Positions 1 through 64,000 of a stretch of 64,000 nt of DNA are shown piece by piece. The DNA comes from Gymnopus androsaceus JB14. Its lineage: Eukaryota > Basidiomycota > Agaricomycetes > Agaricales > Omphalotaceae. The stretch spans positions 1 to 64,000 of the forward strand of contig ML769512.1 of NCBI GenBank assembly GCA_009733575.1, given 5' to 3'. The notes beneath the pieces were generated by a model. The model had not been told where the DNA came from and made no database searches. It saw nothing but the letters and a program-made list of their open reading frames with translations. Position 1 is the stretch's first letter, and each line of letters begins with the position of its first letter. A program made the translations under genes and the position numbers.

Positions 1-295
1 GACCGACAGCTGTCACGTGTAAGTGAACTTCATCTAGGGACTGCCATGGATTTAAGAATCCGGGTATCCACCCACGTCCACCGTAGATTTGCGGACGGGT
101 ACGGGGCGGGCATTTTTCCACGGTTTAGTATGAATACGGGTGTCTGTGGTTCAGTGCGTGATTCGTATCATCTTTACTTCCTACGCATCACCTGTAATGA
201 AACAATATCTTGTCTTCTCTATGGAACAACATGAGAAAGCCATTTACGGTATGGGCAAGTATTTATTGCCTTCGCCAGCTCAAGGTCATTTTGGA

Positions 296-540
296 GCTTT
301 TTGACCTCTTCAGCATTTGTTCCTACACTGAGGGTGTTCGGTTAGCATCATCAGTTGATGTTGAACGCAACTTCTCAGGTGGACGGTGCCAGGTCAACTT
401 CATATAGACAAATACGTCTCATGATACTTTTAAGTCATCGATGGCTCTAGGATCATGGTACGATGCACCATTCTATGACATTCATGAGGCAATATGAGCA
501 GTAGAGAGTGCTACGAGAGGAAGAAGTGAATTAAACAAGG
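296..540 (+). pseudogene. Decayed hAT transposase C-terminus
   Basis: Translation shows the hAT dimerisation-region signature: SSVDVERNFSGGRCQVNF, then after a stop, TFKSSMALGSWYDAPFYDIHEA. Fungal hAT transposases end with a conserved (A/S)SxxxERxFSxGR block followed by a LGxW block, and both blocks are visible here in order. In-frame stops at about 405 and 497 and the lack of an upstream catalytic region show that it is a relic. It could be the 3' end of an element that extends left of the window. It is not the same copy as the hAT gene at 58-63 kb, because the two sequences differ throughout. Confidence 0.7.
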
Positions 541-736
541 ATGGTTAGCATTATTGGGATACTATGACTCTACATAATAATTGTGATTACCAACTAATAC
601 GCTTCCAGTCCTTCTTCTTGCTTTTCGACATTGCAAACACATTGCTTTGGCATGCCTAATGCAGTAAATCAAATAGATTAGATATGTAAATAAGGTCAGG
701 TACAGCAACCGTGGTTGCCCGTAACCGTAAACATTG

Positions 737-783
737 CCCCGGGTGGACTGAAATCCGTGTGGATTTCAAAGTCCGCCCCCGGG
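737..783. repeat. Short GC-rich hairpin
   Basis: An imperfect inverted repeat: CCCCGGGTGGACTGAAATCC pairs with GGATTTCAAAGTCCGCCCCC across a 5-nt loop. Its function is unknown. The surrounding 540-965 stretch holds no gene I can support. Confidence 0.4.
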
Positions 784-965
784 AAGCTCCCGGGGTGACC
801 ATGCTAGTCCCTAAAGTCTTCATCGTTTCTGACCTTCACGCCATTTCTATCTCGCTCTCCATAGCCTCACAGAATCCTTTTAATTGCAAATATGAATTTT
901 GCATTACGAGCCCATGGCTCCATGTAATGCATAGGGGGTGAGCGAAGGAAATCCGAGCACATATC

Positions 966-1514
966 TACAGAGGCAAACCTGGAAGCGGAACAAAAATATA
1001 AAATTGATGTATGTTCTGGGGAATACTGTCAATTTAGTCAATTTTTTTTGTACTGGGGTTGTATATGTCCAATAAGAACATCATAATTTATGCAGAATTT
1101 TCTGTGTGCATTTTACCTTCGAAATGTGGTGATCTTCTTGAAGACCAGCAAAATGCCAAAAAACCCTGATCCGGAACATCACATGGATTACCTGCTACCA
1201 CTCTCGGAAACCCTCAGAAATGCAACAGAACTATGTGTCTACTATCTGATATGCTCTATCATGCCTCCTAGTCAGAGTTGTCCATGTGGAACCAAAGAAA
1301 CAGGCCATTTATACGGTGATTTTTGCAATTTTAGGTGTTTTTACTTTTTTGTTGTCACAAATTGAATTATTGAATTATCTATTGTACATATTCATAATTT
1401 ATATGATTCAGAGACCCTGTTAAAAAAAACCGGGTGCAGAAAGCTGTTCTACAGCTTGCCAAAAAAGAGATGTTCCGGTTCTGGGTACATTCCGGTTCCG
1501 GGTTTGCCTCTGTA
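966..1514. mobile_element. Small non-autonomous TIR element
   Basis: The left end starts TACAGAGGCAAACCTGGAA. The right end, read in reverse complement, starts TACAGAGGCAAACCCGGAA. The two ends therefore form about 25-bp terminal inverted repeats. The interior has no credible coding potential, which fits a MITE. No convincing target duplication was seen. Confidence 0.55.
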
Positions 1515-3841
1515 CTTAGTACTTACTACTGTATTCTCAGTATGTGAAAAAGTAAGCGGATTTTTTAAATCTAATCTTAGCCTATATACTTAATCATAGC
1601 AACTACAACTTTGTCAGCCTAAGATCATTGTAGTAGACTTATATGCATCCTGTCTCTTTCCAACACTTGGAGTCCCGATTTTTGCTGTGCTTTCCTCTGT
1701 ATTGCGCAGGAAAATTGCCAATTTCGGTGTTTTCAAGGTGTTTTACAGCAATTTTACAGGACACTGGCTTAATCTTTGTACTGAGGTTGGAGAGGACATC
1801 TCAAAGTACTGAACAGGTACCTTTGGCTTGCTTTTGGCCCAGCACAATATTACTTTAATGGTATAAGTTGGGTGTAAGCGCCAAATGCGGCACGCTTGCT
1901 CCGGTTGCTCGCTTTGGCCGGTCAAAGCACTCGTCGCTCAGCTGTGGCTGTGTCTGTTTGGGCGGCACCCGTCAACAATTGGGTGAGCGAAGCGGACCCA
2001 ATAATGTCTAATAATGATGTACGTCAGCGCTTTGTGTAACGTACCATTCTCACTCACGCGTGTACATAGCAAGTACATAGACAATACAGCGGGAAGATTA
2101 CGTTTCGACAAATGTCCCAGAAGCAGAGTGAGCAAAGGTTGTTAAAGACGCCATTATCTTTGCAGGCATGATCTTCGTTGGACGAATGGCGGGCATCAGA
2201 ATGTCTGAGAAGGTCATTTCTTTTGCTTATTTCTTACAAAGGGTGATTAACTTTAATCACAGCAAGCAGGAAGCCAAAGATACTGGCATGGTGAAGAACC
2301 ACTGGGTGTGGCGAGTTCACTTTTTGAGCGGCTCCATATGACATCATTCCTCATTGGAAAAAGAGGCCGCATGACAGTACAATCTACTTGATGTACTTGG
2401 TTAATTGTACTTGTACATCCTACTTTGTTAGTGATCAATGTACTTTGTTTGCTTAATTTATATATAATGTAGGCTGTTAAAGTACTTACAACATGCTAAA
2501 CTGTACATTTCAATTGATTTGGCAGGCCCTTGTGACTGTGACCAAACCATTTTAGACCACAATTTTTGCAATTTTGGGCATGTCACACCCAAAGAGTTTA
2601 AAATGTGACCTGTGACCTGGTTAAAATGGTACAGTATACCTAGTTAAAAGTAGATATAATCACAAGTAAGCTCCAGTAGCATAGGGACATGTGCCAGATC
2701 CAATGGTCTCAAGTGAGAATGAAGTAGATATTTCTAGACACAATGTACGCAAAAGGAGCACGATCATGATCATGTACACACACAGAGTAGAAATACACAC
2801 TCAAAGTACATCAGTCAAGTAGAATCATCATATTATTATGAAGTCAGTTCTCAAAGCTTCTTAGTGCACTATATAGGCTCACAGATGTATAATAAACTAC
2901 TTCCTCTGCATCCTCTCCTCTATTATCTATGTATTTAGCTTCTACAGTTGGTTCAGATAATATATATCATGTGTAAGACTCAATTCAAAGGCATTCCAAG
3001 GAAAATGGTGAGTCAATGTTGAACGGTGTTAATGGTTTAGAATGATGTTGAAAGGATGTCAATGACTTAGAACAATGTTGAAAGATGTTAATTGCTAAAA
3101 TCAATGGTGAACAATGTTAACCACTAAATAAGGTGACAAAAGGGTGTCAATTGCCCAGCAGCATGGCTCCAATAGACACTGCCTACAGCTTGCTAGAATT
3201 TCAACATATTTCTTGTCTATCTACCATGATTTTGGTCAATGCCCATCTATCACCACTGGCAGACACTGTTGTGCAGGTTCCGTGACGTGGGAAGGTCTCC
3301 CTGAATGCATGGGTTCACAATGTTGCAGGGCTGAATCATTGTGTTGAGACTCTTCAGTCTCAGCAGTAAGTGTTGTCCCTCAGGAATACATTCCCTTTGA
3401 TGTCACCTTCTATGTATTATGAAAGCAGAATTCACCAAGTATGATGACATTCGTATGATTGATCCCAACTTCAAATTTAATGATTTTGACTTTGCCGCTA
3501 GTTACCTCGACCTCAATTTTACTTTGACTTTGGATCCAAAGTGCTTATACCTTGGGATACTGCCAAGATACTGCAGAGCTTGATACTTACCAAGGCTGGT
3601 TTGGACTCTCTTGGGACAACCTGACTGCACTTTTGAGAGTATACTAAGAACATCTTGCGCCTGTTTAGGGACATCTTGCACTCATTGAAGTGTGTCTTGA
3701 GCCGCTTAGGTGTTTCTTGATCCAGTGGGAAACTGTGTAACTTTGAATGGAGTAGGTGGAGCAGCGACCTCAAATTTGGCTTGTTCTTGAGCCAACTTGT
3801 TCCAGCATTCTGTATAAATATGAGCACTGCTTAGTTTCGCG
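1515..3841. other. Gene-poor stretch with degenerate repeats
   Basis: No supportable gene. Positions 2990-3130 hold degenerate roughly 35-bp repeats built around AATGTTGAA..GATGTTAAT. Positions 2480-2645 resemble the TGTGACCTGTGAC-rich MITE family seen near 28.3, 40.5 and 52.8 kb. Positions 3540-3780 contain loosely repeated CTTGG/CATCTTG phrases. All appears to be repeat debris. Confidence 0.4.
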
Positions 3842-4198
3842 AGGACCCCTGATAATACCGCTAGAGCTCTGATCCCGAATGGTTGGAATTTGGCCCTTTT
3901 TCATGGCCCAATTTGGGGAAAATCTGGCCTTTTGCACCATCACTGCTCTGAAAATTTCCATTCTTGGCCCTTTCGGGTGTCATACCTCTGATACAAGAGG
4001 TATCAGATTCCACAGATTCTCATAGCTGTTGGCTAGGGGGGGGGTCATGAGAACTGATGGTTGAATAGCGGCCTGAGGTCTGGGCCTGACATTCATGCTC
4101 TACGTGTGCTGCGAGAATGAAAAGTTGGTGAAAATAATGCTCCGCAGTAAGCTAGAGTAAGTGCATCCTCACAACATATCACCCAGCTAGTCCCAATG

Positions 4199-4258
4199 CA
4201 ATAGACCTTGCAGTCCCATTACAATGGGACTCGTATTTTACGGTCGTGGTCCGTTACA
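4199..4258 (+). repeat. Left terminal inverted repeat of KDZ element
   Basis: Starts CAATAGACCTTGCAG and ends GTGGTCCGTTACA. It pairs with 20701-20760. The inner part, GTATTTTACGGTCGTGG onward, is identical in both ends. From about 4248 a roughly 115-bp segment is duplicated in tandem (4248-4367 and 4368-4480). Confidence 0.75.
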
Positions 4259-4560
4259 TCGTTCCTCGTAAACCTACGAGAGTCCTATTATACCTCCCGT
4301 CGCAGTCTGAGTCCTATGTCCCCATTTAATTGGAACGTCCTGTTATGCCCCTTCTATCCCATTCTAATGGTCCGTTACATCGTTCCTCATAAACTTATTA
4401 TACCTCCCGTTGCAATCTGAGTCCTATGTCCCCATTCAATTGGGACGTCCTGTTTATGCCCCTTCTATCCCATTCTAAGCCCCATGTCCTATTATACCTT
4501 CCTGTCCTATTATACCTTCCTGTCCTATTATACCCTTCTGTCCCATTCTCTCGATTTATG
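4259..4560. repeat. Subterminal repeats of KDZ element
   Basis: Contains a tandem duplication of GTCCGTTACATCGTTCCTC. A run of TGTCCTATTATACC, TGTCCCATTCTC and TGTCCCATTTCC follows. The same TGTCCYATT core recurs near the other end and in internal intergenic gaps, so these may be transposase-binding or shared control sites. Confidence 0.55.
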
Positions 4561-4746
4561 TCCCATTTCCACTCCCGAGTCCTTGCGCCATACACGGTCA
4601 GAAAGCAAGCTTCGTATTTCAGAACTAGTATAGCTAATCTAATCTTTGGCCACTTCAAATTCATCATCGTCATCTTCCAGCTCGACATCAAGGCTTCCAG
4701 TTGGAATCTCACTCCCTCCGTCCAAGTATACAAGTACTCCGCGCGC

Positions 4747-7700
4747 TCAAGCACGTATCGGTAGCCACTCCGCCTCCCATACTTGCGCTCGTTCTTGTTC
4801 AATGGCACTTTGTTCCCTCCCATAAGCTTCAAGACCATCCCTAACCTCTGCATTGACATTTTGACGAAGAGACACCTGCTTTAACCACCAATCTGCACGC
4901 CATTTAGTAAATGCAACAGCACGACCCATCTCCTCATCAACAAGCTCAAGCTCTTCCCGATAGCAATGTGCTCTTGCACAAGCTTTGCACCACTCAACAC
5001 GCAGACCTGTAAGATTTTATCAGAACCGTAGACTAAAAAAAGGCGAGTTGCTGCCTACTTTCGTTAACATTATCCTCCAAAACCTCAGAACCTGATGCTG
5101 TATACCAAATCCACGATAATGTCTGCTTGGACTGACCTAATGCGAGAACGGGGTCAAATTCCACAGTTGCCATATTGGATAAATTATCATTAAGCATTTC
5201 GTCAACTTCTTCGACTGACACCCCAGCTTGAATTTGCGCTGCGCGTAGCACGGCCTTCTCTTCCTGACTAAGAGCCCGTTTGCTGACGCTCCGTACGTCC
5301 GAGCCTTTCAGCTCGCGGTACACATTCTGCCAATCGCCGGGTCCCCGTAGGGTAAGACAGCACTTTCGGGCATTCTCATACTGCGTTCTGAGAAGCCTGA
5401 TACGGAGCTCAATTGTTTGTTGCAACTCGCAAGACTCTGTCCAATGCTTGTGACCGATTGCTGTTCAAGATGTGTGCATGTAAGCGACCTGGCGAGTGCG
5501 AAGTTGAGCACGAAGCTTGGAAAGAATTTCTGCACACTGAGCTTCTTGGATCTCGTCCTCGATCTTGCATAGCTCTGGGATCCTTTCCCGCAGTGCAGTG
5601 TCCAATGAGGAAGGCAAGATGAGTGATATCTTTTCAGGAGTTGATCGGTCAATACCTGGCATTTCCTTGAGCAGACGCGTGACAAAAGGCATGTAAGTGG
5701 CTTGAGTATCACGGATACGGCTAATGCGGCGAATGAGACTGGTTCTCCGTGTCTGAATATTCTTTTCCTTCATCAGACCTTTGGACTTCGTGTTGACATC
5801 ACAATCCAGAATTTGCCTTAACAATAATCAAATAATGGAAGGGAATAAATAAAACAGCGAAATACTCACTGGTATCTTTCAGCCTCAATCAGATGTAACA
5901 TCAGGTCTTCACGCGACTCCATCAGTCCCTCATCGTCATTTTCACTGCCTTCAACTGCAGAGGTGCGCTTTCGTTTTGCATATTCTCTCCGCAACTTTGC
6001 AAGGGTTTGTTCTGTGTTCTCATCAGATAGATTCATCGAACCGAAAACACGTGAGAGTTCATACCTGACTCCGGGAGATCAAAGGGACATGGGATAGACT
6101 CGTCCTGTGGATTCAGTTCCCAAGCAGATACCTGCTCTTCCCATAGAGAGACGAGGTCCGAATGATTGACACGTAATCCTTTTGTAAACGCTTCGAATGC
6201 CCGATGATGAATGATTGCCCATGGTATTGCACTGACCATTTTCTTCTTGAGACTCGTACCTAGTACTGTTAGACAATGATACATAGAGATGAAAAATTAA
6301 AGACCTATGCAAGTCCAATGTCTTCGACCAATTCCAATAGTTACAAAAATCATTCAAGGCATCCCATCAACCACCCGCACGCATCATTGATACAGACGGA
6401 GCGATTGAATTCAGCCACGACCATTGTCGCTCTACACCTTCTCCATCGGTCACTCCACTTTTTGGTGTGTAGTTAAATGAGAAACGCGGTCGACATTTCG
6501 CTATATGACCTACAAGGTGTAGCTTTAGAATGCGAAACCAAATAGTGCACCAGTCCGGTATTTGAAGGCCATCGGGCATAGTATCCATCCGCGGAAAGAA
6601 GTTCCGATACCACTGGCAAGCAATATCATATGAGACAGTGACCATGAGTAGGAGTGTGCTTGCAAGGACCGTTAAGATAATGTAGTCCATCGGAGCATAC
6701 CTGATCAACCGGCTGTTATTAGTAGCACCTTATACTGAGTTGTATCCATTACTCACGCTTCTCCCTTTACCAAATCGCCCAAGCAAAGATAGCTCTCATG
6801 TCGGGAGCAGCTACAAGCACCAAGACCCTGACTTCTACAGCCTTTGTGCCGTTTACCATTCGCTTGCTCAATGCTACTGAAACTAGAACAGCGGCTGATC
6901 TGATATCTAATAAGAATGGGCGGCTTCCAACATAGACTTGATAATCTCTCACCTCGTTCTGATCCTTGACTGAATTCAAGTATGTTGAGTACTTCACCTG
7001 ATCGACAAAAAGACCAAGCCCAGGAGAAAGCTGCGGATCGGTATCATCATGCTTGCGCTGGCGGGCTTTTTGTTTGAAACATGCATCTTGACCGACAAAA
7101 AGAGAGTAAAGCCAACTATTGAAACATCAGCCAAGGTCAAACTCATGAACTTTCAAGAACGTACCTCTTTGATGGTGGAGCATCTTGCCAATTGTTGGGA
7201 AGATTGATATTGGGATGGGGACATGGTCTGCATTGAACAATCAGACTTCGTGGCGCTGTTTCTCGGATGCCGGTGGGATCATGGCCTCGACAAAAACACT
7301 TGAATTCCTTGATATTTCGCCACTGACGTAGAATAAGCATGAATTGAGCGAGTCGATCCTGAAAATGCGAGTTAGGCTGAACGTAATAGAACAATATGGA
7401 GGTGGCTTACTGGAGGTCGATGCAAACCAGTTCCATCAGTCAGCTCTTTGATTGCCCGATAATAGTCTGTAGGACTGAGATGGCCTCGAAGATTAATGAC
7501 ATGAAAGCGGCGTAACACATTAAAAGTTGCCACAGTCTGAGGCTCCTGTGCAGTTGAAGGCCACCATCCTATCTCCAGAAGCTGGGCATCATGGTTTGGC
7601 GAGTCTCAACATCCACAGTAGGCAATTGCCACACTATGCAGTGCATCACCGTCAATCACCATGAAGTTGGTGTGACCGGCTTTGGGTGCAGTGCAATACT

Positions 7701-8411
7701 GCCCTGGTATGTGGCCCAGCTGATATCTAAGACTGAGCAACCGTAGGGAGACCTTGATAAAGTAACCGCAACTGGAATCCCATTTCTGTTTTTGCAATTA
7801 GTAAAGATAATTCATTGTATATTAATTTTGCTCGGCTTACCTCGATAATGTGCAATGGTAGGGATGAGTGTGTGCAAAGTAAGCATTCCTTGCAGTAAGG
7901 ATACCCGCCACTACAACTGATACAACGAAATAATTCTCCGTCACTGGCGTTGCATTTTGAGCAAAGGTTGTTTCTGGCTAACCAGACTCAACCACGGCCT
8001 TCATATTGTATATTAAAATCGAGATATGAGTCCCTGGATTGGAAAATCCAGGTCAAAAGGGGTGCATCCTATGGATATACTATAAGTAAATCGAACAAGA
8101 TCTCTTGGTGAACAACCTACCGAGTTTCGATACCGTTTCGCTTTCATCTTAACAGAAATTCCTGCATCTTGTTCGGCCTTTTCAATAGGATCGAGTTTAA
8201 GATCACCAAGAAGGACTTCCAAGGGTGTATTGGAAGGGGTGGCATAGTTATCGTCTGTGTCGTGAAAAGCAGCAGATGTTATTCGGCGAGAACGTAGTGA
8301 AGACCCAAAAGCTATAGAGTGCCCGGAGGGTAAGGAGGTAGATACTGCTTTATTTGTAACCTCACTGTAAGAGTACACTGAAGCACCACACTTTTTCTTC
8401 CTGGACAACAT
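4747..8411 (-). pseudogene. KDZ transposase with CxC2-like zinc cluster, in-frame stops
   Basis: A multi-exon gene read from 8411 down to 4747. The N-terminal exon (8411-8121) is basic and serine-rich. Exon 8068-7841 carries the cysteine cluster (CSKCNASDGELFRCISC, then CKECLLCTHSSLPLH), and exon 7795-7411 completes it with HSVAIAYCGC and QLLEIGWWPST. This is the CxC2-like domain that precedes KDZ transposases. Around 6890-6750 is SSFSSIEQANGKRHKG. Around 6700-6370 is the catalytic core: SYDIACQWYRN, KLHLVGHIAKC and TDGEGVERQWSWLN. The C-terminal half is helical (about 5824-5040) and ends with LRVEWCKACARAH..WLPIRA before a stop at 4747. Introns are 45-60 nt. In-frame TGA codons occur at 7990-7988, 7608-7606, 6369-6367 and 5467-5465. 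At least the second and third sit where CGA would fit, so this copy is probably inactive. Confidence 0.8.
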
Positions 8412-8454
8412 AATGCAGTATTGATTCGAGTTCAGAAGAAACAAACGAGACATG

Positions 8455-8627
8455 GTGATGGGAATATCGGCCCGGATCTCGCTGTGTCTGATTTCAATGT
8501 CACCTTGTCGTGTCTGATTTCAATGGAACTCATCCTGCTGTGTCTTATTTCGCCGAAACCCATCTTGTCGCGTTTATCTCACCACTCTAGTGGTTTCCCG
8601 CTCGCTCAAAAGCTTTAAAGGACACAA
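8455..8627. promoter_or_regulatory. Putative shared promoter between KDZ gene and cargo gene A
   Basis: The divergent gap between the KDZ start and the 8628 gene. It has three related phrases, GTGTCTGATTTCAATG, GTGTCTGATTTCAATGG and GTGTCTTATTTCG, which match the motif found in other intergenic gaps of the element. No TATA box was identified. Confidence 0.35.
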
Positions 8628-9395
8628 ATGGGCCCTCTCTGTAATTGCAGGCTTTACTCGTATCTCACTCGCTATATGGATCTCCAGCTTTCGCAGCGTA
8701 CCTCCTCCTCTGCCACACTTCTCTCAGATGAAAACAATGCTTCTGAAACCAAAACCGTTGTGTCTGAACAAGAATATGCAATTGAGTCGGGACACCAGGA
8801 ATTCCGCCAAATTTGTAATTATGTGCATACACTTATTCTTGCTATTTTATTTCTTCTGGCTCATATATCAACAGGCATCAGTACTACATCCGGCAAAGAG
8901 GTTCATTTTTCCCAATACTACTGCTACTACCAGCTTTCCCATGATTCATGTCCTTGAAATCGACGTATATATCTCCAGTTTATTGCTCAAAACAGAACTT
9001 GACAGCTGTATCTAGGATATCATGGCACCTCAGAACACAAACGAATCAGCCGTGGCTATTATACAAGGCCTCAATGTCGGATACTTTGAATCTTGGTATG
9101 TTAAACCATTTATTGGGCTAAGTATCTAGTATGCTGATGACTCTTCACTTATAGGACTCTCGCCTCTGAACATGTCCGTGTCACTGGTGCAGTGTACTCT
9201 TTGCACTCAACACTCCGAGAGGCCCGAATCTGCTATATGCAGGCTTTAGTTGGGGGGGAGGTCTGTTTTATTCACGACAATGGGTTATCGGAGTCAGCAG
9301 TTATGGCGGATATCCCGTTGGGGCAGAGTATGAGGTCTTGGTGGCATTGGTGCTGGAGAGACAATCACCTACCTATACCATCTATAGAACCATAG
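8628..9395 (+). CDS. KDZ cargo gene A (unknown-function family)
   Basis: Predicted exons 8628-8814, 8882-8964, 9016-9095 and 9155-9395 join in frame to give about 196 aa. The start could instead be the ATG at 8676. The N-terminus is acidic and serine-rich. The conserved part carries RFIFPNTTATTSFPMIHVLEID, then AVAIIQGLNVGYFESW, then YSLHSTLREARICYMQALVG, and ends with WWHWCW. A paralogue at 19674-20445 shares this whole order, an 80-nt third exon and the same intron phases for the last two introns. I do not recognise a known domain. Conservation of both the protein and the splice sites between the two copies argues that it is a real gene. It lies directly divergent from the transposase gene. 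Confidence 0.72.
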
Positions 9396-9589
9396 TCGCT
9401 CTAATATTTTTTGCTCTGTCTTGCTCTATAATAATCCCTGCCTGTCCAATTTACATGTTGTCTGAATTCCTGTCCTAGGTTCTTGTTTGATTTCTCTTAC
9501 TTTCGGAAATCGATTGGACTTGTTTATACTGAGCAATTTGAATGATTAATGAAAGGCAGCGAGCGAAAATCTAGCCCGGCCAGGTGTGA

Positions 9590-9745
9590 TTTGGACAAGG
9601 AATTTGTACGCAACAAAAGAAATTAGGATACATACTTATTGGACATGGAAATAGGACATATCATGGATTTCGGACAGGTATAATTCAATTAGGACAGATG
9701 GAAATAGGACAGGTATAGTTCAGACAGCGAAATCGGACAGAATTC
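9590..9745. repeat. Intergenic cluster of AATAGGACA motifs
   Basis: Between the convergent 3' ends of genes A and B, GGAAATAGGACA, ATTTCGGACAGG, ATTAGGACAG, GAAATAGGACAGG and GAAATCGGACAG appear within about 110 bp. They are the reverse complement of the TGTCCYATT motif at the element ends. Confidence 0.5.
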
Positions 9746-9869
9746 TACCAAAAGAATTCAGACGTCTATAGTTATGTCAAGAAAGTTGATTTTATGTCAA
9801 ATGATTCAAAACTGTACAACATATGTTTAAACTATTGCAGGTACGCCATCTCAAGCTTGACCTTGAGCT

Positions 9870-12775
9870 TTACCTTGACTTCCGCAAACCTCCTCGATTA
9901 TCACAAGCTGCAGTTACTCTACCTTGACCTCGACCTCGAGCTTTACCTTGACCACCACCTCGATTATCCCGGTCATATTTTGTACCTGTTGGTACCATAC
10001 CTGGAAACACTTGAGGCGGATGCCTAATCCGACTTCCTTCTACAGTCGGAGCAAGGTCAACACTTGCCTTGCGTTTTCGCTTCCGCGTGACATCTGTGTC
10101 TGGGGCGACTACAGGGTCATGAGATGGCGTGGTGGTGGAGTCACTTTGCGCAACATCTGTAGCTGGGGCGACTACAAAGGCAGGGTCATGAGATGGTGTG
10201 GTGGTGCCGGAGTCACCTTGCGCGACATCTGTGTCCGGGATGACTAGCTGCTGCACATACGAATTTATAAAGGCAGGGACATGAGATGATGTGGCAACGC
10301 CGGAGTCATCTTGTAGAATAGTTTGAGCAGACTCATGAGGCGGCAGTGCAATGAGTGTGAGACTCTGAGCATTGACGGACGTGTTCATCCCAGGAGAAGA
10401 TGTGGATGTAGAAGAGGATATAGCAACGCCTTGTCCAGGTGCGAGTATGGATTCAGAGGGTAGCCAATTTATTATATTGGCAAAAAAATCTACTCGATAA
10501 TTTAGTATGAGAGTCGAACCAGATCGGCATAATAAAATTTGGACGTACTTTTGTCTTCTTCACTCGGTATCCACCCAACGCCCCCTCCATGGTCTTCATT
10601 GTAAGATTGAGTATGAGTGCGAACCCAATCGTCAAGTCCTCCGCTGGAACTACCGAAGTACTCCCCACCCATTCCTACAACAGAATCTTCCATGCCACCA
10701 TCTTGCCCAGCATTGTCGATGTAGTTTCCTTGTTCGGACGGCTCAAAACCTGTGTTCAGAGCGTTATTGCAGAGTTGCTGCAACATCTCATCGAACAAGC
10801 CGAAGTCAATATTGGATATGAGCTCTTGTCCTACAGTATTTCCTGGCGCAGCTCCCAGTCCAGCCAAGACAGTATGATCTGTTTCTGTCAAAGGTGTGGA
10901 CTGTGCATTGGCAAATGTAGGCTGAGCAGGAAGAGTGGATGCAGGCTGAGTTAGAAGGGTCGTCAACAAAAACTGAGCTGGAAGAGTGGACGGTGCAGGC
11001 TGATCTGTAAGGGTGGACGACAAAGCCTCATCGTCAAAAGTCACCGATGAAGGCTGAGCTAGAAGGCCAGTCGAGATTGGCTGAGCTGGAAAAAATGTGG
11101 ATGGTGCTGGCTGAGGTGTAACAATGGTTGAAGCATTGCTGGACTCGGCAGCCGCGATTCTATTAGTCTCTGCCTCCGACTGAGTAGAGGAACTAGTTGC
11201 AATATCGATCGAAGTTGCAGTATCGATTGAAGTTGCAGTACTGATCGAAGTTGACTTGGTGGCTGTGACGCTCTCGGGCCGACCCGCGGTCTTGAACGCC
11301 ATACCTCTTGCTTCACAAAACTCAACAGCTAATAACGGTAAGTATTCAGTCCATTATATTAACGTGTTACTCACAAAATCGCTGCTCAGCGAAGGTCTTC
11401 AGGCGTCCGTGAATATATGCATAGCCTTCGGGATCCACGTCTGCGTACAATCTGGAAGGAGAGGTCGTGGAAGTAGAAGCAGTTGATACAGGTATATCAC
11501 AACATGACTCGCAGCTATAAACCCCTTAGACTGGTAAAAACTCATAGAATCTTCAGATAGATACACACCTTGCCACGTCAAGCCTACCCTCTTTTTCCCC
11601 GACTGGTCCGAAAAGGAATACTAGACACCCCATGCCAAACAAACTCGCTATTGCTTGGACAACGATTGGGAGCACCTGTTTTCGATTATGCCAAGAACTG
11701 ATACTCATGAGCACGATGGAATTCAATGCAAATTGACACTTACTGGTTTGCATGCGAGTGTTCGTTGTCGGTTTTATCATTGAGCCTTGTTGCCTCCTCA
11801 AGTTCCTGTGAGAGCTGTTCGACCCAGTGCGAGCGGACATCCTCTGGCATCTCCTCAAACTTCCGCTTCTTGAACTCTTTTACTTCCTTTAGAAATACTT
11901 TCTTGTCCACCCCATCTGGATGTTCGGCCTTAAAAACATCTCTGAGTTCGGGTGACCAGTGCCACTTTCCATACTCAATGGCTGGGTCCTTTACACGGCT
12001 CGTTGATGGCGACGGTTTTGCGCTAGACTTCAAGGCATTGATTACGCCCTTTACTAGACCCTTCTCGGCAGTCTTCGAGTTTCTGAAGTTGCGAGACCAG
12101 TTTGAGAAAAACTGGGATGCCCTAGTGAGTAAAATGTGTTCATCGCATGCGGAGTTGATTTACTTACTTCCTCAAGCTTTCGATCATAGGCCAATCAACG
12201 AGTGAGCTCTCTGTTTTGTTCAGACTCTGGATAGTCATTTACTGAGTACGGCAAGTAATTGACATCGGGATCAGGTTCTTGCTCCAATGCCAAGTTTCGA
12301 CCAAAACGTTCGACAAAGGAAACCACCATCTAGCACGACACTTTTGCATTAGCCATAGGTTTTGTTAATAGCGAACTGAATTTTACCGCTCAATATTTGC
12401 CTGTATGCATCGTATCAACCTCTTGCAACTTCGCGGCAACAAATTCAAATTTTGTCGGTGCATGATAAAATGTATTTTTCTTGCCCGACTTGATTGCAAC
12501 CCCTTCTTCCTTGAGCCTATTCCTGTTCTTCGTCCTAGCATCTGCTTCCTTTCTTTTGCGGATGGTTTCTCGCTCAGCTTCATCCAAGATTTCATCCTCC
12601 TCATTTTTGGTATTTTTATCCAAATTGGACAGAGCTCCCGGGGCGCTCTGATACGCGGAGCGGCGTTGATTTCACTGCTTGATGTACTGGCTGGAACAGC
12701 GCAAGTGGGTACTAACATGCTGAATGGTGGGCTAGGAGTATTGTTGGACTGTGGATGAGCAGGAGTAGATGGCAT
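9870..12775 (-). CDS. KDZ cargo gene B, multi-exon conserved hypothetical
   Basis: The supported downstream exons are 12121-11744, 11697-11569, 11451-11375, 11328-10549 and 10489-9870. All joins keep frame across short GT..AG introns. The upstream part (12775 to about 12260) contains a basic stretch (EAERETIRKRKEADARTKNR) and VERFGRNLALEQEPD, but its exact splicing is uncertain. The middle has a lysine-rich region (KEVKEFKKRKFEEMPEDVR), then NRKQVLPIVVQAIASLFGMG, then LYADVDPEGYAYIHGRLKTF. This W-N-R plus FG..V/L..GP layout resembles a common uncharacterised basidiomycete protein family. The C-terminal half is a long low-complexity Thr/Ser/Pro/Gln region, then a basic KRKRKAS patch and an Arg/Gly-rich tail (GGGQGKARGRGQGR) suggestive of nucleic-acid binding. 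Function unknown. Confidence 0.65.
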
Positions 12776-12889
12776 CGGCTGAGTCTAGGTAGTGGAGCGA
12801 GAGACAGAATGGGTAGCCACTGCAGGTTTTTGTCTACAAATCAAACTTTTAGATTCAACCGCAACGACGGGATTTATGTTTTGTTAACT

Positions 12890-14535
12890 GTTTGAACGTC
12901 AATCTCCATTCTACGATTCGATCTGACGAGTGAGGACAATCAAATCTGACAAGACAAAACCATCAAAGTCAGACTTCGCCAATTTCCTCCACTTTAAGAA
13001 ATCTTGTACTTCTTGGAAAATTCACAGTAGTTTTCAACGGTCCACATGTTTGATCTATCATAAAATGAATGCTATTCAAGCTAATGCAGCTGCAAATGAT
13101 TCAATCTGACGACAGATGAAACTATCGAAGTCGGACTAAAGTACCAACTTGAGTACTTACTGTACCGATTTCCTCCACCTCAAGAATCCTCGTATTTTTG
13201 GAAATTACACAGTAGTTTGCAATGGTTCAAATGTTTAATATCTCATAAATCAAAGCTCATGAAGTTGAGAACAATTCGATCTGATGACAGGCGAAACGGA
13301 CTAAAGACCAACTTGAGTACTTACTGCGCCGATTTTCTTTATCTCAAGGGTTCCCGGATTTCTGGAAATTTTCACGGTAGTTTGGAATGGTTTAAATGTT
13401 TGATATACTATAAAATGAACACGATTCAAGTTAATGGGGCTGAGAACGATTCGATCTGACGACAGACAAAACCATCAAAGTTGGACTAAAGACCAACAGT
13501 TGAGTACTTACCGCGCCGTTTTTCTTTATCTCAAGGATTCTCGGATTCTGGAAATTTTCACAGTAATTTGGGATGGTTCAAATGTTTGATATAATATAAA
13601 ATGAACGCGATTCAAGCTAATGGAGCTGAGGACGATTTGATCTGACGACAGACAAAACCATCAAAGTTGGACTCAAGACCAACATTGAGTACTTACCGCG
13701 CCGTTTTTCTTTATCTCAAGGATTCTCGGATTCTGGAAAATTTCACAGTAATTTGGGATGGTTCAAATGTTTGATACAGTATAAAACGAACGCGATTCAA
13801 GCTAATGGAGCTGAGAACGATTCGATCTGATGACAGACGAAACCATCGTTGGACTGTTGAGTACTTACTACCTCGATTTTCTTTATCTCAAGGGTTCTCG
13901 GATTTCTGGAAATCTTCATGGTAGTTTGGAATGGTTCAAATATTTGATATACTATAGAATGAACGCGATTCAAGCTAATGAAGCTGAGAACGATTTGATC
14001 TGACGACAGACGAAACCATCGTTGGACTGTTGAGTACTTACTACCTCGATTTTCTTTATCTCAAGGGTTCTCGGATTTCTGGAAATCTTCACGGTAGTTT
14101 GGAATGGTTCAAATATTTGATATACTATAGAATGAACGCAATTCAAGCTAATGAAGCTGAGAACGATTCGATCTGACGACGAACGAAACATCAAAGTCGG
14201 AAGACCAACTTGAGTACTTACTGCACCGATTTTCTTTATCTTAAGGATTCTCATATTAATGAAAAATTTTCAGTAGTCTGTAACAGTCCTAGAGTTTGAT
14301 ATTCCATAGAATGAACGCTATCTAAGGCAAGAGCTGAAAACAATTCAATCTTACAGACATAGTCAAAGTAATAACATCAGTACTTACCTTCCATCCCTCC
14401 AAAATTCTAGTATCTCTAAGAAACCTCGAAGTAGTTCGCGATGTCTCAGATACTCGATATCCCATAAAATGAACACTGTCATGAAATGAACAATGTCCAA
14501 GGGAGAGCACGATTCGATCTGACAACAAATGGGAA
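12890..14535. repeat. Tandem array of 165-187-bp units with splice-like signals
   Basis: About nine imperfect units. GAGTACTTAC or a close form recurs at about 13151, 13315, 13502, 13687, 13859, 14032, 14212 and 14379. GATTYGATCTGACGACAG recurs once per unit. Read on the minus strand, each unit has an acceptor-like CTGTCGTCAG/ATC and, about 130 nt later, a donor-like GTAAGTACT. Units encode a repeated peptide (SDRIVLSFISLNCVHS..) on the minus strand, but two exon-like segments measured are 130 nt and one is 131 nt, so it does not hold a long frame. The array lies just upstream of gene B on its strand and upstream of gene C on the other. Confidence 0.75.
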
Positions 14536-14585
14536 ATGATGATCGCATATGTTATCCTCTAGTCTTCCTTCTCATAACCATTAAC

Positions 14586-15695
14586 ATGGCTCCTCCAAAG
14601 CTCTACAAGACGGCGGCAGACAAAAAGGCGGCTAAGAAGGCTAATTATAATAGGTACTACAAAAAGTAAGCCAACAATGCAGTATATGTATCATATTTCA
14701 CCAAGTCAATGATTATTGACCACAGACATAAAGACTCAATCAACCACAAGTGTCGCAGTCAATATGCTCAGAATGAATATCTACATAGTAAAATTCACAG
14801 TCAACAGTGTGTATTTTATATCCTTCGTGCCCTTATTGAAGTGTCGAGACTTTCACTCAGGAGTAAACCGAAGAAGGACGATACAAAAGCTTCAGTATTT
14901 CCGGGACCTTTCACAATGTTTGTACATATTCTTCCTCTCTTTACTTCGCCTTCGGCTCAATCTCCAACAATAGATCAAAAAGTTCCAGCGCTATGAAGAA
15001 CCCTGACAATTTGTCCGAAATAAAGAAATCGATGTATGTTTTTCAGTTCAATCTGTTGTTCTTTTGACTTCAATTGAATGTTCTGCAGTATGACTGTCTC
15101 TCCCATTTCCCAGAAAGATATTCCAGCGACTCCAACCCTCACTTTGATTGTCCAGAAGGATGTACCGACTCCCGCTTTACTACCTGCATTCCCAATTGCG
15201 TGTTCAAAGACATGCAAAAAAGTCTCAAAAGCTTCTCTTGCAACACCGAGCATTCCCAAATCACCCGTTTGTCAGCGGCCTTCTTCCTGCATCTTAATGC
15301 AACATCATTCGAATACCACTGGCGAATCTCTAGGCCTTAGACTCGCCAAGCAGAGCATAGAAGCATTATACAACAGTTATGTTGCAGGCTTGGGTGGATC
15401 TTGGCCGCATTTCTTTGATAGGCTCTCAACTTCATTCATTGACACTGACAACTCCGACGAAATTGATGAAGCCTTCGATGACAACAGATGGTCTGTGGCT
15501 CTTATGAAGAAGAGATTTAATTTACTGCAGGCCGAGGCTGTTCTGGTGGGCGATCATTTAGCAATACAGGAAGGACGGGGGATGCTTGAGCGCATAGAGG
15601 AGGTGGGAGAAAAGTTGCGGGAGTTCTATTGGGCTACACTGCATGGAAGCGAGGACTTCAAGGAGCAGGTGGTTGCTGGACATTTAGTATGGTAG
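14586..15695 (+). CDS. KDZ cargo gene C, basic N-terminus, unknown function
   Basis: Exon 1 (14586-14665) encodes MAPPKLYKTAADKKAAKKAN and ends YNRYYKK before a GTAAGC donor. Exon 2 from 14726 continues HKDSINHKCRSQYAQNEY. This lysine-rich RYY.KHK..IN..R..Y opening recurs in hypothetical proteins of mushroom genomes and looks like a nucleic-acid-binding helix. The middle exons (about 14780-15033) are uncertain. The last exon (about 15090-15695) is long and open, with a Pro/Thr/Lys-rich segment followed by a globular acidic region: SIEALYNSYVAGLGGSWPHF, DNRWSVALMKKRFNLLQAEA, and EDFKEQVVAGHLVW just before the stop. No known enzyme motif was seen. Confidence 0.55.
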
Positions 15696-15784
15696 ATTCA
15701 CTCTTTCCTCTGTTTGACTATCAAAATACCAGTATGCCAATGCTACGCGGTCGCTTTTTGGTTACATATCAAAACCAAACATAG

Positions 15785-15885
15785 TCTCATTATATTGGGA
15801 CAGGAGTAATGGGACAAGAAGATTGTATGCCGGTGGCTATTATCTCATCTAATTGGGACAGAGCTCTGTAATCGGACACGAATAT
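15785..15885. repeat. Intergenic TGGGACA motif cluster
   Basis: CTCATTATATTGGGACAGG, AGTAATGGGACAAG, CTAATTGGGACAG and GTAATCGGACACG lie just 3' of gene C. They are related to the subterminal repeats of the element. Positions 15890-16290 beyond it hold no supportable gene; the ORF on the minus strand there looks like chance. Confidence 0.5.
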
Positions 15886-16292
15886 TGTAGTACGCATATG
15901 CCTATTAAAATCAAAGAATCAGTATTTTTGTAAATCTCAGATGTAAACGTAAATGTCGTAATTTCCGTTAGTAGATAGCCTCGTTAAACAGGAGTAAACT
16001 TTTCATAACAGTTAAACGCGTTCAACACCGCTTGACTGTAAGTATACTGGAGAGGCCATTGAACCTTGTTAAATGCATTCAACGCGAACTATTTGAAGAC
16101 GCTACTAATCTTGTCAAGACGCCGTTTAACGCGTTCAACGTGCTTTGAACGCATTGAACTGTTCCTTCCAATGACCCCCCTACATTCTCATATCCTTTGT
16201 TTAACTGAGATTTTAACGGGTTAAACCGCATGCTTGAGAATCCCAGTAGTAAATAAATGCATTGCATGAGAATTAGCGAGAAAAAGACTCAC

Positions 16293-16595
16293 TGAAAAGA
16301 ACCCTACCCGGAAAGCCCTTAAGAACGGCTTCGTGTTTCAAAACTCCAGTTGTACGGGCAGACACTCTGGTGACAGTGCACATTGAACGACGAACCACAC
16401 TCAAAATTCTGGTCAACGGTACTAATGAATCATGAGCAAACAGATTGTAAATTTGAGATGCTTGACATACTAAGTAGTTTCCTTGCTGTCAACCCTGGTC
16501 ATTTTCGGTAAAGCTTCGTTGCCACCCTTCTTGCCACCAACGTTGGGAGATGAAGTTGGACCTTGAAGAGACTTGTGCAACTGGCTTGTAGGCAT
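16293..16595 (-). CDS. Possible cargo exon pair, unrecognised
   Basis: A start at 16595 reads MPTSQLHKSLQGPTSSPNVG and ends KMTRVDSKETT at a GTATGT donor near 16472. After a TTAG acceptor, a second open segment reads PLTRILSVVRRSMCTVTRVS and ends GFPGRVLFS before a GTGAGT donor at 16293. Frame across the first intron is uncertain. Further exons were not found. It may be a remnant of a cargo gene. Confidence 0.25.
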
Positions 16596-17214
16596 TCGTC
16601 GTAGTACTAGACAAGATTTGATTTTGTGAAGACATCTAAAGCAATTGGAAGACTTACTAAAGTCCAAGCGAAAGGAAGATGAAAGAGAGAGAGAAAGACA
16701 AAATGGTCTAACAAAAAGTTTAGTTGACCCCCTCGTGTTTAACGGAGTTTATTGTGTTACTGCCGTTAGGGCTAGCCCTAACTTGAGGAAGATGCCCTTC
16801 ATGTCGCCCAACTCACTGGGCTGTTGGTTAAGGTTAGGTGGTTTAGTGTAATGGGTGAGTATATGGTTTCCAGGCTTCAAATAGCCTTTGATTACATCCG
16901 AGATTTACCAAGATACTATGAGCTCAAGATTCCATCACCGTCTCATTATAATTGGGAAGGGACTGCGTAATAGGACAAGATACATATTGGAGTGAGATGT
17001 GCTTTCTGGCGAATGTACCGGAAACTTCAAGTGATGATATATACTGGAAAGGATGAAAATGTCAGTAAGGATTGGATTTGTAGACGTAAAGCATAAGTGA
17101 GCATTCACCAGAGTCAAAACTAAGTCATACGGTTGTCATTATGGCTGTGATAGTGAGATCGTTGTCTGGAGTAATGTTATTAAGAAAGAAAAGAAAGCAG
17201 CAGGGAAGATCAGC

Positions 17215-17713
17215 GTACCCGATTGAGGAAGTTGTCTGAGGAAGATTTGGTATGCCTCTTCGAAATCACCCGGCGTAACGCTTTGGCAACAAATTTCTTG
17301 TGTTTTGTGACAAGGTTTAGGAGCAGCGACCCCAAGTGCTAGCGGTGTATCGAGGAAGTTGGGGTTGGTGGTTAATATAGCAGTGATTCGAAGGTTATAG
17401 CCTGGTAAAGCGTTAAAGCAGGTTCAAGCTGAAAAGAACTTGAAAGACCTGATCGAGAAACCCTCTTGAGAAAGTCTTCAACTACAACTTCCAATGCGGC
17501 ACGAATCATATTTTGGCAACGAAAAACAGGCATGTTTTCAGGAAAGGGATAAAGTTGCATCAGCACCAGCTTGTGTTTAAGTATCTTTGTTACAGTCTGC
17601 ATCATTGAATTGAGACACAGTCTAGATTGAAATAGGGACAATGACACATCACGATGCATTAAAATGGAACAGCTAAATGGGACAGCCGTTCGATTCCGAG
17701 CTACAAGTACCAT
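17215..17713 (-). CDS. Possible cargo gene fragment, unrecognised
   Basis: A minus-strand open stretch contains MQTVTKILKHKLVLMQLYPF, then RAALEVVVEDFLKR. A second open segment in another frame reads GYNLRITAILTTNPNFLDTP and then DFEEAYQIFLRQLPQSG, ending at a GTACGC donor. The first part loosely resembles the uncharacterised DUF6532 layout, where a hydrophobic LYPF-type helix is followed by an AA-rich helix, but this is a weak match by eye. The join between the two frames was not resolved. AATGGGACA motifs lie at about 17640-17690, upstream. Confidence 0.3.
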
Positions 17714-17842
17714 TGGACAAACGTAAATATCAACAATGCTTAGTCTCGTTGCGGAACTGACGGAAGCGATGGGGATTGTAACCAGTACATGTTAAATAAT
17801 TTACTAGTTACAGAGTGCGCTACTCCCTCAATCATATGTACT

Positions 17843-18530
17843 TCAATTGACAATGCGGACTACTCCTTGCGCCGCTGCTTGCTGATACGCCTGCAGGGCT
17901 GCTGCTTGTGTGGAATAACGCTTGTAACAGGCACCAGATACCCCGCTAACTTGCGTCTGCATGTAGGCGCTACAAATGAAAGAATACTCAGTTCATTGTC
18001 GCCTGAAACAACCAGATCAGAAACTTACAGGTCACTGAAAACCCCGACAGACTTGCCAACGGTGACAACGTAATGTATGTCGCTGTTTGGGATAATGTTG
18101 ACGGTGCCACAGGAAGTGCAGATGATGAAGGGAGGTGCATTGAAGGAAGCCATCGCTTACGGTGGTGCATCATTAGCAGAGGTCTGACAGTAGATGAGAA
18201 ATATTTACTAGATGCCATTGCTGCTTGGTCTGTGGTAGTGGTAGCTGGTGAAGCTGGAGCCACAAAGGGTAAGTTAGCAGATACGTTGCAGCTGAAAATT
18301 GGGAAGTGAGGCTCACCGGGGCGGGTAAGTAGATCATGAGTCAAAGGAGCAGCAACGACGGGAGCTATGTTGGGAGGGCCTTGAGGGAGTAATTAGCAGG
18401 CAAAGCAAGTACAAGAGTCCCTATACGTACCAGGTTGGCCTCCTGCTTGCTCCAGGTACTCAACTGCTGCATAGATTTGAGCAGGGGTGAATTCTTGAAT
18501 AATATTACAGGCTTGTTTGGTTTGAGTCAT
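17843..18530 (-). CDS. RNase H1 N-terminal (viroplasmin-like) domain protein
   Basis: Five exons (18530-18431, 18379-18317, 18253-18209, 18155-18029, 17969-17843) join in frame to 153 aa. All introns are GT..AG, and the fourth (53 nt) has a CTAAT branch site. Residues 1-33 form an amphipathic start (MTQTKQACNIIQEFTPAQIY). The middle is Pro/Thr-rich. A CTSC pair sits near residue 82. Residues about 97-143 read HYVVTVGKSVGVFSDL, then VSGVSGACYKRYSTQAAALQ. This is the compact fold found at the N-terminus of eukaryotic RNase H1, where it binds RNA:DNA hybrids and double-stranded RNA; basidiomycetes have many stand-alone copies. No catalytic RNase H domain is present. The gene sits inside the giant KDZ element, divergent from the 18743 gene. 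Confidence 0.72.
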
Positions 18531-18742
18531 TGCGAGTGTGAGTTGAAGTTTGTTAAGACCAGTATTCCATGGATGATATTTAAGTATGTCTTATCAGTGT
18601 CCTCATTCAACCGTACGTACTACATTGTACTAAATGGACACCTAGTGTCCCTTTCCATGGTGTGTCCCATTTCAACGGACCGTTCCTCAACCAGTCAAGA
18701 TATGTTTTTTTTTCGTTTTCAAATGTATCGTTGTTTCTAATA
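18531..18742. promoter_or_regulatory. Divergent intergenic region with TGTCCC motifs
   Basis: Between two divergent cargo genes. It carries CTAGTGTCCCTTTCC and GTGTCCCATTTCAACGGAC, the latter resembling the repeats in front of the transposase gene and at the element ends. Confidence 0.35.
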
Positions 18743-19369
18743 ATGGATGAAACAATCCTTCAAGAGCTATATCGCATCTATTTCGAACAATATCCTACAC
18801 AGGCAGTTACTAATGAAGAGCTCGGAGATACGCGGGGATTTTCAGCTGAGGCAATTGCTGATACGAGATGGTTCAAGGAGAAACTGGTCATCGAGAGGAC
18901 CAAAGAGGTAGGAGTATTTCTGGATCAGAAAGTGTGATTACTGAGTCAATGTACATTGTAGGGACTGAAGGAATGGCTATCTACCATGGAAGGGGTCACA
19001 GACCTTGACACCATAGCCCAAGCAATGCCAAAACTGGACGTTGTCCCTGCTCTTGACTTTGATTTACAAGAATGGGCGATAAAGGTTGCAAACTTCATCC
19101 ATCATCCGCCATGTTCTGCCGAGGACCCTAACGACATGGTCTTTAAACCTCTCTTGTCGGATGCATATTCGATGACGTTTCATCATACCATGCAAGGTGA
19201 AGATCAATGTATATATGATCACGAGAATGGAAAGGGAAAGGAGAGCAATATTGCAGCTGATTTGCAAGGGGAACGTTCTAGTAGACGGGTTCGTTTCAAA
19301 GCCTACCACGGAGAGCCTGAAACGTTGAGGGAACAGAGGACGCGAAAGCTGGAGGAACTTGCGAGTTGA
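18743..19369 (+). CDS. KDZ cargo gene D, 190-aa acidic protein
   Basis: Two exons, 18743-18907 and 18962-19369, are joined across a 54-nt GTAGGA..TGTAG intron in phase 0 and encode 190 aa. The N-terminal part (MDETILQELYRIYFEQYPTQ, then GFSAEAIADTRWFKEKLV) is helical and acidic. The second exon opens GLKEWLSTMEGVTDLDTIAQ and ends in a charged tail containing SSRRVRFKAYHGEP and REQRTRKLEELAS. No known domain was recognised, no signal peptide, and no membrane segment. The clean two-exon structure and a motif-bearing divergent promoter support a real gene. Confidence 0.6.
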
Positions 19370-19673
19370 AAGCTATAGAAAGACTGTTGTTGTATTGAAT
19401 ATGAAAGGGCACTCAAAGGACAAAGCGATAAGTAGTGATCGATCAATCAATTCAAAGGACAAAGCATTCAGTCGATAGATTACACAGCGCAATCTCGGGA
19501 CATCGCAGAGAGAGGTCCCAATTGGAAACCGCCGAGATCATACACTGATCGATCAATTCAAAAGGCAATCACAAGAAAGCGGAACTAATCACGGGTTACA
19601 GGTGGAATTCTTTTCAGTACAGGTACAGTAATAATTCAATGAACGACAAATTGAATAAGTATTTCTGGACAGA

Positions 19674-20445
19674 CTACTGCAACAGGTTAACAGTGGGTAC
19701 GGGAAGATTATCATCCTCATCCCATGAGCTCCAGCACCAGGTCCACCACTGGCTAAAGGTTTGATTCAGGGGAATAACGGGCAGAACAGCTAATTCAGTC
19801 AGCCCATCAGCGTCCAGACGACACACTTCTCTTCCAACTAGTGCCCGCATATAGCAGATACGCGCATCGCGGTAAGAATGATGCAGAGAGTATATTGCTC
19901 CAAGGACTCGAACATATTTTGAGGCCAATTCCCTATATCGGGTAAGTGAAGCCGTTCTGTGAAACATGAGAACACTCACCATGACTCGAAGTATCCAACT
20001 TGTACACCTTGAATCACAGCAACTGCGCATTTTGTGGGACTTGGAGGCTCAATTATGTCCTATCCAAGTATCAGGTAAAGCGGCATCCGAGACTTAAGTT
20101 CAGTACATACATCAAAGTCAAGGACCCTGATCATAGGGTAGCCAGTTGTCTCGGAGGTTTCTCCTAGGATAAACCTCTCGGAAGGACGCACTACAGACTG
20201 CTTCTATTAGTGGAGAAGTAGCCAGATCATTCTGTACTAGTACTCACAGTGTTATGCGGAGAATCTTGCTGAAAGTATTCGTATTTGCGTTTGTACTTGT
20301 CATCATAGCTGTTGTGCGAGTCGCTATCAGATTCGGAGTCTACCTGTTCAGAGTCAGAGCCCGAGTCGTTGTCGGAGGAAACTATCATGAAGTCTGGAGA
20401 GAGAGTAGATGGACTGGAAGTATCCTGCAAACGTTCACGCTTCAT
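19674..20445 (-). CDS. KDZ cargo gene A', paralogue of the 8628 gene
   Basis: Exons 20445-20248, 20197-20111, 20059-19980 and 19932-19674 join in frame to 207 aa. An upstream ATG is possible but lies within the terminal motif repeats, so 20445 is preferred. Exon 1 is a Ser/Asp-rich acidic segment (SDNDSGSDSEQVDSESDSDS). The conserved part reads RPSERFILGETSETTGYPMI, AVAVIQGVQVGYFESW, YSLHHSYRDARICYMRALVG and QWWTWCW. It matches gene A block by block, and the intron positions around exon 3 (80 nt in both) are the same. No known domain. Finding two diverged copies in opposite orientation near the two ends of one element suggests an important element function, but this is inference. Confidence 0.72.
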
Positions 20446-20509
20446 TTGATAGCTGGAAGGGTGGAGGTTGGGATGAGGATTGGGAATTAGGATGTAATCG
20501 AGATCAGCA

Positions 20510-20690
20510 ATTCTTGAAAAAGGCCCATTAGAATGAGACAGCGAGCTCATTAGAAAGGTATGAGTGACCATTATAATGGGACAGGCACAGGAGAGCTCGT
20601 CAATGAGACGAGGACCCATTACAATGAGACAATTGTCCCATTATAATGAGACGAGGGTCCCATTTAGAACGGGACAAGGAACGTGAACTA
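20510..20690. repeat. Right subterminal repeats of KDZ element
   Basis: Contains CCCATTAGAATGAGACAG, CCATTATAATGGGACAGG, CCCATTACAATGAGACAATT, TCCCATTATAATGAGAC and TCCCATTTAGAACGGGAC. These are palindromic-tending copies of the motif at the left end. Confidence 0.55.
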
Positions 20691-20700
20691 CATGCAAACG

Positions 20701-20760
20701 TGTAACGGACCACGACCGTAAAATACAAGTCTCATTGTAATGGGCCTACATGGTCTCCTG
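20701..20760 (-). repeat. Right terminal inverted repeat of KDZ element
   Basis: The reverse complement starts CAGGAGACCATGTAGGCCC and ends GTGGTCCGTTACA, matching 4199-4258 at 53 of 60 positions without gaps. Confidence 0.75.
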
Positions 20761-21299
20761 CCCAATGTTCAGCGATTCCGACCATTGTGATCATTGAGGC
20801 CTTTTGAGACCCAGACAGCTATTCACTCATCTGTCTCACAACCTAGCCGACGGCTATGGAGATTGGTGAAATCTGATACCTCTTGCTCTGCTAAGTTAGT
20901 TCTCTGCTGTTTAAGTGTTTTCAGCCCATTTTGGCCTATTTTGTCTTATAATTTCTGCAATTTTAAGTAGATTCTGACAGACATTCAAATATGGGAACAC
21001 TTCGTCGCCGGCAATAAGCCCTCTACCTCAACATCTCCCTTGCACTTTCCAAGACGGAATTGATATGCAAGAATCTTCTGAACAGGGTTTTCGAGGATCA
21101 TTATGTGTGATGTAAAATCCAAGAAATCGGCCCAAAATTCAACCTGGTCTCCGATCGGTCTTTTTTGGACTTTCTTTACACTAGACCTACCATCCAAAAA
21201 GGGCCGAAATTCGGCCTTTGGCATGATAGATTGCCTCTAAATTTGGCCAAAATCCGGCCTTTTGGGATCAGAGCTCAAGCAGTATTCATCAGGGGTCCT

Positions 21300-22015
21300 G
21301 TTTTGCGGCACACATGGCGGCGGATGATCTGTCTGAGAAGTTGTTTGTTATTGTTATTTGGAAGTAAAAGTTGACTACTTTCACTTCCAAATAACAACAA
21401 TAAACAAAGTTGCTTGCATACTCTTCATATCCATCTGTATTTTCAAGCTGCAATTGCAGAGGATAAGACACTGAAACTATGGACTGGCAGGGTAGGAATA
21501 TGTACATATTCTTGCTTTTGATCTTCTAAATATCATTCTGAGCACAGACAACATACTTATCTTCTGTGTCTGGGACTCTGGGAGTTACGAACAATATGCT
21601 GCCTGAGCAACAAACAGCTCAGAGGGAACATAAGTATCTGCTTTCTGGTGAAACAGAAGCAGATTTTATGGTGTTGAAGCAGCAATTCCTCAATGACGCT
21701 GATCTGAGTGCTTGTTTTCTCCTTTTTCTTTTATGAAACATTGCTGAATCTAAAAACAGAGAAGAAGTATCATTACAATTCACCCAAAGATGAAATTAAA
21801 CATATTAAACCCATCTATAAAAGCAAACCCCATTTTCTTTTGACTCCTGTGTACTCTACAATGATTGCAATCCATCTCCTCCCAAGGGCCTTGCTCTCCA
21901 TCCCAATCCAGTCACCATTCCTGATCCCAAACCATTACTCTTTCCTTGTGCACTGGTATATAAGCTTAACAGAGAGCAAGACTGGCAATATTTTTGAGGC
22001 TACATCTACTCAACA
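21300..22015. other. Gene-free stretch with a hairpin
   Basis: No supportable gene. An inverted repeat at about 21341-21414 pairs TTATTGTTATTTGGAAGT with ACTTCCAAATAACAACAATA around a short spacer. Confidence 0.4.
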
Positions 22016-22447
22016 TTGATAATGCTGATTGAATTCTCTAGGAGGGAAGAAGCTGAGTTGTTGTACAACATTGCTACCCCTGCCGGGGTGTACCTGCTAC
22101 AATTTGACACCTCTTCAAAGTCATACATTATGGGTCCAGTTGAAGGTATGATTGAAATGCCTCCAGGAGTACCATTCATAGTGAACATAGATGGTGATGA
22201 AAGCCACAGCATTACTGTGGCTTGTCTCCAAACACTAGATAGCCTGCAGGGCTATAGCAAATACCCAACAAATACCCTGAGATTGAAATCACTTTTTCTC
22301 TTCCAGTTGAGAATATATGGGTTGCTGCATTTATGGAATTTGCTAGAAGGCCAGGATCGGGATCTTATATCTGGGGACAGTAATTGCTTTTGTAATTGCT
22401 TGGATTTTTATGAGGCTGAGAACTTTTTTCTTCAGATCTGTCCATAA
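22016..22447 (+). CDS. Unrecognised 143-aa open frame
   Basis: An open frame containing EEAELLYNIATPAGVYLLQF and GMIEMPPGVPFIVNIDGDES, which looks protein-like. It lies directly upstream of the integrase relic and may be an unrelated or frame-shifted upstream part. No start-context or homology support was found, so it could be chance. Confidence 0.25.
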   Translation: MIMLIEFSRREEAELLYNIATPAGVYLLQFDTSSKSYIMGPVEGMIEMPPGVPFIVNIDGDESHSITVACLQTLDSLQGYSKYPTNTLRLKSLFLFQLRIYGLLHLWNLLEGQDRDLISGDSNCFCNCLDFYEAENFFLQICP

Positions 22448-22449
22448 TA

Positions 22450-23402
22450 TTTGTATTGAATGATTACGGGCTGATATAGCCAATTATGTCTCTCAACCTT
22501 GGAATGACCTCCTTACTGCTTGCCTTACTGGATTAAAGCTCCAACATAACTTGGATGTCAATAAAACCAATCACATCTGGCTCCTTCAGCACCTTTACTT
22601 AATACAATTAACGATGCTCTGACCTTCTGGGCTGAAGGTTGGAACAGCCACCGCATATCACAGCACTAGGGATCCGCACCATAACCGTATAATACGGTTT
22701 ACGGGTACGGTTATACGGGTAGCCGTAACCGTCCCGTATGGCAAGGCGGCGCGCCCGTATACGGTACGGCTTTATTACGGGTCGACAGCTAATGAGTTGG
22801 GGGGCATTTGGGTCACTTTGTGGGTCTTCAAACCGCTGAAATAAACCATTTATTTAACATCCCCCAACATTGACCCAGTAAACCTCCCAAAATGACATGC
22901 CGTATACGACTTTTACGGGTGCTGCGAGCCGTCCCGTAACCGTACCGTAAGGCCTTAAAAAAGGACCCGTATTGACCGTAATTTATACGGTGCGGATCCC
23001 TACACAGCACAATGGCCCCAATTGTAGTCCAGAAAATATGTGGGGCTTTGATATGATTGTCCATGGGCTTCAAGGCAATTCGTTGGATCATTTGCTATGT
23101 CTGACAAAGAATTGGAGGTTTTTGGTGTTGATTGGGAAGGACTGCAGGATGAGACACTTTTGCATTCACTTCATAGAAACTATGCTCACAAAGAAGGTTC
23201 TAACACATGGCTTGGACAACATGGGCCTCCTTCTAATCTAAATGAGGTACAAGTAGATCCACCTTCAGGTCTGATGACTGCAAATGAGATTCAAGGCATG
23301 GACATGGTACTTCCATTGATTCATTGCAGCTCAGAGGAAGGTGATGTTGTCCAGCTTTGGCATTCTGCACTAATTTATGCACAATCCTTATACTTACCCT
23401 GA
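22450..23402 (+). pseudogene. rva_4-type integrase-core gene remnant (C-terminal part)
   Basis: Translation shows the C-terminal layout of the basidiomycete integrase-core (rva_4) family. It has NHIWLLQHLY, ALTFWAEGWNSHRISQHNG, ENMWGFDMIVHGLQGN, DKELEVFGVDWEGLQDETLL and GQHGPPSNLNEVQVDPPSG. The gene is broken: frameshifts lie near 22600 and 23090, stops occur upstream, and a 336-bp MITE is inserted at 22667. Removing the MITE and one target copy restores the frame exactly at SHRISQH/NGPN. The upstream catalytic part is missing or not recognisable. Confidence 0.65.
22667..23002. mobile_element. hAT-type MITE (TAGGGATCC ends) with 8-bp TSD
   Basis: Ends TAGGGATCCGCACC and its inverted copy. 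Flanked by CACAGCAC at 22659-22666 and 23003-23010, a perfect 8-bp duplication. The interior is rich in TACGG/CCGTA repeats and has no coding capacity. Confidence 0.88.
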
Positions 23403-24975
23403 TGCCTTTTAACCCCTTTCTTTATAATTATGTTAAAATATGATACATGAAATGACAAGATATGTGAATATTTTAGTAATGGTCTGGTGGAAAGATGGGA
23501 GAGCACTGTATTCCGCAAATTTTTCAATGGTTTCCTAGTTTACGCATGCGGCTATAGCCAAAAGCCCAGGCCATAGTCAGATGGCAAGCAAGACTGAATA
23601 CTTATTTTAGTCAGCATCAATGAGTGCTAGCAAGTTGACATAGTTTAGGCAGTCATCAGCAAGTAAGAAGTAAGTATTCAAATGCACAAGTTCCTATAAT
23701 GGAGTTTACCATTAATCACTAAAATCCAGAGTCAAGGTCAAGCAAGTATAATTGGAACAAAAGGTGCCCCAAATGGATCAAGATAGATCAAGATAGATCA
23801 AGATAGATCAAGATAGATCAAGATAGATCAAGATGTTCACAAAAGGGATCAAGATGCTCACAAAAGGGATCAAGATGTGCGCAAAGCGGAGTAAAAGGTG
23901 CTTGAGATCTTTTGCCAAGAACAAAGTACCGCTACTCACACCTCCATTATATTATGCATAAGGTCAAGCTGGATGAAGCCAAACTACTGTATACCCAAGT
24001 TAAGCCCACATTGCTTTAGGCATAGTCCTGTTGCAACTGCATACCAGTCAAGACACAGACTAAGGAGTCAACCAGTCAAAGTCAGAGTCTGTGAATGAGT
24101 CCAACTGATAAGTCAAGTATATGATTTGTAGTCCAAGTCCAGATCGCGAGTCCAGTCCAAGTCCGAAAGAAGGTGAAAACTGCCGCTATAATGTATGATA
24201 TACATAATGCGACAGCTGGGTATAGCGGAGGACATACGATTCCGGACCTTGTCGCGCTGCACCTGGATGTAGGAGTCCTCGCGGCATCTGGATTGATTGA
24301 TTGATTCTGCTCATCATTTAAATTGGTTGATTCTGTCATCACTTAATTCAAACACGGAAGGCAGAGGAGAGTATTTTGTTCTTCGTCCAGAACTTCGACT
24401 GGGGTGTTGAAGACATTGCACGCTGGGAACAAGGGTGGGCATTTTAAGGCTTTCGTATGCACTGCTGTACACAGATCCGGATGTTCATAAGAGCCGTAAC
24501 ATTATATACATACTTAAAACCAAAAATGGAATGCATTGCGACACGAGTTTGCGACGTAACTTGTATACTGTACATTTCCCGTTTTGACAAGGAGAACATT
24601 CAGAAAGACTGAGAGAGTCAACTATTGAAGAAGTATCTTCTGAGAGCAAACGAGTGGCCGCGACGAGCGTACTAACGTTCGTCTAGAAAGACTCTTCAGG
24701 CCGAGCTCCGACATTTGGGAAGCTGTTGAAGAACTCGGGATGTATTACTACAAAAACAGATCAGGATGTTTTTGAGCGCCATGGCACTATTACCAGACCA
24801 GACTGAGAAGTAGCTGGAATTGACTACAATTTACGAGTCCGAATGCAATGAGGCTCGTCCTTATCCACTGCCCAACCCCGGCCTCCGTCGCAACCCTTAT
24901 AACAACCCTCACCGTTCCCGCCGTCCCTAAACTCGTTCCAGACCTACAAATCACCTCCCGCTCTCCCCTTCCCCC
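23403..24975. other. Gene-free stretch with a 10-bp tandem repeat
   Basis: No supportable gene. Positions 23774-23833 are about six exact copies of the 10-mer ATAGATCAAG, followed by three looser GGATCAAGATG copies to about 23878. Confidence 0.6.
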
Positions 24976-25615
24976 TCACAGCATCCGTCTTACATCCTCC
25001 ATTAGAAGCCTACCCGGCAACCCTGGTGTGTCTCTCCCCACAACTCGTAAAAGCATCGGAGTGAACACTGGTATGCCCGCCCCGAACGTAGCCGGGCCAT
25101 GCGTAGCGAAAAACAAGCCTAAAACGAAAAGACCAATAAATACAACGCTGCCGTCCCCGTCGTCGACAATATTCGGTGGGTGCCCTTGGAGAGTCGACGG
25201 TGGAGTTTTAGCGACGCTGAGTGGATTTAAATTGGGAGAGGATTTGGTATTTGGATAGCGGATCTGGGATTGGGATTTGAGTAGGGATATGGAGTCTTCG
25301 ATGTCTAGGACGATCGGAATTGGATTCGAATTCAGAAGAGTTGCGTTTACGCTTCTGCAAAGCAGTTCCTCGTCTTTGCCGCTGGAGAAGGAGCTGAAGA
25401 GCAAGCTGTCCTTGCACGACCTTTTCTATTTGGGGTTGCCGGATGATTTTGATTAGCTGCCTACCACAGATTAGTGTAAGAAGATATTGAAAATTTGTGG
25501 AGAATGAAAGAAGGTAATGCCCACTATTTAACACCCCGATTAGCTTCACTTCACCTATGAAATCGTATCCGTCAATAAAACCTGCTTGAGGATCACTTAG
25601 TACCCGTGTTTCCAC
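24976..25615 (-). pseudogene. Possible host gene remnant with one membrane segment
   Basis: A minus-strand open stretch includes NSNPIPIVLDIEDSISLLKS, then VVFIGLFVLGLFFATHGPAT as a likely membrane segment, and DTPGLPGRLLMEDVRRML before a TGA at 24976. The frame stays open beyond that TGA for about 130 nt, again suggesting a mutated codon. A second open frame overlaps upstream (to 25615). I do not recognise the protein. The Pro/Ser-rich ORF on the opposite strand is probably its antisense shadow. Confidence 0.3.
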
Positions 25616-25850
25616 CGGCCGCGCGTTCGTCCCCGAAAAAACAACCTGGGTCGTTCGGATTTGATTTCGGTTACGACTTGGGTCGTTTTGAGGTCTTTGA
25701 GAGTGCCTGATGCCTGGATTGTCTCTAGCTCTTTCTGTTGGAAGAGCATTGGAAACGGTGGAGTAGCAGCGGGGCTGACTCGTAGTAACGAATAAAATTT
25801 GTCTCGTAGTACCTACAATACTGAGTAATAAATTTCTCTTAGACGTATTA

Positions 25851-26057
25851 TTGCCTGTTGCATTAGGTTCTATAGGTCAACAATTTTGCGAACTTGTTTG
25901 TTTGGGCCAAGAAATGAATGGAAAACTATGGAAACGGGAGGCCCAGGCCGAGCCCACGTTGAAATGAATGTAACTGTGCATAGCCCCTCATTCAATTCGG
26001 CCCAAATAAACAAGCTCGAAAATCTTCGGACCTATAGAACCTAATGCAACGGGCAAT
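25851..26057. mobile_element. Palindromic MITE
   Basis: TTGCCTGTTGCATTAGGTTC at the left end pairs with GAACCTAATGCAACGGGCAA at the right, and the inverted match continues inward to TTTGGGCC/GGCCCAAA. It is a short foldback element with no coding potential. Downstream (26085-26260) an AAATGACGCTAT phrase recurs three times. Confidence 0.65.
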
Positions 26058-26547
26058 AGAAGTTGAACGCTAGCGCTTCATCTTGGCGCCCATTCACCAA
26101 GGTCAAAAAGGTCAAAAATTTCGGTTCGGCGCTGATGCGCCAGCTCAAATGACGCTATGGGCGGATAAGGACTAAAATTTTGCGCTTCAATTGACGCTAT
26201 ATCCGGACAAGGATTTCGCGTAAATCTGGCCCTAAATGACGCTATTTCGGGCGAGGTTCCATAGGAGATACCGAGGTCCTCCATGGATAAGGGCCCGGAA
26301 TGTGTACTTTCATTGATGACTCTTCCCTGCCTGGTCTAGCCTTAAGGGTGGGCCATGTAGAGAGAAAGTTGAGTCATGGTCGACGCGGTTCAAAATTGCG
26401 GAAAGCACGGTCTTCCCTGGTCTTCCAGTACTAGGGCCATAAACAGCTTATACATTTGGAAAACAAAAATGTTTGCCAATTGTAGGGATGGATGTGAGCT
26501 TACCCGCTACAGTGCTTGCCCAGCGCTTGAGGATAGAGATCTAGAGG

Positions 26548-26554
26548 TATAAAA
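26548..26554 (+). promoter_or_regulatory. TATA box of secreted-protein gene
   Basis: TATAAAA lies 75 bp upstream of the ATG at 26623, a normal spacing for a fungal core promoter. Confidence 0.6.
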
Positions 26555-26622
26555 TGCCCCTTGCAATCCTTAATCCTCAGACTACTGCAGTACGCTCAAG
26601 TCCTCTCGCATCCTAGTCCATC

Positions 26623-27133
26623 ATGAAATTCTCTGCTACTTTCGCATTTGTACTCTGTGCCATTAGCACTGTCTGTGCAACCACTGGCAACATTAGGACT
26701 TACTATAACGAAAACTGCTCTGGGACTAGTCCCTATGCATTCACTCTTGTACGTTGGTCTAACACAAAAATTTTGTCCCCTTATATTCTGACAAAAAACT
26801 CTCTTGCAGCAAGACAACCAGTCCTGTCACTTACTGTATGGCGCATCTTCCCTCGGAACCGATTTGGTCAGCCCTAACTACCTGGAGATGTCAGTATACC
26901 GTCTTAAACCAAAGGCCATCCAGAAACCATACTGACATGCTGTTTGAATACGTAGCTATTACACGACCGACTGCACTGGTACGACTACAATCATGGATTT
27001 CGACGGTAATGACGATTGTATTGAAGGAAACACTAGGTTAGTTTTCGCTATGCATCCTCAACCTGCAGAGCTATCTGACTTGGATCAATTTACTAGCAAC
27101 CAGTGGTATTCCGCAAAGCTTGTAGCCAACTAA
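26623..27133 (+). CDS. Small cysteine-rich secreted protein (4 exons)
   Basis: Exons 26623-26748, 26810-26889, 26956-27036 and 27097-27133 join in frame to 107 aa. The second donor is GTCAGT, and the others are GTACGT and GTTAGT. The N-terminus MKFSATFAFVLCAISTVCA is a clear signal peptide with cleavage likely after VCA. The mature part has four cysteines (ENCSG, QSCHLL, TDCTG, DDCIEG), enough for two disulphides, and is rich in Tyr, Asn and Thr. A TATA box sits 75 bp upstream. Such proteins are common in mushroom secretomes; function is unknown. It is one of the few apparently intact host-like genes in the window. Confidence 0.8.
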
Positions 27134-27543
27134 ATAATCACTACGACTGGGTCTAGCCATGCGATTTTAGTGGAGGGGCTAAAATCTCTATAGCTTTATT
27201 GATGGAGCATTGATGTATAAAACATTGTCCTTAATTAGCTGTAAAAACTTGAAGATAGATTGTTCTGGATGAAATGGTTTTGTATATTTGACTTCTTGTG
27301 AGGCCAATCAACAATACATTCATAGAGGAAAGAGGCATAACAACATGTACATTAAGGGTCATTGTGTGTCCTTGTTGTTGTATTCTATAGCTAGTAGTCT
27401 TAGGTCATGGTCATTGGTGAGCAGTTGATAGCCAGTACGCTTCCCTGAGTCTAAGCCTGAGCACACGCGACTGAACTTCAACCACCACCTTGACTGGAAC
27501 CTTTCTTTCTTTTGACCTCCGATCTAAAATCCAGTGTGCATTT

Positions 27544-27625
27544 CTGTTAAGCATATGTGCACTTTACCTCTCTGCCATATAGCCGGCTATATGGCAGAGA
27601 GGTAAAGTGCACATATCCTTAACAG
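27544..27625. repeat. Near-perfect 82-bp palindrome
   Basis: Two 41-nt arms meet at 27584/27585 (centre AGCC/GGCT). They are fully complementary except for one position. The arms read CTGTTAAGCATATGTGCACT.. inward. No loop separates the arms, so it could extrude as a cruciform. A CAND1 fragment begins about 15 bp downstream. Confidence 0.85.
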
Positions 27626-27639
27626 TTTCTATGTTTCCT

Positions 27640-27860
27640 GTGATGTCTCAACAAGGCAACCCCATTACTCGAAAAGACCATGAAGGGTGCAACGGTGACG
27701 AAGGAAATTGTGAAGCAGGATTTGGAGCGCGTGGTCTAGTTGCAGAAGAGTATGTTGAGGGCTGTCGCATTGCTGAGTAGGATCCCTACTCTGACTTGGG
27801 GGGTTAAGTGATTAGAATAATAACTCCATAGCATACTGTATAATTACAACCAAGTGAGCA
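27640..27860 (+). pseudogene. CAND1: Decayed CAND1 C-terminal fragment
   Basis: The nucleotide sequence parallels the intact fragment at about 50780-51065: CCATGAAGGGTGCAACGGTG, GAAGCAGGATTTGGAG, TTGAGGGCTGT and GAGTAGGATCCCTA occur in the same order and spacing. Several frameshifts and stops (for example after GGCTGTCGCATTGCTGAG) destroy the frame. It includes the 3' flank as well as the coding end, so it is a DNA-level duplicate rather than a spliced copy. Confidence 0.75.
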
Positions 27861-28265
27861 AGGGGTATGGCGCATTACGCCTTGAGTTCAGTTCTTGATG
27901 AGTTCCATTTCCTTTTTGGGATGTGCCGGCACAGCCAGCACCTCAAAAATTGCCTTATGTAGTAATATTTTACAAATTTTGGACCTTGTTACGCGTTATG
28001 ATCTCAAAATTGTTGAAATTCAAGGGGTCCCATTACACATTACGAGATCACTTGGTCGTAATTATACAGTATACAGACACAAACCCAGAAGCAAAAGATT
28101 TGATATTTGAGCCATGTGGAATGTATTTTAAGATGCAGTTTTCTTCATACAACATCCAGGAGGGTTTATGGACATGACTATGATAACTTGGATATATAGA
28201 ATCCTTCATAATATGATCATATATGAACACTGTGCCAAAAAAGTGATTTTTCTCAGTTTTGGAAA

Positions 28266-28646
28266 TACTGTACTCTTCCGACCAAGTGTTCACAGGGTGT
28301 GACCCGTGACCTGCCCTGTTCAGAATTCTAAGTGTTCATAAATTGCAGTGACCTGTGACTGAGTTGTGAACTGCTCACTGGGAATGGATTCTAGTGGGTT
28401 ATCTGTACTTATTTTACAATATGATCTTCCTGTTACCTTATTTGAAACTATTTCTGGCTTGTTAATATGTAGATTGAGGAAAATTTGAATTTTTTAAAGT
28501 ATTTTTTCAACCTTTTTGAGAAATATTTTTTTATTTTGGTTGTCACAGTGTTCACAACCCCAAGTGATCAGTGACACTCTGCTGTGAACTGTTCATTTTG
28601 GGCCAACGTGACGTGTGACTGAACACTTGGTCGGAAGAGTACAGTA
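28266..28646. mobile_element. MITE with TACTGTACTCTTCCGACC ends
   Basis: The left end TACTGTACTCTTCCGACCAA and its exact inverted copy at the right match over about 27 bp. The interior is rich in GTGACCTGTGAC phrases. Related elements occur at 40448-40972 and 52779-52998. Positions 28650-29425 beyond it contain no supportable gene. Confidence 0.7.
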
Positions 28647-29426
28647 CTGTGAATTCTACCATGAAACATGTGGTATTTTTGAGCATACAACACATTCAAC
28701 TTACTCTATAATAGTGGCCTAATTGACCCAAAATTTTGCTTCTGGGTTTTTGGCAGCAAAACAAAATCAATTTATGACGGCTTTTGAAGGTCGTCAAAAA
28801 CTCTGATAAGATCAGATCATAGTCCTCCCATATTATATGACCCATAGAAAAAAAAACAATCAAGCAGAACTGCCTTGAATAGATTATTTTCTTAGAATTT
28901 TTCACTTCTGGGTTTGCTTCTGTAGATCACAAAATAAATTCAATTTCCCATGTAAAAATATGATGCCATCTGTTGTGTTTTGCACTGCACAATGCTGTTA
29001 CTTTTTCATGCAAAAAAACACAATGGAACAAAAGGAAAGTTGTGTTTTGCATTTGATAAAGTAGCAGCATGTCACAGGTCAAACACAACTGATTTCTCAT
29101 CATTTTGGGCATGATAAATGAGATATATTTCTTGATCTATTTTAAATATAAATTTAGCATTACATTTTGCACTGCCTTTTTCATGTGACATTTATTGGGC
29201 CAGCTGCAGTGTAACAAGTTTAAGATTCTTCTACTCTCCTCTAACCTCTCTGCTCTCAAGCACTTGTGGTGAGCACTGAGTGGCAGTCACTGTGCATCTT
29301 AACTGATGTACTGTACAACAGAGGGTTGTAGTGTGATTGTGTTCAAGCAGGGTGGGTTGGTCAAGAGAATTATCCCTATACAGTACCTTTATTTTGTAGA
29401 ACTCAAAACCCAGCTCTGAATACTTA

Positions 29427-30141
29427 CATCAGCAAAACCTGGACGATGGCCATAGAGGCCATAGCAATCTATAGGAGGCCATAGCAATCTATAGGAAGCC
29501 ATAGCAGGTCACAGCAGCCATAGTGCTATGAAATGCTATGGCTTCCTATGAGCTCCTATGAGCTCCTATGAGATTACCGAGCACGCGAACTAGCTGTCAG
29601 TCTCCCCTGCCAATGCTATATAGCATCAATGCATCGGCGTTATACATAACTTCCCTTCCTTCCCTTCCTTCCCTCCCCCAACTTCCTTTTTTTTTCAAGT
29701 CGAAGCTCCCAGTTGCTTTAGTTTGGATGTCCTTGGTTAGTGTCACCCTCGGACTTTATTTGATATATCTAATTAAGCATTGGTAGTGTTACCATTTGGT
29801 ATTTACGGTACTATAGCTTTGTTTACACTATGTAGTTGTACTTTTTTACTCGCTATGCTTACTACAGTACCATGGCCATCGACAATATGATATGATTTTA
29901 TTATTATTTCTTTCGTCTCGCAACTAAGTGAGGGAATTGATTCCGAAAGCAGTCATACGTTCAATTTTCAATTGAAACCGCCCTGACAGATGTCATTTGC
30001 GAGAAATCCATAGCGACTTATAGCAATCCATAGCAGTCCATAGTTCTGGACAGATGGGGACCTTGCTATGGGTGCTATGAGTGCTATGGCTGCTGGACAG
30101 AGCTATACAGCTCTGTCCAGTACGCCCAGGTTTTGCTGATG
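29427..30141. mobile_element. TA-duplicating element, CATCAGCAAAACCTG family
   Basis: Ends CATCAGCAAAACCTGG and CCAGGTTTTGCTGATG, each flanked by TA. The arms carry many CCATAGCAATC-type phrases in inverted orientation. No coding potential. Confidence 0.75.
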
Positions 30142-30277
30142 TATATCCCATCCAAAGTTTTGCTTGAAATGTAATGCGGACCATTTAACCACACAAGATC
30201 TATGAGTTTATGCAAGAGTAACCTCGAGGTAAGTGAGGTTGTCATGATTTGGTCATGATCATTGTTCAAAATCGATT

Positions 30278-31822
30278 TCATACATCGTTAATCATGGCAT
30301 CTAAATCATATCTGTGCCGCGGATCAGTATCTAAAAGCAGCATTGAGAGTGGATAGCTAAAGCCTGAATGCAAAGATTGGGAGTCCGGATCACACCATAT
30401 TTTCTGATCAAGACCAGAGAATAGGGTCTGATTTGAAACCATCCATTGTTGGCAGTCAGCCTTATGGATGGTGAACACTATTCCATGTTCTTGAAGCAAG
30501 TGAAATCCCTCCTTGAGAATCAAATCAAGGTAAAATGCAGTGTTAATTGGGCTGTATCCAAAGGTAAATTTTCCGATCTCCACCTGCACCTCATTCAAGC
30601 TTTGAAAGGAGGATGAAACAAGAATTTCTGCAAGCTCTCTCCAAGGAAATGTGGCCACTGCCTCATGTGATCTGCTCACGTTTGCTGGGGAATAGAGTGT
30701 TATCCCAAGCTTGATCACATTCAAGAGTGTAGGAGCAGGAAAAGCATGCAGAAACTGTCTTGTCAGCTCATAATAAGCTGCCTCAATTTGCGGCCTATTC
30801 AGATGATCTAGTTTTATGGCTCGGATGCAGAAGGTATGCAAATGGTTGCATGGTGAAGCCCTTAACATTTTTGTCCAAGACTTTGTGTAGGACACTAAAG
30901 AGGTGTAAGTAATCATAATATAGAGATTTATGTATGGCCACTCACCGAGCCCATTGTCCTCTATGAATGACAGCATCATCCAATAATCAGGAAGGATATA
31001 TGTCAGCTCCTGCAAATTGGGACCAAATTGATGAAGGGCTGAAACAACAATGGGATAGACATCTGGTAATTTGAACACTTGAGGTGCAGCATGTATATCG
31101 CTCAATGGAATGGTCATGGAGTGGACAGAGAATTGTGATTTTGCAGAGGAAAAAAGGCGTCGCAAAAGGATAATGGTGTATGCATCAAGGCAAGTGAAAT
31201 GGATATTCTGGGTCGGGTAAACATCCCTTTCCACGGCTGGTGGGGTCCTGAGAAGTGTGAGATGTTCAAATCTCGCACTGGACAGTGACGGCGGAAGATG
31301 ACAGAGAAATTCCACGAAGTCCATCTCATCCGTCCAAACAAAGGACCCCAGTTCCAGATGTACGATGGTGGACTGGAACAAAATGCTCCGGAACTCGGGT
31401 AAGACAAGATTCCAGATCTCGTTTGTCCACCTGATGGATTTGAGTGCAGTCAAATGTCCAAGAACTTTGGGCCAATTGATACCACCGATACTATTCAGCA
31501 TGTCAGATGACACTACTTGCCGAATCTCTGGGTTGCCAAACTCAAACACGGTGAATGCAGCATTCAGCACGAGTTTTGACACTGCTGGCCCAACAGTGCT
31601 CCATGGTGATTCCAGAATAGAGAGAAACTGGGGAACAGTATGAAATGGCTGCTTCGAAGATAGGTAGATAGTTGAAAAGAGATGGTGACGGCTTCGTGTT
31701 AGCATTTTTTTGGAGACCTGGCTAGTGATGAAGAGGGTGGTTCGATCATCAGCAAGGCAGTCAACAAAACCTTCCAAAATTTCCGTTGGAAATGAGGATA
31801 GAGAGCATTCAATGATGGGCAT
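30278..31822 (-). CDS. F-box-like protein, 514 aa
   Basis: A single open exon of 514 aa with no internal stop, by far the longest ORF in the window. Residues about 10-50 read LSSFPTEILEGFVDCLADDR, then LFITSQVSKKMLTRSRHHLF, which fits the F-box pattern (LPxEIl..i...L....L......vsk.w). The rest has scattered hydrophobic segments (LTALKSIRWTNEIWN, HLELGSFVWTDEM, LQELTYILPDYW) like the degenerate LRR-type C-terminal halves of mushroom F-box proteins. F-box proteins link substrates to SCF ubiquitin ligases, and basidiomycetes carry large expanded families. It begins 137 bp from a TA-family element. Not being split by introns is common in this family. Confidence 0.7.
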   Translation of the reverse strand: MPIIECSLSSFPTEILEGFVDCLADDRTTLFITSQVSKKMLTRSRHHLFSTIYLSSKQPFHTVPQFLSILESPWSTVGPAVSKLVLNAAFTVFEFGNPEIRQVVSSDMLNSIGGINWPKVLGHLTALKSIRWTNEIWNLVLPEFRSILFQSTIVHLELGSFVWTDEMDFVEFLCHLPPSLSSARFEHLTLLRTPPAVERDVYPTQNIHFTCLDAYTIILLRRLFSSAKSQFSVHSMTIPLSDIHAAPQVFKLPDVYPIVVSALHQFGPNLQELTYILPDYWMMLSFIEDNGLGEWPYINLYIMITYTSLVSYTKSWTKMLRASPCNHLHTFCIRAIKLDHLNRPQIEAAYYELTRQFLHAFPAPTLLNVIKLGITLYSPANVSRSHEAVATFPWRELAEILVSSSFQSLNEVQVEIGKFTFGYSPINTAFYLDLILKEGFHLLQEHGIVFTIHKADCQQWMVSNQTLFSGLDQKIWCDPDSQSLHSGFSYPLSMLLLDTDPRHRYDLDAMINDV

Positions 31823-33203
31823 TCCGAATGCACGGCAGAGTTATCATCTTTGGGAATTGAACATATTATACCTTCCGGCAGCGCCAGGAATCTGATGCAT
31901 CTGATACATAAGACATATAAACGATGTATCAACGTTGATGCAGTGATATGGACACAACACTTGCATGTTTCAGCACTGCAGATTCGATATTACCGAATGC
32001 CAGTTCCTGCAGGTTTTTGCCCTTTGGAAAGAGGCGATCTCTGAATCTGGGACAAGGCCGCCGAGCACTCGTCGTGATTTTTTTTTCTCAGAAAATATCA
32101 CTGGAAACAAGTTATCGTAAGCTCGCCGAATTACTGTAAACTTACTTTAAACAAAACCCAAATTACTTCCTAATTTGGCATTTCAAATGGCCAACGTTTA
32201 TGTCAAGTAAGTTCATGGTAATCCCGGCGAACTTACACTAACTTGAATCTTGTTACCAGATGGTTGAAGCTGTTATTGCCACTACATATTTCGGATGTAC
32301 TGTTGATACTGGTTGAGATGGCCGAACGGTCCGGGATGCCCAACACCACTTTTCCTAGCGGGACGCCTCAGGCTAGTAGTAGTAATTCGTACATGTGTTT
32401 TTGGCAGCTTAGATAAATATTTATCTTTTCAAATTGGTTAATTGTAGCATTGCCTAGTAGTACTTCATCTTGGATATGGACATTGAAATATCCAAAGTAT
32501 TCGCTAGGATTGCCAAAAAATTAATGCCTCATACTTGGCCTCACAGTTTAAACTTTATTATGGCACTATAGTATACTCAGTAGTATACCTCTATATGGGA
32601 TTCCACTTTGTCCAATAATCCCAACAGATAATTATGCTTCAGACCGAGTGAAGCATAGTGGAAAAAAAAAAATCTTTCAGACTGCTCCAGTGCTTGAAAG
32701 ATTGAACTTCAGAACAACCAAAAATGGTGATCGGTCATCATTTCAGCTGATCGATTATCATTCAGTAGTAGTAATCAGTAATACTAAAGTGCAGACCGAA
32801 GCATAACTATTGGCGCTGTGTGATGCACACGCAGCGGCGGTGACCTCGGAGGAGAATTCGAGTAAAAAGCTAAATAGTAACGCACAAGAAAATATATGTA
32901 AGAACCCAATGCGCTTGAACATTATGAGCACGCCAGGTATTTTGGGATACTACGAGGGATCCTACGAGGTATGACTCAAAAAAAAATCTCAGGGAGTGAT
33001 AATATATTATGCCTCGAGCAGCTTTGGTCAAAAACAAGCCGAAAATGGAGATCGTGGAAGATGCAGAAAAGGCTCCGCCTCAATACCGGCAAAAAAGGGA
33101 GAAAGTGCTATTTATATTTATTTCCAAAGCAGTATCATCCTATGCAGAGCTTCATATCAAAAGATGATCAGATGAATCTAAGGGCTTCGGATGCACCCCT
33201 TGC
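31823..33203. other. Gene-poor stretch with a foldback MITE
   Basis: No supportable gene. At about 32625-32815, ATAATTATGCTTCAGACCG and its inverted counterpart CGAAGCATAACTATTGGCG bound a roughly 190-bp element, related to the larger foldback at 51.6-52.1 kb. Confidence 0.5.
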
Positions 33204-33429
33204 ATGAGCGCGGAGAATACCGAGCAACCCATCTTTCACCGCCCAGTATGTGGCACTAAAGTTTTGTGTATAAAGCCTACCATCACATTTCCCTGTCAGA
33301 CAGGCTGGCCCTCCACTTCTTCCACTTGTTGCACAGTTGAAATCTTATTTTGCACCACAATCTCTCTGTCCCCACTGGAAACGAGATCATACATCCCTCA
33401 ATTTCTCTTGATCATTTTTATTTTGGCAA

Positions 33430-34576
33430 TTCAGAATGGCGTTTCTATGCCAGTGTCAAACTATGTGCTTCCTAAACAGGTAAGAGGTTCTTTCATGATT
33501 CATCTAGCAAAAGCTCCTAAAGCCCAGAGAACCAGGGGCCTAATCCTGGGAAACCTCAGGAAGCCAGGGAACTTTTGGATCCCTGGAGTCCCTGGTCATT
33601 CCTGAAAAAGCAGAACAAAATCTCACTTGGATTCACTCATAGATGATCAGGAGCCCCAGGGGTCTTGACGTTTCCTTGCACTAGGTGAGTGTCTCCTGGC
33701 TCTCTGGGCAAAATTTGCTTTTCGAAATGATGCTCTGTTAGTAATTGCTCATATCACGATCATTTATAGACACTTGCTAAGAGGGTTGGAGCGGATTGGC
33801 CACCATTTGCCAATCCAGTCCCATTATTGACTCCTGATGAAAAGAAAGTGTTTGGTAAGTGGTATATTGCGTGATGTAACATTATCTTATGTTTCCTCTG
33901 AGAATTAACCCTGGATTTACACCTGCAAGGGGATCAGATCAGAACGAATGCCATGGGTAGCAACAACTTTGGCATTTATCACATAGCCCAATACAAGAAT
34001 CATAGCCAAGGTGGTCAAAGTCGATAGATCAGCATACTTTGAGGTCAGAGCACTGAAGGCTGTCCAACAATATGTTGCCTCCGGAAAAGCCAAGGATGAC
34101 AAAGGTGATGAGGTTCATGTGATTCTCATGACAGAAGAAAAGGGGCAAACCTTTACTGCACTATCATCAAAGTTGGATGAAGGTGAAAAGAAAACTTAAA
34201 AACTTGCTCAGGCCTTTAATTATCACCGCCATCGCGGAGGCTGCCCATAAGTCCCAGTATGTCCATGTGTAAGTCATCCGGATATTAAAGATAACTCCTA
34301 CCTGGAATATTGAAATGTCATATTTTTTAGGGACGCTGGGGAAGGAAATTATTTGATTGAGGGTGATGTTAACAAGCCCACTAAGGTCAATGTGATTGAC
34401 TGGGGAGAGGCAGGATGTTCAATGCTGAAGGAACCGATTACTCTTCATGATGCAGTGAGCTCCTTTTACCAGACCAGCTTTTCAAGCTGACCATTTTGGG
34501 GCTTAGAAAACATCCGCCAAGGCATGGGCAAAGGTCAATAAGATGTTCATAAAGAATTGGGGGAAGGATGCGTAAC
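33430..34576 (+). pseudogene. Protein-kinase-like gene remnant
   Basis: Separate open segments in order: TLAKRVGADWPPFANPVPLL (about 33770-33850), IIAKVVKVDRSAYFEVRALK (about 33995-34060), DEVHVILMTEEKGQTF (about 34110), then after a short gap VHVRDAGEGNYLIEGDVNKP and KVNVIDWGEAGC (about 34258-34430), and finally SAKAWAKVNKMFIKNWGKDA to a stop at 34576. The AK lysine, the following Glu and the H.D....N.LI...VIDWG pattern resemble the beta-3 lysine, helix-C and catalytic/metal-binding loops of basidiomycete protein-kinase-like proteins. Stops after EGEKKT and within the next segment, plus altered loop residues, indicate a decayed gene. Confidence 0.5.
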
Positions 34577-34758
34577 TGTACTTTATGAGTGTTTGCATGA
34601 TATGAGTTATCAATTAAACTTGTTTGCTGGCTATACATTTGCACATCAGTAATTTGCAAAGCCGCATGGAGCACTCCATTACACATTGAGATCCCGGTAT
34701 CTAGTCTCTAGCAATACAACAACCTCTGCAGCAAAATCACGTGTTTGATTCAATCCAG

Positions 34759-34970
34759 GTGTGCTCCAGCTGACACAGTTGATCCAAAACCAATTGTGAC
34801 AAAGAAACTATTCTTGCTGGACATTGACAATTCTATCTGGGATGATATTGGCCTTTCAGAGGTGGTCTGCTTTGGGATCATTGTGATGAAGAGTTTCTTT
34901 GCTTAAATTATGAACTGGTGGCTAAAGAGCTGGTTTATGGAGGAGTGGTTGATTGCAGCAAGAGCAATGG
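34759..34970 (+). pseudogene. Transposon-associated protein fragment
   Basis: APADTVDPKPIVTKKLFLLD, IDNSIWDDIGLSEV and, after a stop, MNWWLKSWFMEEWLIAARAM resemble the tail (LDvDDsIWqDiGL.. and ..W..EEW..) of large hypothetical proteins linked to fungal transposons. The fragment is short and interrupted by stops. This identification is by eye. Confidence 0.35.
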
Positions 34971-35837
34971 AGGACACTGTTGAACAGCAAGGTGAGACCA
35001 AATGGTGAAATCACATTACTAACCAAGTGTAAGGCTTGAGGAGTGAAACAGTTGTGAGAGAGGTTAGTATTGTCTGAGAGGACAGTAAAGCAGTAGTATG
35101 CAGATCAATAGGGACTACAGGTAAACTACTACAGCTTATATACTAAAAGTCTGTAAAACTATACAGTACCCTAAATCTAATAATAAGTACAGTATTGGTA
35201 AGTGTACATGCATACAATGGTCCCTACAATGTGATGTATGTATATACATCAGCAGTTGATATCCTAGCTATAATCACATGTACATAACTAGCAAATGATA
35301 TTAATCAAATGATATCAACACATAGGAATGTGATTTTGGTGATCGGTAAGCCAATGTTGAATATCACAGTACAAAGTACCTGATCATGTGTCCATGATTG
35401 TGAGCGTATCTTTCAACAGACACCAAAGGTATGTAAGTAAATCTGAATCAGTTTCCATGTTGCAATATATGTTTTACTAGATGTGGATCTACTTCATCAG
35501 TTGCAGGAGCAATGAAGGGATCTCATGCAATTGTATGTAGTAGGGGATAAAGTGTTAGTGGCCTTACCATGAGAGGACCTAATGGAATCGTGAGGACCAA
35601 CAGGAGCTGAATGACTTCAAGTGATGCAGGAGGTTGAAAGTGATCTTGCACAGGAAGAATTCGATGCTGAGTATGAGAAGAATGAGGATAGTGACTTCAC
35701 TGAAGATGATTTAGACTTAGGCTTGATTGGGTGTATTGATGTGGTCAATCTCTCTAATAATGTATGGGAGATGGAGATGGATGAAGAAGGCATGTAGTAT
35801 GTGGAATGTGTGATTTCTTGTATGAACATAGCTACAA
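34971..35837. other. Gene-free stretch
   Basis: AT-rich sequence with no supportable gene, RNA or terminal repeats. Confidence 0.4.
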
Positions 35838-36115
35838 CATCAGCAAAACCTGGATAATTGCCATAGCTGTTATAGCAAGCCATAGCAGCCATAGAACTAT
35901 GAACTGCTATGAACTGATATGGGTAGCTATGAGCTACTATGGACCTCCCAAATTAACTTACCTGTTGACAGATGTCATACTCTATAGCAATCCATAGCAG
36001 CCCATAGCAGCTCATAGCTCTGGATAGATGGGGACCTTGCTATGGGTGCTATGGGTGCTATGAGTGCTGGATAGCACTATCCAGTGCTATCCAGTTCACC
36101 CAGGTTTTGCTGGTG
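35838..36115. mobile_element. TA-family element, 278 bp
   Basis: Starts CATCAGCAAAACCTGG and ends CCAGGTTTTGCTGGTG, with one base changed from the family end. Its left half is repeated in inverted orientation at 38300-39176. Confidence 0.65.
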
Positions 36116-36388
36116 AACTCTATGTATGTTAAGAATCTTGGATATCCAGTTACCTCACTGCCTGAGAATCCCAGGACCCACATACTCAGTTGGGTGGGAT
36201 ATCCAGTTACCTTGTTACCTGGGAATCCCACACACTCAGTTGAGTGGGATATTGTTGTGGGATATCCAATTGCCAGCCTAGTTGGCAATCTCAACTAATG
36301 TACACAGCTGTAGGAAGCAACCATCATGGTCACAGAGGCCTTGGTTGCATTGCTAAACTACCATGACATCATGCTCATTTTGGGCTGA

Positions 36389-36567
36389 CATCAGCAAAAC
36401 CTGTATTATCGCTGGAGGTCTCCAGAGATCTCCGGAGCTTGACAGCTGTCAAAAAAACTGGCAATTTTCTCCATAGATCTCCAGAGGTCTCTGGAATAGG
36501 GTCCCTTGCTCCAGAGATGTCCCAAATGAATGGGTTTTCCCCAGAAAAAATACAGGTTTTGCTGATG
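36389..36567. mobile_element. TA-family element, GGTCTCCAGAG type
   Basis: Ends CATCAGCAAAACCTG and CAGGTTTTGCTGATG enclose a self-complementary GGTCTCCAGAGATCTCC core. A second copy lies at 39306-39454. Confidence 0.7.
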
Positions 36568-37599
36568 GATTGCTAGTGTAGAAACTGTGACAAAATCAAT
36601 AGAAATTCTAAGAAATTCTCAAAAATTCCTAAGAGCTGTATTTTGGATTTGCAGCTCCTCAAATTATAGTCCAGAAGGAAAATCCAATTTTGCCGGTAGA
36701 ACACCAGTCTATTTGGGTGAGTGAAGGCAATTTTGGTTGCCTAATTTTTAGATTGTCACAGCCATCCAAGGTTAGGTTGCTAACTTGGGGTCAAAAAAAA
36801 GTGTCACAGTCAGAATTTAGACCCTTGGTTGCCTCCCTACAGCTGGATACAACATACTACTGAGTGGGATATCTGTATGTATGTAAGTCCAAGCCAAGTT
36901 GAACATTGCAATAATAAGACATGACAGTGAGGGGTTCTCAAAGTATGTAAACACTTAAGATGTTTTTATTCATATACATCAGAAAACCTGGGTGATGGCC
37001 ACAGAGGCCACAGCAAACTTGTGTCACAAAGATTTATACTATGTTACCCTATATAGAAAATCTGTACAGCCACCTGAAAAGCCCTGGCTTAGGCCAAAGC
37101 CAGGCTGGGCCAAGCCAAAGCCCCAGCCCACCAGGCCAAAGCTGGGGCTTGTAGGCCAAAGCTGGGCTGGTACATCACTAATCCAGAGCACATCCAAGAG
37201 GTAATGTTGTGACTAGCTAGCTATCCTGCTGCTGATGAAGGTAGCTAGTCTTCTGTACAGTTAGCAGAATGCAGCCTATGGCTGCCCCCTAGCCTCCACA
37301 GCAAAAAAAAATCACCCCACAAGCATGGGAAAGAAAAGAGATGATGGTGGCTCAAGATCAAGAGGCCCCCCAAGTGAGTGTTGCCCTTGGGAGCCTTGCT
37401 CCAGTCTGGTGCATTCACCACTGTTCAGGTGTCATCCTCAAGCTTCCTTTCAGTGTCCAGGCCTATCATAAATCCCTAACTCACTTGTTATGGGTTTTGG
37501 GTTGGCAATAAAGGTTGAAACTGAATGTGTAGAAAGAGAAGTATTTGTGTGAAGTCAATAAAAATGTTATTGAGTCTCATCAGCAAAACCTGGGTGAAA
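36568..37599. other. Gene-free stretch with family-end remnants
   Basis: No supportable gene. Left-end remnants of the TA family occur at about 36977 (CATCAGAAAACCTGGG) and 37576 (CATCAGCAAAACCTGGG). Positions 37090-37165 are CCAAAGC/GGGCC-rich. Confidence 0.45.
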
Positions 37600-38310
37600 T
37601 GCACTAGTTCGTGGATTCCATAGACTAGCATATTCATTAGTTCAAGGAATCCATGGACTAGTAAATTTACTAGTTCATGGATTCCATAGACTACTATACT
37701 ATTTCCCTTTAAAAGTCATGTACAGGCTGCAAACCCATCCTATGAATATTTTCATGATTTTTCATGATTTTTTCACTAATTATGGCACCTCATGCCCGAC
37801 TTTTGTCATGTGACACATGTGACACTGTCACACTACTTATACAGTTTACCTGATCCCTAGGTCTCCTTCTGGGATCCATCCTCATAGTAATCAAAAGCTT
37901 AATTTATAGTTTGTGTGACAGTGTCACATGAGTGCTGATGGGATCAGCAGAGGTAGGTTGCTCGGTGTAGATGAGAAAGTCATCACTGTAATGATCAATC
38001 ACTATTTCAAAAATTTCAATTTGTACTGTGTGACAGTGTCACATGATTGTTGATGGGATCAGTAGAGATAGGTTGTCAGATGACTAGATGAGACCATCAT
38101 CACTCTCACTATCAATACCTATTTGGTCGCCAATACTAAGGAGACATGGAATCCAGGACATCTGGAAGCCAGAGGTGCCAGAGGTCCTGGCACCCTGGAA
38201 TCCATGGCCCTGGATATCCTGTGGATTTACTTCATATTAGATACTGGATTGTTACACTTTGGCCTATCTAACATGATATAAATTGTGGTAGCCTGAAGTG
38301 AGAGCATGAC
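37600..38310 (+). repeat. Dispersed repeat, copy 1
   Basis: Matches 49129-49763 in inverted orientation over nearly its whole length. Shared phrases include GTGACACTGTCACA, TGGATATCCTGTGGATTTAC, ACACTTTGGCCTATCTAACA and CTAGTTCATGGATTCCATAG. Non-coding. Confidence 0.8.
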
Positions 38311-39177
38311 ATCTGTCAACAGGCAATATAATTTGGGAAGTCCATAGTAACTCATAGCGGAATATTCTGTTTGGCAACCCTGTTGTTGGATAACAACCCC
38401 GGGTTGTTGGGCGCTTGTCAAGCGCCTAGTCTAAGAGTTTCCGGTCACGCCGAATGGGTGCCTGTTCTCTAATATTAATTTTTTGACCGCAACTTCGAAA
38501 ATATACTTGTGTAATCGCATTTTATACTGAAGAGCGTATAGAGTATTGCCACAGTTCGGGCAAAAGCAAGCTCAAGAGCCGTAGCTGAGCTGATTTACCC
38601 AAGTTGAGCTGAGCCGCCAGCCCTATTTCCTCATTCAGCTTGCAACGGCCTATGGGAAATAATGAAAGGTGAACAATCTATTGGAGACCTCATCATATCT
38701 CCCTCCGGTACCGAGCGATGAGAATATCATCATCAATAAAATGGCGTTGACATTGTCAAGGGACCAATTAGCGCCCATCATGTCCAACTTCAATGATGAG
38801 CACAAAAGTTATCTATTTTGGATTCTTACACCGTATACATAGTGGAGAGATATACACAGTATATATGGCACCATCTAAGCCAACCATCCAGCAAAGTTTT
38901 TGTCTACCAGCTTGAAGTGGCTTGGCTTCAATTTTTCAAGCCGAGCCATGGCAACACTAGAGTTGCGTAATTTTTAAAAATCAAAAAACACCCCCCGAAA
39001 GAAGTCCGGTGTGACACTTTTTGTGACGGGGGTTGTTGAAGGGGTTGTTACATGACAATAGGGTTGTCAAACAGAATATTCCACTCATAGCTACCTATAA
39101 CAGTTCATAGCAGCTCATAGTTATGGCTGCTATGGCTTGCTATAACAGCTATGGCAATTATCCAGGTTTTGCTGAGG
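38300..39177 (-). mobile_element. TA-family element copy split by a Mutator-like insertion
   Basis: Runs leftward from CCAGGTTTTGCTGAG (39163-39177). It mirrors 35838-35980 (ATAATTGCCATAGCTG..., TGACAGATGTCAT). It is interrupted by the 724-bp element at 38359. Confidence 0.6.
38359..39082. mobile_element. Non-autonomous Mutator-like element, 9-bp TSD
   Basis: Ends GGAATATTCTGTTTGGCAAC and its inverted copy (one mismatch). ACTCATAGC flanks both sides (38350-38358 and 39083-39091), a perfect 9-bp duplication typical of Mutator-like elements. No transposase inside. Confidence 0.85.
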
Positions 39178-39305
39178 CTTGGGGCCTTTGGGGCTCAGAC
39201 CATCCTACTTATATACATGCTGGGCTACCCAGGGTTACAAAGTGTTACACAGTGGTCCCACTCTGGGTTTACACTGGTTCACCCTGGTTCACCCAGTGCA
39301 CAATA

Positions 39306-39454
39306 CATCAGCAAAACCTGTATTTTTGCTGGAGGTCTCCAGAGATCTCTGGAGCTTGACAGCTGTCAGAAAAACTGTCAATTTTCTCCAGAGATCTCCA
39401 GAGATGTCCCAAATGAATGGGTTTTCTCCAGCAAAAATATGGGTTTTGCTGATG
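39306..39454. mobile_element. TA-family element, GGTCTCCAGAG type
   Basis: A 149-bp copy starting CATCAGCAAAACCTG and ending GGGTTTTGCTGATG, flanked by TA on both sides. The core matches 36389-36567. Confidence 0.75.
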
Positions 39455-39954
39455 TATATATCTATATAAGGTACTCTATTGAGTGTTGACAAACACTGCA
39501 TGTTACAGATAAGATATTGTAATGAAGTTGGTTGTAAGAATACTGTGATGGATAAGATAGTGTCTAAGATAAACTAAATAAGGGTGATAACAGTATCTAT
39601 AATGAATAAGGAAAACTGTACATACCGTGTATTGTATGGTGAAAATTTCCCGTGATACGGTACAGAGCAGCTACGGTACAGCCAAATATGGTTTGATTTT
39701 TTGCTCTATGGTACAGTACAGTGCCATCAGGGACTTCTCCAACAGGTCTGTTTTGAGCGAAATAATGTAGCTAAAATTATAATAAAAATAGTTTAAGAAG
39801 GAAAATAACCAAAAGAATGTGTTGGACGATGAGCAAGAAAACCCTTCCACATTTGGTAATATGTTCCCATGGTGTTCATTTCTTGCGGAGCAGATTTTCG
39901 AAAAATTTTAACTTCTAACGCATCAATTAGTGCACCCTCCGGCCTCCGCCAAGG
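39455..39954. other. Gene-free stretch
   Basis: No supportable gene. A TACGGTACAG-rich patch near 39650-39725 resembles the interior of the hAT-type MITEs. Confidence 0.4.
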
Positions 39955-40173
39955 ATGCCTCGCCCAACCAACCGCTCTTCTGGTGCCAAAGCACAAGAAA
40001 ATAAAAAACATGGCATTGTCACACCTCAAGAAGCTATTGAACAAGCGGCAGATCCAACTTATATCGACCCTTCGCACAATACATTGGATAATGTGCCAAT
40101 TTGGTCTTTTGCAGTTCCAAAGATGCTTGGGCTGCCTTACATTATCTCTCATGGACCAAATACCTTTGTTTGA
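39955..40173 (+). CDS. Unrecognised 72-aa open frame next to hAT insertion
   Basis: Opens MPRPTNRSSGAKAQENKKHG and continues VTPQEAIEQAADPTYIDPSH. It is basic and disordered, like the N-terminus of a transposon or nuclear protein. It ends 15 bp before a 1.3-kb non-autonomous hAT insertion (40189). Its other exons were not found. It may be a truncated gene or chance. Confidence 0.25.
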   Translation: MPRPTNRSSGAKAQENKKHGIVTPQEAIEQAADPTYIDPSHNTLDNVPIWSFAVPKMLGLPYIISHGPNTFV

Positions 40174-40188
40174 CAAGCTTTCTGAGAC

Positions 40189-41481
40189 TAATGATGGACA
40201 CGAGTCCGAATCCGGAACAGGTACCTGCAGGTATACCTGTGGGAATACCCACAGGTATTTGACCTGCGGATCCCGGTACCTGTTTCCCACAGATCCGGCA
40301 CAGGTCACAGGTCATCCTTTGGGATATTTTCAATGACCTGCAGGTCCCATCAATAAAAATTTTACCACTCAAGTACTGTAAATATTGAGTAATTTCATTA
40401 AAGTTTGACTGATATTAGTACATTCATATTTGATGAAGTTATTAGCACTACTGTACCATTTTGATCAACTGTTCATCCAGGATGACACATGATGCCTCAG
40501 CACCATCAGTTCATTGGTTCAGTGCTATCAATGATGCATGATGGATCAAATTTTGGATTCAGTTTGCCAGTTCAGCACCAGTTCCAAAGCACCAATGGAA
40601 CTATTTATGTGTTACTAGTTTACTTGTAATAAGCACTTTTGATGTTTGAAACTTCAAGCCTATGCATGTAAGTAAGGGTGGTTGAAGTTGAGACCTGCAC
40701 AACCGGAAGCTGCCCCAGCATGGCCCGGGATGCAGGCTCACATGGAGTTCACACTGTATCACTATTGATACCATACATGATACTGTAAGTATGACTGCAT
40801 GCAACCATGCATGCGCAAAAATGAGCCAACAAAGCTCAAAAAAGCCTAAGAACATGACAAATTATTTTTTAGTTTAGAGACGGAAATGATGCATGATGAA
40901 CTGGGATTTTAGTTCAGTTCAGAGCCACCCATGACACATGACTGAATGGTCAATCAAAATGGTACAGTAGTATTTGACTCATGCCAGTCAATATTGACTG
41001 TACATATCAGTACTACAGTCTAGTATTGGTATGTTTTGAATACAATAGTGCTAGCAAGCAATGATTAACTAGTATTAGTAGCTGTTTTCTCTACTTATAA
41101 TATATTGATACTAATTCTGGCATTAGTACTAGTTATTGCAGATTAACTTACAGCTTAGAATTAGGTACTGTGCACTGCTAATAGCTAGTATTACAATTTT
41201 GCTACTAGTAAGTGTAATGCTAGAACTAAGTGATACACTGATGGTGCTTGACATATGTTGTAGACTACAAAATATAATCAATGTTACCTTTGTAATATTA
41301 TTATATGGTTTTGAAATGCAGGTACTCACAGGTATACCTGCAGGTACCTGTATTTCTAGTCAGTCCAGGTACCCACAGGTATACCTGTAACAGGTACCTG
41401 CCCTCACAGGTCAGCCTTTTGAGGCCACAGGTACCTGTCTGGCGGATCCAGGTATACCTGGATCCCTTGTGTCCATCACTA
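40189..41481. mobile_element. Non-autonomous hAT-type element, 8-bp TSD
   Basis: Left end TAATGATGGACACGAGTCC; right end inverted TAGTGATGGACACAAGGGA. TCTGAGAC flanks both ends (40181-40188 and 41482-41489). The subterminal arms are packed with CAGGTATACCTG-type palindromes. A MITE of the TACTGTACCATTTT family (about 40448-40972) is nested inside. No transposase. Confidence 0.85.
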
Positions 41482-41489
41482 TCTGAGAC

Positions 41490-43604
41490 GAGACTGATGG
41501 ATCATTTGCAATGGCCAAGACATTAGTTCCTCAGGCAGTGGGCACTCAACAGGATTTCTGTTACCACTATCCGCCGTTACTTCCAACACTGCTAATGGTA
41601 CATTGATGCATACCAGTATGTGAATTTCACGAGGTTTAATGCAACTTATTGATATATATATCCCTCTAGGCATGGGCTGAGTGTTCGGCAGGCTGAATAC
41701 GCTGTTAAGAAGTACATACTACACAAGCCATTGCCGTAAATCAAGCTCAACCCCCATAGCCTTTCAATGTGACACCCGTGACATAACTTCTTTATTAGGC
41801 AGGCACCTTCCTAATTGGGTGCTTACTAAGCATGTTCATTTTCGGCCACAGGTCCAAAAAGTAAAAATCCAGCCAGGGCTTAGCGGAGCACAAGCCAAGT
41901 AGATACATCTAATACAAGTCTGTTGCACATATTTGAACCAAGATCTAATAGTATATGCTACCTCTGAAAAAGTTTTGAGAATTTTGACTTTTCATGGTTG
42001 ATCGGATGATGTGAAGTGCTTGATGGCACTGTACGGCAAACATACGGCCGTATACGGATACGGTATGGAGTTTCAAATACAATTATTCAAGTACCATTTT
42101 TTAATCCATATAATGCACCTGTAAGAGGTACAATTACTACTGTGAGAGTCCAGTAAATGTTTTTGTATGAAGTCAGGATAATCACCCTTAAGAACACTAC
42201 ACAGCCATGGGTAGCACATCTGTCACACTGTATGACTGGGTCAATACTCACCCAAACCTGAAGATTGGAAGCACAAAATCGAGGCAGAAGTGACCGGTAC
42301 ACTATACTATGTTAAAGATTGAAATTTGTTGTATGTAGCTCAATGATCACTTTAATACAGCGGTTTTATCGAAACCTTCCCTGTAGCCTCCGTAATACGG
42401 TCGTATTCCCGTATACGGTACGGTAAAATACAGGAATTACCGTACCAGATACGGTACGGTCCCATGACCAAAAATCTGAGACGGTACGGAACGGTCACCA
42501 TATTTTACGGCCGTATACCGTAGGCTGCAGCTACAAAGGTGTTTCAAGGAGTATTAACGAGGACAATAGACTCATCACTATACGTAAGTGTCAGATTCTT
42601 TCAACACATAACTTAGAACAAGGTTGCAGTGCATTTGTAACATTTTATTCAAGTTCTTAGTGCCAACTCCTGGATCATTCTATAGGGAAGCCCCCTTTCT
42701 GGGATTTCTCAGGGGTTTCACAAAATCATTGTTAGGAAACCCTTCCGAGCCACCGAACAACGACCGATAGATAACAGTTTGACCGGAGCACAATAGTCCA
42801 TATGTGAGTCGTCGCGATGAACGCACTATGTTACTACGAGAGCATTAACAATATACTTAGAATAGTACTATTCTAAGGCATCAATATTGCTGCCAGCTCG
42901 GTTGGCCGCTACTAGCCAGTTCATGCAGCTTGGTTTGAAAATTTCAAGTTGGTACAACAAAAAATCCCTCCAGAGTGGAGATGGTGGGCTCAGATAAAGC
43001 TCAGATGGTCATGTACAGTTCTTCTCCGCTATGCACAATGTATTGCGCTTGTATGATGAGCGCTAAATCCTCAACTTGACACTGACTTGACAGCATATGA
43101 CAGCATATCAAGAGCATGTTTGCCTCATCACTCAGGTGCTCAGGCCAATTGAGTTGTGCCTTAGAGCAGACAGGAAGCATTCAATGTTCAACTTTGCTCC
43201 CTTTTTCATTTTTCCCTTAATTTGTCGGCTTGGCTTGGCAAAATCAGCTTGGCTGCAACACTCAAACAGACATTGACCCGAGTGTGAAGCTGTGCGGCAT
43301 GCACCTTCTTTGGCATATGCATATATTATCTCTCTTCGAGGGCTGGCCGTCGAAACCCTCACCAAACCTGCCTTTTGTACGATGCTGCCAAAGAAGCCTG
43401 GGGTTTCCCTATAGAATCATCCCCAACTCCTTCAACGATGTAGATGTTCTAAGACCAAAGTCTGCTTCAAGTCCTTCAGTGTTATTACATTACCGCTTTC
43501 AAGTTCAGTTGTACTGGTGAATACTAATAACTCAGGAATCAAGAGAAATTATGAACTACTTTGATCTCTACATAAGTTACGGACCCAGACCCATTGTTTT
43601 TTCT
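41490..43604. other. Gene-free stretch with TACGG-rich debris
   Basis: No supportable gene. Positions 42035-42070 and 42370-42530 are rich in CCGTATACGGTACGG and look like MITE interior remnants without clear ends. Confidence 0.4.
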
Positions 43605-44301
43605 TCATATTTTTTTTCCTTTTATGTCCCCTTTTGGTGTCAACGTTTTTCCATCGACGGCCATCTGGTACCCCATAACTTCCTTGACCTTGTCATTACT
43701 ATCTAACGCTGGTTTTTCAGACACAATCCAGACGCTATCCGGCTTGATGACTTCCTCCCCATAGACCAAAAATGCCTTCTTTTCCTCAGGTTGAACATGT
43801 TCGGCAAAAGCTCTACAGCCTGCATGCCAGTCTTGTAACTCCCATTTTTCATAACTAAGCTTGGCATCCTTAAGAGCATCTAGGACTGTGATCCCTCCAT
43901 GAGTCCCAACAATGTTCTGATTATTTTTAAGGACCTTTGCCGCTGTAAAGGTGGGTTTCTGGTTACTTTTACCAGTCCAGAATACCGGTGCTTTCTTTAG
44001 GATAGCAGGTTTTCCTTCAAGGTACTTGATGAATAGTGGGACCGTACTATATGCCTTCAGCTTTGTGATTTCTAATTGCAGACATAACACATACCTTGCA
44101 AGAGGTTTTGGGGGCATTCGCTTACCCAAAGGTACCTCGAGTCGAGAGAAATAAGTACAAAAGCCAGTCAAGTACGGACGATGAACTTACTGGGAATTCT
44201 CGTTTGTCCATTGCTTCTTCACCAGTTGGCGCTGTATGAACTCCCGAGATGACGGCGAGGAGCAGAAGAGCCAACCAAAAAAGCATGCTGAATGAACGCA
44301 T
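43605..44301 (-). CDS. Secreted protein, possible ADP-ribosyl-cyclase-like fold
   Basis: Exons 44301-44191, 44135-44095 and 44046-43605 join in frame to 197 aa. The first intron is GTAAGT..GAG (55 nt) and the second GTATGT..TAG (48 nt); the second could be retained without breaking frame. The N-terminus MRSFSMLFWLALLLLAVISG is a strong signal peptide. A KR pair near residue 33 and another near residue 42 suit Kex2-type processing. The mature domain reads APVFWTGKSNQKPTFTAAKV, GGITVLDALKDAKLS, CRAFAEHV and DSVWIVSEKPAL. An FW(S/T)G start, a FA helix after a Trp and a late (S)W..xE.P.L strand faintly recall secreted NAD-consuming ADP-ribosyl-cyclase-type proteins, but no catalytic Glu can be assigned with confidence. 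Otherwise unknown; probably intact. Confidence 0.65.
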
Positions 44302-46344
44302 ATTGTACTAGATATGAGGTTTAGCATATGCATACTGCAATTAATAATGATAATGCATAATAAGCATACATACGTACATTGTTTAAAAGATGCAAAAAAG
44401 GAGGCAATAGTTTCTGCTAAGTTTATATGTTTAAGCAAGAATCGACCTAGATTAAGGTGAGTATTGTTAGTCGCTCTGAATATTAAGCTGCTTTGCTGCT
44501 TGCCTGCGATGTCTTGAAAGAGAGCGTATCGAACGTGAGGATTCATGCTCAACATAGCGATATTTATAAGAAATGGTATACCGCCAGTGGTATTCTTGGA
44601 TTGAACACTTATGTAGATACCCTATATGTGTAACCCAATGTGGAAACGGGCAACTTGGTTTTCACGGATCAATCTCTTGACACAGTGTTTACAGGTAACT
44701 AGCGTGTTCCTGGTAGGCTTATCCTGACCGCGAATTTCCTGCCCAGCTGGAGGTTTTGCTGTTCCGTTTAGTAAGGTTTAGAATCATCTGTTCCCGCTGT
44801 AAAATTTCCTCTTGATCAATCCTGAAACCGAGCAACTTGGTGTTCCAGGATTGAAGTAGACAGTGCTTCTGTCACCTGTGGAGCTAACATGTTTCTTTCT
44901 GTAAGGCTAGAATCTGCCTAGCTGGAAGGGTGTCAATCGGAGTTGGGCTGAGCAAAAGCTTATAATCGTCTGCTGGAGCCATAAATCAAGTGTTCTCGGA
45001 TCGCATGCTGATCTCAGATCGAGCACTCAAGAGGGCGCGATTACTCAGCTTGCAGCTTTGCCACCACTGATCAGGAGTTCTTGAAGTCGATCACGCGCCA
45101 CATGATGGAATGGGATGATGCCATCATCATCAGTCCACATATAAAGGGCACCAGTTCTAGACACATAGCATGTTCCGAGCTGCCTTGCTTCAACGCATGT
45201 CCTTACATCAACCAATGCTAGAAAGAAGGGCCATCTACCCTAGCAATCGCGGTAAGTAATACCGCTACCTGCGATTTCGTTCGAGAAGTTGATAAGTGAT
45301 TGCGATCCAGCTTATAGTGACACTGTCCAGCAAGAGTCAAAAGATCATGAGACTAAGGATTCCAAGCCATGTACGACGGATAACAAGGTGAGTGAACCGT
45401 TGTAGCTTTCAAGTTCTTTAGATGCTGGATCTGAAGTTCCATCACCAGAACATACAGGACTGGGAAGTCTTGAAGCTTCGATCCTCGAGGCATAGAACCA
45501 TGCTTTGCAAACCGGCATCTAACACCAGAGTACACTAGCTACGATCCTCCCCGAGGATACACAGCCGAAGAGATCATGCAGTTCAAGGGCGCGAAAGACA
45601 GCTTTGAATCTGTTGATGATGTTAGAAAACTGATTGAACTGCGGGACAAGCATGGTTCATTGGAAGGCAAACCTAGCTTCTAGATTGAGGAATGGCCCGG
45701 GATATATTGTGTTTAGAACAAATTTCAACCTTGAACTTAGTTACACATTGAATTTGAGACACTTGATCACTTCGATTCACCGAACATGGGTATAGTCCAA
45801 TCTAATAAACCAGTATTAATGCTCTAGTAGCCTCCAAATACAATTCCGCATGTCATTCATCGGAAGCTTCTCGCTCCCGCATAGACCATCACACACATCA
45901 AATCCGCACAGCGGTCCCCCCATAGAGGGGTTAATGACCAAGTCCGAGCTGCCCCTCGAAGATAATAGGCAATGTGCATCATCAAAACATGTGTCATGCG
46001 GCTAGTGCTAGAAAGTGCTGGACAGCGCTTCCAGAACTTCCAGCGCCCCAGCACCTAGATGGTAAAGGCAGAGAGGTCCCAGCAGGCCAAGATAGCCTTA
46101 TTTGGAAATAAAAAAGGTATATCGTATGACTTCATTATTCTGAGAAGCGGTGGAAATGTTGGGAAATTTCGGCATTGCTGTGGGAAATAATATCCGATAT
46201 AGAGGTTTTGCTGATGCTGATGGTGACATGACAAGCGGACCAGAACTGTCAACCACCATTAGTACTTACAGTGGTGGATATGATCTCATCACACTAGTCT
46301 TTTATCTTTGAAACTCCCATGTACCAGTACTAGCTTGATTACTA
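44302..46344. other. Gene-free stretch
   Basis: No supportable gene. A right-end remnant of the TA family (AGAGGTTTTGCTGATG) lies at about 46201-46216, preceded by CTTCCAGCGCC phrases shared with 48.4-48.5 kb. Confidence 0.4.
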
Positions 46345-46425
46345 CCCGGTGTACGGGACGATTACGGCTACCCGTAAAGCCGTAACCGTAAACCGTACTT
46401 TACGGTTACGGTGCGGATCCCTAGT
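46345..46425. mobile_element. Right-end fragment of TAGGGATCC MITE
   Basis: TACGGTTACGGTGCGGATCCCTA matches the right end of the 22667 element. The left end and target duplication are missing. Confidence 0.6.
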
Positions 46426-46590
46426 CTACCGTTTACATCTATAGAATGGGTTACTTGGATATCAGGCTCTCATGCCTTCGATGATATTCAACTCCAGCTC
46501 CCTGAGCCATTACATTGTAACAGTACAAACTTTACCTACAGCAGTACACTGCCTAACATACCCCTTGGGACAGAGGGCAATAAACAAGGA

Positions 46591-47217
46591 TAGTGCTGCC
46601 GCGGTGCGGTTCGGTGCAGCCTGAGTTCGGGCAAATTTTTCCGAACCTTGAACCTGAACCTCAGGTGCGGTTCAAAATTTCTCGAACCTGCACCTTGAAC
46701 CTAGGTTCAAGGTTCGGTGCAGGTTCAAACAGGTTCGAACCTGAATTTTTTTAAAACTGTTCACTGAGGCCCATTACCACTGGTATTTTGTTTTATATTT
46801 GTTACATGTTGTGAATTCTACTCCAAGAACATACCACCATCTCTTTTGCTGAGGACCATGCAAGTAACAGTCAAGTAAGAGCTTGGCAAGAGCAGGCGTG
46901 GTAACGAGTCAACGCTTAGGTAACAGTTGCCATGTGTAATAAATACCTTAATTGGTTTATTCATGATTAAAAACTCATTTTATATAATTTGGAGTTTTAC
47001 GCTTTGACCTATCTTACAAAAAGCAGGAAAAACAATGTTTAAGGCCACCTCAGGTCAGAGGTTCGGTGCAGGTGCGAACCTACCGAAAATTTCCGAACCT
47101 GAACCTGCACCTAAATGTTCGGTTCGCGAACCTTCAGTGAAGTGAACCTGAACCCTGGGTGCGGTTCGGGTTCGAACCGGGTTCACAAGGTTTGTGAACG
47201 GCACCGCGGCAGCACTA
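46591..47217. mobile_element. hAT-type MITE (TAGTGCTGCC ends), 8-bp TSD
   Basis: Ends TAGTGCTGCCGCGGTGC and its exact inverted copy. AACAAGGA flanks both sides (46583-46590 and 47218-47225). The arms are built of GGTTCGGTGCAGG/GAACCTG repeats. No coding capacity. Confidence 0.88.
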
Positions 47218-47225
47218 AACAAGGA

Positions 47226-48358
47226 TGCAAAAATGAAAATAAAAAATGCTCAACCCGCATATCTAGACCTCCAAAACACATGAGTCAGTGGATCAATGAG
47301 GATCACAGTATCAACTCAGGAGTGGAGATTGGTGAAGCAAAATCTCTGCCAGCAGACAAATATTGCAGTGTGAAAGGGTAGAGATAAGTATAATGACCTA
47401 TTGAAACATTGTAGGAGAGCTGCAGTGAATAGATGGTATGAAAAGCAGTGATTCACCCCAGAGATGAAACTCCCGAGGAGACGTCCTAACCAGTTTGAAT
47501 CTGAAATTGAGATGCAGTAGGCATGAATGGATAGCATATATGATGTAAAGCCTGTATCAGATATCAGTGATGGAAACCAAGGTCATGAGGAAAAAATTGG
47601 CAGGATATGCCCCCGTAAGCTCCTACCAACCCCCGCCCGGGCTGGAGGGTCTCATTTACCCTAATTTGGAGAGGGATGATCATGTGAAGGTCAAAATTCC
47701 AAAATTCCAAAAAAAAATAAATCCTAGCACTGCTAAAGCCAACCGTACTTCCATGAGGATGAGTTGTATCAGAAGTCACGCAGATAAATCTTCGACAGCC
47801 GATCATCATTTCAAAAGTGAGAAGTCCTTACTCCGCTATGAGCCACTACACACATTATAAAGTCTCCCGCTATGCTAGCCTACCTGGTATTTTCTCACCC
47901 TCAGGATATGAAAATGGAGCAGTCTTCAACCAAAGAATAACAATAAAGAAGAACTTAACTGATGCTTTCTGAATATTTACAAAGGGGAATGAAGTGTGAA
48001 GACCCCTAGTACATCAGCAAAACGTCAAGTTGCTTTGAGCTTAAGAGGAAGCTGTGCTTGTCAAAGCCCCAAAGCCAAAGTTGGAAGCGCATCTAAAGCT
48101 TATGTCAAGCAGATTAGGGTACTGATGCATGTAAAAGCAGTCATTATATTTTGTACTAAAACTTCTACTGCTCCTATAACTAGAATGCTATTTTGTGCGC
48201 ATGATGGTCAGTGAATTTGTTAATGTAAAAAACATGGAAGCCATCCAAAGAGTTATGCAGGTCAACAATGCCCTTTTTGGAAATAAAATCATTGCTGAAC
48301 ACAGGTTGAACACTGGAATAAGATGTGCATAGTGAAATATAGAGCTGACATGACTCAT
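47226..48358. other. Gene-free stretch
   Basis: No supportable gene. A partial family end (CATCAGCAAAACG) lies at 48012. Confidence 0.4.
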
Positions 48359-48512
48359 CAGCAAAACCTGTATAATGTGGGCAGTGCTTGAGCGAACTGT
48401 CCAGAGCTCCCAGTGCTCCAGCATCCCAGCACCCAGATAGTCCGGCCAATGCTGGAGAGGGGTGCTTTAACGCCGGCAAGTGTGTGCAGCACTGTCCAGC
48501 GCTGGAGCCATG

Positions 48513-48860
48513 CTGTTATTGTTAAATGTTGACGGGCGTTTAGTGTGGCGTCGTATGTTTGGTTTGAGTTTCCTTATTCGGTTCTATGTTCTTATTTGGT
48601 ATTTGTTTGTTTGTTTACCGACGTGCCGTTTCCCGTACTATATAAACCTTGGCACGTCAATTCCTCGGTTCCCTCAGTTCCATCATCTCGAACTGAGGGT
48701 AAGCTTCTTATTTATCTTTCGTTATACTTCGCTGACTTTACCTATAGCCCTCGTTGTACTCACATAGTCTATAGGTAAATATAATGAGTTCCATCATCTC
48801 GAACTGAGGCCCTCGTTGTACTCACGTAGTCTATAGGAATTTCACAGTTATCTATGTACT
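48513..48860 (+). other. LTR-like or promoter-like region
   Basis: Starts TGTTATTGTTAAATG and has TATATAA at about 48639. It carries a roughly 50-60-bp direct duplication (GTTCCATCATCTCGAACTGA and CCTCGTTGTACTCAC at 48678-48774, repeated at 48788-48835). The layout suggests a solo LTR promoter, but the 3' end and a target duplication were not found. Confidence 0.3.
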
Positions 48861-49128
48861 GCTAGTGGTGATAGGCTAGTGCCTATTCATTGCAATCTAT
48901 ATTTACATATACTGAGCCTGGTAAGTCACTTTTAGGCGATATAATTCCCTTGTCACAATTCCGAGCTATGGTGGATGTTAATGCAAGGCATGGAGAAAAT
49001 GCAAATCCATCTCTCACTTGTTATAATAGCACATTTCTGATGATGTTTTGCTTAACAAGTATTGGGACAAAGAAATGTGCTATGCATTCAAGAAACTGAC
49101 CCTTGTTCATACAAGTAGTCCACTTCAG

Positions 49129-49763
49129 GCTACCACAATTTATATCATGTTAGATAGGCCAAAGTGTAACAATCCAGTATCTAATATGAGGTAAATCCAC
49201 AGGATATCCATGGCCATGGATTCCAGGGTGCCAGGACCTCTGGCACCTCTGGATTCCAGATGTCCTGTATTCCATGCCTCCTTAGTATTGGCAACCAAAT
49301 AGGTATCAATAGTGATAGTGATGATGGTCTCATCTAGTCATCTGACAACTTATCTCTACTGATCCCATCAACAGTCATGTGACACTGTCAAATAGTACAA
49401 ATTGAAATTTTTGACATAATGATTGATAGTTACAATGATGACTGTGTCATCTACACCCAGCAACTTACATCTGCTGATCCCATCAGCACTCATGTGACAC
49501 TGTCACACAAACTACAAATTAAATTTTTGATTACTATGAGGATGGATTCCAGGAGGAGACCTAGGGATAAGGTATACTGTATATGTAGTGTGACAGTGTC
49601 ACATGTGTCACATGACAAAAGTCGGGCATGAGGTGCCATAATCAGATGAAAAATGATGAAAATATTCATAGGCTGGGTTTGCAGCCCATACATCACTTTT
49701 AAAGGGAGATAGTATGGTATTCTATGGAATCCATGAACTAGTAAATGTGCTAGTCCATGGAAT
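49129..49763 (-). repeat. Dispersed repeat, copy 2 (inverted)
   Basis: Inverted copy of 37600-38310. It stops abruptly at 49763, where TGTTAGGATGTG begins. Equivalent sequence continues in copy 1, so this copy is truncated. Confidence 0.8.
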
Positions 49764-50205
49764 TGTTAGGATGTGTCATGTTTGCTTCTCGAAAATTGAG
49801 AAACAGAATTGTGGGACCGTTTTACCAGTTTGGATGAAGTTTGATTGGATTTGGAAGGGCGCTAACGGAAAACCGTTGGGCAGATTTGTGTGTAGACCAC
49901 AAACATGTGTTTCAGGTGCTTTAATAAATACAAAAGTATGGTATTTATGAGTTTTAATAGGAGCGGGTGGGCTCAACTATGGATCGAAGGTGGTATTAAA
50001 GTTATAGATTCAGTGTGGATAGAAATCAATGGTTCAATGTTGGGTTGATAAGGGGTTTAGAGAGAGTGAGATAGAGAGAGAGAGACTGAGTGTTATGACC
50101 CAGCTCCCCTACACTTTTTCCAACTAATAACTACCCACAACTACTGGGAGTGTCCAAGACTATTCTATCTTTTGTCGATCCTACTTTCGATGGATGGTGC
50201 TAACA
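49764..50205. mobile_element. Putative solo LTR (TGTTAG...CTAACA)
   Basis: A 442-bp stretch begins TGTTAGGATGTG and ends GGTGCTAACA, the TG..CA short inverted ends usual for LTRs. The 5-bp flanks (GGAAT and TGAAG) do not match, so if it is an LTR it marks a rearranged junction between the repeat on its left and CAND1 on its right. Confidence 0.4.
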
Positions 50206-50243
50206 TGAAGTACTGTCATGTAGAACCGAATACATGATAACAG

Positions 50244-51037
50244 TCCAGCTGCAAGAGCGACTGTGGTATCCGCCATTCGATATACTTTTGCGGATACTGC
50301 TCCTGCTTATGATGAACTGCTTGCTCCGATGATCATTGACTTTTTGTCTTTGATGGCTGATGAGGATTTGGTGAGTGAGCCCACCTACTCCTCTCGCATG
50401 TTACTTGTTACTGAACGCTGCGTAGACCGTCTGCCGCCTAGCCTTGTCGACTCTAAACTCTGCAGCTCGCACTAAATCGCATCTGATCAGAGATCATCTC
50501 TCTGTACTCTTACCAAATCTTTACAAGGAGACCAACGTCAATACAGACCTTATTCGTACGGTTCAGATGGGTCCGTGGACGCACAAGGTCGATGATGGGT
50601 TAGACGCGAGGAAGATGGTGTATGAGACAATGTATACGCTGCTCAACACCTGCCTCCCCAAACTTGACCTACGCGGATTCCTCAGCCGCATCCTCCCAGG
50701 TCTCTCAGACGACTCTGACGAAATCAAAGTCATCTGCCACATGATGCTCTTCCGGCTCACCCAAGTCGCTCCCGCCGCCGTCTCGCAACGCCTCGACGAG
50801 GCCACACCTCTTCTTGAACAAACCATGAAGGGCGCGACGGTGACAAAGGATACGGTGAAGCAGGATTTGGAAAGGGCGGCGGAGCTGCAGAGGAGTGCGT
50901 TGAGGGCTGTTGCAGCGTTGAGTAGGATCCCTAATGGGGCGGGGGTGTCGATCAAGTTTGATGCGTTTGTGGAAGAGGTGAGGAAGAGTCCGACTTGGGG
51001 GGTAGAGTTTAGGGAGCTTGTGGGGTCAAGTAATTAA
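50244..51037 (+). pseudogene. CAND1: CAND1 (TIP120) C-terminal exons, 5'-truncated
   Basis: Exon 50244-50370 starts at a CAG acceptor, and exon 50426-51037 follows a 55-nt GTGAGT..GTAG intron. Together they encode about 246 aa ending in a normal TAA. The sequence matches the C-terminal HEAT/TIP120 region of CAND1, the cullin-binding exchange factor that releases substrate receptors from SCF ligases. Key stretches are LIRDHLSVLLPNLYKET, LIRTVQMGPWTHKVDDGLDA, VYETMYTLLNTCLPKLDL and RSALRAVAALSRIP. CAND1 is normally about 1,200 aa; the upstream four-fifths is not found before 50244, where a putative LTR and other repeats lie. The reading frame is open, so the copy is young, or it is the 3' part of a gene displaced by insertions. 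Confidence 0.85.
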
Positions 51038-51509
51038 TTAGAATTCCGTAGCATGCTGCATAGCTATGTTTTTGTACAAATGAATGTAGATTTCTTGAAC
51101 TCTGCTGAGTCTGCTCAGAGAACATTTGAAATGAGATGATCTTACAGTGCAAGGATTGTTTCTGGTATTTGTACTTGGGGGCAGAACCCTCAGACAATGA
51201 TTTTATCTATATATGTGTTCAGACCTGGCCCACAATATATATGGTGTAGTGAACTGCCTACATACTAATTCAAACTATCACTACAAGTAGGGTATCTAGA
51301 ATGGTCCATGGGGGGTTTTATCCTTTGCAACATTGATATCATAATCATATACTTTCCCAGAGATGAAACTCATAAAGTGGATCATGGATCATTGGCTACA
51401 AACCATAGGTGGCATATTGGATCAGGGTTGGAACTGCTGCCATAGCTTTAGTTTTCTTTATTCCAGGGAACTAGCTACTAGGGTGCATGTACTATGAACA
51501 TACAGGGTA
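51038..51509. other. 3' flank of CAND1 fragment, no gene
   Basis: No supportable gene. The first 60 bp resemble the flank of the 27.6-kb CAND1 fragment. Confidence 0.4.
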
Positions 51510-52685
51510 CATCAGCAAAACCTGGGTGATGGCCACAGGGCCATAGCAACCCACGGTAAATTGTAGCACTTCATGGTTCTGTGTAGAACTGTGGCTGCTA
51601 TGATTTGCTGTGGGTTGCTGTAAGCACACCACCAATAATTATGCTTCAGCCTAGCTGAAGCATTGTGTGAAATAGATTCTTTCAATAGCTAGAGAAAATG
51701 TACTTTTTCGGAGTAGTATAGAAAATAAAAGCTTCATACGACTTAAGAAGAAAATAGATTCGTACCATCTGAAGCTTGAAGTTCCTGCATGTTTCCGAAA
51801 CAATATTTTCAAACCGGGCCTGAAGTGATCAGTATCAGCTGAGCATAAATTTCTTCAGCAGTCCTGAAAACAAATACTTCGGACAGCTCTGGTAATCTAT
51901 ATTTTCAGTCCGGCTGATGCTGATTGCTCCAGATCCTGTCCAAAAAATGTTGTTTCGGACATTTGCAGATTATTTAATCTTCAGATGCTATGATATATTT
52001 TCTTCTTAAGTTGTATGAAGCATTTATTTTCTATACTACTCCGAAAAAGTACATTTTCCTTAGCTGCTGAAAGAATTTATTTCACACAATACTGAAGCAT
52101 AATTATTGGCGGTGTGAAGCTCCTGTGAGATTACCAAGTGTTTGAACCAACTGTCAACTTCTTGACAGCTGTCATTATCTCCTGCCAACACTATATAAGA
52201 ATCAATGCATAGTTGCAACTTCTCCACCAAGCTCCATTTTTTTTTCCCAAGTCGATTCTGTCTTTAAAATCTTTAGTTTGGGAATTCTTGGTATGTCTTA
52301 TTCAAGCCTTTAAATTTACCCCAACATCTCTAATTAAGCATCAGTAGCACAGAAGTTATTGTTTACAGTATACATTCTTGGTATATTCTCTTTATTTACA
52401 CTCTATGTAGTTAGGTATACTGGTGTCTCTGGTTTTGCTATGCTATTGTTATATTAGTATTATGAATGCGATGATTTTATTACAATTATTTTGGTATTGC
52501 GAGAGAGGGAAACAGTTCAGTGGTCATATATTTATGTAATGGTTTTGAATTGCAAACCTGCCCTGACTGATGACATTCCCATGAAATCCACAGCAATCTA
52601 CAGCAACCCATATCAATCCACAGCTCTGTACAGAGGGGTACCTTGCTATGGGCTCTGTACAGAACACCTAGGTTTTGCTGATGTA
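51510..52685. mobile_element. TA-family element, 1.2 kb, carrying a nested foldback
   Basis: Starts CATCAGCAAAACCTGG and ends TAGGTTTTGCTGATG, flanked by TA. Its arms hold the same CTATGG/CCATAG phrases as the 29427 copy. It is enlarged by the foldback at 51626-52116. Confidence 0.72.
51626..52116. mobile_element. Foldback MITE with AATAATTATGCTTCAG arms
   Basis: Left arm CACCACCAATAATTATGCTT... pairs with the right arm ..GAAGCATAATTATTGGCGGTG. Long inner arms also pair, including AAAATGTACTTTTTCGGAGT with ACTCCGAAAAAGTACATTTT. Non-coding. Confidence 0.7.
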
Positions 52686-52778
52686 AGTAGTACAAGATCA
52701 ACAACTCAGGCAATACAATATATTTTATAACCAAGTGTTCATCGGTTGTTATGCATTATGCCTTGAACTAAGATAGTA

Positions 52779-52998
52779 CTGTACCATTTCATTCAATTTG
52801 ACTCACCTTGTGACCTGTGACCAGTGAGTCAAAATTTTCAATTCAACTAAATTCCTTAAAAGGCAATATTTGTAATTTTTTTTGGTGCTAAAGCTGCCGA
52901 TTTTGAGCAAATTTTGAGCAGTGACCTGTGACATGTGAAAGAATTTCGACTTTTGAGGGCCTGTGATGTGTGACCATTGAATTGAATAAAATGATACA
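52779..52998. mobile_element. MITE of the TGTGACCTGTGAC family
   Basis: AGTACTGTACCATTTCATTC at the left pairs with GAATAAAATGATACAGTAC at the right. The interior has GTGACCTGTGACC phrases as in the 28266 copy. Confidence 0.6.
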
Positions 52999-53346
52999 GT
53001 ACATGCTCAATTTCAGATTATTCTGTTTGACAACCCTGTTGCAGTGCAGCAGGGTTATTCATTTAAAGGTCATGTCGTCTCTGGTCACTCCATCACATCA
53101 CTTCGGAAGCACCTACTTGCTTCTTGCCATGTTGGAACTCTTTCAGCTTGCAGCAGCAGATGGAATACCAATGCTGACTGTACTGCACAATGCTGGCAAA
53201 CATTGGCACCAACATTGGCTTTGATGTTGATATTGACACTCTTATTTCCATTCATCCAAGCTCACTCAAGACACTAGTGATGCCAAGAGGAGATAGTAGG
53301 AGAGTAGAGATTTACTCCTGGAGACACCCTAGTACCAAGTACATGC

Positions 53347-54001
53347 TAGGGATCCCCACCGTAACCGTATAGTACGGCTTTACGGGTACGGGTATACGGG
53401 TAGCCGTAACCGTCCCGTATAGGAATCTCAAGAATAATTTACGGTTACGGGTACGGTACTGTAGTATACCGTATACTTGCCGTACAAATACGGCCGTATA
53501 CGGGTACGATACGGCCCGTAAAAAATCAATAAAAAACAGTAAAAAAATACTTGAATTTTCTTGCAAAGTATACTACTTTTTTGCTACATTTACACTAGAC
53601 ACCAGTATTGAGCAAACGTTCCATGTATGCATTGCATAAATGCAGCTTCTTCATAAGAAAACGGTCATTACATGAGTTTTCTCAACATTCCAAACTGATG
53701 ATATTAATGAATGAAGACATTCTGGCTATATCTTTGGTGAATACACTCAAAGACTAAACAAATTATCTCTTTGTTATCAAACCACGCAGTTTTAAACACT
53801 GAAATACTAGAATTTTTCCAAAAAATGAACACGTAATAAGATACACCCGTAAATACGGCCGTAAACCCGTAAAAATACCGTAACCGTACCGTAAGAGGTC
53901 CTGAAATATTCTTTACGGTTACGGGTACGGTCCAGGAGGTACCCGTAAAGTACCGTAAATTATACGGCCGTAACCGTATACGGTTACGGTGGGGATCCCT
54001 A
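53347..54001. mobile_element. hAT-type MITE (TAGGGATCC ends), 8-bp TSD
   Basis: Ends TAGGGATCCCCACCGTAACC and its inverted copy. GTACATGC flanks both sides (53339-53346 and 54002-54009). A larger relative (655 bp) of the 22667 MITE, again filled with CCGTAAC/TACGG repeats. Confidence 0.88.
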
Positions 54002-54009
54002 GTACATGC

Positions 54010-55490
54010 CCTGGGCCTAGGGTCTCTCATTCTCCTTCCTTTCAATGCTGGCATTTCATTCTCAGTACTTTAAGTATTAGTACTCCTGCCCAAAATCCCT
54101 ACTCCTGGGCCCTGGACCCAGATAACTCCCTGCTCAGCCACCAACTCTATCTTTTATCTGTACAGGATTTAACCAATCCTTAGTGCTACAAAGTAGTGTA
54201 ACATAAGGTGTATATATACCACCAGGCCAGATGTCAATCCAAGATTGACATTGCTCCCTGTTGGAGAAAGTACTCTGCATAGCTGATGCATGATATGCTA
54301 TGCTTTGACCTACCATTTATATCTTTACTATTCTGCTGGCTGCCTACATTTTTCTTACCAAGTTTACCAAGTTGATCAAACGATTGACTTATAAAGAGTA
54401 TATTGACAATTTACTCCCTCAGCTGTCCCACTACATAGGGCCCAACTGAGGTGAGTCTTTTCTATTCCTATTCTATAGACTATACCTTACTTACTACCTA
54501 CTTAGATATTCTTGTTACTTAACACCCTTTTAGTGGTGTGATGTAAATCATTGCGTGATGTCAATCCTTACATAATCTCCCAGTGATCAAAAGTTCAACT
54601 CTCACTATAGCAACATGGCTCGGTGAGACACATGGGTCACATGACAATGGGTTCATGTGGTTCTCAGACATGTGGCCAGATAAACTGAAAGATATGCTGG
54701 TCTCAGCAATCCTGGTTTAGGCAGGACACATGGGTATCTCCCTGAACTCTCATTGGGCCATTGAAGTTATTGTTGGAAAGTACTCCATATGGCATGCTTT
54801 GACTTACTGTTGATAGATACTTACTTTAGTTTTTCCAGTCTCAAAGACTCAGCTCATCTATGTTGGTTGGATGATCAATGTCATGACATGGGTACCAATT
54901 TTCCATTTCCAATTACCCCTGTCCATCACATGACCATATTCATTACTCATCATCAACTGGACAGACTTCTGGAACATTGATCCCTCTGATTCCCTAGCTC
55001 ACATGGTGTTCATATGGTACTATTGTCTTCATTTCTATTCCATCAATACTTATTGTTGACATACTGAATGGACTCTTGAACTTCTTCTTGCTCCTGTCAC
55101 ATACTTATTGTCATACTCACCTAGTTTTCTCTTGCACTATTGTCTTTTACTTTATTGCTATTTTCTTTATTGTTCTTTCATCCTTATTGTTACAAAAAGT
55201 ACTTATAGAGCAGTAGGTAGCACCTGATTCCCTATCTTGACCTCTTGGTTATTGGGGACTAGGTTCATATTCTGTATTCTGTATTCTGTACTCATGCAAT
55301 AACTAACTTGGTCATTGGGGACTAGCTTGCCACCTTGATTATTGTGATTGGCCCTCTGTGCCATTGCTCAGCATCTGAGATCACTATTCCCTCTAGCACT
55401 TTGTGGTTGTACCACTCACCTTCAACACAAGGCTCTTGCCTGTCATGTCCATGATTATCCCTTCTGGTCTCATTGCAACATTAGGTTGAG
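54010..55490. other. Gene-free, pyrimidine-rich stretch
   Basis: No supportable gene. A short TATTCTG triplet repeat lies at about 55270. ORFs here lack protein-like composition. Confidence 0.4.
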
Positions 55491-55499
55491 ATCTCATAC

Positions 55500-56990
55500 T
55501 TGTACCATCAGTATCTGTACTGTTGATCCTACAAGGAGTGGAAATCAGATTCACCCAGTCTGCTACCTGCTTCTATCACCACACCTTCCTTTGGAGTAAG
55601 CACAGATTGCTCTAAATTGATCCATGCCTCCAATACCCAGGACAACTGTGATGTACACTTTAACAACACCACCAAACTTTGGGACCACTACAACCACAAC
55701 CCTTATCGCAATCACCATAAACTACAATTATCAGCAGACTACAATGGCCCCGGGCTCATACCAATCCCAAAACCAGTAGCTCCAACCAGAGTTGGACAAT
55801 CATCAAACCAGATAATTCTATTTAGCAACCTCCTTGGTCTGAAACAACCCTTTTCCAATTTAACAACTCCGTTGGAGTCAAAAATGGTTACACCAAGGTC
55901 ACATATCAAGACTTCCATTTTATGAAGGAATAAAAATTTCCAAGAGTTAATATTTACTAGTAAGTATCCCAGAAATAGCATCATTTAGTTATTGTTAGCA
56001 TACTCTTGGGTACAATTACTGGAAATACTCAAGTATTTGGCAGTTTGAATCACAACCCCAGCTCTCACTGCACAAGCAGAATCATGCAGTAAATTGTTAT
56101 GTAAGGGTTTTATCCTTACCCAGTCACCTTTGCCTTTTCCAATGTTCACCCACTCATACATGTCTGCTCTGCATGCATATACTCATCTTTCACCTTTGCA
56201 ATCAACCTTATTAACTTAAAGAAATAACCTACTTGTGTGTACATGCTAGATTTCCATTCAGTCTCAGATTAACTAAGAGTTTGGATTTACTTTAGGGCTC
56301 TGCACGATAGCCATATTTATGGATTGTACAGAACCATACTATTGAAGGATTTGAAGGAATCATACATATATGGTGTATGCACAGCTTTGCAAATACTGTT
56401 CATATCTGTTTGCTGCTGCCAGCACACATGGATATCACCTCAATGAAGAGATTCCGGGTGACGTCTTGGCCAACATGATTTTTTGTCAGTTTCGCGATAC
56501 GGTATGGAAAATACTGTTCCGTAACCATACCATCAAGCTTAAAATTGATATGGGATACGGCCGTTTTCTGTACAGACGTAACTGTATATGGTATGGTGAA
56601 GAACCCTACTTACTTTGAATGAACAAGAACTGGAAACACATTCAGTTTGAAAATGTCACACTTGAAAGTGTTTGACAGGGTTGCTGAACAAGACTTGGGC
56701 TCTAACAGGGGTTGTTACAAGCAAGGGGGTTGCTAAATAGAATTATCCCATCAAACCCCACAGAGTTTTCCCAGTTTCTTAAAATAAGCTTATCAAATGC
56801 ACAAAGAGATCTCTTCAAACCTAAACCCAAACATTCCTCCTGGAAGTACTTACTTGTCTCCCCAAGCAATAACAAAGCTCATGAATTAATGGAAAACAAC
56901 ATCACTCATAGTCTAAAAGTCAACCAGCTTGAACAAGTGTGCGGAATTTTTCAAAACTTCAGCCTTCATCATTGGTTGAATTTCCATTAA
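55500..56990 (+). pseudogene. Unrecognised ORF split by a Mutator-like insertion
   Basis: An upstream open segment ends PIPKPVAPTRVGQSSN at 55809, and a downstream one resumes PTEFSQFLKISLSNAQRDLF at 56758. Removing the 939-bp insertion and one target copy joins them in the same frame. The protein continues LFKPKPKHSSWKYLLVSPSN and ends just before the copia LTR at 56996. The family was not recognised; it may be another transposon protein. Confidence 0.45.
55810..56748. mobile_element. Non-autonomous Mutator-like element, 9-bp TSD
   Basis: Ends AGATAATTCTATTTAGCAAC and inverted GGATAATTCTATTTAGCAAC. CATCAAACC flanks both sides (55801-55809 and 56749-56757). The end sequence is related to the 38359 element (GGAATATTCTGTTTGGCAAC), so both belong to one family. 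Confidence 0.85.
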
Positions 56991-56995
56991 GGATC

Positions 56996-57358
56996 TGTGA
57001 GTATTGGCTATTATTATCAAAACATTGAAACAATAATGCAGAAATTTATCATTCTGTAGGTAGATATAAATATCAGTTGGACGTAATGGTAACGGTACAA
57101 CTATACCTGTAGGTAAATATAAATCTAGTAACGGTGTAAGTATCTGAATAATAAGTAAGCGGTAAATCTCACCTCAGTTGGACGTAATGATAACGGTAGA
57201 ACTGAGGGAGGGAAAAAGTCTGTCCGCTGGATATATAGGTCGATCGTATGATCGACGTAGGTAAGCGGAAACCACGAAGCCGGGAAAACAAATCAGTAGG
57301 TGAAAAAGGAAAGACAAAGCGTATAGTATCGAGGACCGTACGGAGTACTGCTCCAACA
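56996..57358 (-). repeat. Copia 3' LTR (about 363 bp)
   Basis: Read on the minus strand it begins TGTTGGAGCAGTACTCCG directly after the polypurine tract and ends ..CCAATACTCACA, a TG..CA LTR. The left boundary may be off by 2 bp. The partner LTR is outside the window. Confidence 0.7.
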
Positions 57359-57371
57359 CCCCCCCTACTCC
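57359..57371 (-). other. Polypurine tract
   Basis: Minus strand GGAGTAGGGGGGG, overlapping the pol stop codon and abutting the LTR, as expected for plus-strand priming. Confidence 0.75.
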
Positions 57372-57864
57372 GTACAGTCTAGTCCAAGGAGTTTCACCAG
57401 TTCCGAATGTGTTGATCCTACCAATGGTTTCGTAAACAAATCTCCCAGGTTCTGTGCCAATATAATGCCCCTCACAACTACTTCTCCATCCGTTACCTTC
57501 TCCCTAATATGGTGGTGATGCACATCGATGTGCTTAGCAAGCGCGTGCTGCTTCGAGTTCTCCGTCAGACTGTTCGCCCCTTCGTTATCCCCAAAAAGTT
57601 CCACTGGTCCGCCTTGGTCCAAGTCTACTTCTGCTAGGAAAGCGGACATCCACACGGCTTGCTGGCTTGCCCTTGCCAGTGACACGTATTCCACTTCCTC
57701 TCTCGACAACGCCACTGTCACTTGTTGTTTAGAGCTCCAAGAGACTGGTGCACCGGCCATCAAGAACACGTAACCCGACATAGACCTTCTAGTATCCAAG
57801 CACCCGGCGTAGTCTGTGTCGACTTGTCCCCCTGGTTTCAGTCCTGATCCTGCTCGCTTATCTC
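57365..57864 (-). pseudogene. Copia pol, RNase H end
   Basis: Reads RAGSGLKPGGQVDTDYAGCL, then DTRRSMSGYVFLMAGAPVSW, GDNEGANSLTENSKQHALAK and IDVHHHHIREKV, ending with NLGDLFTKPL a few residues before the stop. This is the classic copia RNase H (DxDYAGc.DtRRS.SGY and DlfTKpL). Its upstream part continues in frame at 63245 once the hAT element is removed. Confidence 0.88.
57857..57864. repeat. Target duplication of hAT (left copy)
   Basis: CTTATCTC, repeated exactly at 63237-63244. Confidence 0.9.
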
Positions 57865-58090
57865 TAGTGTGTGGCTTGGGCTAGTCGGGTCTGGTCAGGA
57901 ATTGGGTCGGGTATCATAGTCGGGGTCGGGACGGCTTTCCTTTTTGAACCCGGCCGCAAGCCGAGAAACCAACATGTACCATGAGCAATAATATCTGACA
58001 TTGTTATGACTAATTACTGTATATTTACAACGTGACTAAAGCCACAAAATCCAAGCCTCAAATTGAAATATTCCTGTGCAATAACCAGCA

Positions 58091-61000
58091 TGAAAAAAAG
58101 AGCTAACTCTGGCTCTGGATCCAGATCAGTGGCAAAGATATTCAAAGGTCTAGGTGGGAAGCGACGCAAGAATTGCATTCAAAGTGGTTAGTTATTTGCT
58201 AACCTCGACATGGGTAAATGAACTTACCTATTCAATATAGATAGCGATGATGATGCCAATAATCCAAACCACAGTCCATCTTCAAATCCTCCATCTCCGG
58301 TGCCATTGATACGCTGATTTTTCGGCTAAGGCTAGAACTGCGCAGAACCAATAATCCTAGGTTCTGTTAGTAACAAAACACGGACAATAAGAGAACTATA
58401 GTGAGCCCGAGCTGATAGTTAAAATCTACCAAGGACCTATTCTACCCAAGAGGTTGCAGAGTAACAGTACACGTAATGGTACCATACTCAACTTTGTGAA
58501 TGCGCCTCGATCAAAGTCCTATGCACGGTATGGTGTAGCGAGGCAAGCTTGTTGGATAACAAGTTGCTGACCGAGGCAGATAAACGAGCCCACATACCAG
58601 TTATATGAGGCTAGGTCATCGAAGGATATACCCAAGGGATCGAAGTCTTAACGAGGCATTGCTTCCGCAATCAGCTCACCGAGGAGTCTAAACAACACTC
58701 AAGTTTATTAAACCAAGCAAGGTGGACCGAGATGAGGAAGTACCCTAACAGGTGCCCTCAGAAGTTGACGCTTGCTGGAAAAGCGCCCAGGCAGATAGCT
58801 GCAGCAGTCCAACGCGGCCACATGACCCACTTGCTGTAGCTACTTCTAGAGCACGGAAGGACCAAGGAGTGTTTCTATCCGAGCCTCAGCGTTTTACCGA
58901 GATCCATATGCTACCAGGCATCTAGACTTGAGACCACGCGGAACTAGGGATAATAACCAGTCTCCCATTGGCAAGGAAAAACATAGAAATACTTCCAAGG
59001 GCTGTTCTGCTAAAGGAACTGGCGAGCCTTGTAAAAAGGCAAATGACTCGAGTCAATTCGGACCAAAATCCCAAAAGTTGACCCAATCGAGGAAGACAAA
59101 CAAACGAGGCAGGAAAATGTCGAGGCAAAACCATAGTATACACGCATATATGGACATTATTTATCTTTTTCTATTTTACTTACTCTGTTTCATCCTATCT
59201 CGCTCAGTTTCTCTCATTTTCCTATTTTCATATATCTTGCTCAGTATATAAGGGTAGCTATTCTATCTTGGAATAACAAGTTAGACTTGATACCTGAAAT
59301 GCAGTTCTATCTTAGGACCTGTAGTGATTCATACACACTCAGATGCGTCTGCATTGTCCTCTGCAACCTTTGAAACGGGTGGCCTTCTTGTAACCTCAAT
59401 AATACTGAGGCAATTCATTCTACTTTCCGGCTATTAAGTTGAGCATTCCTGGTTTTCATCTCGAAGAGAGGTCACATCAGTCTTAGGACCGCAGGTGGAG
59501 CCTAATGTGCACACCTCAACGAGCCTGTTGTTGATTAGGAAAGGTCTTGGACCCAAGTGTCGGCTTGGTCTAGTTTTAGGGAGGAAGCTTCTCGGAGTGT
59601 TACCTAGCTTTACCAACAGATTCTACCCCTTGCCCGCTCTTCACTGAGTGTGTTAAAAACGCCTACTTGAGTGACTTGCGCAGCGGTTGTATAAGCTTGT
59701 TAGGTAACTCGTGGGAATCCCTGATAGTTGGAGTATCATTGCGCGGCGACATAAAGGCTCCCGAGATACGCAAAGTTGTTTGTTGAGTCGGCGTACTTGA
59801 CCCATGCTTTGGTGTTTGCTTTCCCCTCGATTAGTTCAGCGCGTCGTCGTACGTTAGTTGGCTTTTCAAAACCTCCATCCAAATATAAAACCTTGTTCAT
59901 CGCGCACTATCTGTGTCAACTGTCAAGTGCTTTTCTCTTCGAATCAATTAGTAGTCGAGGGAACCTTCGACAACCTCCTTCCTCGCATTAAATTAAACCT
60001 TTTGGATTGTATCTGATTGGGGTGATTGTTGTTTGGTTGGTTTTCATACCTAGCACAAATCTAACTCATCACCATCATCCAAGCCTGCTGATCCTGAGGT
60101 GATTGACGTTGATGACAGCAATGGAGAAACGGCAAAGAAATCTAAAGAAACAATAACCAAATCCATTCGTCAGTATTGCAATTCAACAATGATGTTAAAT
60201 GCACTTACCAATGGCCTCCAGATGAGCGTATTGCCAAAAGAAATTCCCCGATTTATGCATTCTACCACAAGGATCCCGAAATCAAGTTTGATCGTAATAA
60301 TAAACCAAAATATGCCAAGTTCGCATGTACTCTCTGTTGCGAGATTAAAAAGCAAGGGCTTACTGGTACAGACATGGCATCAACAGGTTAGTAATGCAAA
60401 CATGTGCGGGTGGTAATATACTCACCTGTCATGGTTTTTGCACAGGGCAAATGAAGCAGCACGCAGAGAAGTGTTGGAGTAAGGAGACAGTGAGAGCAGT
60501 ATATGAATCAGGGGATGTTGAAAAAGCTAGAGCGGAACTTCAGAAACATGGAAAGATGAGACAGTCAAAGATTACCTTGGGGTTAAAAAAGATCAAGACA
60601 TGGGCTGAATCATTCTCAACTAGACCTCCCTCGAAAGAAGAGATACAATGCGTAATTGAATGCTCATGCAAACAATTGATAGTAACATGTGGCCAAACAG
60701 TGTTGTAACCGCTCATTGGGTTGCTGAAAGTGCACGACCATTCCAAGTGGTGAAGGACCGATGTTATCGATGGCTCCAGCAAGAAGGACAGCCTGACCGC
60801 TACATTCCCAGTAAGGAGACTGTTTCCAGGGACGTCAAACATCTATACAGCAAGACAAAGGAGAAATTAGCAAAGGAGTTGCAGGTAAAGTTTAAAAAAG
60901 CATTGAAAAAGCTCGTACTCACATAAATATTCACCAGGAGTATGAGGGGGAACTTCCCGTTGCCATTGATTGTTGGACCTCGCCTAATCACCAAGCATGC

Positions 61001-63049
61001 ATGAGTGTCATGGTGTCGAACCTCCGAAAAGGAAGTGATGGAAAGGAAGAGCTGGTTACTCACCAGCTAGACTTTGTCGAGCTTCCCTGCTCCCATTCTG
61101 GTAAAAGCATGGCTGAGGCACTCACAAAGATTCTGAGAGAATGGGGGATTGAGAACAAGGTATGTCAGGAATACCAAATTGCCGTACAACTAAACTGACA
61201 TACCTGGAAAGATTATTTCCATCACCTGTGACAATGCCTCTGCCAACAACAAAATGATTGAAGAACTCGCAGAGGAGCTTCCGATGTTTCTTGGTGCTCG
61301 TTCCCATGTTAGGTGCTTTGCTCATGTTGTCAATTTAACTGCAAAAGGTGTTCTTATACCGTATCACATACTTGGCGTTTTGCTCACCTAGTAATTAATG
61401 AAAAGGTGTCCTTCATCCATTCAAGCGAAAAAAGTCAAAAGCAGTTGATGCAGCAAATGAAGAAGCAGAGGAAGTAGAAGAGCTGAAAGCGCAGATAAAT
61501 GATGTTCAGGCTAATGGTATTCAGGATGCCGACGACATTGAGGGCTTCATCGATGTTATGGTAGAGATGACAGAGGAGGAGAGAGAAGACTGGGAAGAGA
61601 ACATGCAGCCTGTATGTACAGCATTGATGAAAGTACGTACCAATCCTGAAACAATTCCTGCATTGATTGGTTGGCACCTATGTTCTCATCAAAATTTCCA
61701 TTTTCGGAAATTATTGAACCAATTCTTTTTTTTCAGTTGATTGGTTTCCGCATGACTGATTGGTAATGCTTAGACCCGACGGATTTCATTCAAGATCATC
61801 AACTCCCCAACCTTGCTCCTCCCACGTTGGCATGAACTTACAGCTGGGACAGCTTTCGAGAATCGTATTCTCCCTCACAACATTGCAACACAATGGAACT
61901 CGACCTATGATATGCTCAAATCATTTTCAGAGATGAAAGACCTTGCTAACAAGTTCTTAGACAGCACTTCCAACGGGCTTGCAGCTTATATACTATCCAA
62001 TGAAGAGTGGGAAGCTGTAGATGGTCTCATCTTTGTATTGAAGGTACATCCATAATTATTGTTCACAATTGCACCTAACAACTAGCTCTACAGATATTAA
62101 AGGATGCCACCAAGTTCTTTTCATCTAATTCCCCCAACATCGCTGCCGTCATCCCTGCCATGGATCAAATCAATGAGGCCTTTGCTACCGGTATTGTCAA
62201 TGAGCAAGAGCTCTCAGCCCCACTTCGACATGCACTTTCAATTGGAAAACAAACACTAAATAAGTATTATCAACTGATGGACACCTCTCACATCTATCGA
62301 ATTGCAATGAGTAAATTAATTTTTTCGAATTGTGACTTTGTGCACTGAGATTCCTTTCATAGTTCTTCATCCCTCATTCAAACTTGAATACTTTAAACGG
62401 CTGCAGTGGCCTCAAGGCTGGATCAGCGACGCTATTGATATTGCACGCGAAGCATGGGAAGGTTGGTATAAACCCAAGGAATCATCTATGTTGGACTCAC
62501 CTACAGAGAAACCGGCCAGTCAAACTTTTTATTATTCTTTTCTTTTGCTGATGTTTAGTTTTAATATAGGTCGCTGGATTGTCTTTGAATATTTTTGTAT
62601 CACTCATGTCTACTCAGATCAAAGCAGCCTTCTCAAATAACAACGCAACTGATCAATTCAACCGCTACTTAGCAGATAGTTGTGTCCAGACCGATAACCC
62701 ACTGCGATGGTGGGTAATGAATTGAAAGGTTTATCCTGACCTTGCAAAGCTAGCCATTTCAATTCATACTATCATGGGTACGTTTTAGTAATCCTTTCAT
62801 TCATGCTTACTACTGATCCTTATTTATATAGCGACTGCAGTGCCCGTTGAACGATCATTCTCACGTGGTTGCATCCTTATACCACATTTATGTAACCACC
62901 TACATGGCCCAACCATTCAAGCACTTATGTGCTTTGGAGATTGGTCACGTCTAGATCTTATCACAAACGCTGAGCATGAAGCTTTCTTGTTGGACAAGGG
63001 TCACGGTGGGGATGAAATCCGTTTATTTGATGATGATGATGAGGTTTAG
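58091..63049 (+). pseudogene. hAT transposase gene
   Basis: The N-terminal exons at 58091-58186 and 58241-58318 encode MKKRANSGSGSRSVAKIFKG and a Ser/Asp/Pro-rich linker. A similar linker resumes at about 60060 (SSPSSKPADPEVIDVDDSNG), so 58320-60050 is a long intron or an insertion. Next come a BED-like zinc finger (KFACTLCCEIKKQG, MKQHAEKC at about 60320-60470) and the catalytic RNase H-like core (VAIDCWTSPNHQACMSVMVS at 60960, ISITCDNASANNKMIEEL at 61215, HVRCFAHVVNLTAKGV at 61305). The rest includes HNIATQWNSTYDMLKSFSEM (61880) and the C-terminal dimerisation region VPVERSFSRGCIL..GDWS (62840). Typical fungal hAT domain order. An in-frame TGA at 62723-62725 lies where CGA would fit, so this copy is probably inactive. 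Confidence 0.85.
58320..60050. other. Non-coding block inside the hAT element
   Basis: No gene supported. A TATA-like AGTATATAAGGG lies at about 59242. The block separates the N-terminal linker exon from the zinc-finger exons, so it may be a retroelement insertion, but matching ends were not found. Confidence 0.35.
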
Positions 63050-63236
63050 CTAGTAGCAGTTGTAAATATTGTTTTATATTGCTTTATTACTTTTTTTATG
63101 CCATGTAAAATGTTGGGTCAACCTGAAGCTGCCTTACCTCGGCCATCCCGTGATTGAGCTTTTGGCCTTGGGCCCATACTTGGACTCGGCTTGGGTCACC
63201 ATTTTGGGGCCCAAAGCCGACCCAAGCCACACACTA

Positions 63237-63244
63237 CTTATCTC
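63237..63244. repeat. Target duplication of hAT (right copy)
   Basis: CTTATCTC, identical to 57857-57864. Confidence 0.9.
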
Positions 63245-64000
63245 CCTCAGCTGGTTTGACGTAGGTGATGTTATAATGGATTGTCCACTTGATGTATCCC
63301 GCGAGCCATTCTACCAATTCCCAGTAGTAGCATCCTGGATTGAGCTGGTATCAGGCAAGGAGGTTTGTAGCGAAAGAGATATCTGGGCAGGAGCAGCCAG
63401 ATCCCCACATCATGGATCCCACAATGGGGCGATAGGGTTTGTCGGACATAAAGATTTGGTCTGCTTCAGGTAGTGGGTTGGGTGAGCTCTTGACTTTGAG
63501 CCCAGGGGGCAATGGCGTTCATTGAGGTGTAACATTCTGGAGACCAAAATGCTCCAGCATGCGCTCGAAGTATACACGCTGGGAGATGGTAATGTTTCCA
63601 GTATCTGGGTCCTGTTTGATTGTCATTCCCAATAACATGTTTGATTTCACCTCCCCAGCTTCCCAATATTTTCCTAAATCTGAGATCGCCTTCTCTCTCC
63701 CCTCTTCCATCACAGACCCACCGCACATGTTGTCCCTGTAAGTGCTTGTTATCATGTATTCGGGCCCATTACGTCGGTATCAAATGCACAAGTCTGCCCT
63801 CAAGGCCGAGTAGCCATCCTTCTTGTAACCTTCTGCAAGTGTCGCCTGCCAGTCGTGGCTTCCCTGTTTTGTACTGTAGATCGACTTCTTGAGTTTGCAC
63901 ACAAGGTGGTCTTGGGCCGGTTTAACGAAGCCCTCAGGCTGCTTCATATAGACGTCATGAGTAATAGGGCTGTTCAGGAACACCCCTTTGAAGTCCACTT
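63245..64000 (-). pseudogene. Copia pol, reverse transcriptase part
   Basis: From the window edge downward: DFKGVFLNSPITHDVYMKQP, EGFVKPAQDHLVCKLKKSIY, then GPEYMITSTYRDNMCGGS, LLGMTIKQDPDTGNITISQR, LPEADQIFMSDKPYRPIVGS and LVEWLAGYIKW, ending at KPAEGDK where the hAT inserted. This is the copia reverse transcriptase with its connection region. Stops (both TGA) lie at 63780-63782 and 63519-63521. The catalytic YxDD is YRDN. It is therefore non-functional. Confidence 0.88.

Follow-up and report, generated by a model that had tools for sequence, protein, structure and literature searches.

A 16.6-kb KDZ DNA transposon with six cargo genes in the mushroom Gymnopus androsaceus

The window analyzed here, a 64,000-nucleotide stretch of Gymnopus androsaceus JB14 (contig ML769512.1), contains at positions 4199–20760 one KDZ DNA transposon of 16.6 kb. 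We are highly confident of the following: the element is one insertion whose ends are exact and flanked by a 7-bp target site duplication (TSD); it carries a KDZ/CxC2 transposase and six integral cargo genes, which are under purifying selection and retain their order and orientation in two complete but diverged copies; and short non-autonomous elements related to it share its ends. It is a DNA transposon of the cut-and-paste type, belongs to the KDZ superfamily and, by its 7-bp TSD and CA..TG termini, may be called Kyakuja-like; the name KDZ reportedly goes back to Iyer et al. in 2014. The features of the element are as follows.

4192..4198, no strand: left copy of the TSD, CCCAATG, found as a single copy in the related empty sites on contigs C866 and C868
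4199..4258, + strand: left terminal inverted repeat (TIR), starting CAATAGACC, 53/60 matches with the right end
4755..8411, - strand: KDZ transposase gene, about 14 exons in the gene model, with CxC2 cluster and KDZ domain
8651..9395, + strand: G2, cargo gene for a putative RNase H1-N-like protein, paralogue of G8 (gene models, pN/pS, profile match)
10176..10977, - strand: G3, candidate low-complexity reading frame without gene support, with relatives on C272, C510, and C60
11375..12329, - strand: G4, cargo gene with exons conserved in C191 and C272, no known domain
13010..14326, no strand: tandem array with a repeat unit of about 173 bp, between the divergent G4 and G5
14547..15692, + strand: G5, cargo gene (BT96DRAFT_996633, P0010), no Pfam domain
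16011..16706, no strand: nested repeat outside the core of the family, with copies on other contigs of the genome
17210..18530, - strand: G6, cargo gene for an RNase H1 N-terminal (PF01693) protein, domain exons at 17861–18155
18743..19369, + strand: G7, cargo gene (BT96DRAFT_941613, P0003), no Pfam domain
19674..20512, - strand: G8, cargo gene for a protein with an acidic N terminus and a putative RNase H1-N-like domain, paralogue of G2 (gene models)
20701..20760, - strand: right TIR, ending GGTCTCCTG
20761..20767, no strand: right copy of the TSD, CCCAATG

Both the 60-bp TIRs and the 7-bp flanking direct repeat of the original prediction are present. The TIRs (4199–4258 and 20701–20760) match at 53 of 60 positions, which has a chance of ∼2e-16 when all position pairs in the element are allowed for. 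Among random pairs of 60-mers from the window (up to 200,000, with pairs less than 200 bp apart or matching at 50 or more positions set aside), the best match was 32/60. The element terminates in CA..TG and is flanked by CCCAATG at 4192–4198 and 20761–20767. An empty site with a single CCCAATG between the joined flanks, as had been proposed for a check, is indeed found on C866 and C868, exactly at the junction; they represent paralogous copies of a repeat, with identities of about 90% and 88%, and not alleles. The predicted size of 16.6 kb stands with the ends at 4199 and 20760, although it counts in a small nested insertion (part of 15.7–16.8 kb). Here, the stretch 16272–16706 has copies of 84–88% identity on C146, C60, C118, C293, and C137, and 16011–16268 has copies of 68–85% on four of these contigs, whereas C364 and C191 hold just a short spacer between G5 and G6 at this position.

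The predicted KDZ transposase was recovered as a spliced model, which matches the KDZ domain PF18758 (E=5.1e-44, positions 1–201 of 217) and the CxC2 cysteine cluster PF18803 (E=5.2e-34). Its C-terminal exons and its intactness are uncertain. The KDZ domain, the CxC cluster, and the defined ends with a TSD of ∼7–8 bp place the element in the KDZ superfamily. By analogy with the family, the transposase would excise and insert the whole unit via the TIRs. Its coding frame is conserved between copies, with a pN/pS of 0.17–0.31 in frame and 0.73–1.89 off frame.

The same comparison with off-frame controls shows that the six cargo genes G2, G4, G5, G6, G7, and G8 are under purifying selection, so that the prediction of at least six cargo genes holds. 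In 21/21 comparisons of the transposase and these six genes, the in-frame pN/pS was below that of both other frames. The values are 0.23–0.27 in frame and 1.04–1.54 off frame for G6, 0.28–0.40 and 0.64–1.46 for G8, 0.36–0.41 and 0.69–1.45 for G7, 0.46 and 0.42 in frame and 0.61–1.53 off frame for G5, and 0.43–0.51 and 0.75–1.10 for G2. G4 is the weakest of the six (0.46 and 0.54 in frame, 0.62–1.70 off frame), with one comparison close to its control (0.54 versus 0.62). The borders of G4 are uncertain, and G4 and G3 may be a single gene. G3 is not supported as a conserved gene: its in-frame pN/pS of 0.71 lies next to off-frame values of 0.70 and 0.81 and carries no coding signal. Three Pfam or structural similarities were taken as chance, namely that of G7 to a Rab-like chain (E=0.03), that of G4 to a MORC2 chromo-like domain (0.006), and a Hexokinase_2 match in two of eight G2/G8 family members (best 4.5e-4). 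Repeats related to the ∼173-bp array occur in C364; a search of C191 for the array found none.

A second complete element of 15,605 bp lies on C191. It has its own TSD and diverged TIRs, and the order and orientation of its transposase, G2, G4, G5, G6, G7, and G8 are identical to those of the window element. The remaining copies are partial. C272, which covers the left end through G4, and C364, which covers G5 through the right end, carry the same outer 7-mer, GTAGTTG, but are two contigs that may not form one element. C52 holds the right end, G8, G7, G6, and G5 in order; joining it as a right half to C554 as a left half was rejected, as their flanking 7-mers differ. The pS to C191 is 0.61–0.74 for all seven genes, alike for transposase and cargo, and that to C272/C364 is 0.31–0.47. 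Exchange between elements at G2 was considered and dropped: the pS of G2 to C272 is 0.47 at the corresponding place, and a value of 0.66 appeared when the search could pick either paralogue of the G2/G8 pair. The relatives are partly decayed, as judged by in-frame stops in the aligned blocks (C191, eight in KDZ and one in G2; C272/C364, eight in KDZ and five in G4, G6, G7, and G8 together; C554, one and two; C52, three in G7; C76, one in G7), some of which may be intron sequence.

That two separate elements enclose host genes caught between their ends, the alternative offered with the original prediction, is exceedingly improbable. It would suit the repeat-rich flanks and the occurrence of such ends elsewhere without cargo, but, barring misassembly of both, it fails on the empty sites with one TSD and on C191, where the same cargo order is enclosed by independent ends with an independent TSD. 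Synonymous divergence to C191, which is equal for cargo and transposase, and the few relatives in the protein search also argue against it. In the host genome, a 102-bp query from the left end matched at 32 places, counting left and right ends. Ends without transposase and cargo, which had been expected to speak against a single element, do exist; where both ends were fetched, they bound short non-autonomous derivatives, each flanked by a TSD of its own. Such derivatives with the same ends are normal for a DNA transposon. The TSDs of the nine elements with both ends fetched were perfect 7-bp repeats in seven, a perfect 8-bp repeat in one, and a 6/7 match in one. Cargo outside such ends, the other observation expected to count against a single element, was not seen for G5 and G7 in the host genome, bar one weak G5 match: the six contigs with G7 matches all hold copies of the element, and G5 matches four of these besides the weak match elsewhere.

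It is also very unlikely that a smaller KDZ element served as a landing site and that some of the cargo stems from other transposons nested inside it. Insertions into these elements do occur, as seen from the repeat that lies nested between G5 and G6 of the window copy, a 21-kb interruption of C272 with a KDZ match inside, a repeat common to C272 and C364 at their break, and a short element on C23 with retrotransposon-like reading frames (judged by eye). However, C191 and, as far as they reach, C272, C364, and C52 share the order of the six cargo genes, and these genes have diverged along with the transposase. A genome search with G5, G7, and G8 revealed no cargo gene standing by itself between terminal repeats and a TSD of its own.

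Half of the cargo genes encode or resemble one fold, the RNase H1 N-terminal domain, which binds RNA–DNA hybrids. The predicted RNase H1 N-terminal protein is G6, which matches PF01693 with E=8.2e-10 (39.2 bits, Pfam cut-off 21), as do its copies on C191 (1.1e-8) and C52 (6.5e-9). The predicted paired paralogues are G2 (8.65–9.40 kb, +) and G8 (19.67–20.51 kb, -). These inverted paralogues probably contain a diverged RNase H1-N domain. The window copies of G2 and G8 stay below the PF01693 cut-off without a match, and one of eight family members reaches E=0.067; a G2/G8 profile aligns to RNase H1-N with P=8.6e-5, and none of 200 column shuffles scored as high. The best match among 177,635 PDB sequences is the N-terminal domain of yeast RNase HI (E=0.28, not significant alone; next match, E=1.3). 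In the G2/G8 tree, one branch (99/98) splits the G2s from the G8s, and the same two subfamilies of elements recur within each group (support 81–96). In this genome, six of nine PF01693 loci sit 3.2–5.1 kb upstream of a listed KDZ domain on the same strand, an association that may be inflated by transposon clustering. The domain accompanies KDZ transposases of more than one type, with CxC2 in the window element and six loci lacking a listed CxC2 match nearby.

The accessory genes probably benefit the element itself and not its host. Adaptive cargo of the Starship kind, which would benefit the fungus, is unlikely: it would also result in purifying selection, but Pfam revealed no metabolic, resistance, or effector domain in the cargo, the set is identical in both complete copies and not a changing one, and the RNase H1-N domain also occurs beside other KDZ transposases. 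Moreover, relatives of G5, G7, and G8 in the protein search are limited to this genome and three “lgn” records (P0005, P0009, and P0011), with no homologues among the hits from other named fungi. We favor nucleic acid-binding cargo that would act for the element. The RNase H1-N-type domains of G2, G6, and G8 might bind RNA–DNA hybrids or dsRNA produced from the element, and in this way shield it from RNA-directed silencing or regulate transposition, which we consider plausible while leaning slightly against it. According to the accessible text on CaMV P6, deletions that abolish silencing suppression lie in domain D-I and not in the RNase H-like region (PMC3836500), and we downgraded the analogy to RNAi suppression by P6 because that activity maps to another domain. 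It is possible, if rather doubtful, that the RNase H1-N proteins are instead transposition machinery that binds DNA or hybrids at the ends and is unrelated to host silencing. Their presence with more than one KDZ type in this genome fits such a role, whereas KDZ elements of Cryptococcus move, and the accessible text mentions no such gene (PMC12810828).

The element is of a known kind, a Kyakuja-like KDZ element, and its accessory gene set appears new and nearly orphan. Starships share with it the character of a multi-gene fungal mobile element, but the present element is far smaller and its cargo does not differ between the two complete copies. The tyrosine recombinase of Starships is called the captain. 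These elements of Pezizomycotina are, in the partly accessible source, classified by that enzyme; Pfam scans of the element (E≤0.1) found no tyrosine recombinase, the only matches being KDZ, CxC1/CxC2, and a weak Cauli_VI. Among the closest known systems are Kyakuja-1_LB and Kyakuja-2_LB of Agaricomycetes, described in the accessible text of Kojima 2025 (PMC12730594) with a 7-bp TSD, 5′-CA..TG-3′ termini, and a TET/JBP dioxygenase gene accompanying the KDZ transposase. These have no TIRs, in contrast to the 60-bp TIRs found here; because this absence is stated for two families and may not define the lineage, we use the wording Kyakuja-like. The window element carries six other accessory genes and gave no Pfam match to TET/JBP in six frames of 9001–20760, the minus frames of ∼4.5–9.3 kb, and the plus frames of 4.4–8.9 kb, a scan that could miss very distant PE-type enzymes or intron-split domains. 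KDZ1–3 of Cryptococcus neoformans are likewise large KDZ elements with TIRs (about 9–11 kb; TIRs, 139–241 bp; TSD, 4–8 bp), but contain CxC1 instead of CxC2, and the accessible text mentions no comparable conserved cargo (PMC12810828). Of the predicted undescribed giant family, the gene set appears new, and “giant” is a matter of degree. A PF01693 gene, capE (viroplasmin/RNase H1 N-terminal), is also borne by the helpo1.3 copy of Pleurotus ostreatus, which is a Helitron and not a DDE element; its captured genes lie in one long copy, and the accessible text describes no conserved multi-copy set (PMC4289320). In the accessible parts of non-subscription literature (including PMC8290104, PMC9674265, and PMC6431247), no KDZ element with such cargo and no link between RNase H1-N and KDZ is described, a weak negative result.

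More tentatively still, mushroom KDZ transposons could have built a dedicated RNase H1-N accessory system, with three proteins here (two of them an ancient inverted pair) and one each next to other KDZ transposases, that would bind RNA–DNA hybrids or dsRNA arising at the element and counter RNA-directed silencing or license transposition, in a role equivalent to that of TET/JBP genes in other Kyakuja elements. Cut-and-paste DNA transposons usually carry a transposase and little else. Here, six extra genes were kept by selection while the two complete copies diverged until synonymous sites came near saturation; this suggests that they are needed by the element, and half of these genes share or resemble a nucleic acid-binding fold that also occurs beside other KDZ transposases in the genome. 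This makes testable what a transposon in mushrooms needs beyond its transposase, and whether it carries defenses against silencing.

The element at window positions 4199-20760 is one insertion. Its termini are CA..TG, the 60-bp terminal inverted repeats (TIRs) of the original prediction are confirmed with 53/60 identical positions, and the 7-bp direct repeat, CCCAATG, is present on either side. The chance of such an end match is ∼2e-16 with all position pairs in the element allowed for; random 60-mer pairs (up to 200,000, excluding pairs <200 bp apart or with ≥50 matches) scored 32/60 at most. We searched the genome (83.3 Mb in 934 contigs; C130, the contig of the window, has 183,111 bp) and found the left flank (window 3607-4198) adjoining the right flank (20761-21347) on contigs C866 and C868, with an overlap of exactly 7 bases. 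A 1172-bp target, built by script from the two flanks and a single CCCAATG, aligns end to end with C866 (90%) and C868 (88%), and the 7-mer is intact at the junction. The anticipated empty site with a single CCCAATG therefore exists, in paralogous copies of the target repeat and not as an allele; such copies occur because the insertion target is itself a repeat. This target (window 3607-4198 and 20768-21347) contains inverted segments (55 bp, 85%).

The interior holds the KDZ transposase gene, cargo genes, and two repeat blocks.
4755..8411, minus strand, KDZ transposase
8651..9395, plus strand, G2
10176..10977, minus strand, G3 (candidate reading frame)
11375..12329, minus strand, G4
13010-14326, tandem array (degenerate, units of ∼173 bp) separating G4 from G5, which are divergent
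14547..15692, plus strand, G5
16011-16706, separate repeat, between G5 and G6
17210..18530, minus strand, G6
18743..19369, plus strand, G7
19674..20512, minus strand, G8

The gene models form three divergent pairs (KDZ/G2, G4/G5, and G6/G7). A second complete element of 15,605 bp (C191:77351-92955) is flanked by the target site duplication (TSD) ACAAAGT and has diverged TIRs of its own, and its genes, KDZ (-), G2 (+), G4 (-), G5 (+), G6 (-), G7 (+), and G8 (-), are identical in order and orientation to those in the window. Among the partial copies, C272 extends from the left end through G4 and C364 from G5 through the right end; because both have GTAGTTG as the outer 7-mer, they may be halves of one element. 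C52 has the right end at 288795, followed by G8, G7, G6, and G5, and stops at 297,219, with too little room for a whole element. C554 carries KDZ and G2, with a left end near 6.4 kb, and is cut off by the contig start, and C76 and C926 have the right end, G8, and G7 beside a displaced KDZ fragment. Units related to the 173-bp array are present in C364, and a search for them in C191 found none. In C364 and C191, G5 and G6 are separated by a short spacer only; copies of 16272-16706 occur at 84-88% on five other contigs.

About 14 exons make up the transposase model, which matches PF18758 (E=5.1e-44) and the associated cysteine cluster CxC2 (5.2e-34), in agreement with the predicted KDZ transposase. 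For each gene, codons were aligned to the matching position in C191 and C272/C364, plus C52, C554, and C76 where present. Blocks picked by protein similarity are biased to low pN, and pN/pS was recounted in the other two frames of the same blocks as a control for this bias. In-frame pN/pS is 0.17-0.31 for KDZ (0.73-1.89 off-frame), 0.43-0.51 for G2 (0.75-1.10), 0.46 and 0.54 for G4 (0.62-1.70), 0.46 and 0.42 for G5 (0.61-1.53), 0.23-0.27 for G6 (1.04-1.54), 0.36-0.41 for G7 (0.69-1.45), and 0.28-0.40 for G8 (0.64-1.46). In 21/21 comparisons, pN/pS is lower in frame than in either other frame, which upholds the minimum of six cargo genes. G3 gives no coding signal in its one comparison (0.71 in frame versus 0.70 and 0.81 off-frame).

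Against C191, pS is 0.61-0.74 for KDZ and each of the six cargo genes; against C272/C364, it is 0.31-0.47 for KDZ and cargo. Because these values are alike for transposase and cargo, the whole set diverged together. Decay is partial in the relatives: in-frame stops in aligned blocks fall mostly in the transposase (C191, 8; C272, 8; C554, 1) and less often in the cargo (from 0 to 3 in any one gene of a copy), and some of these stops may be intron sequence.

A 102-bp left-end query has 32 genome matches, left and right ends counted together. Both ends were retrieved for nine elements, seven of which (C130, C117, C811, C8, C731, C23, and C191) have a perfect 7-bp TSD; that of C322 is 8 bp, and that of C134 matches at 6/7. 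C117, C811, C8, and C731 are 2.2-2.7 kb long and 90-98% alike over common parts. C322, C134, and C23 have their ends in common with the family; C23 is a short element whose interior, judged by eye, contains long retrotransposon-like reading frames. Ends do occur elsewhere without cargo, because the short elements with paired ends are non-autonomous derivatives, and the single-element view stands. At C12:324273-325015 and C43:247002-247732, C191-type inverted ends lie ∼0.7 kb apart; these are probably non-autonomous miniatures of the second subfamily.

G5 (C130, C191, C364, and C52) and G7 (C130, C926, C76, C364, C52, and C191) match the host genome within element copies, a weak G5 match on C178 aside. 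BT96DRAFT_941613 of Gymnopus androsaceus JB14 and the G7 protein share 99% identity. A search of 5.8 billion proteins found two relatives of G8, both from this genome, seven of G7 (five from the host genome, two with source 'lgn'), and four of G5 (three and one, respectively).

The predicted RNase H1 N-terminal protein is G6 (PF01693 at 8.2e-10; C191 copy, 1.1e-8; C52 copy, 6.5e-9). The predicted paired paralogues are G2 and G8, which lie near opposite element ends in opposite orientation and are split by one branch (99/98) in an 8-row tree. Both element subfamilies occur on each side of this split (support 81-96), and the duplication is therefore older than the subfamilies. The window G2 and G8 have no PF01693 score in the Pfam search. 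A G2/G8 profile matches the RNase H1-N profile at P=8.6e-5, and at P=1.8e-4 minus the C191 G2 row, with 0/200 column shuffles as high in either case. Among 177,635 PDB sequences, the top match is the N-terminal domain of yeast RNase HI (E=0.28), followed by an unrelated chain (E=1.3). G2 and G8 thus probably carry a diverged RNase H1-N domain.

A six-frame genome search, blind to domains split by introns such as that of G6 itself, gives 10 PF01693 matches at 9 loci. At least six of these (C406, C41, C145, C113, C614, and C346) have a KDZ match 3.2-5.1 kb away, in all six on the same strand and downstream; C6, C428, and C140 have none nearby among the matches listed. For random places (150 KDZ matches, 6-kb reach) the probability of six in nine is ∼8e-9, an optimistic value since transposons cluster. 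On C614, the two domains lie in separate reading frames ∼2 kb apart. Because no CxC2 is near any of the six among the matches listed, these loci adjoin another KDZ type. The host genome has at least 161 KDZ-domain and at least 119 CxC2 matches; KDZ elements are greatly expanded in G. androsaceus JB14.

The element is a TIR- and TSD-bounded transposon that encodes a KDZ transposase and accessory genes under selection, and it has non-autonomous relatives. As known for the KDZ family, it would move by cut-and-paste transposition; the accessory genes would serve the element, and the RNase H1-N proteins may bind hybrids or dsRNA at it. The viral PF01693 protein TAV/P6 of CaMV lowers the RNA-DNA hybrid signal in cells (PMC7102451), but its silencing-suppressor activity maps outside PF01693, to another domain (PMC3836500). 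TSD and termini resemble those of the Kyakuja lineage, whose families, as described in PMC12730594, have TET/JBP genes and lack TIRs, whereas the window element has TIRs. Of the undescribed giant-element family originally proposed, the novelty of the accessory set holds, but the element itself resembles a known lineage; we file it as a Kyakuja-like KDZ element, by TSD and termini, with a new accessory set.
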